64,000 bases of DNA, taken from NCBI RefSeq assembly GCF_003014575.1, contig NZ_PYGF01000006.1:62001-126000 (forward strand), in the 5' to 3' direction. Under the pieces are notes generated by a model. It was not told the DNA's origin. It ran no database searches and saw only the letters and a program-made list of their open reading frames with translations. Both the position numbers and the translations under genes were made by a program. Of the stretch, positions 1 through 64,000 are shown one piece after another. Source of the stretch: Cecembia rubra. Lineage in GTDB: Bacteria > Bacteroidota > Bacteroidia > Cytophagales > Cyclobacteriaceae. Positions within the stretch are counted from its first letter, which is position 1. The number at the start of each line of letters is the position of its first letter.

Positions 1-90
1 TAAGGCCTGATGCCATTTAATACAGCGTTAAAAATTTTATTTTTTAGTTGGTTATTTAAAAGTTATAGTTTATGTTGAAATAGTTAAATA

Positions 91-654
91 ATGCACTATG
101 AAAACAAACAAAAAAACAAACAAAAAAACAAACAAAAAAACAAACAAAAAAACAAACAAAAAAACAAACAAAAAAACAAACAAAAAAACAAACATTTATT
201 ATTTAAATGCTTTGTTATCGGACTGATGCTTTCAGTAGCAATTTCAGCAAATACTGATTTTTACTTTTTAGGAACTTGTAATGGTATGACTTTGCCATCA
301 AGTATTAGACCTGCCCTTACAGCTATGGGGATGCAATCTAATGGAAGTGTTTCAACATTTAATCCTAATTTGTTAAGAAATGAATTTTCTCAAGGTTATC
401 CAGCTATTTTTTATGGTTATGATAATGTTTTTACAGAATGGCACATATGGACAAGTGATGGATATAGGAGACATAATTATAAATCTTACAATTGTGATAC
501 AGATGGCTGCGTAGAGTGGCATTATTCATGGTTTTATATGAATTGGGGCTGGAATAGTGGGGCAAATGCTTGGTATGCTTCTGGTATGTTTCAACCCAAT
601 GGATCTAATTCCAATTACAACAATAATTTAAGAATGATAATCGGTATCCGATGA
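91..654 (+). CDS. C-terminal fragment of a C10-family (streptopain-like) peptidase with repeat-expanded N-terminus
   Basis: 187 aa. Residues 5-34 are NKQK repeated 7.5 times, followed by a hydrophobic signal-like stretch (about 36-54, FKCFVIGLMLSVAIS). The rest resembles the C-terminal half of peptidase C10 enzymes: WHIWTSDGY (His118, equivalent to the catalytic His) and MNWGWN (150-155, the Asn/Trp motif), then an AWY segment. The N-terminal half that normally carries the catalytic Cys is absent, so this is either a truncated relic or a non-catalytic secreted protein. The start at 91 is the only upstream ATG in frame; the first 90 bases contain no recognisable continuation. It overlaps the next gene by ATGA, so the two are probably co-translated. 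The family link rests on motif recognition only. Confidence 0.55.
   Translation: MHYENKQKNKQKNKQKNKQKNKQKNKQKNKQKNKHLLFKCFVIGLMLSVAISANTDFYFLGTCNGMTLPSSIRPALTAMGMQSNGSVSTFNPNLLRNEFSQGYPAIFYGYDNVFTEWHIWTSDGYRRHNYKSYNCDTDGCVEWHYSWFYMNWGWNSGANAWYASGMFQPNGSNSNYNNNLRMIIGIR
103..192 (+). repeat. 12-bp tandem repeat (AAC AAA CAA AAA), 7.5 copies
   Basis: Perfect 12-bp units encode Asn-Lys-Gln-Lys over and over at the start of the C10-like fragment. The unit is a multiple of three, so gain or loss of a unit keeps the frame and only changes the length of the charged n-region. Each unit also contains a run of seven A, where slippage of one base would shift the frame. Confidence 0.95.
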
Positions 655-1649
655 AAAATCACATTTTATTAATAATAGTTATTCTATTTGCCAGTTGCGA
701 TAGAATCAAATATCCTGAAGGTTCATTTTCTGTGACGCCAGTAAACCTTGATTTTATAAACTCTTCCTCAGATGATATCAATTCAAATGCCCATTTTTTT
801 GAAGATAGGATTGAATTTGTTTTTTCAACCAATAGACCTGGACCATTTGGCAATGATTTTAATCTATTGACTTTCAATATTGCTTTTTCCTGGGATCAAA
901 AGGAGGGTATATTTGCGGTAAGAGAATTGAGTCCAAATTTTCAAACTGCTAAATATACCAGTATAAAAAGGTTAGCAGAAAGTACAGCATCTCCCTCTGA
1001 TGAAAAGGGGCCTTATAGTTATCAAGAAGCAAAAGATAATATGATTTTATTATTTTCTCGTAATTATGAAGGAGTACATTCAATTACTGCATTACCTCAA
1101 AAGCCTGTAATTTCATTAAATTCCAATACCCTCCCATACTTTCGTGTGAAAGAAGATTCCTCCAATGAAATGTATCCCTGTTTTTATGGGAAGGAATTTA
1201 TCAAGGGAAATTTGAACGGAGACGGAATTCCTGAAAAAATACTCTTTAGTTCGGATAAGGATGGTCAATTTGATATTTATGAGATGGACATTCCAACAGG
1301 AATGACACCTTTGGAATTTCTGGCCGATGCCGCACCCAAGGAAATCAGGAAGCTATCTATCAATACTTCATCCAATGACCATATGCCTTTTGTGTTGGGA
1401 GATAAGCTTGTATTTGCTTCGGACAGACCTGGTGGATTGGGAGGGTATGACCTTTATTATGCCAAGAAAACAGCAGAGGGCTGGTCTAGTCCTGTTAACT
1501 TTGGGCATCCTATTAATTCTGAGTTTGACGAATACAGGCCTATTATTTCCCCATCAGAAATGTTTCAAAATAACCTTATGATATTCTCTTCCGACCGACC
1601 GGGAGGTAAGGGAGGCTTTGACCTGTACTATGTAGGGGTGCCTAAGTGA
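651..1649 (+). CDS. PD40/TolB-like beta-propeller lipoprotein
   Basis: 332 aa with a lipoprotein signal (LFASC, Cys16), so probably anchored to a membrane. At least three PD40-type blade motifs are visible: LFSSDKDGQFDIYEM (about 198), LVFASDRPGGLGGYDLYYA (about 252) and MIFSSDRPGGKGGFDLYYV (about 310). In Bacteroidota such repeats occur in envelope propeller proteins, often attached to OmpA domains, which are missing here. The start overlaps the stop of the preceding peptidase fragment (ATGA), suggesting one transcript. No specific substrate or partner can be named. Confidence 0.7.
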   Translation: MKNHILLIIVILFASCDRIKYPEGSFSVTPVNLDFINSSSDDINSNAHFFEDRIEFVFSTNRPGPFGNDFNLLTFNIAFSWDQKEGIFAVRELSPNFQTAKYTSIKRLAESTASPSDEKGPYSYQEAKDNMILLFSRNYEGVHSITALPQKPVISLNSNTLPYFRVKEDSSNEMYPCFYGKEFIKGNLNGDGIPEKILFSSDKDGQFDIYEMDIPTGMTPLEFLADAAPKEIRKLSINTSSNDHMPFVLGDKLVFASDRPGGLGGYDLYYAKKTAEGWSSPVNFGHPINSEFDEYRPIISPSEMFQNNLMIFSSDRPGGKGGFDLYYVGVPK

Positions 1650-1689
1650 GACTAATTTTCATTTGAATTAACCAATCTATTAAAATTAG

Positions 1690-1740
1690 CTCAGACTCTT
1701 TTTCGGAATTTTATTTCTGAAGTTAAGGGTCTGAGTTTTT
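1690..1740 (+). terminator. Possible terminator after the PD40 lipoprotein
   Basis: CTCAGAC (1690-1696) pairs with GTCTGAG (1729-1735), followed by a T run. The loop is long (about 32 nt), so this is a weak call. Confidence 0.4.
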
Positions 1741-1930
1741 ATTTTAAAAAATCAGTCTGAAAGTAGTCAATAACTTAATCATCATAACATTTGGAGGGAA
1801 CGGCATTGACAGGTTATAAGTCCTTCATTAACTTCAAATAGATTATTTGGCATTTATTTCCATTCTTGTAATAAATGTTCCGTAAATCCCGGGCAAATCT
1901 TAATTTTCAAAGACCAAACTCACACCCAAA

Positions 1931-3238
1931 ATGAAAAAATTACACTTCTTGATCTTGCTGATTTCCGGCCTTGGCCTTTGGATTCATCCGGTTTTTGCTT
2001 CTCTGCCCAATGATGCGCCTTCCACAGGAGGGGACTACCGCTGGGTAGTAGAAGGTTTTGATTGGGGGCCAGCAGTCAATAAAGTCATTCTTTCCTTACC
2101 GGAAAATACCAAGGAAGCCCATGTGGCCCATTACCAGGTATTTGCCAAAAGGTCATTGGAGGGAGTGGAAATTCCTGCGGAAAATGCCTCTGGAATGCGT
2201 TCGGTGGTCTATGCCTATGTGTCTGATGAAAATGGCAACAGGCGTGAAGAAGGAAAGCATATTACCTTGGTGCTATCTGTGAGCCCTGTTATGCCACTGA
2301 GTTCACCCTTCCAATATACCAGGATCAACAACAGGGGAGGGAACTATTGGGTAGATTACGGTTTAACCGTCATTCATACCAAATCCGGTCAGGTTTGGAA
2401 CAATCCTGTGGGCAAGATCATGCCTTTGGTGGATGATTTTGATCTTAGGGGAAAATTTACTTATGGTAACAACCAGTCCATGTCCTATGCGGCTTTCACC
2501 CCATCCACTATCAAAGGGAAGGTGCCATTGATCATCTGGCTCCATGGAGGGGGTGAAGGAGGATATGATCCCACAGTTGCCTTGCTTGGCAACAGAGCAG
2601 CGAACTACGCCTCACCTGAAATCCAGTTACTTTTTGGTGGAGCTTATGTTTTGGCTCCCCAAGCCCCAACCTTTTGGATGCAGGCTGCTGAAGGGATGAC
2701 CAGAGGAAAAGACAATGATGTGTACAATGAGGCACTTTTTAACTTGATAAAGGATTTTGTGTCCAAAAATCCCAATATTGATCCCAAAAGAATCTATGTG
2801 GGCGGTTGTTCAAATGGGGGCTATATGGCCCTCAAACTGATCTTGGAGCAACCGGATTTTTTTGCTGCGGCCTATATCAGTGCTTTGGCTTACAGCAATG
2901 AGTTCATTACTGATGCACAGATCCAAAAGATCAAAAACGTACCCCTGTGGTTTATCCATGCCAAGGAAGATCCCACCACAGTGGCAGATCAGACGGTGCT
3001 TCCGTTATACCATAGGTTGAAGGCCGGAGGGGCAAAAAATGTTTACTTTACTTTCTATGACCATGTCACGGATATTACTGGATTTTATGGAGGGGAAAAT
3101 TACCGCTACAATGCCCATTGGTCCTGGATTTACAGCCATGCCAATCTGGCCAGGACAGATTTTGATGGTTCGCCGGTAATGGTCAATGGCCGTCCTGTCA
3201 CTATTATGGAATGGATGGCAGCGCAGCGAAAAAAGTAA
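1931..3238 (+). CDS. Secreted alpha/beta-hydrolase esterase (prolyl-oligopeptidase/PHB-depolymerase-like)
   Basis: 435 aa with a Sec signal peptide (cleavage probably after VFA, residue 24). The C-terminal half carries an alpha/beta-hydrolase core: WLHGGGEGG oxyanion strand (about 204), nucleophile elbow GGCSNGGY with Ser294, an Asp near KEDP (about 347) and a His at NAHW (about 396). The N-terminal 150 residues look like a beta-rich accessory domain. This arrangement is common in secreted Bacteroidota esterases that cut plant polymer esters or peptides; the substrate cannot be told from sequence. Monocistronic, followed by a strong terminator. Confidence 0.8.
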   Translation: MKKLHFLILLISGLGLWIHPVFASLPNDAPSTGGDYRWVVEGFDWGPAVNKVILSLPENTKEAHVAHYQVFAKRSLEGVEIPAENASGMRSVVYAYVSDENGNRREEGKHITLVLSVSPVMPLSSPFQYTRINNRGGNYWVDYGLTVIHTKSGQVWNNPVGKIMPLVDDFDLRGKFTYGNNQSMSYAAFTPSTIKGKVPLIIWLHGGGEGGYDPTVALLGNRAANYASPEIQLLFGGAYVLAPQAPTFWMQAAEGMTRGKDNDVYNEALFNLIKDFVSKNPNIDPKRIYVGGCSNGGYMALKLILEQPDFFAAAYISALAYSNEFITDAQIQKIKNVPLWFIHAKEDPTTVADQTVLPLYHRLKAGGAKNVYFTFYDHVTDITGFYGGENYRYNAHWSWIYSHANLARTDFDGSPVMVNGRPVTIMEWMAAQRKK

Positions 3239-3270
3239 ACAATTGAGTTCAGCTATTGCAGAATTTTAAT

Positions 3271-3314
3271 CTGGGCCAAATAAATGATTTTGGCCCAGTC
3301 ATTTTTTATTTTTC
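3271..3314 (+). terminator. Rho-independent terminator after the esterase
   Basis: Perfect 10-bp stem, CTGGGCCAAA (3271-3280) and TTTGGCCCAG (3289-3298), followed by a T-rich tail. Confidence 0.9.
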
Positions 3315-5858
<2,544 letters not shown>

Positions 5859-5887
5859 CGGTCCGCTTTCAAATTCTAATCAAATTT

Positions 5888-5951
5888 AAGTGCCTCCGCA
5901 TTCCTTTGACTATTGTTGGTAGTTTAAAGAAGCGAAGGCACTTTTCTTTTT
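5888..5951 (+). terminator. Terminator after katG
   Basis: AAGTGCCT (from 5888) pairs with AGGCACTT (ending about 5943), an AT-rich loop lies between, and a CTTTTCTTTTTT tail follows. Confidence 0.75.
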
Positions 5952-5987
5952 TCTTTATAGAAAAGTCCTTTTGGTTCCTAAATTTGA

Positions 5988-6872
5988 ATGGATATGGGAA
6001 CGGGCACACTTTTAATATTGGCAATTTTGATTCGGATAATTTCCAATCCGATTTCTAATGTCGTCCAGAAAAAACTTACGGTATATCAGCATCCTTTTTT
6101 TGTAAATTTTATTTCCTATTCCTGCCTTGCTGTCATAAGTATTATTTTGGTTTGGGATTACCCAGTGATGGAATTATCCTCAGGATTTTGGGCTTATGCC
6201 ATTTTTGGTGGGATATGTGGTGCTTTTGGAAATGGATTTTTGATTAAGGCTTTGGAAATGGGGCAGTTGTCTGTTTTAGGGCCTATCAATTCCTATAAAT
6301 CCGTAGTGGGGATAATCATAGCTTATTTATTGATGGGTGAAATTCCAAGTATTTGGGGCTTCTCAGGAGTAACTCTAATTATAGCTGGAAGTTATTTTGT
6401 CTTGAATGACTCAAGGGGTAAATTTTCTTGGAACTTGCTACGTCAAGAGGCAATCATTTATCGTTTCATGGCTTTGATATTGACAGGAACACAGGCAGTT
6501 TTCGATAAACAAGTAATCCTCCATTCCAACCTTACTTTAGCTTTTGCCAGTTGGTGCATTTTTGGTGCACTTTTTTCATTCCCTGTTTTGGTACTATTTA
6601 AGGTGGATATTCAAAAGGAATTCCGGAAAATCAATCAGTACTCTATACTGAAATATTTTTGGCTTATTATCTCTATAGCAATAATGGTGGTATCCACTAA
6701 TTATACCTTTAGTCATATGCAGGTTGGGCCCGCACTTGCTTTATTTCAGGGTTCAATTTTGGTGACTGTCTTTTTTGGTTACCGTTTTTTTCAGGAAGGG
6801 CATTTTGTCAAAAAGATCGTTGGATCACTTATCATGATAGGTGGTTCAGTTCTTATCATTTTGTTGAATTGA
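5988..6872 (+). CDS. EamA/DMT-family membrane transporter
   Basis: 294 aa, almost entirely hydrophobic, with about ten predicted transmembrane helices arranged as two EamA repeats (about 5-138 and 155-293). The first repeat ends in the typical GPINSYKSVVGIIIAYLLMGEIP pattern (abridged: conserved Pro, Lys and Glu); the second carries GPALALFQGSILVT. The drug/metabolite transporter superfamily exports or imports small metabolites in the inner membrane; the substrate is unknown. Convergent with the following flavoprotein gene, about 30 bp apart. Confidence 0.85.
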   Translation: MDMGTGTLLILAILIRIISNPISNVVQKKLTVYQHPFFVNFISYSCLAVISIILVWDYPVMELSSGFWAYAIFGGICGAFGNGFLIKALEMGQLSVLGPINSYKSVVGIIIAYLLMGEIPSIWGFSGVTLIIAGSYFVLNDSRGKFSWNLLRQEAIIYRFMALILTGTQAVFDKQVILHSNLTLAFASWCIFGALFSFPVLVLFKVDIQKEFRKINQYSILKYFWLIISIAIMVVSTNYTFSHMQVGPALALFQGSILVTVFFGYRFFQEGHFVKKIVGSLIMIGGSVLIILLN

Positions 6873-6903
6873 GCTTGCAGTCAGTTAAATTGCCCAAGCT
6901 GAA

Positions 6904-8049
6904 TTACAATTTCACTATTTTTTCCAAGCCCAGTTTGCGAATTGCCTTTTGTTTGAGCTCTTCATTCAGGCTGATTTTTCCTGTAAACAGGTCGGTAAGT
7001 ATCTCACAGAATTTTTGGCCTTCTTTTTTTATCATAAAATTCCTGATGGAAGCATAGGAATAGAAAAATCTTGAGAGTTTTCCATTGAACCTAAGCTCTG
7101 GTAATATCCTTTCTTCCAAAGCAGATAAATAATCACTTTCTGCGATCAGAGGATCTTCAAAATGTTGGGCAATCGCCTTCCCGGCCAATATTCCGGAATG
7201 AATCCCATTGGTGATGCCTTCAGCAGTCAATGGATCAGCAAAACCTGCTGCATCGCCAGTGAGAAATACATTGCGGCTGACGAATTTGTCAGATCTGAAT
7301 CCTACGGGAATTTGAAAGCCATGTGCTTCCTCGGAAATTACCAGTCTAATGCCCAATTTTCTAACATATTGTTGGTAATAGTCCCTCAAGTTTACCCGAT
7401 CCTTCTTAAAGGTAGCGATTCCAATGGACAGGTGGTTTGCTTTAGGAAAACACCAACCATATCCATGAGGAATGGCATCTATATCAAACCTTGCCTCATT
7501 TTTGAGTTTATCGAAATCCTCTGGACCGACTTCAACCTCATATTCCAAAGCTGGTATCAATGCTCTGGTCTCTTTCCATCCCGCCAATTTTGCAGTGGGC
7601 CCCAAAGCACCGTCAGCTGCCACCACATACTTTGTTTGGAGAGTTTGTTTATCAGTTTGAAGGATAATTTCTTCCTGAAATTCTATTTTTTGAAGCATAT
7701 TTTTTTCAAGTAGCACAGCTCCATTTTTTATAGCTTCTTGACAGATCAACTGATCCAGTTTATCCCGCATTACCATACTGATGATGGGAAAGTTTCTCTT
7801 TGAAACATAAACCTGATCCAATTGAGAAAAATAGACATGAATGTCTGAAAATTCTTTTTCAATAGCCGTTTCCAGATTGAAAGGAAGCATTTCCCTTCCT
7901 CTGAAAACTAAACCTCCGCCACAGGTTTTGTACCTTGGCAGATTTTCCTTTTCCAGGATGGCCACTTTCAGACCGGCTTTTGCCATTTCGTAAGCGGCCA
8001 TACCACCAGAGGGGCCAGATCCAATTACTATTGCATCGAATTTTAACAT
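6904..8049 (-). CDS. Geranylgeranyl-reductase-family FAD-dependent oxidoreductase
   Basis: 381 aa. N-terminal Rossmann dinucleotide motif GSGPSGG (about 9-15), a YKTCGGG segment (about 41) and the second FAD contact FLTGDAAGFADPLTAEGI (about 270; family signature GDAAG). This is the GGR/PHBH-like fold, whose members reduce prenyl chains of quinones or lipids or hydroxylate aromatics. No partner gene nearby narrows the substrate. Transcribed opposite to the EamA transporter. Family confident, reaction unknown. Confidence 0.8.
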   Translation of the reverse strand: MLKFDAIVIGSGPSGGMAAYEMAKAGLKVAILEKENLPRYKTCGGGLVFRGREMLPFNLETAIEKEFSDIHVYFSQLDQVYVSKRNFPIISMVMRDKLDQLICQEAIKNGAVLLEKNMLQKIEFQEEIILQTDKQTLQTKYVVAADGALGPTAKLAGWKETRALIPALEYEVEVGPEDFDKLKNEARFDIDAIPHGYGWCFPKANHLSIGIATFKKDRVNLRDYYQQYVRKLGIRLVISEEAHGFQIPVGFRSDKFVSRNVFLTGDAAGFADPLTAEGITNGIHSGILAGKAIAQHFEDPLIAESDYLSALEERILPELRFNGKLSRFFYSYASIRNFMIKKEGQKFCEILTDLFTGKISLNEELKQKAIRKLGLEKIVKL

Positions 8050-8327
8050 AGTCCTTTATTACACATAAGCGTTTACTTCAAAAAATATTATTTTAGAAAA
8101 TCAAATTTGGTTTTATTTAAAAACCTGCCAAGTTGACTTAAGGTAAGCAATGAAAGAAATCTAAAGTACTTCATACAGCCTGGAAGGAATTCTTGTTAAA
8201 ATTAAACAGGACTTGGAAATTATCAAGGATACTTCAAAGGCTTCACGAAAATAAAAATCAACAGTACTATTCTTTGATTTTGTACAGCAAGGGGACACAT
8301 CTATCTTTGGGGAAAAAATGAAAAAAG
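8050..8327. other. Intergenic region without a supported gene
   Basis: Upstream of two divergent genes (flavoprotein to the left, an 83-aa protein to the right), so it should contain both promoters. It is AT-rich. No clear TTG-N19-TAnnTTTG pair, hairpin or RNA gene was recognised. Confidence 0.5.
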
Positions 8328-8579
8328 ATGTTCGAAGGTCCAAATTATCCAAAGCCACTTGATGAATCACTTTTTGATGAATGGCTAGAAAATGGCCGCT
8401 CTAGAAAAATACCCTATGCCTATTTGCTGGTCATATGGGATGAATTGGATGGGATGTACCTTCCTTTTTTTGCAGAAGACCGGAGTGAAATTCAATCCTA
8501 TCCCCGTTATGGGAGTTCGCCTGAAAATCAACTCTTAGTGGCTGCCTATGATTTATATTCCGGAACGCGCGTTATTTGA
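8328..8579 (+). CDS. Small conserved hypothetical protein (83 aa)
   Basis: Soluble 83-aa protein without signal peptide or membrane segment. It is acidic and aromatic-rich (EWLENGRSRKIPYAYLLVIWDEL). The codon pattern and compact globular composition suggest a real gene, and it lies in an otherwise empty interval between two minus-strand genes. No family recognised and no function proposed. From 8580 to 8867 no further gene is seen. Confidence 0.6.
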   Translation: MFEGPNYPKPLDESLFDEWLENGRSRKIPYAYLLVIWDELDGMYLPFFAEDRSEIQSYPRYGSSPENQLLVAAYDLYSGTRVI

Positions 8580-8867
8580 ATATTTCAAAGAGAATTTTTG
8601 CAGAAAGAACTCATAGTTATTCTTTATGCACTACAAAAATTTCAGGATAGATTATCATCTGCTTTGTTAGGAATTAAAATTAGAAATTATGAATATCCGC
8701 AATTAGACCAATAACCAGTTTAAAATGGGTCCTGAATCAACCTGATATTAATAGATATTGGATCCACCTCAGCGGACAAGATATTCATTGATATTGGCTC
8801 GAAATTGTAGGTTTATTTTATTGGGAAGATTCTACTGGTAAGAAAGCGGTCATTCATATTAGAAATT

Positions 8868-11330
8868 CTAGAATTCCTTTTCTCCAAATTCGCTTTTTAC
8901 AAATTTTGAGCGGTTTTTGCTACTATTAAGGGTATACCTTAGGTTGATGATAAGCATGTCTACCTCATAAATGTAATTGGTAGTGGTAAAGAATTCCATG
9001 GGGCGGAAAGTAGTAATTCTTTGCTCATTGGATTTTAACAGACCCATATCCATGTTTTGCCAAAGCAAATTCAATGTTAACCGCTCATTTATCAATGATT
9101 TTCTGATGTTAAGTGATGGTTGGTAAAACCTGGAATCATTCCCCTGTGCTGTAACCCGGCTGGATAGATAATTGAAGGTAAATTGAGCACTTAATGTACT
9201 TAGAATGGATACAGTAGTGTTGAGATTGAAAGAATAAACCCAAGCTGACTGATTTACAGGTAGGTCATCGAATTCTCCCTTAATGGAGAAGCGGTAAACA
9301 TTTCCTCCAAGATAGGCTTTCCATTTTGAACTGATAAAAAGCTCATTTCCCATTTCTAAACCCATAGAACTTCCTGTTCCCACATTAGAATAGATTCTAT
9401 TGAGGATGGTATCGTTGAATACGGTATTTACACGGTTAACTAAATTATTTATCTGTGTGTAATACGCTGTGAGATAGAGGTTGTTATCCTTCCAGTTTTT
9501 CACCAAGCCTCCTTCGATCTGATTGATGAATTCAGGGAGAACATTTGGATCTCCTTGTTCCAAAGTTTCACTGTGTTCCCTTTCCGGAAAGGGGTTCATT
9601 TTAAAGGTGGTTTCCCTTTCCACCCTCTGGCTTAAATTCATAAACCATTTGAGGTCTTCTCTTGCTTGGTACGAAATGTTGCCCGAGAAAAAGGGGCGGA
9701 TATAGTCGTATTCATAAAGGGTGTCTAGAGTCCCAGTTCGGTCCTGTAACCTGAAATCCCTGTTCATCAATTCCATTCTAACACCTGCCCCATAGCTCCA
9801 TTTTTTGAGACTTTTGTCCAATTGTACAAATCCTGAATGAATAAGACGATTTAGTTTAACCTCACTCGAAAACTCAGGGACTAATTCAAAATTACCGGTT
9901 TCATTGTTTTTTCTTTCATACAAAAAATCTCCCACATGGTTGAGGAATCGGAATTGATAGCCGGCTTGTAATTGTCCAATGGGCAATGGCTTGAACTTAT
10001 AATCCAAATTCCATCTCACCCCATTAAGGGGATTGTTATTGGTATTGTATTCATCCTGGTAAACCAAACCGAGGTTGGGATAACCTAGGTTCCTGTTGAT
10101 GGTAGGTCCACCAAGAATGGTGTATTCATATAAGAAAGAAGAAGTGATCGAAGCTTGGGAATCAAACTTAAAACTGTAATCCAAACTTCCCAATATAAAA
10201 TCTCCCCGCCTGCTTTGGTCATTGGCGTTAAAGTATTGAAAGGGTTCTGTACGGACCCCATTGATTTGCCGGTGGTTGTCAAAGTACAGAATATCAGCAG
10301 TTCTGACCCTGTCCCTTACACCTGCATAAAAGCCCAAGTTCAGACTGTTTTTTTTATCTGGATTATATCCTAGGGTAAATCTTCCGGAATTATTTATTTC
10401 ATTGATACTTCTTTCACCTATAGATGGAAAATGTGTGGAGCTGTCACCTCTATAAGTAATGACATTCCCATCTCTAAGGCCTGCTTGGTCATTTCTTAGG
10501 TATCCTGCTCCTAAGGAGATATCCCATTTGCCTTTGACAAAATTGAGGTTAAAATCAGTACCATAACGCTTTGGGGAGGCTGCATTCCCGTAATTTTCAA
10601 TTGAAGGCAGGCCATAACGTCCATTTACTTCAAGATAAAGGCCATCCGTGCTTCCTTTTACAGTGGTAATGTTGATGATTCCTGCCTTTCCTTCTGAGTC
10701 ATACTGTGCAGAAGGTGATGAAATCCACTCAATTTTTTCGACCGCGTTGGCCGGAAGTTGGCCAATAATCATCATAGGATCCCCTTGGACTGGCCGGCCA
10801 TTAATCATCACCACAAATCCTACATTTCCGCGTATTGTTAATTGACCTTCTCCATTGATACTTACACCAGGAAGATTTCGAAGAATATCAGTGGCTGAAC
10901 CCCCTATGGCAGATTCAAAGCTTTCTGCAGAGAAGCTTTGTTTTTCCGCTCTGAAATTTGTAGATATCCGCTGCCCTTGAATATCAACTGTTTGTAGGTT
11001 TTGAAAGTCCGGATATAGAAAAATGGTTTCTAGCTTTCTTTTTTCATTTTCTTTAATAAAAATTCCAGCAACAATTTGGGTTTTGTAACCAAGAAAACTC
11101 ACAGCAAGGTAATAGTTTCCTTCCCTTATATTGCCTACCTCAAACTTCCCTTCAGGATCAGTGATGTTTCCTCCTACCAATGAACTGTCATTACTTGAAT
11201 ATACACCAATGGATACGAATTCAATCGCCTCATTATTAGTATAATCTTTTATAATTCCTGAGATATTACTTTGTGCTTGGAGTAAATTTGTCCCAAGCAC
11301 GGAAAGTAAGACAAGAAATAATTTTTTCAT
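8868..11330 (-). CDS. TonB-dependent-receptor-like outer-membrane beta-barrel protein
   Basis: About 820 aa. The start at 11330 (MKKLFLVLLSVLG...) gives a normal Sec signal ending LQAQ; an ATG three codons upstream is possible. An N-terminal carboxypeptidase-regulatory-like beta-sandwich (about 22-105: SGIIKDYTNNEAIEFVSIGVY, abridged) is followed by a plug domain (ESAIGGSATDILRNLPGV, about 140; INGRP about 178) and a long outer-membrane beta-barrel of the type annotated as outer-membrane beta-barrel family. No SusD partner is adjacent, so glycan import is not implied; metal, peptide or siderophore uptake is equally possible. Not linked to neighbours. Confidence 0.85.
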   Translation of the reverse strand: MKKLFLVLLSVLGTNLLQAQSNISGIIKDYTNNEAIEFVSIGVYSSNDSSLVGGNITDPEGKFEVGNIREGNYYLAVSFLGYKTQIVAGIFIKENEKRKLETIFLYPDFQNLQTVDIQGQRISTNFRAEKQSFSAESFESAIGGSATDILRNLPGVSINGEGQLTIRGNVGFVVMINGRPVQGDPMMIIGQLPANAVEKIEWISSPSAQYDSEGKAGIINITTVKGSTDGLYLEVNGRYGLPSIENYGNAASPKRYGTDFNLNFVKGKWDISLGAGYLRNDQAGLRDGNVITYRGDSSTHFPSIGERSINEINNSGRFTLGYNPDKKNSLNLGFYAGVRDRVRTADILYFDNHRQINGVRTEPFQYFNANDQSRRGDFILGSLDYSFKFDSQASITSSFLYEYTILGGPTINRNLGYPNLGLVYQDEYNTNNNPLNGVRWNLDYKFKPLPIGQLQAGYQFRFLNHVGDFLYERKNNETGNFELVPEFSSEVKLNRLIHSGFVQLDKSLKKWSYGAGVRMELMNRDFRLQDRTGTLDTLYEYDYIRPFFSGNISYQAREDLKWFMNLSQRVERETTFKMNPFPEREHSETLEQGDPNVLPEFINQIEGGLVKNWKDNNLYLTAYYTQINNLVNRVNTVFNDTILNRIYSNVGTGSSMGLEMGNELFISSKWKAYLGGNVYRFSIKGEFDDLPVNQSAWVYSFNLNTTVSILSTLSAQFTFNYLSSRVTAQGNDSRFYQPSLNIRKSLINERLTLNLLWQNMDMGLLKSNEQRITTFRPMEFFTTTNYIYEVDMLIINLRYTLNSSKNRSKFVKSEFGEKEF

Positions 11331-11439
11331 ATCTTCCAAAGGTAAGCCTTTGGGTAATATTTGGACCGTTTAAAATATATGAACGGAATTTATTCCATAA
11401 TTAAGGAATACAAATGTGGTTTTACTAGACATTCAATAA

Positions 11440-12492
11440 TTAGGTGTGTTTCTCATATTCAACATACTTAAAGGTATGATTTCCATCTGCAAAAAGTTCA
11501 AATAGTCCATAACCCTTATTGGTGCCTTCATAGGGTTCATCATTCCACCAATTTCCCGAAACGGCTCCGCAGCAATGGTAGTGCACATTTTGGTAAATCA
11601 AAGATTCTACGAGATGTATATGTCCGCTTATGCAAGCTTTGACATTTTTGTGTTGGAAAAACAGATTGATCAGGGACTTGGCATCAATATGCATCCATGC
11701 TCCCGGTACAATCCAATTTCCTGTTTTTGCATTGTCTCCATCCAAAAAGGGTGTAGCCCCCAAAATTGGAATATGGGAGATGATCAAAACAGGTTTGTCG
11801 GCAGGAATATTTTGAAGAGACTTCTCCAACCATTCTCTTTGAACGGTGTCTAGTTTGGCAGTGTACCAAGTTCCATCTTCTTTTTGGTGGGTACTGTCCA
11901 ATACGATAAAATGCCAGCCTTTTGATTCAAAAGAATAATAGGGTTTTTCCAATCCATGTTCTTTCATCGCCCATGCCTTGCCTGGAAATTTTTCTTCATG
12001 GGGTGTTCTGCCCCAGACATCGTGATTTCCTATGCAGTGGTAAAAGTTAAGATCAGGAAATTCCGCTTTTATTTTCCGCCAAATCGCCCATTGTGCTTCA
12101 GTTTCACCTTCACTTTTGTCCAAAGCATCCATGATCAGATCACCTCCATTGATAAAAAAATCCACCGGTTCTTCTTTGTTGAGAATATGACTGATGCATT
12201 TTTTTACGCCTTCTTCGGCCCCTAAACCAGGTTCAATATGCATGTCGGTCAAATAGGCAAACCGTAGAATTGGGACTTTATCTTTATTTTCTGAAGTACT
12301 GCTACTGGTACAAGCTAAAGCAAATGCACCAAGCCCAATAGGGCTAAGGCCTAAGGCATGAAGCAGTTTTCTTCGGGTTAATTTTACCAATGATTTACTT
12401 TTTTCTTCAGTTGAAGCCTTATGTGATGGCTGGGAATGATATAAATCTCCTTTATGCTTATTATTATTATTATAATTCATCAGAGAATTCAT
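11440..12492 (-). CDS. Exported calcineurin-like metallophosphoesterase
   Basis: 350 aa. A twin-arginine-type signal (LTRRKLLHALGLSPIG, about 37-52) ends in a lipobox-like ALACTSS, so the protein is probably exported and lipidated. Metallophosphoesterase motifs in order: DMH (about 83), GGDLIMD (about 115), GNHDVWG (about 156), SHIPI (about 240) and GHIHLVE (about 290), the complete two-metal set. The extended 36-residue Asn/Lys-rich start before the Tat motif suggests the true start may be an internal one; ATG at position 5 is an alternative. Substrate not predictable. Confidence 0.8.
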   Translation of the reverse strand: MNSLMNYNNNNKHKGDLYHSQPSHKASTEEKSKSLVKLTRRKLLHALGLSPIGLGAFALACTSSSTSENKDKVPILRFAYLTDMHIEPGLGAEEGVKKCISHILNKEEPVDFFINGGDLIMDALDKSEGETEAQWAIWRKIKAEFPDLNFYHCIGNHDVWGRTPHEEKFPGKAWAMKEHGLEKPYYSFESKGWHFIVLDSTHQKEDGTWYTAKLDTVQREWLEKSLQNIPADKPVLIISHIPILGATPFLDGDNAKTGNWIVPGAWMHIDAKSLINLFFQHKNVKACISGHIHLVESLIYQNVHYHCCGAVSGNWWNDEPYEGTNKGYGLFELFADGNHTFKYVEYEKHT

Positions 12493-12546
12493 TTAGTTGA
12501 GTCAGGCTAATTTAAACAATTCAGGCCTATTTAGTACCGGCATAGT

Positions 12547-13347
12547 ATGTCAAAATCAGTTTTCAAGAGTATTTTAAAATTATTTTCAGAGTACAGTTTT
12601 TATGCCCAAAAAGGGAAAGGGGATGCAAGTACTGTTTTAGCTAAAAAAAACCTGGATCTACAAAGTTTTCTTAAATCTTTTCATTCCTTTGATGTTTTTA
12701 CCTATGCCCTAGTCGATGTGTCGGATTTAAAAATCATTAAGGTAGGTGATACTTTTAAGCAAATAACAGGGTATGAACCCGCTCTTTTTGAAGGAAAGGG
12801 GTTTCACACCATTTTAAAATTACATAAGATTCAGGATATTTTTAAGTCCATTAAAGGAGGAAATCAATACTTTAAGTATCTATATGCTCTCCCTAAGAAA
12901 AACAGACCATTTGTAAAGGCTAATAGGACTTTGGATCTTATCAAAGCTAATGGGACAAAAATCCATGTCTTAGTTCAAGGGATTCCTGTTTTGTTCAATG
13001 AAAAGATGGAAGTAATCCTATTTTTGCTAATATGTACGGATATTTCGGCTATCAAAACAGACCATAAGTTTACCCATTTTATTATTGATGCAAGTGATGA
13101 AAATGAGATTAAAAAAATATATATCGATCATTCTGAATTAGAAAATAATAATGAGAAGGTACCGTCCTCTGCTGAAATCAAAATCTTGGTAAATTTATCC
13201 CACGGATTATCCAGTAAAATGATAGCAGATAAGCTGTTTATCAGTGAGCATACTGTCAAAACACATAGAAAGAATATGCTCAAAAAATTCCAATGTGCAA
13301 GCTCTTCAGAGCTTATTAGAAAAGCAATTACAAAGGGATGGATTTGA
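12547..13347 (+). CDS. PAS-like sensor with C-terminal LuxR-type HTH
   Basis: 266 aa. Residues about 50-165 resemble a PAS domain (TYALVDVSDLKIIKVGDTFKQ, abridged; GYEPALF). Residues about 203-264 form a LuxR/GerE helix-turn-helix (EIKILVNLSHGLSSKMIADKL; recognition helix SEHTVKTHRKNMLKKF). This arrangement is typical of Bacteroidota one-component regulators. Divergently oriented to the phosphoesterase, 54 bp apart; the target genes are unknown, though it may act on its neighbours including the beta-flower gene 50 bp downstream. Confidence 0.8.
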   Translation: MSKSVFKSILKLFSEYSFYAQKGKGDASTVLAKKNLDLQSFLKSFHSFDVFTYALVDVSDLKIIKVGDTFKQITGYEPALFEGKGFHTILKLHKIQDIFKSIKGGNQYFKYLYALPKKNRPFVKANRTLDLIKANGTKIHVLVQGIPVLFNEKMEVILFLLICTDISAIKTDHKFTHFIIDASDENEIKKIYIDHSELENNNEKVPSSAEIKILVNLSHGLSSKMIADKLFISEHTVKTHRKNMLKKFQCASSSELIRKAITKGWI

Positions 13348-13397
13348 GAAAATTCACTTCCCATAGTCTTGAAATGGTTGAATAACTCCCAAGTCTT

Positions 13398-13799
13398 ATG
13401 GAAAAAAGAATATTATTTTTCATCATTTTGTCATTAATATGTTCTGCCACTCAAGCCCAAAGGTTGATGGACAGCAGTAGGAAAACAGTAGGTTATATTG
13501 AAAACAATAGGGTTTTAAATGCCTCTAGGGGCACTATTGGATTTTTTGAGAACAATAGAGTTCTTGATGCCTCAAGAAGAACTATCGGTTATTTTGAGAA
13601 TGGAAGGGTACTTGACGCTTCGAGAAGAACGATTGGTCATATTGAAAATGACAGGGTACTTGACGCATCACGCAGGACAATTGGGTTTGTGGAGTCTGAT
13701 AGGGTTTTGGATACTTCTCGCAGGACAATTGGTTTTTTCAATGGAGTTAGGAAGGAAGAGGTGGCATTGCACTTTTTTTTCTTTTTCTTAGAAATGTAG
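13398..13799 (+). CDS. Secreted 4-fold beta flower repeat protein
   Basis: 133 aa with a Sec signal (ends ATQAQ, about 21). The mature part is six near-identical 16-residue repeats of the type RVLDASRRTIGYFENG (residues about 22-117), encoded by 48-bp direct repeats. It ends in a hydrophobic FFFFFL tail. Bacteroidota proteins annotated as 4-fold beta flower proteins share the repeating I-G-x-(I/F)-E-x-x-R-(V/I)-x-D pattern; I place it there from pattern memory. Function unknown. The nearly perfect repeats invite copy-number change by recombination. Confidence 0.65.
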   Translation: MEKRILFFIILSLICSATQAQRLMDSSRKTVGYIENNRVLNASRGTIGFFENNRVLDASRRTIGYFENGRVLDASRRTIGHIENDRVLDASRRTIGFVESDRVLDTSRRTIGFFNGVRKEEVALHFFFFFLEM

Positions 13800-13995
13800 T
13801 GAACATTGTTTCTTTATGTAGTAAGCTACGCAAACCTTTCCGTTGATTTTTTTACCTTATTTGCGATTTTTAATTCTGACAAACTAGATTGAGAACCAAA
13901 TCGCAAACCAATAAACCCTTAATGAAAAGTATTTAGCTGGATTTGCGTTTTTATAGCGCCAAATCATAGTTCAGTAGTACCAAAATAACCATAAT

Positions 13996-15420
13996 ATGTC
14001 CACTAACCGTAGAGATTTTATCAAAACCGGAGCCACCGCTGCTTTAGGGCTTTCGGGTTTAACTTTGATTTCCCCTTCCGTCCTTGGGAAATCCATGGGT
14101 TACATAGCGCCCTCTGACAAAGTCAATCTAGCCTGCGTAGGCATTGGCAACAGGGGAAATGAAATCATCAAAGCCTTAAATGATACAGGCCTTTGCAATA
14201 TTGTCGCACTTTGTGATGTGGATATGGGAGCCAGCCAAACGCTGGAAATCATGAACATGTTTCCAAAAGCCAGAAGGTATCAGGATTTCAGAAAGATGTT
14301 TGATGAAATAGGGGGGCAATTTGATGCAGTGAGTGTTGCCACTCCGGACTTTTCCCATTTTCCTGTGACCATGATGGCCCTGGCGGAAGGAAAGCATGTC
14401 TATGTAGAGAAGCCCATGGCGCGTACCTTTCAGGAAGTGGAGCTGATGATGGCTGCAGCCAAGAAAAATCCAAAGCTTGTAACCCAAATGGGTAACCAAG
14501 GGCATTCGGAAGCCAATTATTTTCAGTTTAAAGCCTGGAAAGAGGCAGGAATTATCAAGGATGTCACTGCCATCACAGCACATATGAATATGAGAAGGCG
14601 TTGGCATGGATGGGATCCAACTATAAGCAAGTTTCCTGCATCTGAACCTGTACCTTCTACCCTGAATTGGGATGTTTGGTTAAGTCAGGCACAACCCCGT
14701 GGCTATCACAAAGATTTTCACAATGGACAGTGGCGCTGCTGGTACGACTATGGCATGGGCGCTTTAGGTGACTGGGGGGCACATATCATAGATACAGCCC
14801 ACGAGTTTTTGGACCTGGGTTTACCTTACGAGATCAATCCAGTTAAATTGAGTGGGCATAATCCTTTCTTTTTTCCTATGTCCACTACATTGGAGTTTAA
14901 ATTTCCTGCCAGAGGCGCAATGCCGCCCGTGACCATTACCTGGTATGATGGAATGGATAATATACCAGCTGTACCAGAGGGTTATGGTGTGTCTGAATTG
15001 GATCCCAACATTCCACCACCAAGTACCGGTCAATTACAGCCTGCCAGACTCAATCCCGGGAAGATAATTTACAGCAAAGAACTTACATTCAAAGGTGGAT
15101 CACATGGCAGTACACTTTCCATTATCCCTGAGGGAAAAGCAAAGGAATGGGAATCAAAGCTTCCCGAGGTTCCTCAAAGCCCTTCTAATCACTTTGCCAA
15201 TTTTTTCAAAGCCTGTAAAGGTGAGGAGAAGGCAAGGTCTCCATTTGAAATAGCCGGACCGCTGAGCCAGGTGTTCTGCTTGGGCGTGATGGCCCAACAA
15301 ATGGGTGTTAAACTGGAATTTGACCGAGAAACGAGACAGATTGTTAACAACCCACTGGCAAATCAGGTACTGGCAGGTATGCCGCCACGGAAAGGTTGGG
15401 AGGAATTCTACAGGGTTTAG
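13996..15420 (+). CDS. Tat-exported Gfo/Idh/MocA-family dehydrogenase
   Basis: 474 aa. Twin-arginine signal NRRDFIKTGATAALG at residues 4-18. NAD(P)-binding Rossmann start VNLACVGIGNRGNEI (about 40; GxGNRG), the EKP motif VYVEKPMARTF (about 137, catalytic Lys) and a C-terminal oxidoreductase domain with an insertion typical of the secreted Bacteroidota branch. These enzymes oxidise sugars or sugar derivatives in the periplasm with tightly bound NAD(P). Single gene with its own terminator; no sugar-specific partner is adjacent. A related cluster lies at 39-44 kb. Confidence 0.85.
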   Translation: MSTNRRDFIKTGATAALGLSGLTLISPSVLGKSMGYIAPSDKVNLACVGIGNRGNEIIKALNDTGLCNIVALCDVDMGASQTLEIMNMFPKARRYQDFRKMFDEIGGQFDAVSVATPDFSHFPVTMMALAEGKHVYVEKPMARTFQEVELMMAAAKKNPKLVTQMGNQGHSEANYFQFKAWKEAGIIKDVTAITAHMNMRRRWHGWDPTISKFPASEPVPSTLNWDVWLSQAQPRGYHKDFHNGQWRCWYDYGMGALGDWGAHIIDTAHEFLDLGLPYEINPVKLSGHNPFFFPMSTTLEFKFPARGAMPPVTITWYDGMDNIPAVPEGYGVSELDPNIPPPSTGQLQPARLNPGKIIYSKELTFKGGSHGSTLSIIPEGKAKEWESKLPEVPQSPSNHFANFFKACKGEEKARSPFEIAGPLSQVFCLGVMAQQMGVKLEFDRETRQIVNNPLANQVLAGMPPRKGWEEFYRV

Positions 15421-15437
15421 TTAATGATTTAGAAAAG

Positions 15438-15474
15438 AAGTGCCATTGGAATCCTCCGGTGGCACTTTTTTATA
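15438..15474. terminator. Terminator between convergent genes
   Basis: AAGTGCCA (15438-15445) pairs with TGGCACTT (about 15460-15467), followed by a T run. It serves the plus-strand dehydrogenase and may also stop the minus-strand gene that ends at 15510. Confidence 0.8.
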
Positions 15475-15509
15475 TTTCCACCTTAGCGTCAATTAAAAAT
15501 CGATATCAA

Positions 15510-16838
15510 TTACTTTTCAAACTCCACAATATACTCGGATAGGTATTTCCCCAAGTCCGCATATTTGAAGAAAAGTCTTGCTCTTTTTCCAAGTTTTAAA
15601 CTGGTGTTTTTCTCCAATATGTCTTCGGGTGTATTCATTGGCTGAAGTGAGGGATACCAAAGTATATGTCCCGGTTTTTGAACCAAAAGCTGTGGGCTGG
15701 TCCAGGCTTGGGAATTATTGCCTTCTCCTAATTCCCGATGGGGATTAAAAGAGATGTAAAGTTTGTCTCCTATCCAGTTTTGGCCTTCCACAAGTCCCAT
15801 GAGCATCACCCAGCATTCCAAATAGGTATTCCAGCTTACCGAAGGTCCCCAATGAAAGCCTCCTTGGGCAGAAGATGCTGGACCTCCGCCTTTTTCAAGA
15901 GGAACCTGAAGCGAAGCAATTGGAGATCCGATACCATCCCAAGTGGCATTGAAGCCCTTGCCATCCCATCTCTTGGCCTTACCTTGTGGATCGTCGAGAT
16001 CTTCTAATCTGATTCTGGCCACACTGATACATTGGCCTGACCAATCTTTCTCAAATGAGTAAGTGTTGGGATCATAATCGCCCGGGTAACTGTACTCCCC
16101 ATAAAATAAGTAGAGGTATTCTCCAACGGCCACTGCACTAGGATCCCCTACACCTCCGGCAAAGGTTTTGGAAGTGTTATGCGGCTTTAGGACCATTCGG
16201 GCCTGTTTGTCCTCTAGGAAAAGCCCTTTATTTTCCCAGTTTAGCCCACCGTCAGTAGACTTCATCACGCCGATCCTTGGTACAGCAGCCGGTGTAATTC
16301 TTTCTGTAAGGCCCAGTGGCCAATTTTCATCTTTATAGCCTTCACCGGTTTCAGGGTTGTAAGGAAGTGTTTCAGGATAATTTTCATTGTGATAAATGGC
16401 ATAAAGCGTTCGGCCAGAGGGATCTTTATGGTCCTGATATAAGGTTTCAAACCAAACTGCTCCGTGAAGTCCTTTCTGGCCAAGGGGAGCGTTTTTTGGC
16501 AGATTGGGGGCGATGTAGCGTTCAGCAGGAGTGCTAAAGACCTCATCTGCATTCGTTCCTGAAGCAAATTTCAAATCTTCTGCAAATCCCCAAACTGGAT
16601 CTTCCCCATATTTTCCAGGAAAAATCCGGAGAGTATCCCCCACCCAAGCTTCGGCCATGTTACAATCCACAAAGTTGTTGAAGTGAAATGTGTCGGTGGG
16701 GATTAATCGGTAATTTGGGGTTTTAAATTCTATTGCCACGGCTTGTTCATGGGCGTTTTTTGATTGACAGGCCCAATGAAAGCAGAGAGTGGACAAAATC
16801 AAATATGGAATATAGCGGGAATTTTTAAACGGATCCAT
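15510..16838 (-). CDS. Secreted beta-propeller protein with Asp-box-like motif (sialidase/glycosidase-like fold)
   Basis: 442 aa from the ATG at 16838, chosen because a hydrophobic signal (IPYLILSTLCFHWACQS) follows it; the longer frame from 16922 adds 28 residues without signal character. Cys near residue 26 may be a lipid anchor. One clear BNR/Asp-box (STDGGLNWENKG) and repeated aromatic strands (DPSAVAVGEYLYLFYGEYSY, abridged) point to a five- or six-bladed propeller as in glycoside hydrolases or their non-catalytic relatives. Catalytic residues cannot be assigned. Convergent with the upstream dehydrogenase. Confidence 0.55.
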   Translation of the reverse strand: MDPFKNSRYIPYLILSTLCFHWACQSKNAHEQAVAIEFKTPNYRLIPTDTFHFNNFVDCNMAEAWVGDTLRIFPGKYGEDPVWGFAEDLKFASGTNADEVFSTPAERYIAPNLPKNAPLGQKGLHGAVWFETLYQDHKDPSGRTLYAIYHNENYPETLPYNPETGEGYKDENWPLGLTERITPAAVPRIGVMKSTDGGLNWENKGLFLEDKQARMVLKPHNTSKTFAGGVGDPSAVAVGEYLYLFYGEYSYPGDYDPNTYSFEKDWSGQCISVARIRLEDLDDPQGKAKRWDGKGFNATWDGIGSPIASLQVPLEKGGGPASSAQGGFHWGPSVSWNTYLECWVMLMGLVEGQNWIGDKLYISFNPHRELGEGNNSQAWTSPQLLVQKPGHILWYPSLQPMNTPEDILEKNTSLKLGKRARLFFKYADLGKYLSEYIVEFEK

Positions 16839-16956
16839 TTTAGCAGCGAATTGAACAAGAACTACAGAGGATATTTTTCTTATAGAAAGATAAATGAAAA
16901 ATCTTTCTATACATCCTTGCATTGTTAAATTTCAAGTCCTTATTGATAGCATTTTT

Positions 16957-18018
16957 TTATTTGATTTCATTATAAATTCGCCTAATCTCATGGTTAAACT
17001 TTCTAGGTTCTTCAAATACCGGACTATGTCCGGATTTTTCAAATAAAATAAATTCCTTGTGGGGTGCACTCAAATGGTCAACGTATTCTTTTACCAACTC
17101 CCATGGTGTGTTATAATCATATGCTCCTGAAATGAAATATACAGGAACTTCAACTTTCTGGATTTCTTTAAAAAAGTCAATATCGTTAAACTGTTCATCA
17201 AAAATGATATTGCCAGCGGAAAAAGCTGACCCTTTTCCATACCTGATCAAATCAGCAAACGAATATTCCCTGGAAAACCAAATAGAAAAAATCCAATCTA
17301 TGTAGGTCGTTTTTTGATAGCGTTCCCCTCCAAATTTTAATAACCAGTGTTTTTGCCTAACACCACCCCAAAAACCTGTCGCATACATGTCTTTATAATG
17401 CCCGCTCTGAGGAGGTCCCATTTCTTCTAATTCTTTCAGGGCCTTTTTATGTCCTCTTTCTTCTGCTTTTTGCAAGGTGTAATGATAAGATAAAAGCTCC
17501 CCTCTGTAAGCATGCAGTTCCTGTCCAATGCCAACGAAGGCGGAATAATTTTCAGGATTTCTCTGCACGGCGTACATGCCAAGTCTGGAACCCCAAGAGT
17601 GTCCAACCAGAAAGACTTTTTCCTTTTCAAATCGGTTTTTTAAATAGTCTACAAGCCACTCTACATCCTTAATGTAATTTTCTACGGTTATTTCTTCTTT
17701 GGTAATATGTTTTGAGAAAGATTTGCCCGCAGCCCTTTGGTCCCAATAAACCACAGTGAAATCATCTTCCAGTTCATGGTTGAATTTCCGTAACAATGCC
17801 GTAGCGGATGCTCCAGGGCCACCGTGCAGAAAAAGTAGTATCGGATTGTTGATATCTTTCCCCCTGATCAACACATATTGCTTGCGATCATTTATTTCTA
17901 AATAGTTGATTTCTGAAATACCGGAAGAAGTTTTTATTTTTTTAGTAGAGGTACAAGCAGAAAATACCATTCCAAAAAATAAAGCTTGTATGTAGATTTT
18001 CAATACTGTCTGTTTCAT
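16957..18018 (-). CDS. Proline-iminopeptidase-like alpha/beta-hydrolase lipoprotein (S33 family)
   Basis: 353 aa, lipobox FSACTS with Cys21. The family motifs are complete: HGGPGASA (about 65, oxyanion), YWDQRAAGKS (about 93), nucleophile elbow GHSWGSR (about 139) and a C-terminal SGHSP with the catalytic His (about 330); FISGAYDYNTP supplies the Asp (about 300). Such enzymes release N-terminal residues from short peptides or hydrolyse small esters. Export to the envelope suggests a role in peptide scavenging. Same strand as the acyltransferase gene about 50 bp upstream; co-transcription possible. Confidence 0.8.
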   Translation of the reverse strand: MKQTVLKIYIQALFFGMVFSACTSTKKIKTSSGISEINYLEINDRKQYVLIRGKDINNPILLFLHGGPGASATALLRKFNHELEDDFTVVYWDQRAAGKSFSKHITKEEITVENYIKDVEWLVDYLKNRFEKEKVFLVGHSWGSRLGMYAVQRNPENYSAFVGIGQELHAYRGELLSYHYTLQKAEERGHKKALKELEEMGPPQSGHYKDMYATGFWGGVRQKHWLLKFGGERYQKTTYIDWIFSIWFSREYSFADLIRYGKGSAFSAGNIIFDEQFNDIDFFKEIQKVEVPVYFISGAYDYNTPWELVKEYVDHLSAPHKEFILFEKSGHSPVFEEPRKFNHEIRRIYNEIK

Positions 18019-18067
18019 AAAGTTCTAGCAAATTTTGTTTGTTTTTTTGATTTGATTTAATGCCTGC

Positions 18068-19201
18068 CTAGCTTACTTTTTGCCTCAAAAATTGTGTGGG
18101 AGAAGCCTCTTTCAACCTTAGAAAGGGACTTTCTAAGAAGCGGAAGGATAATCGGCAGAAGATCAGGCTAAGCAGAAAAGTGGAAATGGTTTTACCATAA
18201 AATACCCACCAAGCTGACTCATGGATTCCACCCATCATTGCAAAACCCTCAGTAAACACCATAGCAGGGATATGCAGGCAATAGAGCCCATAGGTGAACT
18301 TGCCCCAAAAGCTTATTTTTTCAAAATTTCCAATTTTAAAAAGTGATGTCCTGGCGAATGTTTGATCGAAAATAATGAAGGCAAAATATATGGAGAATAT
18401 CAAACGCTCAAGTATCACCATTACCGGACCTACGAACAATTCTTTTCTAAAAAGGATCAAAGTAAGGCCTAACAGATAAATAAGTACGCTGTATTTTTTG
18501 GGAAGTGAATTGCTTTCTTCCTGTTTAAGACTTTTTGTAAAACTCCACCAGGCTAGCCAAGCACCAATTACCAAATCAGACATCACACTGAATGTATGAT
18601 AAAAAATCAATGTGTGGTCCTGGTAGTTTATCCCTCTAAATACCAGGGATATGATGATCAACACAATGAATAAGAGCAATCTTGACCTTTTAAAAATAAG
18701 TAATAAGATAGGCCAAAAAAGGTAAAACTGTTCTTCAATGGCCAGGGACCAAAGAACTGACAAGCTGCCTGAAAGAGGATCGCCGTTAATGATGCTATTG
18801 AAGTTACCAAGGAAAAAAAGATAGTACCAAATATTTGCATGCTCTTCTATTCCCGCATTCACCAAATCCAGAAGCAGTTGAAAAATGAAATAACCAAATA
18901 CCAATGTTGCATAATACAATGGCCAAATCCTAAGGGTTCGTCTCCAGTAAAAGCTTTTGATTGAAAAGACACCTTTTACCTTTTCTTCCACTAAAAGAAG
19001 ATAGGTGATCAAAAAACCTGAAAGGGTGAAAAAGAAATTCACCCCTAAATCTCCATTTTCCCATAATTTGTGGAAGACCAAATAAATAGTATTGTTTTCT
19101 CCGATTTCTGGAACTGCGAAGTAACAGTGATACATGAAGACATAAAAAAACGCAAGGAACCTTAGCCCATCGAGGTTCCGGAAATACAATTTTTGATTCA
19201 T
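18068..19201 (-). CDS. Acyltransferase 3 family (OafA/NolL-type) membrane protein
   Basis: 377 aa, about ten transmembrane helices. N-terminal signature LDGLRFLAFFYVFMYHCYF (about 10-28) with the conserved Arg and His of the family, FFTLSGFLITYLL (about 56) and RRTLRIWPLYY (about 87). Family members move acyl groups from the cytoplasm onto surface sugars such as O-antigen or exopolysaccharide. No glycan gene cluster surrounds it, so the acceptor is unknown. Confidence 0.85.
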   Translation of the reverse strand: MNQKLYFRNLDGLRFLAFFYVFMYHCYFAVPEIGENNTIYLVFHKLWENGDLGVNFFFTLSGFLITYLLLVEEKVKGVFSIKSFYWRRTLRIWPLYYATLVFGYFIFQLLLDLVNAGIEEHANIWYYLFFLGNFNSIINGDPLSGSLSVLWSLAIEEQFYLFWPILLLIFKRSRLLLFIVLIIISLVFRGINYQDHTLIFYHTFSVMSDLVIGAWLAWWSFTKSLKQEESNSLPKKYSVLIYLLGLTLILFRKELFVGPVMVILERLIFSIYFAFIIFDQTFARTSLFKIGNFEKISFWGKFTYGLYCLHIPAMVFTEGFAMMGGIHESAWWVFYGKTISTFLLSLIFCRLSFRFLESPFLRLKEASPTQFLRQKVS

Positions 19202-19300
19202 TATTTATGCTTTTTTAGGGCACAAATATTGAGGGCAGACTTTTCTTTTGCGTTGCAATAGGTAGGATGAAACGGATTTGATCTGAAAAAATTTATTTAT

Positions 19301-20404
19301 TTACGTTTTTTGCTCCTTGAGATATTCCGAAGGCGTTTGTCCCGTGTACTTTTTAAAAAACCGATTAAATGTTGCTTTAGAGTTAAAGCCAGCCTCAAGT
19401 GCAATCCCCAGAAGCGTTGTGTTTTTGTGATCTCCATTGGCTAACCTAATTTTTACCGCTTCAATTCTGTATGAATTGATGTACTCATAAAAATTCTTTT
19501 TGTAAAACTGATTGATGACTTGGGAAAGTTGATTGTTACTAAGGTTAAGTTCAGTTGCCAATTTGGATAGGTTCAATTCCGGATCTATATATGGTTTTTT
19601 TTCAGCCATTAATTCCTCCAAATGTTTTGCATACTGTTTGACCAAGGCTTCATCCAGTGATGAATGATGATATTTTTCCATCATAACTTCTTGTTCACTT
19701 CCGGCTTGTTTAGCAAATGTGGAAAGGGATCCCCCCAGAAAAACTGGAGCCTGTCTAAAACCATAATACCCCATATAAATTACCAAGACACTTACTGCGA
19801 TATTGATGAATAGGTCTTCATTGGTCAGATCCAGTGTAAAAAGGTCTGTGATCACTGCGAGCTGACTAAAAAATCCGATAAACCACAAAAAGAGTACAGA
19901 TTTTAAAGCCATTTTTAACCACGCCAAATGTTGACTTTCGATGTTAGAAAAATTATCCTCTGCAAATCTCAGGGTTTTGTTGATCATATGAATTGACCAA
20001 AGGCAATAAATCAATATACTCCCTAGTTTTGCCCAAGCAAGAATAGTACGGGTAAAATCAGAAAAAGGAGCCAGCGTATTTTGAAGCGCATAGGGAGCAA
20101 TGATGGCCAGGTTTATAACGAATGGCAAAAAGTGAACGACTTCTTTCCATGAAATTCTTTTTTCGAATAAACTCCTTGTATAAAGCCATAAAACCGGACC
20201 ATTGAGAAAAACGGCCGCGCTGCTGAGTTCTAATGAGAATGAAAAGCGATTATTGGCAGATAGGTAAAAAACAAAGATGTGGAACAGGATGATCGAAAAC
20301 CACGAAATTAAAAGCCAATCATAAACCGCTTTATCTCTTTTGCTCATCAAAAGGATAATGAAAAAAGTGGTAATGGAGCCACTGAAAAAGAATAGGTTTT
20401 CCAT
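19301..20404 (-). CDS. Membrane-bound AraC-family transcriptional regulator
   Basis: 367 aa. The first about 225 residues hold seven predicted transmembrane helices; the C-terminal about 100 residues (262-362) are an AraC/XylS double helix-turn-helix (LNLSKLATELNLSNNQLSQV, abridged; second helix EAGFNSKATFNRFFKKYTGQTPSEY, abridged). This 7TM-AraC architecture is common in Bacteroidota and probably senses an envelope or lipid signal. Last chromosomal gene before the probable island. Confidence 0.85.
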   Translation of the reverse strand: MENLFFFSGSITTFFIILLMSKRDKAVYDWLLISWFSIILFHIFVFYLSANNRFSFSLELSSAAVFLNGPVLWLYTRSLFEKRISWKEVVHFLPFVINLAIIAPYALQNTLAPFSDFTRTILAWAKLGSILIYCLWSIHMINKTLRFAEDNFSNIESQHLAWLKMALKSVLFLWFIGFFSQLAVITDLFTLDLTNEDLFINIAVSVLVIYMGYYGFRQAPVFLGGSLSTFAKQAGSEQEVMMEKYHHSSLDEALVKQYAKHLEELMAEKKPYIDPELNLSKLATELNLSNNQLSQVINQFYKKNFYEYINSYRIEAVKIRLANGDHKNTTLLGIALEAGFNSKATFNRFFKKYTGQTPSEYLKEQKT

Positions 20405-20687
20405 GTATCAAGAGTAATCTATCTATAGAATTTTTAAGGCTAAATTAGTCAAGAACTCTGATTATTTTGACATCTCCAAATTTAGGTTGTTAAAAATACC
20501 TTTGAGAGACACAAGGTTTTTGCTCTCCTTTTCCACGATAGTTGCAATCGGAGCAGGGTGTTTTTGGTTTTAAAAGAGGTAATGAAGGAGTTGATTAATT
20601 AATACTTTCACTCAGCGAGATTGTAAGAAGTAATCGCACCAAATATTATCTTCATGGATTGGGTCTTGTCCCACAAACCTCCACCCC
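20405..20687. other. Intergenic region; possible left edge of the island
   Basis: No gene supported. CAAGGTTTTTGCTCTCC around 20511-20527 resembles, imperfectly (about 17 of 23 aligned bases), the sequence at the 3' end of tRNA-Asn and its terminator (CAAGGCTTTTGCTCCCC, 31559-31575). A hairpin-like CCTT...AAGG precedes it. It could be a decayed attachment site, but similarity is too low to be sure. Confidence 0.25.
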
Positions 20688-23567
20688 TTAAGCCGCCTCC
20701 GAAATCCCGTTGATAAACGTCTCCACGAAACCCAAGATTTTGTCCTTGATGCGCTCGGCAATGCTCTTGCGCTCTTTGAGTGCAGGCTTTTGTTTGAGCA
20801 GTCCAATGATATCGTCACGCAGGGGTTCTTTCTCGGTGTAGATAAAGTCACCGATGACTTTTTCCAGCCCGTCGGAGTCCAGTCCTTCACTCTCGCAGAG
20901 GCTTTTGAGCGCGTCCATGCGCTCTTTGGTCCAGAAGATGGCAAACTCCTCGGGGATGTTTTCAGTGTCCTGAATTTGTGGTAATTGCTCTCGGATAAAC
21001 TTCTCGATCAGTTCCCGCTTGCTTCGGAGTTGGGCTTCTCCCACCATCAGGTCGATGATGGCTTTCTTCTGTTTCTCCTGGTCTTCTGGTTTGGCGTCTT
21101 TCAGGTTGGCCAGCAGTTTGAGAATGTAGGTCACATTGATCTCGTCCCGGTGGATCAGTTCCAGCTCAAAATCGATGTCGTTGAGGATGGAAACTTTCTC
21201 TTTTTGCTGGGAGCCTTTGCTACGCTCGTACAGGTCCAGGTACTTGCTTTTGTAGTCTTCGAAGGACTGCTCGGGCATGGAGAGATCTTCAAACGTAAAC
21301 TCCGTGAAGGTTCCCAGAACGTTCTTCAAGCGCATAAGCTCACGGAAGGCTTTGATGAATTCCAGCTGGGCTTCTTCGTCGGGCAGATCGTTTACAGCGT
21401 TGACGGAGGGCGTTACAGTAAGCAGCTCAATGTAGGCTTCGTTGAATTTCTGCACGTACTCCTCATAAGGAGCCATGATGATTTCGTCCTTGGCGTTCAG
21501 GTTGGAAAAGAGGGCAATGGCTTGGTCTGTTGCGGATTTCAGGTTGCGGAAGGCTACGATATTCCCCTGTGATTTGAGTTCGTCTAGGATGCGGTTGGTA
21601 CGGGAGTAGGCCTGTATCAGTCCGTGGTATTTCAGGTTTTTGTCCACGTACAGGGTGTTCAGGTTCTTGCTGTCAAAACCTGTCAGGAACATGTTCACTA
21701 CCAAAAGGATGTCCACCTGCTTGTTCTTTACCTTTTTGGCAATGTCGTTGTAGTAGTTGTAAAAGCTCTGACTGTCCTTGGTGGAAAAGTTGGTACCAAA
21801 TTCACGGTTGTAGTCTTTGATGAAGTCGTCGAGGAATTCTCTCGGGTGTTTCTGACTGTTGTTGCCATAAGGAGCAAGGTATTTTTCCTCCGCAGCCATG
21901 GGCAGGTCATCATCGCCAACTGCTCCCAGTTCGTCAATATCATCATCTATCAGATCCACATTGGCACCATAGGAGAAGATGGTCGCGACACGGAGTTGGT
22001 GCTCTCCTGCTTGCTTCTTGGATTGGAACAGCTTGTAGTACTCGATGAGTACAGGCACGCTGGACACACAGAAAATGGCTGTGAATGTCCTGTTGTGGGT
22101 CTTTCTGCCGTGATGGTTGATGATGTAGTCCACCACATTGTTCAGCCGTATTGGGGCATTCATGACTTCTTCTTCATCTATCGCCTCCACGTTGATGTCG
22201 AAGATATGGTCTTTCTTTTTGAAGGTGCTGATGTACTCCACGGAAAACTTGAGTACGTTTTCATCCCGGATGGCATCGGTGATCACATACTTGTGGAGGC
22301 AGTCCCCAAAGAGCATGGTGGTGGTACGTTTGCCGAATTCGTTGGAACCTGCATTTTCCTCAAAGATGGGCGTTCCTGTGAAGCCGAACATCTGGCACTT
22401 TTGGAAAAAGTCTTTGATATCCGCATGGGTTTTCCCAAACTGGCTGCGGTGGCATTCGTCAAAGATGAACACGATGCGCTTGTCCTGCAACTGCTCCATC
22501 TTGGACTTGTAGGCGTTTTTGTTGACCGCATTGGCCAGCTTCTGTATGGTGGTGACAATGAGTTTGTCGTTTCCGGTCAGCTGCTCCACCAGTTTCTTGG
22601 TGTTGCTGGTGGCATCAATACTGCCTTTGCTGAAGCTGTTGAATTCCTGTGAAGTCTGGGTATCCAGGTCTTTTCTGTCCACCACAAATACCACTTTGTA
22701 CACCTGTGGCAGGTTGGTCAGAATCTGGGCGGTTTTGAAGGAGGTGAGTGTCTTTCCAGAACCTGTAGTGTGCCAGATGTAGCCGTATTTAGGGGAGGTT
22801 TTTACCCGCTCCACGATGGCTTCGGTGGCATAGTACTGGTAAGGCCGCAACACCATCAGGGATTTAGCGGTCTCATTTAGTACAATGTATTTGGTGATCA
22901 TCTTGGAGAGGTGGCATTTCTCCAGGAAGATGTCCGTAAATTCCGATAATTGGGTAATCAGTTTGTTTTTGGTGTCGGTCCAGTAAAAGGTCTGCTTGAA
23001 GGAACGCTGGTTGAAAGAGCTATTGGCGTAGTACTTGGTGTTGACGCCGTTGCTGATCACAAAGATCTGAATGTATTGGAACAGGCCCTGACCAGCTTCG
23101 TAGGAGTGGAGGCCGTAACGCTTCGTCTGCTTGAAGGCTTCTTTAAGTTCCAGACCACGGCGTTTGAGTTCGATCTGCACCAAGGGCAGCCCATTGATCA
23201 GGATGGTGACGTCGTAGCGGTTTTTGTACTTGCCTTCCATAGTCACCTGCTGGGCGACCTGAAACTCGTTTTGACACCAATGGATTTGGTTGATCAGTTC
23301 GATGGTTCGGGCTTCTCCGCTTTCATCGGTATAGTCCACACGGTCACGGAGGATTTTGGCCCGTTCGAAGACCGACCCCTTATTGAGTGCATTCAGAATC
23401 TGGGCAAACTCCTTCTCGCTCAGCTGGGTTTTGTTGTGTTTTTCCAGCTGGGATTTCAGGTTTTTGAGCAGGGCAGCTTCATCCGGTATCAGCACCTTCT
23501 GATAGCCCAGCTGCTGCAATTGCTGCATCAGATTGTTTTCTAAAGCCTGTTCGGGTTGTGTGGTCAT
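20688..23567 (-). CDS. hsdR: Type I restriction enzyme, R (motor/nuclease) subunit
   Basis: 959 aa. N-terminal PD-(D/E)xK nuclease: RYDVTILINGLPLVQIELKRRG (abridged; Asp about 118, Glu-x-Lys about 134-136). SF2 helicase core: Walker A HTTGSGKT (about 267), DECHRSQFGKTH (about 372), GFTGTP (about 395) and motif V/VI region TGFDSKNLNTLYVDK (abridged) with QAYSRTNR (about 660). A C-terminal helical domain probably contacts HsdM. HsdR with HsdM and HsdS cuts unmodified DNA after translocation. It is downstream of hsdMS but separated from it by two accessory genes and an insertion, so it now needs its own promoter or read-through. Confidence 0.95.
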   Translation of the reverse strand: MTTQPEQALENNLMQQLQQLGYQKVLIPDEAALLKNLKSQLEKHNKTQLSEKEFAQILNALNKGSVFERAKILRDRVDYTDESGEARTIELINQIHWCQNEFQVAQQVTMEGKYKNRYDVTILINGLPLVQIELKRRGLELKEAFKQTKRYGLHSYEAGQGLFQYIQIFVISNGVNTKYYANSSFNQRSFKQTFYWTDTKNKLITQLSEFTDIFLEKCHLSKMITKYIVLNETAKSLMVLRPYQYYATEAIVERVKTSPKYGYIWHTTGSGKTLTSFKTAQILTNLPQVYKVVFVVDRKDLDTQTSQEFNSFSKGSIDATSNTKKLVEQLTGNDKLIVTTIQKLANAVNKNAYKSKMEQLQDKRIVFIFDECHRSQFGKTHADIKDFFQKCQMFGFTGTPIFEENAGSNEFGKRTTTMLFGDCLHKYVITDAIRDENVLKFSVEYISTFKKKDHIFDINVEAIDEEEVMNAPIRLNNVVDYIINHHGRKTHNRTFTAIFCVSSVPVLIEYYKLFQSKKQAGEHQLRVATIFSYGANVDLIDDDIDELGAVGDDDLPMAAEEKYLAPYGNNSQKHPREFLDDFIKDYNREFGTNFSTKDSQSFYNYYNDIAKKVKNKQVDILLVVNMFLTGFDSKNLNTLYVDKNLKYHGLIQAYSRTNRILDELKSQGNIVAFRNLKSATDQAIALFSNLNAKDEIIMAPYEEYVQKFNEAYIELLTVTPSVNAVNDLPDEEAQLEFIKAFRELMRLKNVLGTFTEFTFEDLSMPEQSFEDYKSKYLDLYERSKGSQQKEKVSILNDIDFELELIHRDEINVTYILKLLANLKDAKPEDQEKQKKAIIDLMVGEAQLRSKRELIEKFIREQLPQIQDTENIPEEFAIFWTKERMDALKSLCESEGLDSDGLEKVIGDFIYTEKEPLRDDIIGLLKQKPALKERKSIAERIKDKILGFVETFINGISEAA

Positions 23568-23680
23568 GTATGAAAAATGCCTCTGTGATCAAAACAAAAC
23601 TGTTGTACAAGCAAGATGTGGAAATATCAACGTAAAACCAAGTGCAAAAGGTAGTCGAGGGCTTAACTTTTCCAAAGTTT
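23537..23680. repeat. Direct repeat copy 1: hsdR start and leader
   Basis: About 144 bp covering the first ten codons of hsdR and its upstream leader. It is collinear with 25496-25639 (constant offset 1959 bp) with only scattered mismatches, for example in the stretch after the shared AACCAAGTG. Weaker similarity extends about 10 bp further at each end. Confidence 0.9.
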
Positions 23681-23695
23681 AGAACTTTGGAAAAG
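23667..23695. repeat. 13-bp perfect inverted repeat
   Basis: CTTTTCCAAAGTT, 3-nt loop, AACTTTGGAAAAG. It lies just past the end of the minus-strand HTH gene and may act as its terminator. The matching place in repeat copy 2 keeps only the first arm. Confidence 0.85.
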
Positions 23696-23723
23696 TTATT
23701 CTAGCCTCCAAGTCAAAAAATGT

Positions 23724-24173
23724 TTAGTACCCCATATTCATTTCCTGGGCCTCATTTGTGATTTCTTCCAAAGTTTTGCGTCTGGTTTCTTTCAAGGCTG
23801 TTTCGTATTTTTTGATGTCTTCCAGCTTAACCCTTCGGTGTGCACCAACTTTTTTGAATGGTATTTTCCCACTTTCCAGTAATTTCACCAAATGGGGGCG
23901 TGATACGTTCAGTAAATCCGCTGCCTCCTGTGTACTGAGTTCTTCAGCAAATGATGTGATGGCTACTGATTTTCCATCTGCCATTTCTTCCAGTACCTTT
24001 TCCAAAAGCCTAATTGCATGATGTGGAAGCTTGATGTTTGTCCCTTCTATGTGGAAAGTCAGCTCCTCTTTGTTTGTCGCTTTGTCTGTGATACCTTTCA
24101 GCAATTCGACCGACTGTTTGGCAGCCAATCTGTCTTTTGCTGTGGGTTTTTTGGAAGTTGTGGAAGTTGCCAT
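23724..24173 (-). CDS. Excisionase-type HTH protein (orphan PIN-system-like antitoxin)
   Basis: 149 aa. Residues about 78-130 form a MerR/excisionase-type winged HTH (LSTQEAADLLNVSRPHLVKLL, abridged; SGKIPFKKVGAHRRVKLEDI, abridged). The C-terminal helix ETRRKTLEEITNEAQEMNMGY (abridged) resembles antitoxins that are usually followed at once by a PIN-domain RNase toxin. Here the next 150 bp downstream contain no PIN gene, only the duplicated hsdR leader. It is therefore either an orphan antitoxin or a stand-alone regulator. It lies inside the insert between the two leader copies. The low-complexity start (MATSTTSKKPTAKDR) is typical. Confidence 0.7.
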   Translation of the reverse strand: MATSTTSKKPTAKDRLAAKQSVELLKGITDKATNKEELTFHIEGTNIKLPHHAIRLLEKVLEEMADGKSVAITSFAEELSTQEAADLLNVSRPHLVKLLESGKIPFKKVGAHRRVKLEDIKKYETALKETRRKTLEEITNEAQEMNMGY

Positions 24174-24261
24174 GATGGAATAATCGTGTGTTTTTGTAAA
24201 GATATTAAACGAAACAAACGAAACAAATGTTTGTGCGCAAAAGTCGAGGTTTATACCCCAA

Positions 24262-24363
24262 AAACTCCGGCAGGAGTTTACTACCGTTGGTTATTAGCCC
24301 CGAGTGATAACTCGGGGATTTGGGATGGCATGTCAATTGTTTATTCCAACTCCGGAGGAGTTG
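24262..24363 (+). repeat. Palindromic repeat unit A (forward)
   Basis: Three hairpins in order: AAACTCC-GGCA-GGAGTTT (24262-24279), CCCCGAGT-GATA-ACTCGGGG (24298-24317) and CAACTCC-GGA-GGAGTTG (24347-24363). Same layout as unit C; units B and D are in the opposite orientation. Located 95 bp before the transposase relic. Confidence 0.9.
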
Positions 24364-24458
24364 AACAATACAGCATCTGATTTTATCCGATTATAACCGT
24401 TTAATTGTCGAATTGAATGGATATGATTTTTTAGATTTAACCATCAAAGCTACTATTT

Positions 24459-24908
24459 ATGGCAAGCACATACACTTCTATCCACTATCATGTCATCTGG
24501 ACGACCTACTTGAGAAAACCTATTTTGCGAAAAGAAGGCAGAAAAGAGCTTTTTAATTATCTGTATGGGATATTGAAGAATAAAAACTGTCACGTCCATC
24601 GGATTAACGGAGTAGAAGACCATTTGCACTTGGCTATTTCACTCCATCCTGCTATATCCTTGGCGAATTTGGTGAAAGATATGAAGCTGGCTTCTAATCA
24701 AATGATTAAGGGCCAAAATCTCTTTGATGGTTTTGAAGGATGGCAGTAAGGGTATGGAGCGTTTACAATTGGGTATTCAGCTCTTGGTGATATCGTTAAT
24801 TATATCATAAATCAGGAAGCGCACCATAAGAAGGTTAGTTTTTTAGAAGAGTATGTGATGATTTTGAACGAATACGGAGTCAAATATGATCCTAGGTACC
24901 TCCTTTAA
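24459..24908 (+). pseudogene. RAYT/IS200-like Y1 transposase interrupted by a nonsense codon
   Basis: Reading frame of about 149 codons with a single in-frame TAA at 24747-24749, where the usual text would be WQxGYGAF. Residues 1-96 contain the HUH motif DHLHLAIS (His-x-His, about 66-68); after the stop the frame continues without interruption as GYGAFTIGYSALGDIVNYII (abridged) with NQEAHHKK, including the probable catalytic Tyr of VNYI, to a TAA at 24906-24908. The stop removes the nucleophile, so the element should be inactive unless the codon is read through. Repeat units A and B flank it in inverted orientation, B beginning 3 bp after its end, as expected for REP-associated tyrosine transposases. 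Confidence 0.85.
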
Positions 24909-24910
24909 TT

Positions 24911-25014
24911 CAACCCCTACCGGGGTTGGGGGATTGGGGGTACGGATTCGTTTTTTTACCCCGAGTAGCGACTCGGGGTTAATACCCTTGCTGGATTGAA
25001 CCCCTGTCGGGGTT
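24911..25014 (-). repeat. Palindromic repeat unit B (reverse)
   Basis: CAACCCC-TACC-GGGGTTG (24911-24928), ACCCCGAGT-AGCG-ACTCGGGGT (24958-24979) and AACCCC-TGTC-GGGGTT (24999-25014). Reversed, it follows the order of unit A, including the shared GGTATTA before the middle hairpin. A decayed partial copy follows at about 25080-25123. Confidence 0.85.
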
Positions 25015-25169
25015 TGGGGGAATGGCGGGTAGGAATATGGTGGATACGTGGTAGCTTGTTTCCTCTGATTTCGGGTTTTGGGGTTAATGCCCTGATGGGT
25101 TTAAGCCTCTAGCGGGATTTTTGGTATTCCCGATTTGGATTTTGATTATGTTTTTTAGAGGCATGTTAA

Positions 25170-25270
25170 AAACTCCGATAGGAGTTTACTACCGCAGGTT
25201 ATTAGCCCCGAGTGAGAACTCGGGGATTTGGATGGTTTGTCTAATGGTTATTTCAACTCCGGAGGAGTTG
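25170..25270 (+). repeat. Palindromic repeat unit C (forward)
   Basis: AAACTCC-GATA-GGAGTTT (25170-25187), CCCCGAGT-GAGA-ACTCGGGG (25206-25225) and CAACTCC-GGA-GGAGTTG (25254-25270). Nearly identical to unit A in hairpins and spacing (101 against 102 bp). Confidence 0.9.
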
Positions 25271-25323
25271 AATTTTTCACAGAGGAGTTGCGTGTACCTG
25301 TAATTCAACTCCTGCCTGTAATT

Positions 25324-25427
25324 CAACTCCTGCCGGAGTTGGGAGATTGGGGGTGGTGGGGCGTTCTTTTACCCCGAGTAGCGACTCGGGGCTAATACCC
25401 TTACGGGATTGAACCCCTATCGGGGTT
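25324..25427 (-). repeat. Palindromic repeat unit D (reverse)
   Basis: CAACTCC-TGCC-GGAGTTG (25324-25341), CCCCGAGT-AGCG-ACTCGGGG (25372-25391) and AACCCC-TATC-GGGGTT (25412-25427). With unit C it forms an inverted pair only 53 bp apart: an empty counterpart of A-transposase-B. Confidence 0.9.
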
Positions 25428-25495
25428 TTGTAGAACATCAAAGCTATAATCTCTTGAGTGTTTTTACTTTAATTAATATTTGCGCACCAGGTTCA

Positions 25496-25639
25496 TTTCT
25501 AAAGCCTGTTCGGGTTGTGTGGTCATGTATGAAAAATGCCTCTGTGATCAAAACAAAACTGTTGTAACAGCAAGATGTGGAAATATCAACGTAAAACCAA
25601 GTGTTAAAGTAAGTCTGGGGCTTAACTTTTCCAAAGTTT
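25496..25639. repeat. Direct repeat copy 2: truncated hsdR start and leader
   Basis: Matches 23537-23680. On the minus strand it begins like HsdR (MTTQPEQALE) but diverges after ten codons and stops seven codons later (MNLVRKY, stop). It is therefore a dead 5' remnant of hsdR. Together with copy 1 it bounds the inserted segment. Confidence 0.85.
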
Positions 25640-25757
25640 CAAACGCTGTAAAAGTTTTTACCCAAATTGAAAAATCTTTTTTGTTGAGCATGGAATTTGA
25701 ATTCTACGGTTTTAGCGATTTTTGCTGTTGAACGGTGAAATTGTTGTTTTATCTGTA

Positions 25758-25787
25758 TTGATTCTAAATAAAATCTCCGTATCTTTG
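25758..25787 (+). promoter_or_regulatory. Consensus-like Bacteroidota promoter
   Basis: TTG at 25758-25760, a 19-bp spacer and TATCTTTG at 25780-25787: a full match to the TTG-N19-TAnnTTTG pattern, reading rightward. No gene lies downstream on this strand before a strong hairpin at 25825-25856, so a short RNA of about 65 nt would result, or the promoter belongs to a mobile repeat. Confidence 0.5.
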
Positions 25788-25824
25788 CATTGAGTTCATC
25801 CTACCGTTCGGAGGAAGGAAATCG

Positions 25825-25856
25825 GAAAACGCAAAGCCTCGATGTTTTGCGTTTTC
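25825..25856. terminator. Strong hairpin at the end of the hsdMS-accessory operon
   Basis: GAAAACGCAAA (25825-25835) pairs perfectly with TTTGCGTTTTC (25846-25856). It sits 5 bp beyond the stop of the minus-strand 168-aa gene. It would end that operon before hsdR, and would also stop any rightward transcript from the promoter at 25758. Confidence 0.6.
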
Positions 25857-25861
25857 TGCAT

Positions 25862-26368
25862 TTATAGGAGTGTGTCAAGTCTCCGCCTCCACTTTTTTTC
25901 AAACTTATTCCGATTGGCATCTTTTCCTTCGACATGGAATGCTGTGAGCAGATAATAAGCAGATCTATCTCTCAACGGTTCTAAAATCACGACATAACTT
26001 TCAGTTTTATCATAGATGTAAGTTCTAACGCCTTCTGGTTCCTTTACTGAAAAAGTAAGCATTTCATTGTCTTTCCTCTGATCAAGATGATGTCTGACCC
26101 AATGCAGACGAACAGACCTCTTCAATTCAAATTCCCTTTGTTTGGTTTTCTGATCAACAACTACAGTTGTCAAGTGGGCAAACAAAGTATCCATCTCAAT
26201 TTCGCCTTCTTTTGGTGTCGGATAAATTGGTTTTCCATTAAATGATGGCTGCCCCAGATCTATGAAGTCGCGATTGAAAACACCTCTAAGTGATCTGTTT
26301 CTTTCATGTGGTCCAAGACCAATCAAATCCAGCAGCTCATTGTAAATTTTCAGTAAATTGAGTGGCAT
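25862..26368 (-). CDS. Uncharacterised 168-aa protein paired with DUF3800
   Basis: 168 aa, soluble, no signal. The central part contains VRLHWVRHHLDQR (about 84-96). The C-terminal part reads YVVILEPLRDRSAYYLLTAF (abridged, about 124) and ends in a basic helix KFEKKWRRRLDTLL. The His-rich centre and YYLLTAF-then-basic-tail layout faintly recall phage/toxin RNase folds (barnase-EndoU-colicin-like), but this is only a resemblance. It starts 1 bp after the DUF3800 stop, so the two are surely co-translated. I do not recognise a named family. Confidence 0.6.
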   Translation of the reverse strand: MPLNLLKIYNELLDLIGLGPHERNRSLRGVFNRDFIDLGQPSFNGKPIYPTPKEGEIEMDTLFAHLTTVVVDQKTKQREFELKRSVRLHWVRHHLDQRKDNEMLTFSVKEPEGVRTYIYDKTESYVVILEPLRDRSAYYLLTAFHVEGKDANRNKFEKKWRRRLDTLL

Positions 26369-26369
26369 C

Positions 26370-27041
26370 TTATCTCAGTTCGATGAAAAACAAGTTCATT
26401 TTGTTCTCTGTGTATCTGCTTGAAGCTTCAAGAGTTTGATCTGAATGTTGCCTGATTCGCTCAATCAGATTTCTTTTTGCGGAAACTTTTTTTTCAGTGA
26501 CATTCAAGTTGTAACTCAATGCCCCGAGCAAGAGATCAGTAAGCTGCATCATCAAGCTTTCTTTTGAATGAATGTTCTGAACGTTCCTAAACACCCCCAT
26601 CTTTATGTTGAGAATGTCTTTCAGTCTTTGCACTTTGTGTGCGCTTAGGGTGTCTTTGATGTCTAAGTAAACGTTGTAGGTGTATCGTGAGTCTTTGTTG
26701 TGGTTCAAAAGCTGGTAATACATTTTGTAATAGAGATCGTCGAAATCCTGATTGAACCTTTGGTTGTCCACCTGATCTTTTTTCACGATGATTGCTCTAA
26801 AAGCAATGTCTGTGGCGAAAAAATACTCGATCAACTCTTTGTAAAAGTCATATTGGGAAGCCGAAACATTGCTCCATTTGATCTCCCCATAATAATGATG
26901 CTTTTTTTTGATGTTCTTGATCCGCTCATTGTGTCCTTCAAGCTGATTGTAAGCAACCGAGGTGTAACCAATCAGCATGTAAGGCTTATGGTCATTTTCA
27001 AGGTGACAGCTTTCGTCACAGTACATGTTGAATGTTTTCAT
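26370..27041 (-). CDS. DUF3800-family protein (RNase H-like fold)
   Basis: 223 aa. N-terminal YCDESCH (7-13) is the DUF3800 signature (acidic residues after the first strand), followed by GEIKWSN (about 52), YNVYLDIKDT (about 123) and the C-terminal MQLTDLLLGAL (about 164). These acidic positions resemble an RNase H-like metal site. DUF3800 genes often occur in defence islands and mobile elements, but their function is not established. It is 15 bp downstream of hsdS and 1 bp upstream of the 168-aa gene, so it is transcribed with the R-M operon. Confidence 0.8.
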   Translation of the reverse strand: MKTFNMYCDESCHLENDHKPYMLIGYTSVAYNQLEGHNERIKNIKKKHHYYGEIKWSNVSASQYDFYKELIEYFFATDIAFRAIIVKKDQVDNQRFNQDFDDLYYKMYYQLLNHNKDSRYTYNVYLDIKDTLSAHKVQRLKDILNIKMGVFRNVQNIHSKESLMMQLTDLLLGALSYNLNVTEKKVSAKRNLIERIRQHSDQTLEASSRYTENKMNLFFIELR

Positions 27042-27056
27042 GTTGAGTTTCTTTAG

Positions 27057-28205
27057 TTAAACAAACATCTGCTGCAACAGCCCCTTCTTCCAAGTGCGCA
27101 AGCCCTGAATCTGGCTGTCTAGATTCGAAATTGAGTTCTGAATTTCTTCGGTAAATGCTACGATTTTGAGTTGTTCATTTGTTGAAGGCAACATGATTTG
27201 AAGCTTCTCAATGGTGGTCTTTGAAAGACTTGGAACCCCCGAAGCTTCATTGTGTACTTTCCAATTGATAGTTTGAAAGACCAAGTAAACAAACCTTGGA
27301 ACGATTTGCTTGAAGCTGTGGGTGTAAAAAAGTGTGTCCACCGTCCAGAATTTACCCTTAAGAAACATCGGTTTGTCGATTGTGCCCTTTCTTCCAATTC
27401 CAACACTTTCTCCTTCATAAAGGAAATCGTCAACGTAAGTCATGAGTCCCCCAGTGCCGAATACAGGAATATTCCCGTTTCCAAGATGTTTATAATCTTT
27501 CCCACTTCCGATTTTCAAAACCTCCCCCAACCGCTTCTCCTCCCAATCCGGAAATTCGCTGCCATCATCCTGCTTGAAACGGATTTGCTGGCTGAAGATC
27601 TGCTGCATCACGCCCTTTTTGTAGGCTTCCAGCTTTTCCTTCTTCCGCTCCAGCAACTCGATCCGCTCGTCCACCGCCGAAAGGAATGACGCGATCTTTT
27701 GCTGCTCGGGGAGGGAGGGTGTATATAGTTCAAAAGTTTTGAATTCTTCAGAATTTATACCTGGTTGCCCTGAACGCATGGACATGACTTTAACCCATTT
27801 GTCATATTTTGCTGTTAAAGTGTGCTGAAAGACGAAGAATGGATCATTGTCGGAAATACGAAATTTGATTAAAAATCCAGCAAAATAAAGATCACCATCT
27901 TTGGAATTATACAGGTAAGTTTTTCCCGTACTTGCTCCTGTACGAGCAAACACCAAATCGCCTTTTTCAAGCTTGTATTTACGCTCAATTTTTCCTTGAG
28001 GAGAGGTTAGTGGATCCGGATTGTATTTTCTGGTAATTTCATCAATATCTGTGATTCTGATGTATTTGTGTTTTCCATCATAATCGACAGCAGAAGAATT
28101 CATTCCGTACATTCCATCTTTTGTAATTTCGCCGAATTTTACCTTTTTCCAAGGACCCGAGAAACCGTTGAATCTGATCTTAGGTGTTTTTGTATCCATC
28201 ATCAA
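27057..28205 (-). CDS. hsdS: Type I R-M specificity subunit
   Basis: 382 aa with two target-recognition domains (about 10-165 and 215-345), each followed by a helical spacer: LPEQQKIASFLSAVDERIEL (abridged, about 160) and TNEQLKIVAFTEEIQNSISN (abridged, about 340). The LEAYKKGVMQQIF/TWKKGLLQQMF pair marks the internal repeat. The start is one of three adjacent ATG codons overlapping the hsdM stop. It determines the bipartite DNA target shared by methylation and restriction. Confidence 0.95.
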   Translation of the reverse strand: MMMDTKTPKIRFNGFSGPWKKVKFGEITKDGMYGMNSSAVDYDGKHKYIRITDIDEITRKYNPDPLTSPQGKIERKYKLEKGDLVFARTGASTGKTYLYNSKDGDLYFAGFLIKFRISDNDPFFVFQHTLTAKYDKWVKVMSMRSGQPGINSEEFKTFELYTPSLPEQQKIASFLSAVDERIELLERKKEKLEAYKKGVMQQIFSQQIRFKQDDGSEFPDWEEKRLGEVLKIGSGKDYKHLGNGNIPVFGTGGLMTYVDDFLYEGESVGIGRKGTIDKPMFLKGKFWTVDTLFYTHSFKQIVPRFVYLVFQTINWKVHNEASGVPSLSKTTIEKLQIMLPSTNEQLKIVAFTEEIQNSISNLDSQIQGLRTWKKGLLQQMFV

Positions 28206-29770
28206 AACGGCGCTTTAATTCCCAATTCCTCACAAAATGCTTTCAGTACAGCATCGTTGCTTTTCAGTGCTGCATCCAATTGCTGTATTTCTGCTGCTGT
28301 GGCGTCCAGATCCACAGGTGCTTCTTCCTCAAAGGTGTCCACATAGCGGGGGATGTTGAGGTTGTAGTCGTTTTCAGCGATTTCTGCTAAAGATGCCACG
28401 TAACTGTACTTGTCGATGGTTTTGCGCTCGCGATAGGTCTGCACGATCTTGTCCACGTCTTCTTCCCGTAGCTCGTTCTGATTCCCTACTTTGATGTAAT
28501 TGCCCTCTCCGCTGGCATCGATAAAGACCACGTTGTCGTCCTGCTCCCGGCACTTTTTCAGTACCACAATACAGGTCGGAATGCTGGTACCATAGAAGAT
28601 GTTGGCCGGAAGTCCGATCACGGCGTCCAGTACGTTCATCTCTTTGATCATGTACTCCCGGATATGTCCTTCTGCCCCTCCACGGAAGAGCACCCCGTGA
28701 GGGAATACGCTGGCCATGATGCCATTGTCTGCCAGTTGGTACAGCATGTGCTGCATAAAGGCAAAGTCGGCCTTGGTCTTTGGGGCCAGTCTTCCGTATT
28801 GGGAGAAGCGCTCGTCTGTATGGTACAAGGGATGGTCGTCTCCTTTCCAATGGGCGGAAAATGGTGGGTTGGCCACTACTGCTTCAAATCTATAATCCAG
28901 ATGCTGTGGGTGCATGAGGGTATCTTCCTGTGCGATGTTGAACCTGCGGTAGTGGATGCCGTGCAGGATCATGTTCATTCGGGCCAAGTTGTAGGTGGTA
29001 CGGGTGAGTTCTTGTCCGAAAAATTCGCTGACCTCGACTTCTTTGGCTACACGAAGGAGAAGGGAACCTGAACCCGTTGTGGGGTCATATACGGATTTGA
29101 GTTTGTCTTTACCGGTGGTTACGATCTTCGCAAGGATCTTGGACACTTGCTGCGGGGTGTAGAATTCCCCGGCGGTTTTGCCTGCACCTGCGGCAAACTT
29201 GCCGATCAGGTACTCGTAGGCATCTCCCAAAACGTCCGACTCGATGGCCTGCAATTTGAAGTCGATTTTGCTCAGGTGGTTTAGGATCTGTACCACCACT
29301 TCGTTTCGGGCTTTGGGGGTACGTCCGATTTTGCTGGAGCTCAGGTCTATGTCAGAAAACAGGTCGTTGAAGTCTTCCTCGGAGTCCGTGCCCATGGTGC
29401 TTTGCTCGATGTGGTTGAGCACGGCTTTGAGGTCTTCTAGAATGTAATTGCTGTCCGTTTCGGTGGAGGCATTGCCTTTGGCCGTCATGGACTCGAAGAG
29501 TTCCTCGGGTTTGAGGAAGTAACCCAGGTGCTGCAGGGATTCTTCTTTGATGGCGTCCAGCAGTTCGGGGTCAGTAAGTTGCAGGTAGTCCTTCACTTCC
29601 TCTGTTTCCAGAAGGTTGTTGGCGTAAATGTACTGTCGCTCGGAAAGGTATTTGTAAAATATAAAGCCCAGGATGTAATCGCGGTAATCATCTGCACTGA
29701 CTTTGCCCCGGAGGACATTGGCGATATTCCAGAGCTGGCTTTCCAGCAGTTGTTTTTGATCTTCTGACAT
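28202..29770 (-). CDS. hsdM: Type I R-M N6-adenine methyltransferase subunit
   Basis: 522 aa. N-terminal helical HsdM domain (LWNIANVLRGKVSADDYRDY, abridged, about 12), SAM-binding motif I region YDPTTGSGSLLLRVAK (about 238) and catalytic NPPF at VVANPPFSAHW (about 304). This subunit methylates adenine in both half-sites with HsdS. First gene of the minus-strand operon; its stop overlaps the hsdS start. Confidence 0.95.
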   Translation of the reverse strand: MSEDQKQLLESQLWNIANVLRGKVSADDYRDYILGFIFYKYLSERQYIYANNLLETEEVKDYLQLTDPELLDAIKEESLQHLGYFLKPEELFESMTAKGNASTETDSNYILEDLKAVLNHIEQSTMGTDSEEDFNDLFSDIDLSSSKIGRTPKARNEVVVQILNHLSKIDFKLQAIESDVLGDAYEYLIGKFAAGAGKTAGEFYTPQQVSKILAKIVTTGKDKLKSVYDPTTGSGSLLLRVAKEVEVSEFFGQELTRTTYNLARMNMILHGIHYRRFNIAQEDTLMHPQHLDYRFEAVVANPPFSAHWKGDDHPLYHTDERFSQYGRLAPKTKADFAFMQHMLYQLADNGIMASVFPHGVLFRGGAEGHIREYMIKEMNVLDAVIGLPANIFYGTSIPTCIVVLKKCREQDDNVVFIDASGEGNYIKVGNQNELREEDVDKIVQTYRERKTIDKYSYVASLAEIAENDYNLNIPRYVDTFEEEAPVDLDATAAEIQQLDAALKSNDAVLKAFCEELGIKAPF

Positions 29771-30147
29771 AAATTTCTTCAGTGTTTTTCTTGCGTACTT
29801 TTACAGAATGACGCAATCCTCTGCTTGTTTTTGCATGCGCAGGGGGTCTCCTTAAGGAGATGGCTTCCGGTATTGTTCCCAAAATGAGCGAATGTCTCGA
29901 ATTTTCTCTTTGCTGTGAAAAAGACCCTGCTATCGGTTGGGATACAGGTAAGTTCCACACTTCCATGTTTTTGGGTTGCGGTTCTTATGTCCTGCCAAGT
30001 TTTGCCCCTGATGGTAAAAACGTTTTGCTGGCTAAGATAAGCGTTTAGGTGGAAAATGCCAGCAATTTGAAAAGAGAAAAGCCCCACCCTAGAGGTGAGG
30101 CTTGGAGAGTTAAATGTATCTCGTTTAAATGGTCGGCATTTACCGTT
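29771..30147. other. Intergenic region upstream of hsdM with a perfect palindrome
   Basis: 377 bp between the integrase and hsdM, both on the minus strand. TCTCCTTAAGGAGA at 29847-29860 is a 14-bp perfect palindrome about 77 bp upstream of the hsdM start and could be an operator for R-M timing control; no controller gene is seen nearby. The integrase terminator lies at 30066-30103. A 102-codon minus-strand open frame here looks non-coding. Confidence 0.4.
30066..30103 (-). terminator. Terminator of the integrase gene
   Basis: On the minus strand AAGCCTCACC and a partly mismatched GGGTGGGGCTT form a stem with a TCTA loop, followed by TTCTCTTTTC. Confidence 0.75.
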
Positions 30148-31407
30148 TTACCCAAATACCTTTCGGCAGACTTGCTCATGCATGTTGTCCAGCACTTCAT
30201 TGTCAAAGAGTTCCAGATAAATCCCTGTCACCGCGTTCCCGTACTCATGCCCAAGGGCTTCCGCAATGATGTCTTTGCTGAACCCCAGTTGTTTGGCGAT
30301 GTTGGAATAGGTGTACCGGAACACGTAAGTGGTGATGGGTTCTTGGGTATTGGCCATCTCGCCCAGCTGCTTGAGGTATTTGTTGATCAGCTTCCTTTTT
30401 TGACCAGAGATGTACACAAAGCGTTTGGGGTCAGCCATTTGTTCATTGGTGAAAATCCCCAAGAGTGTGTGGTTTGGGTGGAATTCTCTGAGAATGTCCA
30501 TGGCTTCTGGCAGGAGCTTGATGCTGTACATTTTTCCAGTTTTTGAGCGCTTGTAAATCAAACGGTCCCCTTTGATGTCTTCTGGTTTTGCTTGTAACAG
30601 ATCCTTTAGATTGATGCCTCTGAGCAGGAAAATCAGCTTGCCAATACACCAAGAGCTGTACAGGAATTTGTTTTCGCTGGATACTTCGAGCTTTACAAAG
30701 CGCTTCATTTCTTCCAAAGTGAGCACCCTAGGGGTGGTTTTACCCCGTTTGATGGTGTATTTGTAGAAAGGGTACCATGCTTGGTCCACGAGTTCCTGTT
30801 TGATGGCTTTGTTACAGATGGCTTTCAGCGCACGCATGTACACACCCACTGTGTTGACGCTCAACTTTTTTTCATAGAGCCTGCGCTCGATGTCCAAAAT
30901 GTCTTTGAATACAAATTCGCTGAAAGGTTTGTGGAGATTGTGGATTTTCTCCAGAACTGAGAGACTGTTTTTGTACACAGTGGCATTTCCCGTTCGGCCC
31001 GTTTGGTACAGGTGGTCGATTTCTCTTTGCCAAAAGATATGCATGGTCACCTCATGATTAGACTCGATTTGGAGCAGGGTCAACTTCAGCTGCTGCGCTG
31101 TAAGTTGTTTCAATTTCTGTACAGGGATCTCCTGCAAGCGTTGATTGTAGAGCTGAAGTTGTTCGAGAAGCTTGGCATTTCCTTCGGGATTGTTGCGGTA
31201 TTGTCCGCCTTTTTCAGAAAATTCCGATTTTTTTGCACGCAGACCAGTCGGAATGTTACGGTGTTCGCGGTTGTGGGATACTCTTAAGACGATGGAGTAA
31301 GCCCCGTTTTTCGCGGTTTTTCGCGTGTCCAGGTGGATTTTGATTGTTGCCATAAGCGTTGTGTTTATGGCTTTCGCGGTGCTGAAAAAGGTGCACGCAT
31401 TTTGCAC
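30148..31407 (-). CDS. Tyrosine recombinase/integrase with N-terminal Arm and SAM-like domains
   Basis: 419 aa. N-terminal Arm-binding type domain (ATIKIHLDTRKTAKNGAYSI, abridged, about 19), phage-integrase SAM-like core-binding domain (about 115-215) and catalytic domain: Arg in FLLRGINLKDLL (about 264), Lys in YKRSKTGK (about 287), Arg in TYVFRYTYSNIA (about 371; the usual His before it is Tyr), LGHE (about 392) and nucleophile Tyr in GIYLE. This is the form found in Bacteroidota integrative elements. It sits about 160 bp from the 3' end of tRNA-Asn, the likely attachment site. Confidence 0.9.
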   Translation of the reverse strand: MQNACTFFSTAKAINTTLMATIKIHLDTRKTAKNGAYSIVLRVSHNREHRNIPTGLRAKKSEFSEKGGQYRNNPEGNAKLLEQLQLYNQRLQEIPVQKLKQLTAQQLKLTLLQIESNHEVTMHIFWQREIDHLYQTGRTGNATVYKNSLSVLEKIHNLHKPFSEFVFKDILDIERRLYEKKLSVNTVGVYMRALKAICNKAIKQELVDQAWYPFYKYTIKRGKTTPRVLTLEEMKRFVKLEVSSENKFLYSSWCIGKLIFLLRGINLKDLLQAKPEDIKGDRLIYKRSKTGKMYSIKLLPEAMDILREFHPNHTLLGIFTNEQMADPKRFVYISGQKRKLINKYLKQLGEMANTQEPITTYVFRYTYSNIAKQLGFSKDIIAEALGHEYGNAVTGIYLELFDNEVLDNMHEQVCRKVFG

Positions 31408-31494
31408 GCATTTTGGAAAAACATGGTGAAAATGCTGGTTTTTCAGCTCGTTTCAACTGCGTTTTTCAGTGAATGCTTTTCCGCTTGTTGTAAT

Positions 31495-31565
31495 GAAAAA
31501 AGCCCCAGAAATGCATTCTGAGGCCGTTTTTAAAACAAAAAAAGCCCTGCATTGCTGCAAGGCTT
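31495..31565 (-). terminator. Tandem terminators downstream of tRNA-Asn
   Basis: On the minus strand AAGCCTTGCA-GCAA-TGCAGGGCTT then a T run (31535-31565), followed by a second hairpin pairing CAGAA with TTCTG inside GCC/GGC arms and a T run (31495-31528). Confidence 0.75.
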
Positions 31566-31568
31566 TTG

Positions 31569-31642
31569 CTCCCCCTCTTGGGCTCGAACCAAGGACCCCA
31601 TGATTAACAGTCATGTGCTCTAACCAGCTGAGCTAAGGAGGA
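31569..31642 (-). tRNA. tRNA-Asn (anticodon GTT)
   Basis: 74 nt on the minus strand. Acceptor TCCTCCT pairs with AGGGGGA; D-arm GCTC/GAGC; anticodon stem CATGA/TCATG around loop CTGTTAA, anticodon GTT; T-arm CTTGG/CCAAG with loop TTCGAGC. CCA is not encoded. It probably serves as the attachment site for the neighbouring integrase. Confidence 0.97.
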
Positions 31643-31794
31643 ATTTTGTTGTTTTGTTAAGCGCTTTCGTTTAACGTGATGCAAACTTAGCAGGTTGGTC
31701 TATTTTTTCCAAATGTCATCCTTAAAAAAAATGACTTTTGACAGACAATTCCTTAATTTTAATTCAAAATCAGGGACTTATTTTTTTGCTTTTA

Positions 31795-32640
31795 TTAGGT
31801 TTCCTGCTTGTTGAGCAATTTGTTGTAGATGTATGTAACCCCTAGTACCATTAATCCAGCAATCACAGCCAACATTACATTAAAATATGCAGGAGCGGAT
31901 AATGTCAGCCTTAGAAATATAGTTGCCAAGGCAAATGAAGAATACCTGAAAAGGTTGTAATATTTTGTGGTGTACCTAAGGGAAAATAATAGAATAAATA
32001 CATCAGTAAAGATCAGCAAAGTATAAAACAGTTTGATGCTGTAAATAAATTGATGGTTCTGATAGGCTGAGACCAAATCATAAACTCCCAATCCGATGAA
32101 AGAAATTGTTAGGTAAATGGAAATCAATTTTTTGATCCCTATAAACTTCTGTTGCTCTTCATAGCTTCCGGTAATCCTGACGTGTTTTTGTGCCCTGTAA
32201 AAAAGTCCCGTAATCAGGAATATCAGTATGGCGCCAAAAGCATCGGAAATGATAGGGAGCAGTTCCAGCAGGAATTCTACTCCCCAATTTACTTCACCCA
32301 GATAATGTCCAAATTCCTTGAATGCATCGCGTAACAAAACCAGGGATATGATCTCAAACTGCTTTCCTACTGCATCTGCCACAGATTTGGGAATCAGGAA
32401 AATCAGCCCCAAAACCTCAAAGATCAACAGGACATTAAAGGCCAGTTCAATGGCAAAGAAAGCACTGTATCCTACACTTACCTGATAGATATCCAAATAT
32501 GCCAAAACTCCAAGTAATAATCCCGCCAGGAAAAATGCCACAACGATATTGCTGATGATCTTCGAAATCGGTCCGCTTTCCCAGCGCTCATCCAGCATAT
32601 CAAAAGCCTTGATCTGAATTTGGAAAAATTTTTTTATCAT
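31795..32640 (-). CDS. Polytopic membrane protein of unknown function
   Basis: 281 aa from the ATG at 32640, chosen because MIKKFFQIQIKAFDMLDERW (abridged) gives a sensible cytoplasmic start, while the longer frame from 32724 begins in unlikely sequence. About seven transmembrane helices (for example IVVAFFLAGLLLGVLAY near 35, LISIYLTISFIGLGVY near 177, MLAVIAGLMVLGVTYIY near 255). A charged loop (FYRAQKHVRITGSYEEQQK) precedes the second half. No known family recognised. Monocistronic, divergent from the iorA-like gene. Confidence 0.65.
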   Translation of the reverse strand: MIKKFFQIQIKAFDMLDERWESGPISKIISNIVVAFFLAGLLLGVLAYLDIYQVSVGYSAFFAIELAFNVLLIFEVLGLIFLIPKSVADAVGKQFEIISLVLLRDAFKEFGHYLGEVNWGVEFLLELLPIISDAFGAILIFLITGLFYRAQKHVRITGSYEEQQKFIGIKKLISIYLTISFIGLGVYDLVSAYQNHQFIYSIKLFYTLLIFTDVFILLFSLRYTTKYYNLFRYSSFALATIFLRLTLSAPAYFNVMLAVIAGLMVLGVTYIYNKLLNKQET

Positions 32641-32783
32641 GGCATGATTTTGGAAACGTATCTGTTTGCAATTCAATCTACCAAAATAAAATGTTTGGAT
32701 TGTTTTTTCGGGGACAAAAATCACATTAACTTATAATCCTTATTTTCAAAGCCAACAATCATCAAAACAATATTCAAGAATCG

Positions 32784-33242
32784 ATGGAAAAATTCACCCT
32801 GATAATCAACGGAAAAAAGCAGCAGGTGGAGGTAGAGCCGGACATGCCTTTACTCTGGGTGCTGAGGGATATCCTTTCCTTAAAAGGAACCAAATATGGT
32901 TGTGGTCAGGCACTTTGCGGCGCCTGTACTGTTTTATTGGACGATGAGGCCATACGTTCCTGTACCTTTCCTGTATCAGAAGTAGGAAGTCAGAAAATCA
33001 CAACGGTAGAAGGGCTTTCCAAAGACGCTAATCACCCTATCCAAAAGGCCTGGGTAGAACATGTAGTTCCGCAATGCGGTTACTGTCAGACAGGACAGAT
33101 CATGAATGCCGCCGCTTTGTTGAAACGGAATCCAAAGCCATCAGAAGCTGAAATTGAATCTGCGATGGCAGGTAACCTCTGCCGCTGCGGTACCTATAAC
33201 CGTATCAAGGAAGCCATCCTTACCGCTTCCAAATCCTATTGA
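32784..33242 (+). CDS. Molybdenum hydroxylase 2Fe-2S subunit (IorA/CoxS-like)
   Basis: 152 aa. N-terminal plant-type 2Fe-2S site [15 protein letters not shown] with a fourth Cys in IRSCTFP (about 39-69) and C-terminal four-Cys domain CGYCQTGQ and [11 protein letters not shown] (about 103-143). This small subunit passes electrons from the Mo-cofactor subunit encoded 25 bp downstream. It lacks a signal, so export probably occurs bound to the Tat-carrying partner. Substrate class includes aldehydes and N-heterocycles. Confidence 0.9.
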
Positions 33243-33267
33243 TTTTTCCACAGAAAAGAAAAATGTC

Positions 33268-35547
33268 ATGATACCAAAATTGCCCTTTCTGAAATCCAAA
33301 GATCCTGAAGATAAAAGTAAAGTATTTATTCCCTCACGAAGAGATTTTCTGAAAATCAGTTCCCTTGCCACAGGGGGGTTCCTTTTAGGAGTGAACTTCC
33401 AATGTAGTGGTCCCAAAGGCAATACCATCACTTTTGCTCCCAATGTATATTTGAGCATTGATTCTGATAACCTGGTGACAATTATCGCCCACCGCTCTGA
33501 AATGGGGACCGGTATCAGAACTTCTCTGCCTATGATTGTTGCCGATGAGCTTGGAGCTGACTGGACTAAAGTTAAAATCGTACAGGCAGAAGGAGATGAA
33601 GAAAAATATGGAGACCAAAATACGGATGGATCCTACTCCGTAAGGATGTTTTATGAGCCGATGCGTAGGGCTGGAGCAACAGCCAGGCATATGTTATTGG
33701 CAGCAGCTGCCCAAAAATGGGGAGTAGATGTTTCCGAATGTAGGGCAGAAGATGGTCAGGTGATCCATTCAGGAGGCAAAAAAATCAAGTTTGGAGATTT
33801 GGTAGAGATAGTCAGGGAATTGGAAATGCCAAATGCGGATAATATCACACTTAAAGACTTTTCTTCATATAAGCTTATCGGCAAGGATGTTGCAATTTAT
33901 GATAACTTAGATATTGCCATAGGTAAGGCAACATTTGGGGCTGATATCGATCTGCCAAATATGCAGGTTGCCATAGTAAAAAGGAGCCCTGTAATTGGTG
34001 CCAAAGTTATTTCTTATAATGATGCAAAAGCATTGGCCATTCCTGGCGTCAATAGGGTGGTGAAAATTGAAGGGTCTGGAATTCCTCCGGGCCTCGACAA
34101 GCCTTTGGAAGGAGTTGCCGTAATTGCAGACAATACCTGGGCTGCGATGAAAGGTAGGGATGCCCTTGAAATTGAATGGGATTTAGGGCCAAATCAAAAT
34201 TATTCCTCAGAAAAACAGTTGCAGGAAATGTTGCAGAGTACCTCAGGAAATGGTAAGGTAAGAAGAGAAAGAGGCAATTTTAATTCCGCCCGGCAACAGG
34301 CAGGACAGGTAATTGAAAAGACCTACCTGGCGCCTTTTTATGCTCATGCGACCATGGAGCCTCCTACAGCCATGGCGGATTATAAAGGAGATGGAACCTG
34401 TGAAATTTGGGCGCCCACACAGCATCCGCAATGGGCAAGACAAGCAGTCGCTGAGGCATTGGGCATTGACTATCAAAATGTCAAAATGAATGTTACCCTC
34501 CTGGGTGGAGGATTTGGAAGAAAATCAAAACCGGACTTTGTGGTGGAAGCTGCACTGCTTTCCAAAGCTGCAAAATCACCTGTACGTGTACAATGGACAA
34601 GGGAGGATGATCTTCATCATGACTTTTATCATGCCCAAAGTGCCCAGCGCATCCGGGCAGTTTTGGATAAAAATGGCAATCTGAGCGGTTGGAACCATCA
34701 TACAGTATTCCCCGCTATTGGAGCGACTGGAAATTCCGATGAACTCCATCCTTCTGATGGAGAATTGGGTCTTGGTTGTATAGATTTTCCTTATGAAGTT
34801 CCCCATATCCGGATCGAAACCCACGAATCCAAAGCGCATACTAGAATAGGATGGTTACGTTCGGTGAGCAATATCCACCATTCATTCGCTGTCAATTGTA
34901 TGCTGGATGAGGTAGCTGAAATCAAAGGAGTTGATCCGGTAGATTTTCTGTTGGGCATGTTGGCAGAGGATAAGAACCTTACTTTTGAGGGAGAATTGAA
35001 AGGTGATTTTGGCAATTACGGAGAGCCATTGGATAAATTTCCATGGAATACCCGCAGATTGAGAGGGGTTATAGAAAAAGTAGCTAAAGAGGCAAACTGG
35101 AAGCAAGCTATTGCTTCTGGGAAATCAGTAGGATTTGCCGTCCAAAAAAGCTTCCTTACTTATGTGGCCTGTATCGTAGAAGTGGAGAAAGGAAACAATG
35201 GACAGATTTTAATTCCGGAAGTGCACTATGCCGTAGATTGCGGAATAGGTGTAAATACAGACCGTATCCGGTCACAATTTGAAGGAGGTGCCCAATTTGC
35301 GGCCAGTTTGGTTCTCACTTCTGCCATAACCTTTGAAAATGGGAAAGTACAGCAGAATAATTTTGATGGGTATGAACTGATCCGAATGCCACAGGCACCG
35401 AAAAAGACCCATATTCATTTAGTAGAAAGTATGGAAAAGCCAACGGGGGTCGGTGAACCGCCCGTACCGCCATTCATACCTGCAATGTGCAATGCAATCT
35501 ACAAATTGACAGGAAAAAGAATCTATAGATTGCCCTATAATGGGTAA
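33268..35547 (+). CDS. Molybdopterin-binding hydroxylase subunit (isoquinoline 1-oxidoreductase beta-like)
   Basis: 759 aa from the ATG at 33268. This start places a twin-arginine motif (SRRDFLKISSLATGG, about 24-38) near the N-terminus and avoids overlap with the 2Fe-2S gene; a frame from 33154 exists but is less likely. Mo-cofactor contacts LLGGGFGRKSKPDF (about 413) and a C-terminal GVGEPPVPPFIPAMCNAIY (abridged, about 730) with the catalytic Glu of GEPP are present. No separate FAD subunit, as in the IorAB type, which uses cytochrome or quinone acceptors in the periplasm. Confidence 0.9.
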   Translation: MIPKLPFLKSKDPEDKSKVFIPSRRDFLKISSLATGGFLLGVNFQCSGPKGNTITFAPNVYLSIDSDNLVTIIAHRSEMGTGIRTSLPMIVADELGADWTKVKIVQAEGDEEKYGDQNTDGSYSVRMFYEPMRRAGATARHMLLAAAAQKWGVDVSECRAEDGQVIHSGGKKIKFGDLVEIVRELEMPNADNITLKDFSSYKLIGKDVAIYDNLDIAIGKATFGADIDLPNMQVAIVKRSPVIGAKVISYNDAKALAIPGVNRVVKIEGSGIPPGLDKPLEGVAVIADNTWAAMKGRDALEIEWDLGPNQNYSSEKQLQEMLQSTSGNGKVRRERGNFNSARQQAGQVIEKTYLAPFYAHATMEPPTAMADYKGDGTCEIWAPTQHPQWARQAVAEALGIDYQNVKMNVTLLGGGFGRKSKPDFVVEAALLSKAAKSPVRVQWTREDDLHHDFYHAQSAQRIRAVLDKNGNLSGWNHHTVFPAIGATGNSDELHPSDGELGLGCIDFPYEVPHIRIETHESKAHTRIGWLRSVSNIHHSFAVNCMLDEVAEIKGVDPVDFLLGMLAEDKNLTFEGELKGDFGNYGEPLDKFPWNTRRLRGVIEKVAKEANWKQAIASGKSVGFAVQKSFLTYVACIVEVEKGNNGQILIPEVHYAVDCGIGVNTDRIRSQFEGGAQFAASLVLTSAITFENGKVQQNNFDGYELIRMPQAPKKTHIHLVESMEKPTGVGEPPVPPFIPAMCNAIYKLTGKRIYRLPYNG

Positions 35548-35670
35548 GGTCTTTTGGGTCAGAGGATATTATTTTGAGTGTGTTTATGCTTGCTCAAATA
35601 TCTTTCTTCCAACAGTAAATTGTTATTTACTTAGTTAAAAGGGTCTCAAAATACCCAAATAGTCAAGTAT

Positions 35671-35709
35671 AACCTTTAGGATTGCGGAAGCAAACCTAAA
35701 GGTTTTTTT
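35671..35709 (+). terminator. Terminator after the molybdenum hydroxylase genes
   Basis: AACCTTTAGG (35671-35680) and CCTAAAGGTT (35695-35704) with a T7 tail. Confidence 0.85.
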
Positions 35710-35769
35710 ATTTCCAATGTAACCATGTCTAGGGCGCTTGCCGTTTGTGTAGGAAATTTCAAATGCCTC

Positions 35770-38700
35770 ATGAAAGTTTGGATAAAGAAGGTAATCATTG
35801 CCCTGTTTGCCCTTCCGTTTTTTTTGATAGGGCTGACCGCTGCTGTGTTTGCTTTGAAACAGGAAGCCATCACCCAAAAGGCCATTGATGCTGCTAATGG
35901 ACAGTTTTTAGGAAAGCTGACCGTGGAAAACAGCCGGATTTCTGTGTTGTCGGATTTTCCATATATCTCCATTGACCTCCAGGGAGTAGCATTTTATGAA
36001 AACAAGGACAAAAATACCCGGCCTTTTTACAGGGCAGGGGACCTGTATGTAGGGTTCAATATCTGGGATATCTTAAGAGGAAATTATAAGGTGAAAAGCA
36101 TCCGCATCAGTGAGGGGCATGTAGATGTGGTCAAATATCCTAATGGTGACATCAACCTTCTTTTGGCTAAGGGTATACAGAGCAAAAAATCGGAACAGGA
36201 AGAGATAATGGAGTTTGACCTGGCCAAGCTTAAAATCAATAATTTTTCAATTTCTTATGAGGACCTTTCAGACACCATGTCCTACAGGATTCACCTGGAC
36301 AATTGGAAAAGCAGTATTCGGAAAAGGGATGGGAATTTTGAATTTGATTTGGATGGGAAACTGGTGTTTGATTTATTGCGTAAGGGGCTGCCAACCTTCT
36401 TTTTCAACAAGCATATCAGACTGGATTTGGATTTAATTTACGATCTGGAAAAACAGATATTGAACTTAAAACCTTCAAGTGTGATGTTGGGAGAGGCTTT
36501 GTTTGAAGCAAAAGGAAAAGTGGATGTTTTGGAAGAAGGAATCGATCTTGATCTTAAGTTAGATGGCCAAAAACCTGATTTCAATATAATCGCCGCATTT
36601 TTGCCAGACCTGGTGTCCCAGGCACTGAAGGAGTACCATAATCAGGGTGAAGTGTTCTTCAAGGGCTCGGTAAAGGGACTTATTGCTGAGGGCCACAGTC
36701 CATCCATGAATTTTGAATTTGGATGTGAAAATGCCTTTTTTCTCCGGGCAGAAAACAACAGAAAAGTGGATGACCTGAGGTTTTATGGTTTTTTCACCAA
36801 TGGTGAGGAAAAAAGTCTAAAAACTTCTGAGCTAAGAATCCAAAACTTCAATGCCCGACCGGATCAGGGAATATTTCAGGGGGATCTGATCATTCGTAAC
36901 TTCGAAGATCCCTACGTAAAGGTAAAACTGAATGCGGACATAGATTTGGGATTTGTCAGGGAGTTTTTCCGATTGGACGCCTTTGAAGGAATGAGCGGAC
37001 AGGTGCTACTCAGCATGGATTTTGATGAATTGGTGGAAATAGATGCCTCAACCGCCGATCTGGCGAGGCTGAAGCAAAGTGTTCAGTCTGAATTGAGTTT
37101 GAGAGACCTTAACTTTTCCTTGAAAGGTTATCCCTATCCTGTACAGGAGGTCAATGCTTATGCTATGATGCAGGCAGGGAAAATTACGCTCCGGAGATTG
37201 AATTTTAAAATCAAGGATTCTGACATCGAACTGAAAGGAAGTTTGAGTGACTTTCCCGCACTTTTCCACCGATTTTCCAAACCCATCGACCTTAACATAG
37301 AGGCCAAATCAAAATTGCTGGATCTGGGACAGTTGCTTGACAATGGAAATACAGAAGAAAAAATCCATGATTTAACGCTGAGATTTGGTTTTACAGCTCA
37401 AGCAGATGAACTTTTTGATTTTGCCTATTTACCCAAAGGGCAGTTCAGGATTGAAGATTTTCATGCAAAGCTGGAAAATTACCCCCATACATTCCATGAT
37501 TTTGATGTTGAGGTTTATGTGGGAGAAAAGGAACTTGATGTACGGAAATTCAAAGGAGAAATAAATGATTCGGATTTCCTTTTGAAATTCAAAGTGCAAA
37601 ATTATCCAAAGTGGTTTAAAGATGAGCGGGAAGGTGCGTCAAGTATTAGGGGAGTATTTCAGTCCAATAAACTGAAAATCAGTGACCTTATGACTTATAA
37701 TGGGGTCGATTATCTACCTGAAAGCTGGAGGGATGAAAAAATCAGCTCTCTGAATTTCCAAGGTAAATTGGACCTGTATTTCAATGATGGCCTGCAATCT
37801 GCTGATTTTATTCTAGAACAGCTTACCGGAAGGATGCAAATGCACCCGCTCAAACTTGAACATTTTAGAGGAAAGGTAAATTGGGACAAAGGTTACCTTT
37901 CCATTAAGGATTTTGGAGGAAAAATGGGAGCATCTGAATTTGCCTTTGACCTGGGACTCAATATGCGGGACAGTGTCAAAACCAGAAATGATTACTTTCA
38001 TTTAAGAGCAGCTGCCCTGGATCTGGATGCTTTATTGGGATTCAAAGGATTTGAGGAAGATACCAACCATGCAGAGGCATTCAATATTTTCAAGATTCCA
38101 TTCAGGGAAATGGAGTTTTCAGCCGATATCAAGCGCTTGAATTATCATTTTAATTGGTTGGAAGACATTAGGGCAAAAGCGCGGACAAACAGCAATCACT
38201 TCCTTCATTTGGACACGCTCAGTCTAAGAGTAGCTAAAGGTAGCCTGGGAATGAAGGGCTACTTCAACGGATCCAATCCCGACGAGATTTATTTACATGC
38301 TGCATTGCATGCTGAAAAATTAGACTTAGATAAATTGTTATTTAAGCTGGAACATTCAGGAAAAGATATCATGATCAATGATAATTTAAAGGGAAGCATT
38401 TCCGGAAATATTGAGGGCAGGTTTTTGGTTTATCCTGATCTGACACCAATAATTGATAAGTCAGAAGCAAAATTGGCTCTGACGGTCTATGATGGAACCT
38501 TATTGAATTTTGCGCCATTTTCAGCTTTATCAGACTATTTTTCGGATAGGAATCTGAACAGGGTAAGGTTTGATACCCTATCCAATACCTTTGAACTTAA
38601 AGAAGGAGCCTTGATAATTCCAAGGATGAATATCAACTCCAGTCTAGGTTTTTTGGAGATTTCGGGAAGACAGGGCCTTGATATGGATATGAATTACCAG

Positions 38701-38892
38701 ATTCGGATTCCTTGGAGCCTTGTAACACAGGTAGGTGCAAGGGCATTATTTGGGGGAAGATCCAGAGAGGAAGTTGATCCGGATCAGGAAGATGCCATTA
38801 TTTTCAGAGACCAAAACCGCCGGGTAAGGTTCCTCAATATCAACATGCAGGGCAGGCCGGATAACTATCGGGTTTCATTGGGCAGAAGGTAG
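35770..38892 (+). CDS. AsmA-family envelope protein
   Basis: 1040 aa from the ATG at 35770, chosen because a single N-terminal transmembrane anchor (KKVIIALFALPFFLIGLTAA) follows directly; a frame from 35725 adds 15 residues. The rest is a long beta-rich periplasmic repeat (patterns such as VKSIRISEGHVDVVKYPNGDI, abridged, about 105) ending in an AsmA-2-like C-terminal region (about 890-1000). AsmA-like proteins are thought to bridge the periplasm and move phospholipids to the outer membrane. Monocistronic with a strong terminator. Confidence 0.8.
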   Translation: MKVWIKKVIIALFALPFFLIGLTAAVFALKQEAITQKAIDAANGQFLGKLTVENSRISVLSDFPYISIDLQGVAFYENKDKNTRPFYRAGDLYVGFNIWDILRGNYKVKSIRISEGHVDVVKYPNGDINLLLAKGIQSKKSEQEEIMEFDLAKLKINNFSISYEDLSDTMSYRIHLDNWKSSIRKRDGNFEFDLDGKLVFDLLRKGLPTFFFNKHIRLDLDLIYDLEKQILNLKPSSVMLGEALFEAKGKVDVLEEGIDLDLKLDGQKPDFNIIAAFLPDLVSQALKEYHNQGEVFFKGSVKGLIAEGHSPSMNFEFGCENAFFLRAENNRKVDDLRFYGFFTNGEEKSLKTSELRIQNFNARPDQGIFQGDLIIRNFEDPYVKVKLNADIDLGFVREFFRLDAFEGMSGQVLLSMDFDELVEIDASTADLARLKQSVQSELSLRDLNFSLKGYPYPVQEVNAYAMMQAGKITLRRLNFKIKDSDIELKGSLSDFPALFHRFSKPIDLNIEAKSKLLDLGQLLDNGNTEEKIHDLTLRFGFTAQADELFDFAYLPKGQFRIEDFHAKLENYPHTFHDFDVEVYVGEKELDVRKFKGEINDSDFLLKFKVQNYPKWFKDEREGASSIRGVFQSNKLKISDLMTYNGVDYLPESWRDEKISSLNFQGKLDLYFNDGLQSADFILEQLTGRMQMHPLKLEHFRGKVNWDKGYLSIKDFGGKMGASEFAFDLGLNMRDSVKTRNDYFHLRAAALDLDALLGFKGFEEDTNHAEAFNIFKIPFREMEFSADIKRLNYHFNWLEDIRAKARTNSNHFLHLDTLSLRVAKGSLGMKGYFNGSNPDEIYLHAALHAEKLDLDKLLFKLEHSGKDIMINDNLKGSISGNIEGRFLVYPDLTPIIDKSEAKLALTVYDGTLLNFAPFSALSDYFSDRNLNRVRFDTLSNTFELKEGALIIPRMNINSSLGFLEISGRQGLDMDMNYQIRIPWSLVTQVGARALFGGRSREEVDPDQEDAIIFRDQNRRVRFLNINMQGRPDNYRVSLGRR

Positions 38893-38898
38893 GTTTAG

Positions 38899-38949
38899 GA
38901 CCTTTGGGTGCGCCGCGGCTTACCCAAAGGTCTTTTTGATTTTTTTTCA
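38899..38949 (+). terminator. Terminator after the AsmA-like gene
   Basis: GACCTTTGGGT (38899-38909) pairs with ACCCAAAGGTC (38922-38932), followed by T-rich sequence. Confidence 0.9.
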
Positions 38950-39068
38950 ACATAATTCAAGAGTTGGGTTAAACACTTCATTTCTACCAATGACAAATAG
39001 TCATTTCTCGCGGCGATCGCTGCGACTGCGCTGCGCCCGCCACGTGAAACCTTTTGTCATTTTGTGAT

Positions 39069-39096
39069 CTGTAAATACTGAATTTTAAAATCTCAG
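39069..39096. repeat. 28-bp direct repeat, copy 1
   Basis: CTGTAAATACTGAATTTTAA followed by AATCTCAG; 27 of 28 bases match the copy at 39130-39157. Confidence 0.85.
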
Positions 39097-39129
39097 CGTG
39101 ATGCGATGCACTGGATATCATCCTCTTCT

Positions 39130-39157
39130 CTGTAAATGCTGAATTTTAAAATCTCAG
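39130..39157. repeat. 28-bp direct repeat, copy 2, overlapping the ThuA gene end
   Basis: Same as copy 1 with one A-to-G change. It supplies the stop codon of the ThuA-like gene, so copy 1 may be a tail duplication. Confidence 0.85.
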
Positions 39158-40134
39158 GAAGACCCCAAAGGCCGATCATCACAATCCACATCTCCGACCA
39201 CATATTGCAAACCGTTCAAAAAGAACCGGAGCAAGTCCGGGTTTTCAAAACTCTGGGCATTGTGGGAGGGGGAGCAATACATCACCTTGCCCTTGCCTTC
39301 TGATCTGATCCAGGCCAAAAAGGTTTTTCCTGTCTTGGCAGGCTGCCTTTGACCCCTGATTTCTTCATTGTTGAAATAAAGCAAGGGCCTGAAATCGATA
39401 TCTTCATAAGCGTTGCTGTAGAAGTAGGGTTCATCTATATGGTTGAAACCTTCTTTTGGAAAAACCTTTATAAGGGGATGTTCGGGATCTACCAGACGCA
39501 CTTGAATGGGCTGTTGGGGAGGATGGTAATCAAAACTTGCACCTACCAACCTGCTAAATGCCCTGGATTTGTTTTGGGTTGTAATTCCGCCATGGACCAC
39601 CATCAGTCCACCTCCATTTTGGACATATGCCAATAAATTATTTTCTAATTCCAGGGCCTTTTGCATTAAAATCAGGCTGTCAGTATCTGACTCAGCCCTA
39701 AGTTTATCCCAGAAAAGATTACGGTGTTTAGGTTTTGAACAAGTGTTATTAAGCACTACAGCACTGAATTTTTTTAAGTTTTCGGATTCAAACATCCTGA
39801 TGTCCTTGCTGTCCATGACTTCAAATGCCCCACTTTTTTCACTGATGATCCGAATCATTTCGGACGTATGGGGGATGACCCAATGTTCAAAACCGGTATG
39901 TAAGGAAAAAACCAAAATCCTTTTCTTTTCAGAAGCGGGAAAATCCGTTTTCTCCGGAGCCAAGCCATGAATTTTTTGTTTCCATGCATCATTGAAAGGG
40001 ATTACAGGTAAATCTTGGCAATAAGAGGGATGAACAGACCCGGTCAGAATGAGCATCAAAGTGGATATTATTCCAACCATCCTAAAATCGGAATTTTGCA
40101 TGGCAGCTTTCGATATTTTGTATAAATTGATCAA
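39154..40134 (-). CDS. ThuA-like (trehalose-utilisation) secreted protein
   Basis: 326 aa with an N-terminal signal (about 18-40, ending SYCQD). The ThuA glutamine-amidotransferase-like fold is visible: RILVFSLHTGFEHWVIPHTS (abridged, about 70), AVVLNNTCS (about 124), VQNGGGLMVVHGGI (about 172), VDPEHPLIKVFP and DEPYFY (about 235). ThuA domains accompany Gfo/Idh/MocA dehydrogenases in sugar clusters; a role in 3-keto-sugar conversion has been proposed for relatives. Divergent from the PmoA-like gene 25 bp away, so they likely share a control region. Confidence 0.8.
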   Translation of the reverse strand: MINLYKISKAAMQNSDFRMVGIISTLMLILTGSVHPSYCQDLPVIPFNDAWKQKIHGLAPEKTDFPASEKKRILVFSLHTGFEHWVIPHTSEMIRIISEKSGAFEVMDSKDIRMFESENLKKFSAVVLNNTCSKPKHRNLFWDKLRAESDTDSLILMQKALELENNLLAYVQNGGGLMVVHGGITTQNKSRAFSRLVGASFDYHPPQQPIQVRLVDPEHPLIKVFPKEGFNHIDEPYFYSNAYEDIDFRPLLYFNNEEIRGQRQPAKTGKTFLAWIRSEGKGKVMYCSPSHNAQSFENPDLLRFFLNGLQYVVGDVDCDDRPLGSS

Positions 40135-40159
40135 TCCAAACCAAATAACCTAATAACCA

Positions 40160-41131
40160 ATGATTTTCAAAAGACTTTTCTGTGGAATGGCATGGCTTAT
40201 AATATTGCCGGTTTTAGCTTTTGGCCAGGAAATCCAATTAAGGGAATCAGAAAAAGGGATAGATTTTGTATTTGAAGATAAGATCTTACTGAGGTATCAG
40301 ACAGCCATGGCTCCTGTTCCTGAGGGAGTAGATGCCCAATTCAGCAAATCTGGATTTATCCATCCGATTTATTCTCCATCAGGGCAGGAACTTACCCGGA
40401 TTCAGCCTCCTGATCATTATCACCACTATGGGGTATGGGGGCCTTGGACCAGGACATTGGTGGAGGGAAGGGAAGTGGATTTTTGGAATTTGGGAGATGG
40501 ACAGGGTCGAGTGGATTTTGATCGTCTCCTGGCTTCCAGGGAACATGCAGAATATGCTCAAATCGTAGCCAGGCAAAATCATATTGATCTATTAGCACCA
40601 AATGGACCACAAGTGGCCATTGAAGAAGATTTGGGAATCAGGGTTTGGAACGTGCAGGATAAGCGATATGCAGTGGATTATATTACTGAAATCTCAACGC
40701 CATTAAGCAGTCCGGTAGTATTAGATGCATATCGTTATGGTGGAGGAATTGGATTTAGGGCCACAGCCCGCTGGGGAACAGCTAACAGCCAAATAATGAC
40801 TTCAGGAGGTGATGACCGCAAAACAGCAGATGGGAGTTTTGCCAAATGGGTGATGGTGTATGGGGAGTCTGATGACCCTTCCGGCCAAAGCGGCATACTC
40901 TTTCTTAGCCATCCCAACAATAGAGCACATCCTGAGCCAATGAGGGTATGGCCAGAAGAGGATTATGATGGTGTAGGAAATGTATTTGTAGAATTCTGCC
41001 CTATCCGACATGAAGCATGGGAAATCCAACCCGGCAAGACTAATATACTCAAGTACAGAATGATTGTGTTTGACGGAAAATTATCAGCTGAAGAAGCGGA
41101 AGCCTACTGGATTGAATTTGCAAAATATTGA
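40160..41131 (+). CDS. PmoA-family (DUF6807) secreted protein
   Basis: 323 aa with a Sec signal (ends LAFGQ, 22). Signature FIHPIYSPSGQELTRIQPPDHYHHYGVWG (abridged, about 67-94) with the conserved DHxHHxG-type motif, and a C-terminal beta-sandwich. Annotated widely as methane oxygenase PmoA, but that name is misleading: these are sugar-cluster proteins in Bacteroidota and Planctomycetes with unknown activity. Lies 97 bp upstream of the Gfo/Idh gene on the same strand. Confidence 0.8.
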   Translation: MIFKRLFCGMAWLIILPVLAFGQEIQLRESEKGIDFVFEDKILLRYQTAMAPVPEGVDAQFSKSGFIHPIYSPSGQELTRIQPPDHYHHYGVWGPWTRTLVEGREVDFWNLGDGQGRVDFDRLLASREHAEYAQIVARQNHIDLLAPNGPQVAIEEDLGIRVWNVQDKRYAVDYITEISTPLSSPVVLDAYRYGGGIGFRATARWGTANSQIMTSGGDDRKTADGSFAKWVMVYGESDDPSGQSGILFLSHPNNRAHPEPMRVWPEEDYDGVGNVFVEFCPIRHEAWEIQPGKTNILKYRMIVFDGKLSAEEAEAYWIEFAKY

Positions 41132-41228
41132 AACCATTAAGCCCGAATTATGCATTAGGGTTCATAATAACTTGTGCGCCGTGGCGTAGAAATTCTAATG
41201 CATATTTCGGGTTAAACCTAAATAACCT

Positions 41229-42599
41229 ATGAAAAGAAGAGATTTTATCAAAACTACCGCTTTATCAGGTGCTGTATTGGGTTTTCCAACCATAGTACCT
41301 GCATCGGTATTTGGGAAAAATGCACCCAGCAATAAAATTCACGTAGGACAGATCGGTTGTGGCCGAATTGCAAGGGACCATGATTTACCAGGAACATGGA
41401 AACATGATGTAGCGAGGATTGTGGCGGTCTCCGATGTAGACAGTAAGAGGATGAGGGAAGGAAAAGAGTTGGTTGAGCGTTATTACCGCAATAAAATGGG
41501 TTCGGCTTACATGGATGTCAGGCAGTATGGAGATTATCGGGAAATGCTCCTGGATAAAGACATCGATGCTGTGATTATCAGTACGCCTGACCATTGGCAT
41601 TCCCAACCTGCCATGGAAGCTGCATTGGCAGGCAAACACATCTACCTGCAAAAGCCCACCTCACTCACCATCAAGGAAGGCAGGCAGTTGACAGATTTGG
41701 TGAAAAGAACCGGTGTGGTTGTGCAATTAGGTACCCAACAGCGCTCCAGCCCCCAGTTCAGGATAGCGGCGGAATTGGTACGTAATGGGAGAATTGGGAA
41801 ACTGCATACTGTTCGCATAGGGTTGCCAGGTGATCCTTCTGGACCGGAAGCAGTTCCTATGACTGTGCCTAAAAACCTGAATTTTGACATGTGGCTGGGC
41901 TCAACACAGGAATTGCCTTATTCTGAAATAGGCGTGCATCCCCAAGAAGGATATGACCGGCCGGGATGGTTGAGGCATGAAAACTATGGAGCAGGAATGA
42001 TTACCGGATGGGGACAGCATCATTTTGACTGTGCTGCCTGGGGTATGGATACCGAACTCACCGGGCCAAGCTATATTGAAGCAGTCGCAGAATTCCCCAG
42101 ATCGGGGTTTTGGAACGTGCATGGGGATTTTATGGTCAAAGCTGAATACAGCAATGGAATTACCATGTTGACCAGCGGGGGTTATCCCAATGGCATCCGG
42201 TATGAAGGTACCGAAGGTTGGATATGGGTTTCCCGCGGGGACTATGTCGTTTCTGCCAGTGATCCAGTGAGCAAAAGCGAAAGTGCCAAAGCACTGGATG
42301 CTTCCGATCCGAGAATATTGGAGTCGGTAATTGGCCCCAATGAGATACACTTATACAAGAGTGATGACCAGCATGGCAACTGGCTGGAATGTATCCAAAC
42401 TGGTAAGAAACCTATTTCCCCGATTGAAATTGGGCATCGCTCCTGTTCCGTTTGTCTGATCAGCCACGTGGCCATGAAAGTGGGAAGAAGATTGGAGTGG
42501 GATGTGGAAGCAGAAAGATTTGTCAATGATGATGAGGCCAATGCACATCTAAGCAGGCCCCAAAGAGCACCTTATGGAACAGATTATGTTAAAGTTTAA
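41229..42599 (+). CDS. Tat-exported Gfo/Idh/MocA-family dehydrogenase
   Basis: 456 aa. Twin-arginine signal MKRRDFIKTTALSG; Rossmann start HVGQIGCGRIARDHD (about 38); the EKP position reads QKP (IYLQKPTSLTIKEG, about 138), keeping the Lys. The C-terminal domain contains GWGQHHFDCAAWG (about 258). The upstream intergenic region reads as a single transcript with the PmoA-like gene. It overlaps the next gene by 14-26 bp. Probable periplasmic sugar oxidoreductase. Confidence 0.85.
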   Translation: MKRRDFIKTTALSGAVLGFPTIVPASVFGKNAPSNKIHVGQIGCGRIARDHDLPGTWKHDVARIVAVSDVDSKRMREGKELVERYYRNKMGSAYMDVRQYGDYREMLLDKDIDAVIISTPDHWHSQPAMEAALAGKHIYLQKPTSLTIKEGRQLTDLVKRTGVVVQLGTQQRSSPQFRIAAELVRNGRIGKLHTVRIGLPGDPSGPEAVPMTVPKNLNFDMWLGSTQELPYSEIGVHPQEGYDRPGWLRHENYGAGMITGWGQHHFDCAAWGMDTELTGPSYIEAVAEFPRSGFWNVHGDFMVKAEYSNGITMLTSGGYPNGIRYEGTEGWIWVSRGDYVVSASDPVSKSESAKALDASDPRILESVIGPNEIHLYKSDDQHGNWLECIQTGKKPISPIEIGHRSCSVCLISHVAMKVGRRLEWDVEAERFVNDDEANAHLSRPQRAPYGTDYVKV

Positions 42600-43980
42600 A
42601 AGCATCAAAGTTTGGGCAATTCAAATGTTGGGATTACTTGTTTTGCTCCTTTTAGCCAATTGCTCATCCCCAAAAAAAGACAGTATGGAGGAAAGTGACA
42701 AGGTGGTATTTATGAGTTTGGATCCTGGGCATTTTCATGCCGGATTGATCCATAAATCCATGTATCCCGGAGTGGATTCTACCGTGTATGTTTTTGCACC
42801 GGATGGGGATGAACTCAAGGATTTCCTTCAAAGACTTGAAGGGTATAATACAAGAAGTGACCATCCTACCGCCTGGAATGTGGAGGTTTATAAGACGCCC
42901 GATTATCTCAATCAGATGATCCGAAGGAAGCCCGGGAATGTGATGATGGTGGCCGGTAAAAACGACCAGAAAATAGATTATATCTTAGCCGCAATTCAAA
43001 ATGGAATACATGTCTATGCGGATAAACCTTTGGTGATTGATCAGGAGGGATTCGGGAAATTGCAGCAGGCATTTGCTTTGGCACAGGAGAAAGACCTCTT
43101 GCTTTATGACATCATGACCGAGCGTTTTGAGATCACTTCCATTTTACAAAAAGAGATGTCTCTGATTCCTGCAGTTTTTGGGACTTTGGTGGATGGAACA
43201 CTGGAGGAACCTGCGATTACCAAGGAAAGCGTACACCATTTTTTCAAATATGTTTCCGGACAGCCCCTGATCCGTCCGGATTGGTTTTTTGATGTGACCA
43301 AACAAGGAGAAGGCTTGGTTGATGTGACCACGCATTTGGTAGATCTGATCCAATGGGCAGCTTTTCCTGATCAGGTTTTGGACATGTCTGAGGTAGATAT
43401 GCTTGCTGCGAAAAGGTGGTCTACCCCTCTTTCGTCAGAAGAGTTTCAAAAAGTTACCGGAAAAGCAGATTTTCCGGAGTTTTTACACAAAGACCTTCAA
43501 GATGGGCAGCTTCAGGTCTATGGCAATGGAGAGATGCATTATACTTTACGGGGTAAGCATGCCAAGGTCAGCGTCATTTGGGATTTTCAGGCTCCAGAGG
43601 GAGGAGGAGATACCCACTACAGTGTGATGCGGGGCACCAAAGCCCATCTGATCATCCAACAGGGGGAAGCAGAGGCTTTCAAACCCACTTTATATGTGGA
43701 GTTATTGGAAGGGCAGGAAAGGGAATTGGAGGAAGCCATTCGTGTAAGCCTACAGGAAAAATACCCTAGGCTTGGCTTGGAGAAGTTGCCCGATGGAAAG
43801 TACCTGGTACAGATTCCCGATAGTTACCATGTAGGTCATGAGGCCCATTTTGCCCAAGTGACGGGAAGGTTTTTGGAATACTTCCAAAAAGGCAATATGC
43901 CCGATTGGGAAGTGCCCAATATGCTGGTGAAGTATTTTACTACTACAAAAGCTTTGGAACTGGCAAGGCAAAGTCCATGA
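42586..43980 (+). CDS. Gfo/Idh-like lipoprotein with putative oxidoreductase C-terminal domain
   Basis: 464 aa from the ATG at 42586; an ATG four codons upstream is possible. Lipobox LLLLANCSS (Cys about 26). The N-terminal Rossmann-like part begins FMSLDPGHFHAGLIHKS rather than with GxGxxG and keeps ADKPLVI (about 149) in place of EKP. The C-terminal region matches the domain annotated as putative oxidoreductase C-terminal. NAD binding may be altered or lost. Overlap with the preceding dehydrogenase gene implies coupled translation and a joint role. Confidence 0.75.
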   Translation: MLKFKSIKVWAIQMLGLLVLLLLANCSSPKKDSMEESDKVVFMSLDPGHFHAGLIHKSMYPGVDSTVYVFAPDGDELKDFLQRLEGYNTRSDHPTAWNVEVYKTPDYLNQMIRRKPGNVMMVAGKNDQKIDYILAAIQNGIHVYADKPLVIDQEGFGKLQQAFALAQEKDLLLYDIMTERFEITSILQKEMSLIPAVFGTLVDGTLEEPAITKESVHHFFKYVSGQPLIRPDWFFDVTKQGEGLVDVTTHLVDLIQWAAFPDQVLDMSEVDMLAAKRWSTPLSSEEFQKVTGKADFPEFLHKDLQDGQLQVYGNGEMHYTLRGKHAKVSVIWDFQAPEGGGDTHYSVMRGTKAHLIIQQGEAEAFKPTLYVELLEGQERELEEAIRVSLQEKYPRLGLEKLPDGKYLVQIPDSYHVGHEAHFAQVTGRFLEYFQKGNMPDWEVPNMLVKYFTTTKALELARQSP

Positions 43981-44434
43981 AAAGACCGGCTGGGTACCCG
44001 TGAAGTTTTTTACGAACCACCAAATAGACAAAAGGAACACAAAAGTTGGATTTATTTTAGAAGCGAGACGTCAGCTGTTCGGGATTTGTAATCCCGAACC
44101 CTGATACCATGTATTTTAGAATCGGTTTTTTTACCACATACTTCACAGTAGATCACTGCCAGTCCCGTAACCTGCTGTCACGCGGTTGCACCGCGGGACC
44201 ATTGAATATGGAGCTTTCAGCGCATTTTTTTAACCGCTAAGGACGCCAGAGTTTTCGCAAAGGACACAAGGAAAAGAGGTTCTACGTTGTCACGTGTTTC
44301 TGAACGCGGGACCAATGATCCCTGGGTTTCCGAATGCAGGAACCGAAAAACCAATCTCCTTTGTGTTTTTGAGCCTTTGTGGCCCATTATCCCGTCTTAA
44401 ATCTCTTATTACTTTAATTGGCCTATCTTTTCTT
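43981..44434. other. Intergenic region with decayed palindromic sequences
   Basis: 454 bp without a supported gene. GTTCGGGATT-TGT-AATCCCGAAC (44077-44099) is a perfect 10-bp inverted repeat. CGCGG/CCGCG pairs near 44195 and several GCGGGACCA-like words (44205, 44305) look like eroded intergenic repeat units, different from the 24-25 kb family. Confidence 0.5.
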
Positions 44435-45625
44435 CTATAGCGCTACTCCATTAAAAGGATTGAAGCGTCTTCTTCCTACCTGCATGCCAATGGCCCGGCA
44501 CACAGTTTTATCCCCGTATTTCACGTTGATCTTGTCCAGGGCCTGATACAGGCGGATCTGCTCTTCGGTGTCCTCAAAGAGATTGATCTGATAATTCCCA
44601 TGGACGAGGTGGCTGAAGCGTACGCCGATCAAGCGGATAAGCAGACGGCGTGTGTACAGCTTTTTGAACAGTTCTTTCACCGTTTTGATGAGTGTATGGT
44701 CCGCAGAGGTGTAGGGGATGCGCTGCTGTACCGTATGTGTGTCAAAGTCCGAATAGCGGATCTTCACACTTACACAAGCCGTGAGCTGCTGCTTTTGACG
44801 CAGTTTGCCGGCCAACTGCTCTGTCATGGCGATGAGGTTGGCCTCCAGCATCTTCACATCAATGGTGTCCTGCTCGAAGGTGTTTTCCGAAGAGATGGAC
44901 TTGGCCTCTGTGTAAGGGACCACAGGAGAGCGGTCGATTCCATTGGCTTTTTCCCAGATGCTCAATCCGTTTTTGCCAAAAGTAGCTTCCAGCAATTCTG
45001 AGGGCATAACCTGCAGGGTCTTGACTGTCTTTACGCCCATATTGTACAGGGTAAGGGAAGTCTTTTCTCCGATCATCGGGATTTTCCGCACAGAGAGGGG
45101 AGCAAGGAAGGGTTTTTCTGTTCCCCGGGTAACTTCTTTGTAATTATTGGGTTTGGCTTCTCCTGTGGCCACTTTGGATACAGTCTTATTTTCAGAAAGG
45201 CCCAGAGAAATGGGCAGGCCGCTTTCCTTCAGGATCTTTTCCCGCAGTTCTTTGGCCATCTTTAAGCAACCAAAAAACCTGTCCATACCGGTATAATCTA
45301 TGTAGAATTCATCGATAGAGGATTTTTCAAATAGGGGTACATCCTCCCGGATGATTTCCGTGATTTCATGGGATTTTTGGCTGTATTTCTCAAAATCCCC
45401 CCGGATGATCAAGGCTTCCGGGCAGAGCTGTCTTGCAGTCCGCATCGGCATGGCCGAGTGTACCCCAAATTTTCTCGCTTCATAGCTGCAGGAAGCCACC
45501 ACTCCCCGGTCTCCCGATCCCCCGATCAGGATGGGTTTACCATTCAACCTGCTGTCGTACAGCCGCTCCACCGACACAAAAAACGAATCCAGATCCATAT
45601 GGACTATACTTCTTCCACTGCTCAT
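44435..45625 (-). CDS. dinB: DNA polymerase IV-like Y-family translesion polymerase
   Basis: 396 aa. Palm motifs HMDLDSFFVSVE (metal Asp11 and Asp13) and SSIDEFYID (about 103), finger region KPILIGG and YEARKFGVHSAMP, helix-hairpin-helix in thumb (KIPMIGEKTS, about 182) and a little-finger domain to about 350. It copies damaged DNA with low fidelity. Divergent from an S24/LexA-like regulator with 99 bp between, the usual pairing in Bacteroidota SOS-like modules. Confidence 0.9.
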   Translation of the reverse strand: MSSGRSIVHMDLDSFFVSVERLYDSRLNGKPILIGGSGDRGVVASCSYEARKFGVHSAMPMRTARQLCPEALIIRGDFEKYSQKSHEITEIIREDVPLFEKSSIDEFYIDYTGMDRFFGCLKMAKELREKILKESGLPISLGLSENKTVSKVATGEAKPNNYKEVTRGTEKPFLAPLSVRKIPMIGEKTSLTLYNMGVKTVKTLQVMPSELLEATFGKNGLSIWEKANGIDRSPVVPYTEAKSISSENTFEQDTIDVKMLEANLIAMTEQLAGKLRQKQQLTACVSVKIRYSDFDTHTVQQRIPYTSADHTLIKTVKELFKKLYTRRLLIRLIGVRFSHLVHGNYQINLFEDTEEQIRLYQALDKINVKYGDKTVCRAIGMQVGRRRFNPFNGVAL

Positions 45626-45650
45626 TTTGTCAAATATTTTAACATTTTAC

Positions 45651-45683
45651 TGTTTATAATTTAAACAAATTTTTCTATATTTG
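45651..45683 (+). promoter_or_regulatory. Operator palindrome and promoter between dinB and the LexA-like gene
   Basis: TGTTTA-TAATT-TAAACA (45651-45667) is an inverted repeat with 6-bp arms. TATATTTG at 45676-45683 matches the -7 consensus TAnnTTTG for the rightward gene, and the palindrome lies where its -33 would be. A repressor bound there could block both directions. Inference from position and symmetry. Confidence 0.55.
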
Positions 45684-45724
45684 AAAAGGAAAATCACAAT
45701 GCACGACAGTAGCTGACAGAAAAA

Positions 45725-46420
45725 ATGTATCTCAACGCCAACATTAAATTTCTACGCAAGCAAAAAAGCCTGACCCAAGAGACCTTGGCCAATGCCTTAG
45801 GCATCAGCAGGTCCAAGCTGGCGGGGTATGAACTGAACATCAATCCGCCCTTGGAGATCATTTTGGAGATGGCGGATTATTTTGGGGTTTCGGTGGATAT
45901 CCTTTTGAGGAAGGATTTGGGCGCGCTTTCTGAATACAAACTCCGGCAGCTTTTGGAGACAGATCAGTTTCTCCGGGGTCGGAACCTCCGCATTCTCAGT
46001 ACCACAGTAGATGCAGAGGGTAAAGAGTTGATAGAGGTGGTGTCCCAGAAAGCCAAAGCGTCTTATCTGGCTGGCTTTTCGGATCCGGATTTTATAGAAG
46101 AGTTGCCCCGCTTTTCTCTGCCCTTTTTGCCTCAGGATAAGAAGCACCGGGTTTTTCAGGTGGATGGGGATTCCATGTTGCCTGTTCCTGAAGGCGCCTG
46201 GTTGGTCTGTGAGTATGTAGATGACTGGTTTTCTATCAAGGATGGGGAAAAATATGTCATCGTCACCGAGCAGGACGGGGTGACTTTTAAGATTGCCTAC
46301 AATCAGATCAGGGAAAAGGAGCGGATTTTGCTATGTTCCAGCAATCCCATTTATAAACCGTTCTATGTTTTGATTGCGGATGTAAGGGAAGTATGGAGGT
46401 ACAGGTTGATGATGGTGTGA
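45725..46420 (+). CDS. XRE-HTH/S24-peptidase LexA-like repressor
   Basis: 231 aa. Residues 6-60 form an XRE helix-turn-helix (LTQETLANALGISRSKLAGYE, abridged). The C-terminal S24 domain has catalytic Ser150 (GDSMLP) and Lys189 (GVTFKI). A candidate self-cleavage bond Ala116-Gly117 (YLAGFSD) lies 34 residues before the Ser, close to the spacing in LexA. All elements of damage-triggered self-cleavage are thus present. It probably represses dinB and itself. Confidence 0.85.
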   Translation: MYLNANIKFLRKQKSLTQETLANALGISRSKLAGYELNINPPLEIILEMADYFGVSVDILLRKDLGALSEYKLRQLLETDQFLRGRNLRILSTTVDAEGKELIEVVSQKAKASYLAGFSDPDFIEELPRFSLPFLPQDKKHRVFQVDGDSMLPVPEGAWLVCEYVDDWFSIKDGEKYVIVTEQDGVTFKIAYNQIREKERILLCSSNPIYKPFYVLIADVREVWRYRLMMV

Positions 46421-46775
46421 AGGAGAGGTTAGAGACGAGATGCGAGAGGTTAGAAACAAGACTCAAGACTCAAGAATAAGAGATTCGAATTAGAAGCACC
46501 AAGTACAATGTACTATGCACCAAGTGATTTCGATTGTGGGAGGACCGATCGTAAATAAATCAGCCCTTTGGCTGATTTGGGGAGAGCCTGTCCCGATTAA
46601 GTATCAAGTAAAACAAGGGTGTGGCATCGGAAGGCGGATTTCGGAAGTGATTTTGTCCTGAGCAGAAATAAAATCCTATTTCAAAGACAAAATCCATTTA
46701 AATCCGTTATACCTTGTAACACGCTTACGTTTAATTGACATATTGAATTATCCTCACCCTTAAAAGAGTAATGGC
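46421..46775. other. Intergenic region with a hairpin
   Basis: 355 bp with no supported gene. AAATCAGCC-CTTT-GGCTGATTT (46557-46578) is a perfect 9-bp stem without a T tract, so more likely a repeat element than a terminator. The remainder has low-complexity purine-rich sequence (GAGAGG/GAGAC near 46425-46460). Confidence 0.5.
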
Positions 46776-47261
46776 ATGAAAGAATTTGCAGTGATGGAAA
46801 CTCCATTGGGTAATGTACGGGCTGAGGCCTGGGATGGATACCTGGTCAGCTTACAGTTTACCGATGAGCCGGTTACAGAAACCTTTTTGGATGGCGTTTT
46901 GATGGACGTCAGGATACAGCTGGGGCTGTATTTTCAAGGAAAACAAGAAACGTTTGATATCCCGGTCGCCTTTGGTGGTACAGATTTTCAGCATCAAGTC
47001 TGGATGGAGGTCAACAAAGTGCCTTTCGGAGAGACGAGTACTTATGAGAAAGTTGCCCTCAACTTAGGAAATCCCAATGCCGTAAGGGCTGTTGGTACCG
47101 CTATTGGGGCCAATCCGATTTTGATCATGCTGCCCTGTCACCGCATTGTAGGAAAGCATGGCCAGCTGACAGGCTATGCCGGAGGCTTGTGGCGGAAATC
47201 CAAACTCCTTGAATTGGAGCAAAAGGATAAAGTGGGCAAACAGGTTAAATTGGAGTTTTGA
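46776..47261 (+). CDS. ogt: Methylated-DNA-protein-cysteine S-methyltransferase
   Basis: 161 aa. The active-site motif is intact: LPCHRIVG (acceptor Cys about 116) with the preceding helix NAVRAVGTAIGANPI and the following GYAGGLWRKSKLLELE. An N-terminal domain of about 75 residues is also present. It removes O6-alkyl groups from guanine in a single-turnover reaction. Close to dinB and the LexA-like gene, giving a DNA-repair neighbourhood. Confidence 0.92.
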   Translation: MKEFAVMETPLGNVRAEAWDGYLVSLQFTDEPVTETFLDGVLMDVRIQLGLYFQGKQETFDIPVAFGGTDFQHQVWMEVNKVPFGETSTYEKVALNLGNPNAVRAVGTAIGANPILIMLPCHRIVGKHGQLTGYAGGLWRKSKLLELEQKDKVGKQVKLEF

Positions 47262-47370
47262 TCTTTTTGCCCATGGGAAGGTAAAGTCACTTAACATCCC
47301 GTTTCCATTTTTTTCTCTGCCCAAAAGCCTTATTTTTGCGTAGCTTATTTGAAAATTAAACTTTAAAAAT

Positions 47371-48771
47371 ATGTCTTCAACAAAATATGATGTGATTGTT
47401 GTAGGGTCAGGTCCCGGAGGGTATGTAGCGGCTATCCGTGCTTCTCAACTGGGTCTGAAAACTGCAGTAGTGGAAGCTGCCGAATTGGGCGGAATCTGTT
47501 TGAACTGGGGTTGTATCCCTACCAAAGCATTGATCAAGAGTGCTCAGGTTTTTGAATACATCAACCATTCGGAAGACTATGGCATCAAAGTAAAAGGTGC
47601 TGAAGTCGATTTCGGGGGCATGATCAAAAGGAGCCGCGACGTGGCTGCCGGTATGTCCAAAGGTATTCAGTTCCTTTTCAAAAAAAACAAAATCGACCAA
47701 TTGTTGGGCTGGGGTAAAGCCCAGCCGGGCAAAAAAGTAGAAGTTGAAGATAAAGACGGAAAGAAGACAGTTTATTCAGCAGACCATATCATCATTGCCA
47801 CCGGTGGTAGAGCCAGAGAACTTCCTGCGCTGAAAATAGACAATGAAAAAATCATTGGCTATCGTAAGGCCATGGTTCTTGAGAAAAAACCTGCCAAAAT
47901 GGTAGTAGTAGGTTCAGGTGCCATAGGTGTTGAATTTGCTTACGTGTATAGTTCCATTGGCACGGAAGTTACCATTGTGGAATTCATGGACAGGATAGTG
48001 CCCAATGAAGATGAGGAAGTATCCAAGGCTTTGGAAAGAATCTACAAGAAAAATGGTGTCAATATCATGACCAGTACCGAAGTGACCGCTGTGGATACCA
48101 AAGGTAAAGGTTGCAAAGTGACCGTTAAGGATAAGAAAGGGAACGAGTCTGTTATCGAATGTGATGTAGTGCTTTCTGCTGTGGGTGTAGTTTCCAATAT
48201 CGAAAATATTGGACTGGAAGATGTTGGAATCCTGGTGGAGAAAGGAAAGATCAAAGTGGATGAGTTCTACAAAACCAATATGCCGGGCTATTATGCCATA
48301 GGTGATGTAACCCCCGGTCCGGCCTTAGCACATGTAGCTTCTGCTGAAGGGATCATCTGCGTGGAGAAAATCGCCGGCCATCATCCTGAGCCATTGGATT
48401 ACAATAACATTCCCGGCTGTACCTATTGTGTGCCTGAAATCGCTTCCGTGGGCTATACCGAAGCAAAGGCCAAAGAAGCAGGTTATGAAGTGAAAGTAGG
48501 TAAATTCCCATTCTCTGCTTCCGGTAAAGCATCAGCTGCAGGGGCCAAAGACGGGTTTGTGAAATTGGTTTTTGACGCGAAGTATGGGGAGCTTTTAGGA
48601 GCCCATATGATCGGGGCCAATGTAACAGAGATGATCGCTGAGATTGTGGCTATCCGTAAATTGGAGACTACAGGTCATGAACTGATCAAGACTGTCCATC
48701 CTCATCCAACTATGTCTGAAGCAGTAATGGAAGCAGCAGCTGCAGCTTATGGTGAAGTGATTCATATTTGA
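47371..48771 (+). CDS. lpdA: Dihydrolipoyl dehydrogenase (E3)
   Basis: 466 aa, full length. FAD motif VGSGPGGYVAA (11-21), redox pair CLNWGC (Cys43/Cys48), NAD motif VVGSGAIGVEFAY (about 176), second FAD contact YAIGDVTPGPALAHVA (about 308) and C-terminal HPHPTMSEAVMEAA with the catalytic His-Glu. It reoxidises lipoamide of 2-oxoacid dehydrogenases or glycine cleavage. TATTTTTG at 47331-47338 could be its -7 box. No E1/E2 genes adjoin. Confidence 0.95.
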   Translation: MSSTKYDVIVVGSGPGGYVAAIRASQLGLKTAVVEAAELGGICLNWGCIPTKALIKSAQVFEYINHSEDYGIKVKGAEVDFGGMIKRSRDVAAGMSKGIQFLFKKNKIDQLLGWGKAQPGKKVEVEDKDGKKTVYSADHIIIATGGRARELPALKIDNEKIIGYRKAMVLEKKPAKMVVVGSGAIGVEFAYVYSSIGTEVTIVEFMDRIVPNEDEEVSKALERIYKKNGVNIMTSTEVTAVDTKGKGCKVTVKDKKGNESVIECDVVLSAVGVVSNIENIGLEDVGILVEKGKIKVDEFYKTNMPGYYAIGDVTPGPALAHVASAEGIICVEKIAGHHPEPLDYNNIPGCTYCVPEIASVGYTEAKAKEAGYEVKVGKFPFSASGKASAAGAKDGFVKLVFDAKYGELLGAHMIGANVTEMIAEIVAIRKLETTGHELIKTVHPHPTMSEAVMEAAAAAYGEVIHI

Positions 48772-48813
48772 TGGATTTTTCAGCCCTATGGGCTGTTATA
48801 TATGATATGCCTT

Positions 48814-48847
48814 GAAACCCGTCAATTCTGACGGGTTTCATTTTTTT
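48814..48847 (+). terminator. Terminator after lpdA
   Basis: GAAACCCGTCA (48814-48824), ATTC loop, TGACGGGTTTC (48829-48839), then a T run. Confidence 0.95.
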
Positions 48848-48879
48848 AAGTTAAGGCATCTGTTGGTAGGCCTAAATGA

Positions 48880-48902
48880 TTTTTAGAAAAAAATTACTAA
48901 AT
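48880..48902 (+). promoter_or_regulatory. Candidate operator upstream of hypB, shared with hupS
   Basis: 23 bp: TTTTTAG, seven A, then TTACTAAAT. It matches the hupS-upstream site at 58773-58795 in 22 of 23 positions. Inverted half-sites (TTAG/CTAA) face away from an A tract. It lies next to the predicted -33 of hypB. Confidence 0.7.
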
Positions 48903-48903
48903 C

Positions 48904-48934
48904 ACTGCTTAAGGTTTTTTTAATGGTATATTGG
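48904..48934 (+). promoter_or_regulatory. Possible hypB promoter
   Basis: ACTG at 48904-48907, a 19-bp spacer and TATATTGG (48927-48934), one mismatch from TAnnTTTG. It ends 19 bp before the hypB start. Confidence 0.4.
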
Positions 48935-48953
48935 AAAAAAACACGATTACATT

Positions 48954-49679
48954 ATGTCCAATACCAAAGTACCTAAGTCCAGTAAAAATGTCAGGGGTAC
49001 CATTACCTGTGACAATACCACCATCCATTTGCTTCAGGCCAATGATTTTGTGGCAGAGAGTATCCGCAATCAGATGGCGGAAAAAAAAGTGCTGATGATC
49101 AACATCACCTCATCTGCTGGAAGCGGTAAAACCACACTTATGCAAGAAACAGTCAAACGATTAAAGGATGAGATAAGCATGGGTATTCTTGTTGGTGACC
49201 TTGAAACGGAAAGAGATGCAGACCGCATCAAACAAGTAGGAGGGAAAGCTTTGCAAATTGTGACAGGTGGAATTTGCCATTTGGAGGCTCAAATGGTTTG
49301 GCAAGCATTAAAGAGTTTTGACATTTCAGGTTTAGATGTACTCTTCGTCGAAAATGTAGGCAATTTGGTTTGTCCAGCATCTTTTGATCTGGGAGAAGAT
49401 TATCGGGTCACCCTCATTGCCACTACAGAAGGTGACGATAAACCCCAAAAATATCCTAAAATGTTTTTGACCAGTGAATTGATGTTGGTTTCCAAATCTG
49501 ACCTTTTACCTTATCTTCCATTTAGTGTGGAAGCAGTAACAAATGACGCCAGGGCTATTAACCCAAGCATTGAGGTGATTGAAGTTTCATCTGTGGACGG
49601 TACAGGTATTGATGCTTGGTGCGATTGGCTTAAGGCTAAAATCAAGGAAAAAAAATCAGCTGACTCGATTGCTGTATAG
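48954..49679 (+). CDS. hypB: Hydrogenase nickel-insertion GTPase HypB
   Basis: 241 aa. P-loop SSAGSGKT (53-60), GDLETERD (81-88) and the metal-site pair GGICHLEA (Cys108-His109) at the GTPase dimer interface. There is no His-rich nickel-storage stretch and no N-terminal CxxCGC motif, so it is the minimal chaperone form. With HypA it delivers Ni to the large subunit. First gene of the locus; its TAG stop shares one base with the GTG start of hypF. Confidence 0.95.
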   Translation: MSNTKVPKSSKNVRGTITCDNTTIHLLQANDFVAESIRNQMAEKKVLMINITSSAGSGKTTLMQETVKRLKDEISMGILVGDLETERDADRIKQVGGKALQIVTGGICHLEAQMVWQALKSFDISGLDVLFVENVGNLVCPASFDLGEDYRVTLIATTEGDDKPQKYPKMFLTSELMLVSKSDLLPYLPFSVEAVTNDARAINPSIEVIEVSSVDGTGIDAWCDWLKAKIKEKKSADSIAV

Positions 49680-52009
49680 TGCCATTTTGGAGCATTCATA
49701 TTGAAGGACAGGTTCAGGGAGTGGGGTTTAGACCAACTGTTTTACGTGTTGCCTATGCAATGGGTTTGTGCGGTAAGGTTTTCAATACAAACGCCGGAGT
49801 AACCATTGATCTCTTTTGTTCAAAAAGAGAATTAGATGAGTTTTTGAAAAAATTAAGATCCAAGCTTTCATCCCTGGCTGTCATTTCCAAGTTGTGGATC
49901 GAAGAACTTCCTAAGATAGACAGTTTTCCAAATGATTTTTATATTTCACCCTCGCTGCTAGGCGAGAACAAGAGCGCAAATATCAGTCCTGATTTTGGAA
50001 TTTGCCCATCCTGTCAATCAGAGGTATTGAATTCAGAAAATCCCCGCTATTTGTATCCTTTTATTTCCTGTACGCAGTGCGGTCCCAGGTATTCTATTTT
50101 AAATGGTATCCCTTATGACAGGCTTCGCTCTTCCATGGGGCATTTTGAGATGTGTACTTCCTGTGAGGAGGAATATTTGGACTTACAAAACAGGCGTTTT
50201 CACTCCCAAACCAATTCATGTCCTGATTGTCCAATAGATTTGAGGATTTTTCCCGAAACGGATCATACTTTTCCTATGCCTGTTGATCTGATGGATCATG
50301 CAGTAACAATTATCCAATCGGGTGGAATTCTTGCAGTTAAGGGGACAGGCGGGTTTTTATTGCTAACAGATGCAACAAATCCTGATGCAATTCAAATGCT
50401 TAGAAAAAGAAAGCGGAGACCCAGAAAACCTTTAGCTTTGATGGTTCATGATGAAATTATGCTTTCAGATTTTTTCACAGTTTCACATGAAGAAAAAGAG
50501 TTGTTAAGGTCAGCTGCCCGGCCCATTGTGCTTTGCAAACCTAAGAAATATACTGATCTTCATGGCACTCAAGCTTGGGTTGCTCCTGGTCTTTCTCTTT
50601 TAGGTGTGTGTTTGCCTGCAGACCCATTGATGTTCCTTATTTCCAGGAAAGTTGGCAGACCGATTATTGCCACCAGTGGCAATCTTCACCAAAGTCCTTT
50701 ACAGTATAAAGACCAGGAAGCTATTGAAAAACTAATGGGATTTGCCGATGCAATCATTTATCATAATAGGGAAATTTATTTCCCTCAAGATGATAGCGTT
50801 TTTCGGATAGCGGAAAATTCCGGGCAAAAAATAGTTTTGAGAAGAAGCAGGGGCTTGGCTCCGACTTTTTGGAATAAGGTCAGGATAAAAGCTGAACTTC
50901 CTGTTTTGGCATTAGGAGCTGATCTAAAAGGTACTTTTGCACTTTGGGAGGGGCATAATGTTTATGTGAGTCAATACTTAGGAAATCTGGAAAGTTTTGA
51001 TACGCAGGAGAGATATTTGGACACATTGACCAAGTTTTTGGATCTTACCGGCATCCAACCTCAGCAAATATTGATGGATAAGCATCCTTTATACCATAGC
51101 AGAAGGTTTGCTGACAATTTCCCTTATGTAAATGTAACAGAAGTTCCCCACCATGAAGCGCACTTTGCCGCCTTGCTTTGGGAACATGCTGCTCTTGATG
51201 CTGATGAACCTATCTTGGGAGTGATTTGGGATGGGCTGGGATTTGGAAATGATTCAGCTTTATGGGGTTCTGAGTTTTTTGTGTTCCATTCAGGAGCTTT
51301 TGAGCGGGCTTGCTCTTTTGATTATTATGATTATCTCTTGGGGGACAAAATGTCCATTGAACCACGACTTTCAGCTTTGGCTATATGTTACATTTCAGGT
51401 GGAACTCTCGATCTGATTAAAGGAAAATTTTCTTCACAGGAATGGTCCCTCTTTACAAGGATGCTAGATAAAGGGGGCCATGCCCAGACCAATAGCATGG
51501 GAAGGTTGTTTGATGCGGTATCTTCCATCTTGGGGCTTTGTGATTTCAATACGTATGAAGGGGAGGCCGCCATGCTATTGGAACAATTGGCCAGGAACTA
51601 CTTTGACGCGAATGGTCAAGCGGCCATCCAATCTTATTTTATGGATTCCATTGTAAAAGATAAGATTTCGGGTGCTGATTTAATTTCTCAAATAATAAAG
51701 GACAAGTCAAACGGCTTGGATTCAGGCCTTATTGCTGCCAAATTTCATCTGACCTTGGTTCACATCATTTCTCAAGTCATCCAAAATACAGGTTGTAGAA
51801 AAGTAGGATTTTCAGGAGGGGTTTTCCAAAATGCCCTTTTGGTTGATTTGCTCCATCAATACCTGGGAGAAGAATACCAACTGTTATTCCATGAGCAGTT
51901 ACCTCCTAATGACGAGAATATATCCCTAGGCCAAATGGCCTGGTTTCATATAAAAAACAGATCACAAAAACTTAAAATAAAATCTTATGTGCTTGGCGAT
52001 TCCCGGTAA
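49679..52009 (+). CDS. hypF: Carbamoyltransferase HypF
   Basis: 776 aa, full length. Start is GTG at 49679, needed to keep the acylphosphatase strand (SIHIEGQVQGVGFRP). Acylphosphatase domain 1-90; eight zinc Cys in four CxxC pairs (109/112, 131/134, 159/162, 181/184) with canonical 18-24-18 spacing; YrdC-like domain (about 205-385, KGTGGFLL; SGNLHQSP); Kae1-like carbamoyltransferase domain with HHEAH (about 493) and FSGGVFQN (about 716). It makes the carbamoyl group that HypE turns into cyanide for the NiFe site. The gene end overlaps hypC by 23 bp. Confidence 0.97.
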   Translation: MPFWSIHIEGQVQGVGFRPTVLRVAYAMGLCGKVFNTNAGVTIDLFCSKRELDEFLKKLRSKLSSLAVISKLWIEELPKIDSFPNDFYISPSLLGENKSANISPDFGICPSCQSEVLNSENPRYLYPFISCTQCGPRYSILNGIPYDRLRSSMGHFEMCTSCEEEYLDLQNRRFHSQTNSCPDCPIDLRIFPETDHTFPMPVDLMDHAVTIIQSGGILAVKGTGGFLLLTDATNPDAIQMLRKRKRRPRKPLALMVHDEIMLSDFFTVSHEEKELLRSAARPIVLCKPKKYTDLHGTQAWVAPGLSLLGVCLPADPLMFLISRKVGRPIIATSGNLHQSPLQYKDQEAIEKLMGFADAIIYHNREIYFPQDDSVFRIAENSGQKIVLRRSRGLAPTFWNKVRIKAELPVLALGADLKGTFALWEGHNVYVSQYLGNLESFDTQERYLDTLTKFLDLTGIQPQQILMDKHPLYHSRRFADNFPYVNVTEVPHHEAHFAALLWEHAALDADEPILGVIWDGLGFGNDSALWGSEFFVFHSGAFERACSFDYYDYLLGDKMSIEPRLSALAICYISGGTLDLIKGKFSSQEWSLFTRMLDKGGHAQTNSMGRLFDAVSSILGLCDFNTYEGEAAMLLEQLARNYFDANGQAAIQSYFMDSIVKDKISGADLISQIIKDKSNGLDSGLIAAKFHLTLVHIISQVIQNTGCRKVGFSGGVFQNALLVDLLHQYLGEEYQLLFHEQLPPNDENISLGQMAWFHIKNRSQKLKIKSYVLGDSR

Positions 52010-52304
52010 AATAAAAAGTATTGAGACCATGTATGATGGTCTGGTCAGAATGGCTAAGATCCAATTTGGCGGTATTGTAAAACAGGCAAGTCTTGAGATG
52101 GTTCCCCAGGCAAAAGTGGGGGATTATGTGCTTGTCCATGTAGGTGTAGCCATCAGTATTGTGGATGAGGAGGAAGCCAGAAAATCATTCGAATACTTGG
52201 AGATGATTGGTGAGATTGATGAATTGATCGAACATACCCAAACCGATAGGAATGACCTGCCTCCAATCGATTCCAGTAAAAGCCAATCAGCGGATGGTGC
52301 CTAA
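51987..52304 (+). CDS. hypC: Hydrogenase maturation chaperone HypC
   Basis: 105 aa. Starts MCLAIPGKI, with the essential Cys2 that holds the Fe(CN)2CO unit together with HypD. The OB-like fold continues to about residue 85 (VGDYVLVHVGVAISIVDEEEA, abridged). A polar 20-residue tail (THTDRNDLPPIDSS-like) is longer than in most HypC. Translationally coupled to hypF by overlap. Confidence 0.95.
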   Translation: MCLAIPGKIKSIETMYDGLVRMAKIQFGGIVKQASLEMVPQAKVGDYVLVHVGVAISIVDEEEARKSFEYLEMIGEIDELIEHTQTDRNDLPPIDSSKSQSADGA

Positions 52305-52386
52305 GGTTATATTATAAGAAAGGCTAGATTTTCAAATGTCTCGCTCTAAAAACAACAAACTCACTTGACCACAAAACCTGTTTAAA

Positions 52387-53493
52387 ATGAAGTACCTATC
52401 GGAATACAGAGATCCTGAATTGGTGAAAAAATATTTGGATGAAATACATCAAAGCACTACAAAACCATGGATCATTATGGAAGTATGTGGAGGTCAGACC
52501 CACAGCATTGTGAAAAACGGATTGCTCCAATTGCTTCCCAAAGAAATTACTATGGTCCATGGACCAGGTTGTCCTGTCTGTGTGACACCGATGCATCTAA
52601 TAGATAAAGCGGTTTATCTGGCATTTAACGAGAGGGTGATTTTATGCTCTTTTGGGGATATGCTAAGGGTACCGGGATCCACAGACAGTTTATTGGAAGC
52701 AAAGTCCAAAGGTGCAGATGTAAGGATATTGTATTCCCCTTTAGAGGCAGTGAAGTTGGCAAAGGATAATCCTGATAAACAGGTGGTATTCTTTGCGGTA
52801 GGTTTTGAGACCACCGCCCCTGCCAATGCCCTTTCTGTGCTTCATGCCCACAGAGAGGGTTTGAAAAATTACTCCATTCTGGCTTCTCATGTACTTGTTC
52901 CACCAGCCATAGATGCAGTAATGAATGATGATTTGGTCAAAATCCAGGGCTTTCTTGCAGCAGGACATGTATGTACAATCATGGGAATCGGGGAATATCG
53001 GCCACTTGTCAATAAATACCAGGTGCCTATTGTTGTTACAGGATTTGAGCCTGTAGATATTTTGCATGGGATTTTGATGGTTGTGAAGCAGTTGGAGAAG
53101 GGCGAGTCTAAACTGGAAAACCAATACGCCAGGGTAGTCAGACCTGATGGCAACCCGGAGGCAAGAAAAGTGATTGAAGAAATTTTTGAAATTACCGATA
53201 GGGAATGGAGAGGAGTAGGAAATATACCCTTAAGTGGATATCAGGTTAAAGAAAAGTATGCTGCATTTGATGCCAATAAAAAATTTGCAATTAAAATGCC
53301 CAAAGTGGAGGAAAACCCGGAATGTATTGCAGGTCAGGTGTTGAAAGGTATAAAAAAACCACACGAATGCCCTCAGTTTGGAAAAGGATGTAATCCTGAG
53401 AGACCACTTGGTGCGCCAATGGTAAGTAGCGAAGGTGCTTGCGCGGCGTATTACCATTTTTCCAAAATCAGCGGTCAGGTAATGGAAGCCTAG
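52387..53493 (+). CDS. hypD: Hydrogenase Fe-cofactor assembly protein HypD
   Basis: 368 aa. Conserved Cys motifs: [10 protein letters not shown] (Cys34) and [11 protein letters not shown] (Cys62, Cys65), plus GFETTAP (about 140), GHVCTIMG (about 195) and C-terminal 4Fe-4S Cys in [22 protein letters not shown] and EGACAAYY. HypD is the scaffold on which Fe(CN)2CO is built with HypC and HypE. An 82-bp gap separates it from hypC without a visible terminator. Confidence 0.96.
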
Positions 53494-53520
53494 TACATAA
53501 ACCAGAATTAACCTTAAGTT

Positions 53521-54582
53521 ATGTCGGAATATAAAAGTATTTTATCATCCTCCTGCCCCATGCCCAAGCTTGATTTTGAGATCATTACCATGGGGCATGG
53601 CAGTGGAGGCTTGCTTACCCACAAACTTTTAGATGCAGGAGTATTTGATGTGCTTTCCAATGAATACCTAGATAAGCAGCATGACGGCGCTGTCTTTGAA
53701 GTTACTCCGGGAAAGATGGCTTTTACTACGGATAGCTATGTGGTTTCTCCGATATTTTTCCCTGGAGGAAATATCGGTGAATTGGCGATCAACGGTACTG
53801 TGAATGACCTTTGCATGTGTGGGGCAAAAGCAGCTTTTATTTCCTTATCTTTTATCATTGAAGAAGGCTTGCGTGTCAGTGATTTTTGGGAAATCTTATT
53901 GCATATCAAGCAAGCAGCAGATCATGCCGGGGTCAAAATAGTAACTGGGGATACCAAGGTGGTAGAGCGTGGAAAAGGAGATAAGATTTTTATCAATACA
54001 AGTGGAGTGGGGAAGGTGCATCCAAAAGCGGATATTTCGGTTGACCGAATCAAAACAGGGGATAAGGTGATTATTTCCAATGATATTGCAAGGCATGGTA
54101 TAGCCATTATGAGTGTCAGGGAGGGCTTGGAATTCGAATCGGATATCGAAAGCGATACTTGTCATTTCAATACGATTATTGAGCAGCTTTTGGAGGATTT
54201 TGGCAAGGGGATTCACTTTTTAAGGGATGCTACCAGAGGTGGATTGTCTACCATTTTGAATGAGGTATCAAAGTCTTTGTTGAAAGGAATTGCCATTCAC
54301 CAAAAAGACATCGTTGTAGATGAATCAGTTGCAGGAGCTTGTGAATTATTAGGTTTAGATCCACTATATGTAGCCAATGAAGGGGTTTTTGTAGCATTTG
54401 TAGAAGCCTCCATCGCAGATCAAGTGGTCCAAAAATTAAAAAATTGGGAGAATGGAATACATGCAGCAGTGATTGGAGAAGTAATTGATGGTCATCCTGG
54501 TCAGGTGGTTTTGCATAGTCAAATCGGAGGAAGAAGGGTTGTCAATATGCTGGTAGGGGAACAATTGCCGAGAATTTGTTGA
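53521..54582 (+). CDS. hypE: Carbamoyl dehydratase HypE
   Basis: 353 aa. PurM-like ATP-binding fold: GHGSGGLLTHKL (about 23), TTDSYVVSPIFFPGG (about 72), NGTVNDLCMCGA (about 90) and RDATRGGL (about 234). It ends in PRIC, the C-terminal Cys353 that accepts the carbamoyl group from HypF and is dehydrated to thiocyanate. Followed after 1 bp by the NHL-repeat gene. Confidence 0.96.
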   Translation: MSEYKSILSSSCPMPKLDFEIITMGHGSGGLLTHKLLDAGVFDVLSNEYLDKQHDGAVFEVTPGKMAFTTDSYVVSPIFFPGGNIGELAINGTVNDLCMCGAKAAFISLSFIIEEGLRVSDFWEILLHIKQAADHAGVKIVTGDTKVVERGKGDKIFINTSGVGKVHPKADISVDRIKTGDKVIISNDIARHGIAIMSVREGLEFESDIESDTCHFNTIIEQLLEDFGKGIHFLRDATRGGLSTILNEVSKSLLKGIAIHQKDIVVDESVAGACELLGLDPLYVANEGVFVAFVEASIADQVVQKLKNWENGIHAAVIGEVIDGHPGQVVLHSQIGGRRVVNMLVGEQLPRIC

Positions 54583-54583
54583 T

Positions 54584-55753
54584 ATGGATGATAAGAAACC
54601 AAATATAGCGCTGAATATTACCCTGAAAAGAGCTGTAGCTCCTTCCCTGAGTCCCGGTAAGAAAGTTCCGGTAATTGAGGGTTCAAATAGGGTTTTTTTA
54701 GGTGACCCAGGGAGTCCATTTCTTGCCCCGAGGGGAGTGTATGTACATGGCAACAAACTGCTGGTTTCTGATACCGGACAGAATAGGGTTTTCATTTGGC
54801 ATCAGATTCCAGCGCGAGAACAACAAAAACCAGATTTAGTCATAGGGCAATCTGATTTAAAGAATACCGGTAGAAATGAAGGGGGAGAGGCTTCTGCTCA
54901 ATCCCTTCAATATCCTTCGGCAGTATGGACAGATGGGAGAAGCTTAATTGTAGCAGATGCTTGGAACCATAGGGTATTGATTTGGAAGCAATTTCCCGAG
55001 CAAAATCATCAACCTGCAGATGTTGTCTTGGGTCAGGAGGATTTTCGGGGAAACCTGCCCAATAGAAAAGGAGTGAATTCAGAGCCTTCTGCTGACTCCC
55101 TTTATTGGCCTTATGGGATAGCTGTATTTGATGAAAAATTATTTGTGGCTGATACTGGTAATAGAAGGGTATTGGTTTTTAATCAAATCCCGGAGTTGTC
55201 AGGTCAGGCAGCCGATTCGGTTATTGGCCAGGAAAATTTTGAAAGTAGAAGCTATGATCCAGACAATGCCATATGGCCCTATGGAGTTGCCCTTGGGCCA
55301 AAAGGAGAATTGGCCATCACAGATACACAGTACTATAGGGTCCTCCTCTGGGATCATTGGGAAGATTCGATGAATCAACAGGCTAAGTGTCTTGTTGGCC
55401 AACCCAACTTTGAATCCAATGGGCAAAACCAATTTGGTTTATCTCCTGGTCCACATACATTGAATTGGTGTTATTTTGCCGGCTTTTTTAAGGAGGGACT
55501 TTTTGTTAACGATACGGGAAATTCAAGAATTCTTTGGTTTGAAAAAGTCCCCAAATCTCATGGAGTTTCTGCAGATGCTCTGATAGGTAAGCCGGATTTT
55601 TATACGGGCAGTGAATTTGGGGACACAATATTTGGTACTGAAAAATCTTTGTATTGGCCTTTTAGTTTTAGTATATTTCCTGAAAGGCATCAAATGGTTA
55701 TAGCCGATACAGGTAATCACCGAATTGTGTTATATGATTTACTGATTTCTTAA
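54584..55753 (+). CDS. NHL-repeat beta-propeller protein of the hydrogenase locus
   Basis: 389 aa, no signal peptide, so cytoplasmic. Six NHL-type blades are visible: NKLLVSDTGQNRVFIW (about 62), RSLIVADAWNHRVLIW (about 119), EKLFVADTGNRRVLVF (about 181), GELAITDTQYYRVLLW (about 240), EGLFVNDTGNSRILWF (about 304) and HQMVIADTGNHRIVLY (about 367). A DVVLGQxxF-like phrase between blades repeats. It probably forms a closed six-bladed propeller acting as a protein-interaction platform. Its place between hypE and hypA, 1 bp after hypE, implies a role in maturation or assembly. Similar NHL genes accompany some group 2a hydrogenase operons (from memory, not checked). Confidence 0.85.
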   Translation: MDDKKPNIALNITLKRAVAPSLSPGKKVPVIEGSNRVFLGDPGSPFLAPRGVYVHGNKLLVSDTGQNRVFIWHQIPAREQQKPDLVIGQSDLKNTGRNEGGEASAQSLQYPSAVWTDGRSLIVADAWNHRVLIWKQFPEQNHQPADVVLGQEDFRGNLPNRKGVNSEPSADSLYWPYGIAVFDEKLFVADTGNRRVLVFNQIPELSGQAADSVIGQENFESRSYDPDNAIWPYGVALGPKGELAITDTQYYRVLLWDHWEDSMNQQAKCLVGQPNFESNGQNQFGLSPGPHTLNWCYFAGFFKEGLFVNDTGNSRILWFEKVPKSHGVSADALIGKPDFYTGSEFGDTIFGTEKSLYWPFSFSIFPERHQMVIADTGNHRIVLYDLLIS

Positions 55754-55764
55754 AGATTCAATTT

Positions 55765-55971
55765 ATGAATGCAACTCAAAGGTTACTGGAAATGATGGAA
55801 CAATTTGACCTGCCGGTTTTGGTTCAACGCGAAAAACAAATTGAAACGCAACATGGCTATGTAATTGAGGTGGAGGGCCCAGGCCTATATAAGCTTATCC
55901 ATCTGGGGGATGTCATCGCACCTTTTGATAATCTAGAAGAACTATGTGGATTTATCAAAACTTACAGTTGA
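55765..55971 (+). CDS. 68-aa protein of the hydrogenase locus
   Basis: Small soluble protein, acidic (MNATQRLLEMMEQFDLP start; GYVIEVEGPGLYKLIHLGDVI core, abridged). Predicted helix, four short strands, helix. No Cys or metal motif. It lies 11 bp after the NHL gene and directly abuts the next start (TGAATG), so it is certainly translated in this operon. No family recognised. Confidence 0.75.
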   Translation: MNATQRLLEMMEQFDLPVLVQREKQIETQHGYVIEVEGPGLYKLIHLGDVIAPFDNLEELCGFIKTYS

Positions 55972-56547
55972 ATGGGGGATAAATCAGAATTGGTTGAGGT
56001 TTTTATTGTAGCTATGTCTCCAAGTAAAAATCTGCCAAGTAAATTTGCATTAATTTTGGAGGATTTGGATAAGAAAAACAGATTCCCATTACTTATAGGA
56101 GAGGCAGAAGCTTTGTCCATAGGGGTTGCCTTGGAGCAGATTAAAACAAAGAGGCCACTCACCCATGACCTTTTTTTTGATGTGGTGAATTTGTTTCATG
56201 CCAAAGTGGAACATGTTTGGATCAAGGAAGTCAAGGATAGTATTTTTTGGAGTGAAATTATTTTCAGGACGGCGGATCAAAAGGAGATGAGGGTGGACAG
56301 CAGGACCTCTGACGCCATTGCTTTGGCTTTGAGATTTGATAGCCCGATCCTGATTTCGAGACGGCTTTTGGAAGAACAACGCATAGATATGGAAATTTAT
56401 ATTGGTGAAAGCAATAGAACTGCTTTTTCTTCTTATACCTTGCAAGAGTTGGAAAAACTCCTGCAAAAGGTATTGGAAAAGGAAGATTATCAAAGCGCTG
56501 TCAGGATAAGAGAGGCAATTGCAAAGAGAAAAAACATCAATCATTAA
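55972..56547 (+). CDS. DUF151 (bifunctional nuclease family) protein with UVR-like C-terminus
   Basis: 191 aa. Residues about 6-130 match the bifunctional-nuclease-type domain: FALILEDLDKKNRFPLLIGEAEALSI (abridged; LPILIG-type strand), THDLFFDVVNLFHAKV (abridged) and RVDSRTSDAIALALRFDSPI (abridged; SRPSDAIALALR-type signature). Residues about 155-185 (LEKLLQKVLEKEDYQSAVRIREAI, abridged) form a UVR-like helical hairpin. Plant and bacterial relatives have been reported as nucleases, but activity here is unproven. Position between the NHL pair and hypA ties it to hydrogenase expression or assembly. Confidence 0.85.
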   Translation: MGDKSELVEVFIVAMSPSKNLPSKFALILEDLDKKNRFPLLIGEAEALSIGVALEQIKTKRPLTHDLFFDVVNLFHAKVEHVWIKEVKDSIFWSEIIFRTADQKEMRVDSRTSDAIALALRFDSPILISRRLLEEQRIDMEIYIGESNRTAFSSYTLQELEKLLQKVLEKEDYQSAVRIREAIAKRKNINH

Positions 56548-56550
56548 AAT

Positions 56551-56898
56551 ATGCATGAAATTTCATTGGTCAAAAACATATTTGGATCTCTTGACGCTGT
56601 ATATCCGGAAAAGGATAGAAAAAAGATCAAAAAGATCCACATGAAGGTTGGGCTCCTTTCAAATGTCGAGCCCATTCTGATGCAGAATGCTTTTGAAGCA
56701 GTTGTAGCTACTGAGAGAAAAGAGTACATTGATTGTAAACTTTATATTGAAGTATTGCCTATTTTAGTGCATTGTGATGAATGCAATAAAGAGTCGGAGG
56801 TGGTGAATTATAAGTTTGTTTGCTCTTGTAATAAACCCACCAATAAGGTAATCCAAGGGAATGAGTTGTTGATTTCAGGTGTTGAATTCCTGGAGTGA
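56551..56898 (+). CDS. hypA: Hydrogenase nickel chaperone HypA
   Basis: 115 aa. N-terminal MHEISLVKNIF with Ni ligand His2-Glu3. The zinc site is CDEC (about 74-77) followed by CSC (about 91-93) rather than the usual second CxxC, so the last pair is one residue shorter. Works with HypB to insert Ni. 3 bp after the DUF151 gene. Confidence 0.92.
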   Translation: MHEISLVKNIFGSLDAVYPEKDRKKIKKIHMKVGLLSNVEPILMQNAFEAVVATERKEYIDCKLYIEVLPILVHCDECNKESEVVNYKFVCSCNKPTNKVIQGNELLISGVEFLE

Positions 56899-56967
56899 TT
56901 TCTTGTGTACCAAAGTATATGACTGTCATTGTGGGAAAAATGCCGGAAGACTTAATATCCTGATAAG

Positions 56968-57594
56968 ATGACTAAAAAAGACACCAAATCAAGAATTAAA
57001 GATGTAGCCTTAGAGCTTTTCAATAGAGATGGCTTCGTCAATGTACGGTTACAACATATATCAGATGTTTGCGGACTAAGTTTGGGCAATATTGGTTACC
57101 ATTTCCGAACAAAAAACGATATCCTATATGCCTTATTCAGTGATTTTTTGGAGGAGCAAAAACTCTTGCTATCAGAATTTAGGGTTTTACCACTTTTTGA
57201 AGATTTTAATCGGTTCTTAAATTCAAATTTTGAGTTACAAAAGCGGTATGTATTCTTTTATAAAGACGCTTTGGACTTGACAAGGTTGTATGAAAATATA
57301 TCAAAAAAATACAGAGAACATTTAAACTGGCAAGAATTACAATTGCAAGGAATGTTGGTTTTCAACGAAGCAAGAGGGGCATTGGATTCCAAAGGAATTC
57401 AGGATTTTACACAAAAAATGTCCTCACTTTTAGTTTGGGCCAGTGAAAGTTGGATCAGTAGGCAGGCAGTAACAGGTGCGGAGGAATTAGATAAGTGCAG
57501 CTATCTGGAAATGGTTTGGTTTTTGTTGAAGCCTTACTTTACTGAAACTGGCGAAGAAGAGTTTGAAAACAGGGTCGTTATTTGTGAAAGATGA
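56968..57594 (+). CDS. TetR-family regulator 1
   Basis: 208 aa. N-terminal TetR HTH (about 8-54): IKDVALELFNRDGFVNVRLQHI (abridged), LSLGNIGYHFRTKNDILYALF (abridged) with the recognition helix SLGNIGYHF. The C-terminal ligand-binding half is helical and aromatic (RYVFFYKDALDLTRLYENI). It ends GEEEFENRV, like TetR 2, and the two align through the HTH, so they look like paralogues. Overlaps the 120-aa gene by ATGA. Candidate repressor of hyp and hup promoters. Confidence 0.85.
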   Translation: MTKKDTKSRIKDVALELFNRDGFVNVRLQHISDVCGLSLGNIGYHFRTKNDILYALFSDFLEEQKLLLSEFRVLPLFEDFNRFLNSNFELQKRYVFFYKDALDLTRLYENISKKYREHLNWQELQLQGMLVFNEARGALDSKGIQDFTQKMSSLLVWASESWISRQAVTGAEELDKCSYLEMVWFLLKPYFTETGEEEFENRVVICER

Positions 57595-57953
57595 AAAAAT
57601 ATCTGGTTTTAGATTTTCAAGTGTATAATTGGCTGCTCCGCTCCATTAATCAATTATCACTTTATGAGGATAGATTGGGGGATGAGTCGGAGTTTAGTTT
57701 TTTGAGATCCAACGAATGGCTTGGAGACACAGCCGTCATAGATAGGTTGATCTACAGAAGAGGAGAATTCAGAATAGATCTTATTTTTGCACATCATAAA
57801 CAACCGCTTAAATTCTTGGTGAGGAATATTACTGTCCAATCAGACAGAAAAAAGGCAGAAATTATGTCCCAGTTATTTAGACGACAGGCGGCAAAAGATC
57901 AGAGGGGAACATTGATGATTCAAGAGGGGTTATTAAATTTAGATTATAATTAA
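57591..57953 (+). CDS. 120-aa protein between two TetR regulators
   Basis: Soluble, basic C-terminal half (SDRKKAEIMSQLFRRQAAKDQ), N-terminus MKKYLVLDFQVYNWLLRSIN. Overlaps tetR 1 by 4 bp and precedes tetR 2 by 11 bp, so all three are co-transcribed. No known domain recognised; possibly a small partner of the regulators. Confidence 0.7.
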   Translation: MKKYLVLDFQVYNWLLRSINQLSLYEDRLGDESEFSFLRSNEWLGDTAVIDRLIYRRGEFRIDLIFAHHKQPLKFLVRNITVQSDRKKAEIMSQLFRRQAAKDQRGTLMIQEGLLNLDYN

Positions 57954-57964
57954 CAGCGAGTAAA

Positions 57965-58579
57965 ATGTCCAAGACTAAAGATAGAATCTTAGAAGCTTCC
58001 ATAAGCACATTTAACGAACATGGGGTAGCCAATGTAAGGCTGCAACAGATAGCGGATGCTGCAGATATTAGTGTTGGTAACTTAGCCTATCATTTTAAAA
58101 ACAAAGAAGCAATAGTTTCATATGTTTATGACTTTATTTTTAGTGAATTTTCCGAAATATTGTCCGATTATCTTTTTATAGAGAATTTTCAAGGACTGGA
58201 TAGAAACTTTGAGCAATACTATGCTTTCTTCATGAAATACCGCTTTTTTTTCACAGATATGTTTGAGATAGAACGCAATTATCCAGATATCTTGGAGAAA
58301 TGGCACAAGTATTCCAACCGTATGCTTTTACAGGTTAAATCCAGAATAGAATTTGATGTTCAGCGCGGTGTTCTTGTTCCTCAATCGGATGAAATGAATG
58401 AGTTACTTTCCAGTAATATTTGGATGTCCATTATTTTTTGGTTACCTCAAAGAATATTAAGGGGACTGCCGGCCGAGGAGAAACTTTTCAAAGAGGCAGT
58501 CTGGAGTCAAATGACCCCTTATCTCACAGACAGGGGAGAAGAAGAGTTTGTAGTTTATATTTATCCTGTTCTTATCTAA
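57965..58579 (+). CDS. TetR-family regulator 2
   Basis: 204 aa. TetR HTH at about 5-50 (RILEASISTFNEHGVANVRLQQI, abridged; DISVGNLAYHFKNKEAIVSYV, abridged). C-terminal half helical, rich in Phe/Tyr (FEQYYAFFMKYRFFFTDMFEI, abridged), ending DRGEEEFVVYIY. Paralogue of TetR 1 by motif pattern. Its gene lies directly upstream of the hupS control region with its cluster of TTTCTAA/TTAGAAA half-sites, making it a prime candidate to bind there. Confidence 0.85.
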   Translation: MSKTKDRILEASISTFNEHGVANVRLQQIADAADISVGNLAYHFKNKEAIVSYVYDFIFSEFSEILSDYLFIENFQGLDRNFEQYYAFFMKYRFFFTDMFEIERNYPDILEKWHKYSNRMLLQVKSRIEFDVQRGVLVPQSDEMNELLSSNIWMSIIFWLPQRILRGLPAEEKLFKEAVWSQMTPYLTDRGEEEFVVYIYPVLI

Positions 58580-58772
58580 AGGTGCATTTTTTTCCATTTA
58601 ATCCCGACTTAAGGGATGGGGACTGGGCTTAAAGCAGGGAAGCGATTGATTATGCCCGTCGAGGCGTAAGAGTCCGTATTAGAGATTCAAGTCCATATTC
58701 GGATTTATCTGACCAACTCTTAGGGTTTAATTTGGTAGTCTCAAAAAACTGTCCTATTCACTATAAATCCTA

Positions 58773-58837
58773 TTTTTAGAAAAAAATTTCTAAATATTAG
58801 AAAAAATATTCAAATAAAATTAGGAAACCCTTTCTAA
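58773..58837 (+). promoter_or_regulatory. Operator cluster upstream of hupS
   Basis: Four half-sites in 65 bp: TTAGAAA (58776-58782), TTTCTAA (58787-58793), TTAGAAA (58797-58803) and TTAGGAAA/TTTCTAA (58820-58827 and 58831-58837). The middle pair forms TTTCTAA-ATA-TTAGAAA. The 23 bp from 58773 match the hypB site in 22 positions. The last half-site overlaps the predicted -33 of hupS. Confidence 0.7.
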
Positions 58838-58861
58838 TTTGATTCAGAATATTTAAATTTG
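58831..58861 (+). promoter_or_regulatory. Predicted hupS promoter
   Basis: TAAATTTG at 58854-58861 matches TAnnTTTG exactly; 19 bp upstream the -33 position reads TTTC. The start codon is 80 bp downstream. Confidence 0.45.
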
Positions 58862-58941
58862 ATATTATTGCTTGATTTTAAAATATTGTTTGGCGATCAA
58901 GTGATATTCATTTCACAATTTAACCCATAACGACAACTTAA

Positions 58942-59922
58942 ATGGCAAACGTTCTTTGGTTGCAAGGAGGGGCATGTAGTGGTAACACCATGTCTTTTTT
59001 AAATGCAGAGGAGCCAACTGTAGTAGAATTGGTCACTGATTTTGGTGTCAATATTCTCTGGCATCCTTCTATAGGTCTGGAAATTGGTCATCAGGTATCT
59101 GATCTTTTGGAAAGCATTGTTGCTGGAAAAACCCAATTGGATATTCTGGTTTTTGAAGGTTCAATCGTACAAGGACCCAATGGAACCGGTACAATGAATT
59201 ATTTTGCTGAAAGGCCAATGATGGACTGGATAAAAGATTTGTCCAAAGTTTCAGGTTATGTGGTAGCCATAGGTGATTGTGCAACATGGGGAGGAATTCC
59301 CGCAGTTCCGCCAAATCCTTCTGAAAGTACAGGTATGCAATTCCTTAAAAAACAAAAAGGAGGGTTCTTAGGGGCAGATTATGTTTCCAAAGGAGGGCTG
59401 CCTGTAATCAATATTCCCGGATGTCCCGCCCATCCTGATTGGATTACCCAGATTTTAGTGGCCATTTCCACAGGAAGGATTGGAGATGTATTATTGGACG
59501 AGTTTCATCGGCCTAAAACCTTTTTCACAGATTTTGTTCAAACAGGATGTCCAAACGCTATTTCTTTTGCCCAAAAAGTGGATGGTCAGTTTGGCAAGCG
59601 AGGCGGATGCTTATTTTACGAGGTAGGCTGTAGAGGTCCTATGACCAGGGCCAGTTGTAACCGGATTTTGTGGAACCGTCAATCCAGTAAAACCAGGGCA
59701 AACCATCCTTGCTTAGGATGTACAGAGCCAGGATTTCCTCACAATGACCTCGTTAAAGGCTCTGTATTCAAAACCATGAAATATTTGGGTTTTTTGCCAA
59801 AGTCAGTCCCGGCAGGTAATACCAAAGCAGGGTACTATGCGAGAGCCGGATTTGAAAAAGCAATGGGTACCCTGGATAAAGTGGTCGTAGGAACAAGGCC
59901 TCAATTTGATAGCTCAAAATAA
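58942..59922 (+). CDS. hupS: [NiFe]-hydrogenase small subunit, group 2a-like
   Basis: 326 aa, no Tat signal: the protein starts MANVLWLQGGACSGN, so the enzyme stays in the cytoplasm. Proximal cluster ligands visible: Cys12, Cys113 (GDCATWGG) and Cys161 (GCPAHPDW), with only one Cys in the N-terminal motif where most hydrogenases have two. Further ligands: His189, Cys203, Cys223, Cys230, and Cys239, Cys257, Cys260. This pattern resembles cyanobacterial HupS and mycobacterial HucS (group 2a), and Huc is known to use three 3Fe-4S clusters. It relays electrons from the NiFe site to an acceptor not identified here. Confidence 0.93.
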   Translation: MANVLWLQGGACSGNTMSFLNAEEPTVVELVTDFGVNILWHPSIGLEIGHQVSDLLESIVAGKTQLDILVFEGSIVQGPNGTGTMNYFAERPMMDWIKDLSKVSGYVVAIGDCATWGGIPAVPPNPSESTGMQFLKKQKGGFLGADYVSKGGLPVINIPGCPAHPDWITQILVAISTGRIGDVLLDEFHRPKTFFTDFVQTGCPNAISFAQKVDGQFGKRGGCLFYEVGCRGPMTRASCNRILWNRQSSKTRANHPCLGCTEPGFPHNDLVKGSVFKTMKYLGFLPKSVPAGNTKAGYYARAGFEKAMGTLDKVVVGTRPQFDSSK

Positions 59923-59930
59923 CCATAGTA

Positions 59931-61523
59931 ATGTCAACATACAAAGAATTGAATATATCGCCAGTCGGACGTGTAGAAGGAGACTTGGACGTAAAAGTGT
60001 ATATGGAAAACGGGGTAGTGACCAGAGCACATACCCAGGCAGCAATGTTCCGTGGTTTTGAACAAATCATGGCAGGAAAGGACCCTCAATCCGGACTTAT
60101 TGTTACCCCAAGAATTTGTGGAATATGTGGTGGTTCACACCTTTATTGTGCTTCTTCTGCTTTGGATACTATTTGGAAGACCCAGCTCACTCCCAATGCT
60201 TTACTTTTGAGGGCAATTGGTCAAGCTGCTGAAACCATTCAAAGTATTCCAAGATGGTTCTATGCCATTTTTGCTACTGATATGGCCAATAAAAAGTTTG
60301 CCAATAAGCCGCTCTATGAAGAAGTGACCAAAAGATTTTCAGCCTATGTGGGCACTTCCTTTCAAATTGGCTTAACAGCTTCTGCTTTACCTGTAGAGGT
60401 CTATGCAATTTTCGGAGGACAATGGCCACATTCTTCTTACATGGTGCCAGGAGGAGTAATGTGTGCCCCGACCTTAAAAGACATCACTAGAGCACACGCT
60501 ATTCTTAACCATTTTAGAAACAGGTGGTTGGAAACAACCTTCCTTGGCTGCTCTATTGAAAGGTATTTGCAAATAAAATCCTGGGATGATATGTTGGCAT
60601 GGGTAGAGGAAAATGAAAGCCAAAGAAATAGTGATTTGGGACTGTTTATCAGGGCAGGTCTTGAATTTGGATTGGATAAATTTGGTCAGGGAGTAGGCAA
60701 GTTCATTGCTTATGGTACCTACTTGCATAAGGATAAATATAATTTCCCAACTATTGAGGCGAGGAATGAGGCAGTTATTTCGCCTGGAGGATTTTATGAT
60801 GGATCTAAATTTCACAGCTTAAACCATCTGGATATTCAGGAACATGTCGACCATGCTTGGTACAAGCAAGTGCCACCAGCACATCCATGGGATGAACCTA
60901 TTCCGACACCTGTACCCTCTCAGAATTTAGAAAATACAGACTTTTCTGGAAAATATAGCTGGTCCAAAGCACCTAGGTACATGGGTTTCGCTGCTGAAGC
61001 AGGGCCATTATCCAGGGTGATTATGGCAGGCAATCCTGATAATTTGGATCACCAAAACAGAGATCCTTTGTTTTTGGATATCATGGACAAATTGGGACCT
61101 TCTGTATTTACAAGAACTTTGGCAAGGCTGCACGAAGCGCCACGCCTATATGAATACCTTAATCAATGGCTGGGCCAGATTGACCTAGATGGAGAATTCT
61201 ACATCAAGCCAGAGGAAAGAGATGGGAAAGGATGGGGAGCAACTGAAGCAGCCCGAGGTGCTTTGGCACATTGGGTGGAGATCAAAAATGGGGTGATTGA
61301 AAACTATCAGGTGATGGCACCGACCACATGGAATGTGGGACCAAATGATGGTCAGGGAAATCCTGGTCCTATTGAAGCTGCGCTTGAAGGAACTGAAATC
61401 GAAGATCCGCATGATCCTGTTGAAGTGGGTATGGTCGCCAGGTCCTTTGACAGCTGTCTGGTATGTACGGTTCATGCCCATGATGGAAAGAGTGGAAAAG
61501 AATTGACCAAGTTTAAATTGTAA
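59931..61523 (+). CDS. hupL: [NiFe]-hydrogenase large subunit, group 2a-like
   Basis: 530 aa. N-terminal NiFe ligands RICGICGGSH (Cys63, Cys66) after GRVEGD. C-terminal ligands DSCLVCTVH (Cys509, Cys512) with a 15-residue tail AHDGKSGKELTKFKL to be cut off after His515 by the maturation protease. The position before Cys509 is Ser, not the Pro of many other groups. It starts 8 bp after hupS. H2 oxidation is the expected direction for this group; high affinity is possible but cannot be read from sequence. Confidence 0.95.
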   Translation: MSTYKELNISPVGRVEGDLDVKVYMENGVVTRAHTQAAMFRGFEQIMAGKDPQSGLIVTPRICGICGGSHLYCASSALDTIWKTQLTPNALLLRAIGQAAETIQSIPRWFYAIFATDMANKKFANKPLYEEVTKRFSAYVGTSFQIGLTASALPVEVYAIFGGQWPHSSYMVPGGVMCAPTLKDITRAHAILNHFRNRWLETTFLGCSIERYLQIKSWDDMLAWVEENESQRNSDLGLFIRAGLEFGLDKFGQGVGKFIAYGTYLHKDKYNFPTIEARNEAVISPGGFYDGSKFHSLNHLDIQEHVDHAWYKQVPPAHPWDEPIPTPVPSQNLENTDFSGKYSWSKAPRYMGFAAEAGPLSRVIMAGNPDNLDHQNRDPLFLDIMDKLGPSVFTRTLARLHEAPRLYEYLNQWLGQIDLDGEFYIKPEERDGKGWGATEAARGALAHWVEIKNGVIENYQVMAPTTWNVGPNDGQGNPGPIEAALEGTEIEDPHDPVEVGMVARSFDSCLVCTVHAHDGKSGKELTKFKL

Positions 61524-61537
61524 AACCTTCCTCAGTT

Positions 61538-61574
61538 AAAAAGTGGAATCCTGGATAGGTTTCCACTTTTTTAT
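61538..61574 (+). terminator. Hairpin with T tract between hupL and the protease gene
   Basis: AAAAGTGGAA (61539-61548) pairs with TTCCACTTTT (61561-61570), T tail following. It may end most transcripts after hupL, leaving the downstream genes at lower level. Confidence 0.75.
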
Positions 61575-61634
61575 TGGCATTACCGATCCCCTAATGTGTC
61601 AAGGGATTTTCCACCAAATTGATCCGCTAAAAAC

Positions 61635-62135
61635 ATGAAAAAAACTGCCATTCTCGGCTTTGGTAATCCTGTGAGAAGTGATGATGCTGTAGGCTGTGAG
61701 GTGATTCGCTTATTAAAAGAAAAGTTGGATCCAGTTCCTGAAATCCTTACGATTATTGATATGGGGACTTCTGCCTTTGAGGTTTTATTTTCCCTTAAGC
61801 ATCATGACAGGATATTGCTCATAGATGGAGTTATTAATTCTGGACAAGAAGACGGGAGTCTTTTTAAATTGCCTGCAGAGGAGATTCAAGCTGCTATACA
61901 AGATGATCCTATGGTATTTCTTCATAGTCTCAAGTGGGACCAAGCCCTCTCTTATGCCAAAAAAATTATGCAGAATGATTTCCCTAAGGATAACATCACA
62001 GTGTACTTGGTCTCTATTACAGATACCAGGTTAAGCGTTGGCATGTCAGCCATCATTCAACAATCTGCGTACCATCTGGCCAATAAAATTATTGATGACT
62101 TAGAACTCTTTGAAAACAATGGAAAGGGCCTTTGA
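61635..62135 (+). CDS. hupD: Hydrogenase large-subunit maturation endopeptidase
   Basis: 166 aa. GFGNPVRSDDAVG (8-20) with metal-binding Asp16, Asp64 (LLIDGV) and His97 (FLHSLKWD), matching the three Ni-sensing ligands of HybD/HupW-type proteases. It removes the HupL C-terminal tail after Ni insertion. The end overlaps the next gene by 26 bp. Confidence 0.92.
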   Translation: MKKTAILGFGNPVRSDDAVGCEVIRLLKEKLDPVPEILTIIDMGTSAFEVLFSLKHHDRILLIDGVINSGQEDGSLFKLPAEEIQAAIQDDPMVFLHSLKWDQALSYAKKIMQNDFPKDNITVYLVSITDTRLSVGMSAIIQQSAYHLANKIIDDLELFENNGKGL

Positions 62136-62493
62136 TTTCAATCAAAATATTCCACAGCAATCCAAAATACTGGATACTCCTGTTCAGCTTCATAATCTAC
62201 ATTTGATTATTCAACATGAATTGGCGAATCGGCTTATTGGGGAGGAAATGCAGGCATATGCGGCAATGATGCCCGAAGCAAAAAAAATACTTTTGACAAA
62301 AGCCAGTAATATTGCATTTAAGGCAAAGTATAAACCCATCATGCTATTTGTCAAACAAAAAAATACTCATGGGGATAAATCAATTTCCTTACAGGAATTT
62401 TTCGCTGATCACCCTGATTTATCTCAAGATAATCAGGCACTGAAATTCAGTTTTGAAGATAAAGAAGCTATTTTAGAAATACATATTATATGA
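62110..62493 (+). CDS. 127-aa protein downstream of the maturation protease
   Basis: Soluble, no Cys, no signal. Starts MKTMERAFDFNQNIPQQ (ATG at 62119 is an alternative). Contains a helical middle (LIIQHELANRLIGEEMQAYA, abridged) and a C-terminal strand EAILEIHII. Overlaps hupD by 26 bp and the TPR gene by ATGA, so it belongs to the hydrogenase operon. No known family recognised. Confidence 0.7.
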   Translation: MKTMERAFDFNQNIPQQSKILDTPVQLHNLHLIIQHELANRLIGEEMQAYAAMMPEAKKILLTKASNIAFKAKYKPIMLFVKQKNTHGDKSISLQEFFADHPDLSQDNQALKFSFEDKEAILEIHII

Positions 62494-64000
62494 TTAAGAT
62501 ATTCTGCCACATTGGCTTATGGGAAGAAATAAAGGATGCTGTTTATTTCGGTTTTCAACTTCAAGATTGGATTGCTTTTGCGGATATAGAGACAATGAAG
62601 CCATCAGCCTCTGCTAACCACTTAATCGTGGATAAAGGTTATATTATCCTGCCGGTAGATTGGCAAAATGCAATGCCTCCTTATCTGCTTCCCGAGAAAA
62701 TTTTATTCAATGAAAAGGTACTTTTGGCCTTGGTCATGATAAGATTGGGAGAATTTGAGAAATCCTTACAACTTATTTCATTTTCTCCTACACTAAAAGC
62801 TGAATTTCAAATTATAATTGATTTGATGGAAGGTGGTGAAATAGACCCTCAACTACTTTCTGTAGAGACTTATCAGGAATTTGATGATTATAGACTAATG
62901 CATAATCATGCAGTGATAAGACATTATGGCCATGTGACAAATCCCTCCAAAGTAGACTATTACTACCAGGAAGCTACGATGTCCGCTCCAACTGAGGAAT
63001 ATGCTGCATTTTCAGCATTTCATTATTTCAATTATCTGTTTGATGAAGGAAGATTTTCCGAAGCTGAAGGACAGTTGAGAAGAATCCAAACAGCAGAAGT
63101 TTCCCAGGAAGGAAAAATGAAAATCCAGGCAGCATTGGCCCATTTATCCACACAATTGTTAAGCCCTCCTTATGATAAAGAAGGACTGACAACCCTGAAA
63201 GATAAGTTGTGGCAATGCCTTACCTACTATGAGATTCATGGGTTTAAAGTAGAAGAAGCACAATGTCTTTTGGACGCTGGTTTGATAGCAAACTTTTCTG
63301 AAAGTTTTGCTGAGGCACTGGGTTATTATACCAAAGCAGTCAAACTTTTTCAAGAAGAGGGCATGGAAGAATTTGCCTACCAAGCCTTGTTGCAAAAGGC
63401 GAGATTGCTAACTATTTGGGCTCAAAAAGGTAACCCTCAGTTCTTTAAACCAGCCATGGAAGCCTATCAGCAGGCCAGTAGATTTTTCACTAAGGAATAT
63501 TTTCCAGTGGCTTATGCAGAAATTCAAGAAAGCTTAGGGATCATTTATTCAGAAATCCCTGATGAAGTGAAAAAGAAAAGTGTGTGGGCGGCAGTTTCTG
63601 CCTCATCATTTGCAGAGGCATTGACCATTTTCACAAAAGAAGACTTTCCTTACGATTATGCGAGAGTTTGTAGCCATTATGGCAATGCCTTGATGAAATA
63701 CCCACAAGCAGTAAGATCAGATAATTTTGTAAAAGCACTAAGCTATTTTCAAGAGGCTTTGGCTGTCAGGGATGCAGAAAATTTTCCGGTTGAAAGAAGT
63801 ATCACAATCCTGAATTTCTTAGAAGCTTCTTGGTATGCCGATAATTCTAATGATGAAAATAATCCTGGCAGGCTTTATGAGATGCAGTTGAGGATCGACG
63901 AATTGATAGCTATTAATGCAGGTGAAGAATTTGTACAGGAGGCCAAGCTGCATCAAGAAAAATTGAACCAACTTAAAAGCATAATTGCAGAAGAAGGAAA
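62490..64000 (+). CDS. TPR-repeat protein of the hydrogenase locus (incomplete, runs off the window)
   Basis: At least 503 codons with no stop before position 64000. The start ATG overlaps the stop of the 127-aa gene. N-terminal 90 residues are non-repetitive (MIKIFCHIGLWEEIKDAVYF, abridged). From about 190 on there are helix-pair repeats such as FNYLFDEGRFSEAEGQLRRI, FSESFAEALGYYTKAVKLFQEEG (abridged) and DNFVKALSYFQEALAVRD: tetratricopeptide-like, a protein-protein scaffold. Probably a hydrogenase-specific assembly or anchoring factor. C-terminus unknown. Confidence 0.85.
   Translation, partial: MIKIFCHIGLWEEIKDAVYFGFQLQDWIAFADIETMKPSASANHLIVDKGYIILPVDWQNAMPPYLLPEKILFNEKVLLALVMIRLGEFEKSLQLISFSPTLKAEFQIIIDLMEGGEIDPQLLSVETYQEFDDYRLMHNHAVIRHYGHVTNPSKVDYYYQEATMSAPTEEYAAFSAFHYFNYLFDEGRFSEAEGQLRRIQTAEVSQEGKMKIQAALAHLSTQLLSPPYDKEGLTTLKDKLWQCLTYYEIHGFKVEEAQCLLDAGLIANFSESFAEALGYYTKAVKLFQEEGMEEFAYQALLQKARLLTIWAQKGNPQFFKPAMEAYQQASRFFTKEYFPVAYAEIQESLGIIYSEIPDEVKKKSVWAAVSASSFAEALTIFTKEDFPYDYARVCSHYGNALMKYPQAVRSDNFVKALSYFQEALAVRDAENFPVERSITILNFLEASWYADNSNDENNPGRLYEMQLRIDELIAINAGEEFVQEAKLHQEKLNQLKSIIAEEG

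Follow-up and report, generated by a model that had tools for sequence, protein, structure and literature searches.

The window, a stretch of 64,000 nucleotides of Cecembia rubra DNA that was analysed as a whole, encodes a group 2a (Huc-type) [NiFe]-hydrogenase, which we consider likely to be a cytoplasmic uptake enzyme that works without HucM and HucE, feeds electrons directly into menaquinone and probably oxidizes H2 down to trace concentrations. Huc serves as the model of bacterial energy gain from atmospheric H2, and its HucM tube is described as carrying menaquinone over 94 Å to the enzyme. The occurrence of group 2a in Bacteroidota is neither new nor surprising, since a Bacteroidota-associated radiation of HucL from 34 genomes was published in 2020 (PMC7784904). 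What goes beyond the first-pass annotation of this DNA is that HucM and HucE both seem to be missing from the Bacteroidota branch.

The gene hucS for the small subunit (58942..59922, plus strand) runs from the ATG at 58942 to the stop at 59922 and codes for 326 amino acids; hucL for the large subunit (59931..61523, plus strand) codes for 530 amino acids. Both reading frames are open throughout, their products match the Pfam families above the cut-offs, and hucS lies 5′ of hucL in 83 of 83 related loci, which argues against a chance finding; in about 10 loci hucS is fragmentary or disrupted. The hydrogenase models of NCBIfam, which represent other groups, match HucS and HucL below their own cut-offs. 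Among solved structures Huc is the nearest by a wide margin for both subunits, with 7uur_D as best match of HucS (E 5.5e-134, next family 5e-34) and 7uus_A of HucL (E 5.1e-197, next family 1.3e-57). In a tree of 42 rows (quick IQ-TREE, some outgroup branches long) HucL falls inside group 2a (SH-aLRT 96), within a Bacteroidota clade (SH-aLRT 98) and apart from group 2b and group 1; in this tree the plasmid rows are labelled 2a on the basis of the match of the Mycobacterium intracellulare row to Huc and of Sphingopyxis alaskensis being called 2a in PMC10305171. The tree placement, a check set beforehand, and the structural matches bear out the earlier label "group 2a-like", and the assignment of HucSL to group 2a is confirmed at the level of sequence. 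The closest HucL sequences (95-97% identity), whose named records include Cecembia, Pararhodonellum, Algoriphagus and Cyclobacterium, agree with the Bacteroidota origin that had been read from the letters; Runella and Spirosoma are also among the named isolates of the Bacteroidota HucL clade. A search of the C. rubra genome for 16S gave no hit.

Group 2b hydrogenases, another kind in group 2, are likewise cytoplasmic, and a regulatory H2 sensor of that type would share this feature with HucSL. Such a role is hardly credible here: the tree sets HucL apart from HoxC and HupV, and HucL, with the nickel-binding CxxC motifs RICGIC and C-terminal DSCLVCTVH, continues after the latter for 15 residues (AHDGKSGKELTKFKL), exactly as first described, and is adjoined by the gene of a hydrogenase maturation protease (hucD, 61635..62135, plus strand; TIGR00072 E 6.5e-26), whereas the compared HupV stops at the His and has no tail.

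At its N-terminus (MANVLWLQGGACSGN) HucS shows neither a Tat nor another visible signal peptide, and a single Cys (Cys12) stands at the site of the CxxC of standard [NiFe] small subunits; both features had been noted before. Common to nine of nine aligned group 2a small subunits are Cys12/Asn15, Cys113 and Cys161, which, following the standard enzymes, we take to belong to the proximal cluster, Gln200/Cys203/Cys223/Cys230, presumably of the distal cluster, and Cys239/257/260, presumably of the medial one. As in Huc-type proteins, Asn replaces a Cys at the proximal cluster and Gln replaces the His at the distal cluster, where Gln200, a feature not noted before, aligns to the His of standard enzymes. 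The motif GGACSGN is present in 75 of 75 and the distal Gln in 83 of 83 Bacteroidota loci covering the respective position, rows without coverage of a motif being excluded from its count. Since the ligand residues of each cluster agree with those in Huc-type proteins, we expect HucS to contain three [3Fe-4S] clusters. The Huc-like cluster set suggested by the first-pass annotation thus stands for the ligand residues, at all three clusters, and for the type of cluster as an expectation from them. An AlphaFold model of HucS (33 Bacteroidota sequences, mean pLDDT 50, with a low-confidence helix at 295-315) was set aside as ligand evidence.

A high affinity for H2 is likely by analogy. Group 2a enzymes of M. 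smegmatis, of three species in PMC7784904 and of Sphingopyxis (PMC10305171) are reported to reach sub-atmospheric H2 concentrations. None of these organisms is a member of the Bacteroidota; the Bacteroidota tested in PMC7784904 carry group 1l, and we found no publication in which H2 uptake by a Bacteroidota group 2a enzyme had been tested. Of the gas-channel positions of HucL, E15, I64, S104, His166 and R443 are kept and Leu112 of Huc is Ile; most of the kept positions are not diagnostic, because only I64 and S104 differ in group 1d HoxG. The exchange of Leu112, which is a bottleneck position, the lack of an H2-uptake report for the Bacteroidota clade and the missing partners, which could alter the kinetics, would fit an uptake hydrogenase of middle affinity that uses locally enriched rather than atmospheric H2. 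We regard this as rather improbable, given that the cluster ligands are as in Huc-type proteins, that the other checked gas-channel positions are identical and that sub-atmospheric H2 is reached by group 2a members from several phyla, including one whose huc plasmid shows no HucM.

HucM (DUF1641) was found neither in the 64-kb window nor in the rest of the C. rubra genome, and the Pfam model DUF1641 had no match in any of 20 Bacteroidota genomes (19 distinct); three of three HucM-bearing control plasmids did match, and one control HucM was checked against 7uus_Q. Full-length HucE (NifU-Rieske) was not detected in any of the 20 whole Bacteroidota genomes (19 distinct). Its profile detected full-length HucE in four of four control plasmids, although these had supplied rows of the profile, and in three of three further operons outside the profile. 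Searches of the individual Bacteroidota loci likewise detected neither protein; 61 of the 83 loci extend at least 5 kb past hucL, where HucE is located in other operons. By comparison, nine of nine operons from other phyla carry HucE and three of the nine also HucM. These operons, all on plasmids, come from Actinomycetota (1), Deinococcota (1), Bacillota (1) and Alphaproteobacteria (6), with Sphingopyxis and Novosphingobium among the latter sharing one HucS accession and Roseovarius and Octadecabacter likewise; cyanobacterial, Nitrospira, Chloroflexus and Gemmatimonas operons lie outside the sample. The remark in the first-pass annotation that the window encodes no HucM-like stalk was therefore right, and it applies to the Bacteroidota clade in general, as sampled.

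PMC7784904 names hucE as one of the genes commonly found near hucL in general, whereas no Bacteroidota locus analysed here has it. Among the literature passages searched, we found no statement that Bacteroidota group 2a lacks HucM or HucE. The absence of HucM by itself does not argue against high affinity, since S. alaskensis reaches sub-atmospheric H2 with no DUF1641 match on its whole huc plasmid (NC_008036; the plasmid only was searched). Deletion of HucE in M. smegmatis is reported to abolish Huc activity staining, for which reason an enzyme without HucE might work differently from M. smegmatis Huc.

Both tyrosines of the menaquinone site of Huc are kept in the sequence alignment, Tyr229 as Tyr226 and Tyr301 as Tyr298 of HucS. 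All 84 complete Bacteroidota tails contain Tyr298, and Tyr226 occurs in 83 of the 84 loci covering it (Phe in locus L072). The C. rubra genome encodes MenD, which indicates no more than a capacity to make menaquinone. The electron acceptor, which had been called open, is narrowed by the tyrosines and MenD, although HucE, whose absence had been overlooked, is missing too. M. smegmatis Huc requires HucE, the C-terminal HucS motif of HucE-bearing operons is gone, and unlinked matches to the NifU portion or the Rieske portion of HucE occur in all 20 genomes, so that HucS could hand its electrons to another protein in place of HucE (an Fe-S protein of Rieske, NifU-like or other type, encoded at an unlinked site) rather than directly to menaquinone. 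This we consider unlikely: each unlinked match spans just one part of HucE, none in the C. rubra genome is on the huc contig, crude clustering of all open reading frames in 85 loci brought up no other Fe-S or cytochrome gene as a widely conserved neighbour, and the quinone-site tyrosines are kept.

In the direct route to menaquinone that we favour, HucL would split H2 at the [NiFe] site and the electrons would pass via the three [3Fe-4S] clusters of HucS to a menaquinone docked next to the distal one. They would then enter the chain of aerobic respiration and supplement heterotrophic growth, with H2 probably being used down to trace concentrations. Without HucM and HucE the quinone would have to get to the HucS site by another way. 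The sole candidate element found for this is the lineage-specific C-terminal tail of HucS: the motif PxWxxEDxFV, at the C-terminus in nine of nine operons from other phyla, is lacking in all 84 complete Bacteroidota tails (the tail of locus L064 is broken). An amphipathic helix was rejected, because the hydrophobic moments of four Bacteroidota tails were equalled or exceeded by 169, 124, 218 and 150 of 500 shuffles; a membrane-binding role thus has no support beyond conservation. We tentatively entertain the idea, as a possibility only, that Bacteroidota Huc is a stripped-down enzyme which reduces menaquinone directly with the electrons of trace H2, without HucM tube and HucE, its tail bringing the quinone site to the membrane or holding a different oligomer. 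If true, the tube and the Rieske relay would be add-ons outside the core mechanism of atmospheric H2 oxidation.

The reported role of cyanobacterial group 2a enzymes is the recycling of H2 from nitrogenase (PMC7784904), and HucSL might similarly recycle intracellular H2 from nitrogenase or fermentation. However, neither nitrogenase nor [FeFe]-hydrogenase gave a match in 20 of 20 Bacteroidota genomes, and a search of the C. rubra genome revealed one [NiFe] large subunit and no second. Recycling is therefore very unlikely, and the H2 most likely comes from outside the cell.

Upstream of hucSL lie, all on the plus strand, hypB (48954..49679; nickel insertion; TIGR00073 E 5.4e-77), hypF (49679..52009; carbamoyltransferase; TIGR00143 E 3.6e-195), hypC (51987..52304; TIGR00074 E 8.7e-23), hypD (52387..53493; TIGR00075 E 5.3e-153), hypE (53521..54582; TIGR02124 E 5e-125) and the gene of an NHL-repeat protein (54584..55753; PF01436), a usual companion of group 2a genes that is annotated in operons of other phyla too. 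Counts per gene are from a tblastn search of 83 loci, several of them short, and are lower bounds; most loci end short of the region upstream of hypB. The NHL protein has homologues in 52 of the 83 Bacteroidota loci (some too short to reach it), a following 68-aa protein of no assigned function (55765..55971, plus strand) in 20, and a bifunctional-nuclease-domain (BFN) protein (55972..56547, plus strand; PF02577 E 4.6e-33) in 25. Then comes the gene of a hypA-like nickel chaperone (56551..56898, plus strand; TIGR00100 E 8.1e-16, under the family cut-off). Clustering of open reading frames (85 loci, 60 largest clusters) gave, besides the window genes, mostly apparent antisense or shifted frames; a hydrophobic family in 29 loci is taken from its sequence as a nickel permease.

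Three conserved small or repeat proteins accompany the hydrogenase, all encoded on the plus strand: h120 (57591..57953; family HMM), h127 after the protease gene (62110..62493; start codon uncertain) and a TPR protein (62490..64000) whose end lies just beyond the window. A homologue of h120 lies 3′ of the protease gene in the huc operon of M. intracellulare (locus L111, 14369-14716, E 2.3e-10, HMM); the h120 HMM had no match in loci L125-L127. The TPR protein is homologous to that of other group 2a operons (505 aa in L103), and an HMM built from three other phyla matches 83 sources, Bacteroidota loci included. Members of h127 were found in 82 of the sources searched, the window included; outside Bacteroidota its matches are weak (best E 0.00023 in Octadecabacter, 0.0057 in Roseovarius, 0.12 in M. 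intracellulare). An MraZ-like fold is predicted for h127 from a model with pLDDT 90.8, for which VIA-align gave Z 7.3-7.8 with MraZ (next 3.8), below the tool's caution line of 8; Foldseek gave no match under E 0.001. As replacements of HucM, h120 and the TPR protein were dropped, homologues of both being present in operons that also hold HucM; h127 was dropped less surely, its matches outside Bacteroidota being weak. The Hyp set, HucD, h127, h120 and the TPR and NHL proteins may all serve as assembly factors.

M. smegmatis Huc (PDB 7uus, 7uur; PMC10017518) is the best match of both HucS and HucL, which keep its quinone-site tyrosines, the His166 position and the processed C-terminus; HucSL differs in that neither HucM nor full-length HucE was found in the C. 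rubra genome, that the C-terminal motif of HucS is replaced and that a TetR pair with operator lies alongside. The group 2a enzyme of S. alaskensis (PMC10305171), of the same class and with reported sub-atmospheric H2 uptake, is encoded together with HucE, a pair of related small proteins rich in Cys and two hydrophobic proteins of very small size, unlike the Bacteroidota loci, in which these four small proteins were searched for and not found. Cyanobacterial HupSL belongs to group 2a by its description in PMC7784904, not by sequence comparison here, and works with nitrogenase, for which the 20 Bacteroidota genomes gave no match. The Bacteroidota radiation of PMC7784904 is probably the one to which HucL belongs, judged by class and phylum rather than by sequences. 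A conserved clade that has the Huc core and quinone-site residues but neither partner allows a direct test of which components are essential, and such a test is practical because the clade has named isolates (among others Algoriphagus, Cecembia, Runella and Spirosoma). Should Bacteroidota isolates consume H2 to sub-atmospheric levels, the biological H2 sink would gain another group of heterotrophs.

Two genes for TetR-family regulators (56968..57594 and 57965..58579, plus strand; both PF13972, PF00440) flank that of h120. Upstream of hucS the palindrome TTAGAAA-N4-TTTCTAA (58776..58793) is followed by a second copy, TTAGGAA-N4-TTTCTAA (58820..58837). The pair of regulators may act on these palindromes (58776-58837) and so control the hydrogenase; the putative operator, tied to the paired TetR genes, is conserved, being found in 56 of the 75 Bacteroidota loci with 300 bases upstream.

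The genes hucS (58942-59922, 326 aa) and hucL (59931-61523, 530 aa), both open frames, encode the small and the large subunit of the hydrogenase and are followed by a maturation protease gene (61635-62135), h127 and a TPR protein gene that runs just past the window end. Upstream of hucS lie hypB, F, C, D and E, the genes for an NHL-repeat protein, a 68-aa protein and a BFN protein, hypA, and two TetR-family regulator genes flanking h120. Apart from HucL, no [NiFe]-hydrogenase large subunit was matched in the C. rubra genome (4.75 Mb, 99.97% complete; window at G000:C6:62001-126000). Directly upstream of hypB there is a flavoprotein gene of the dihydrolipoyl-dehydrogenase type (47371-48771; TIGR01350, E 3.4e-171).

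The small conserved protein h127 (62110-62493), whose gene adjoins the protease gene wherever it was found, is predicted to have an MraZ-like fold (pLDDT 90.8), which would be odd in a hydrogenase accessory protein. The gene for h120 (57591-57953), placed between the TetR genes in the window, follows h127 in some other Bacteroidota, is present at both positions in some loci, and in M. intracellulare has a homologue after the protease gene.

When compared with all solved structures, both subunits matched the group 2a enzyme Huc of M. smegmatis best, HucS with 450 bits (next family 121) and HucL with 659 bits (next family 199). HucL is 58% identical to its homologue from M. intracellulare, and 54-56% to those from Thermus, Sulfobacillus, Sphingopyxis and Bradyrhizobium, while identity falls to about 33% for Cupriavidus HoxC and HoxG; the closest named sequences (95-97% identity) are mostly from Cecembia, Pararhodonellum, Algoriphagus, Cyclobacterium and like genera. 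The group 2a assignment of the first-pass annotation was borne out by a HucL tree of 42 rows, in which the 26 Bacteroidota rows form a single clade (support 98) nested in group 2a (96) and separate from both group 2b and group 1; its deep order is unsure, the search having been short and the outgroup branches long. Locus L060, from a record titled Rickettsiales bacterium NP5, falls within the Bacteroidota clade and is perhaps a misbinned contig.

The class and its occurrence in Bacteroidota are already known, since a HucL radiation associated with this phylum, counting 34 Bacteroidota genomes, was published in 2020 in a paper that describes H2 oxidation as previously unreported in various Bacteroidota lineages (PMC7784904). 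Among 395 genomes sampled across the phylum, five, that of C. rubra included, gave a HucL hit with an E-value of 1e-150 or lower.

HucS retains Cys12, read by the first-pass annotation as a single cysteine at the proximal cluster, with Asn15 at the standard CxxC position, and has Gln200 at the position of the standard distal His (printed alignment with a NiFeSe enzyme). These residues are common to 9/9 aligned group 2a small subunits; in Bacteroidota the first motif is conserved in all 75 loci covering it and the Gln in all 83 covering the second. Because cryo-EM and EPR showed three [3Fe-4S] clusters in Huc (PMC10017518), which has the same residues, three are by analogy expected here. Huc contacts menaquinone via Tyr301, Tyr229 and the Lys212 backbone (PMC10017518). 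The equivalents in the window's HucS, by residue count along the printed Huc alignment, are Tyr298, Tyr226 and Lys212, all common to the nine aligned subunits; in Bacteroidota sequences covering the sites Tyr298 is present in 84/84 and Tyr226 in 83/84, locus L072 having Phe instead. C. rubra encodes MenD.

The operons of M. intracellulare, Thermus and Sulfobacillus, annotated on plasmids, contain a gene of the HucM (DUF1641 stalk) type and one for a NifU-Rieske protein, the architecture described for HucE (PMC6883350); six alphaproteobacterial plasmid operons have the NifU-Rieske gene without the HucM-type gene. The DUF1641 protein of M. intracellulare matches the solved HucM (7uus_Q, E 2.9e-34). 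HucE was found full-length in 4/4 control plasmids, which had themselves supplied profile rows, and in three further operons not used for the profile.

In Bacteroidota neither protein was found. The HucM profile matched three loci and the HucE profile six, all of them source operons and none among the 85 Bacteroidota loci plus the window (at least 5 kb beyond hucL present in 61/83). The lack of a HucM-like stalk, earlier noted for the window, holds also for 20 whole Bacteroidota genomes, 19 of them distinct (G046 and G063 have identical hit coordinates and are apparently one genome): DUF1641 matched in 0/20, with three matches in the three HucM-bearing control plasmids. Full-length HucE was matched in 0/20, the hits there being to the NifU part alone or the Rieske part alone. 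Among the neighboring genes of the 85 loci, crude clustering brought out no further Fe-S or cytochrome protein with wide conservation. A literature search confined to article text found no statement in print that the Bacteroidota clade lacks HucM and HucE.

The alphaproteobacterial operons, none with HucM, encode a related pair of small, Cys-rich proteins downstream of hucL and two very small hydrophobic proteins ahead of HucE (L114 11686-12395 and 14286-14731). Pfam gave no match for the three of these proteins that were searched, and none of the four had a credible match in the 85 Bacteroidota loci (best E 0.077); they are possibly lineage-specific partners.

The small subunits differ at their C-terminal ends. 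PxWxxEDxFV terminates 9/9 non-Bacteroidota sequences (seven distinct) and 0/85 from Bacteroidota, of which 84 have a lineage-specific stretch followed by a terminal SK, SI or NK, the exception being a broken gene; the hydrophobic moment of this tail indicates no marked amphipathic character. Since the motif is retained in Alphaproteobacteria with HucE but without HucM, comparison of the three clades suggests that it may be linked to HucE rather than to HucM.

Neither nitrogenase nor [FeFe]-hydrogenase was matched in the 20 Bacteroidota genomes, which speaks against internal H2 recycling. Sub-atmospheric H2 consumption has been reported for group 2a hydrogenases from M. smegmatis, from the three species studied in PMC7784904 and from Sphingopyxis (PMC10305171). 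As DUF1641 has no match on the whole huc plasmid of Sphingopyxis (28.5 kb, the Sphingopyxis sequence covered), affinity probably does not depend on HucM; this cannot be extended to HucE, present in both of the tested organisms that were checked for it, M. smegmatis (per paper) and Sphingopyxis (by sequence). By analogy with these organisms, the oxidation of trace H2 suggested in the first-pass annotation is plausible, if unproven. The Bacteroidota examined in PMC10305171 have group 1l, and Robiginitalea, a carrier, showed no substantial H2 consumption there, so possession of a hydrogenase gene is not in itself proof of H2 uptake.

Upstream of hucS are two palindromes, TTAGAAA-N4-TTTCTAA (58776-58793) and TTAGGAA-N4-TTTCTAA (58820-58837), both fitting TTAGRAA-N4-TTTCTAA. 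This pattern occurs upstream in 56/75 Bacteroidota loci, at a density of 3.42 per kb versus 0.030 in the rest of those loci, and is absent in nine loci from other phyla; the spacer is 4 at all 77 upstream sites, though 2 to 8 were permitted. In 66 loci with 2.5 kb upstream, pattern and TetR genes were both present in 48, both absent in 9, TetR only in 7 and pattern only in 2 (Fisher p 1.3e-5, relatedness ignored). The palindromes at 58776-58837 are a likely operator shared by Bacteroidota huc operons. Exact half-sites with a 5-base spacer (TTAGAAAGGGACTTTCTAA) recur at 18118-18136, inside an ORF (18068-19201) distant from the huc genes.
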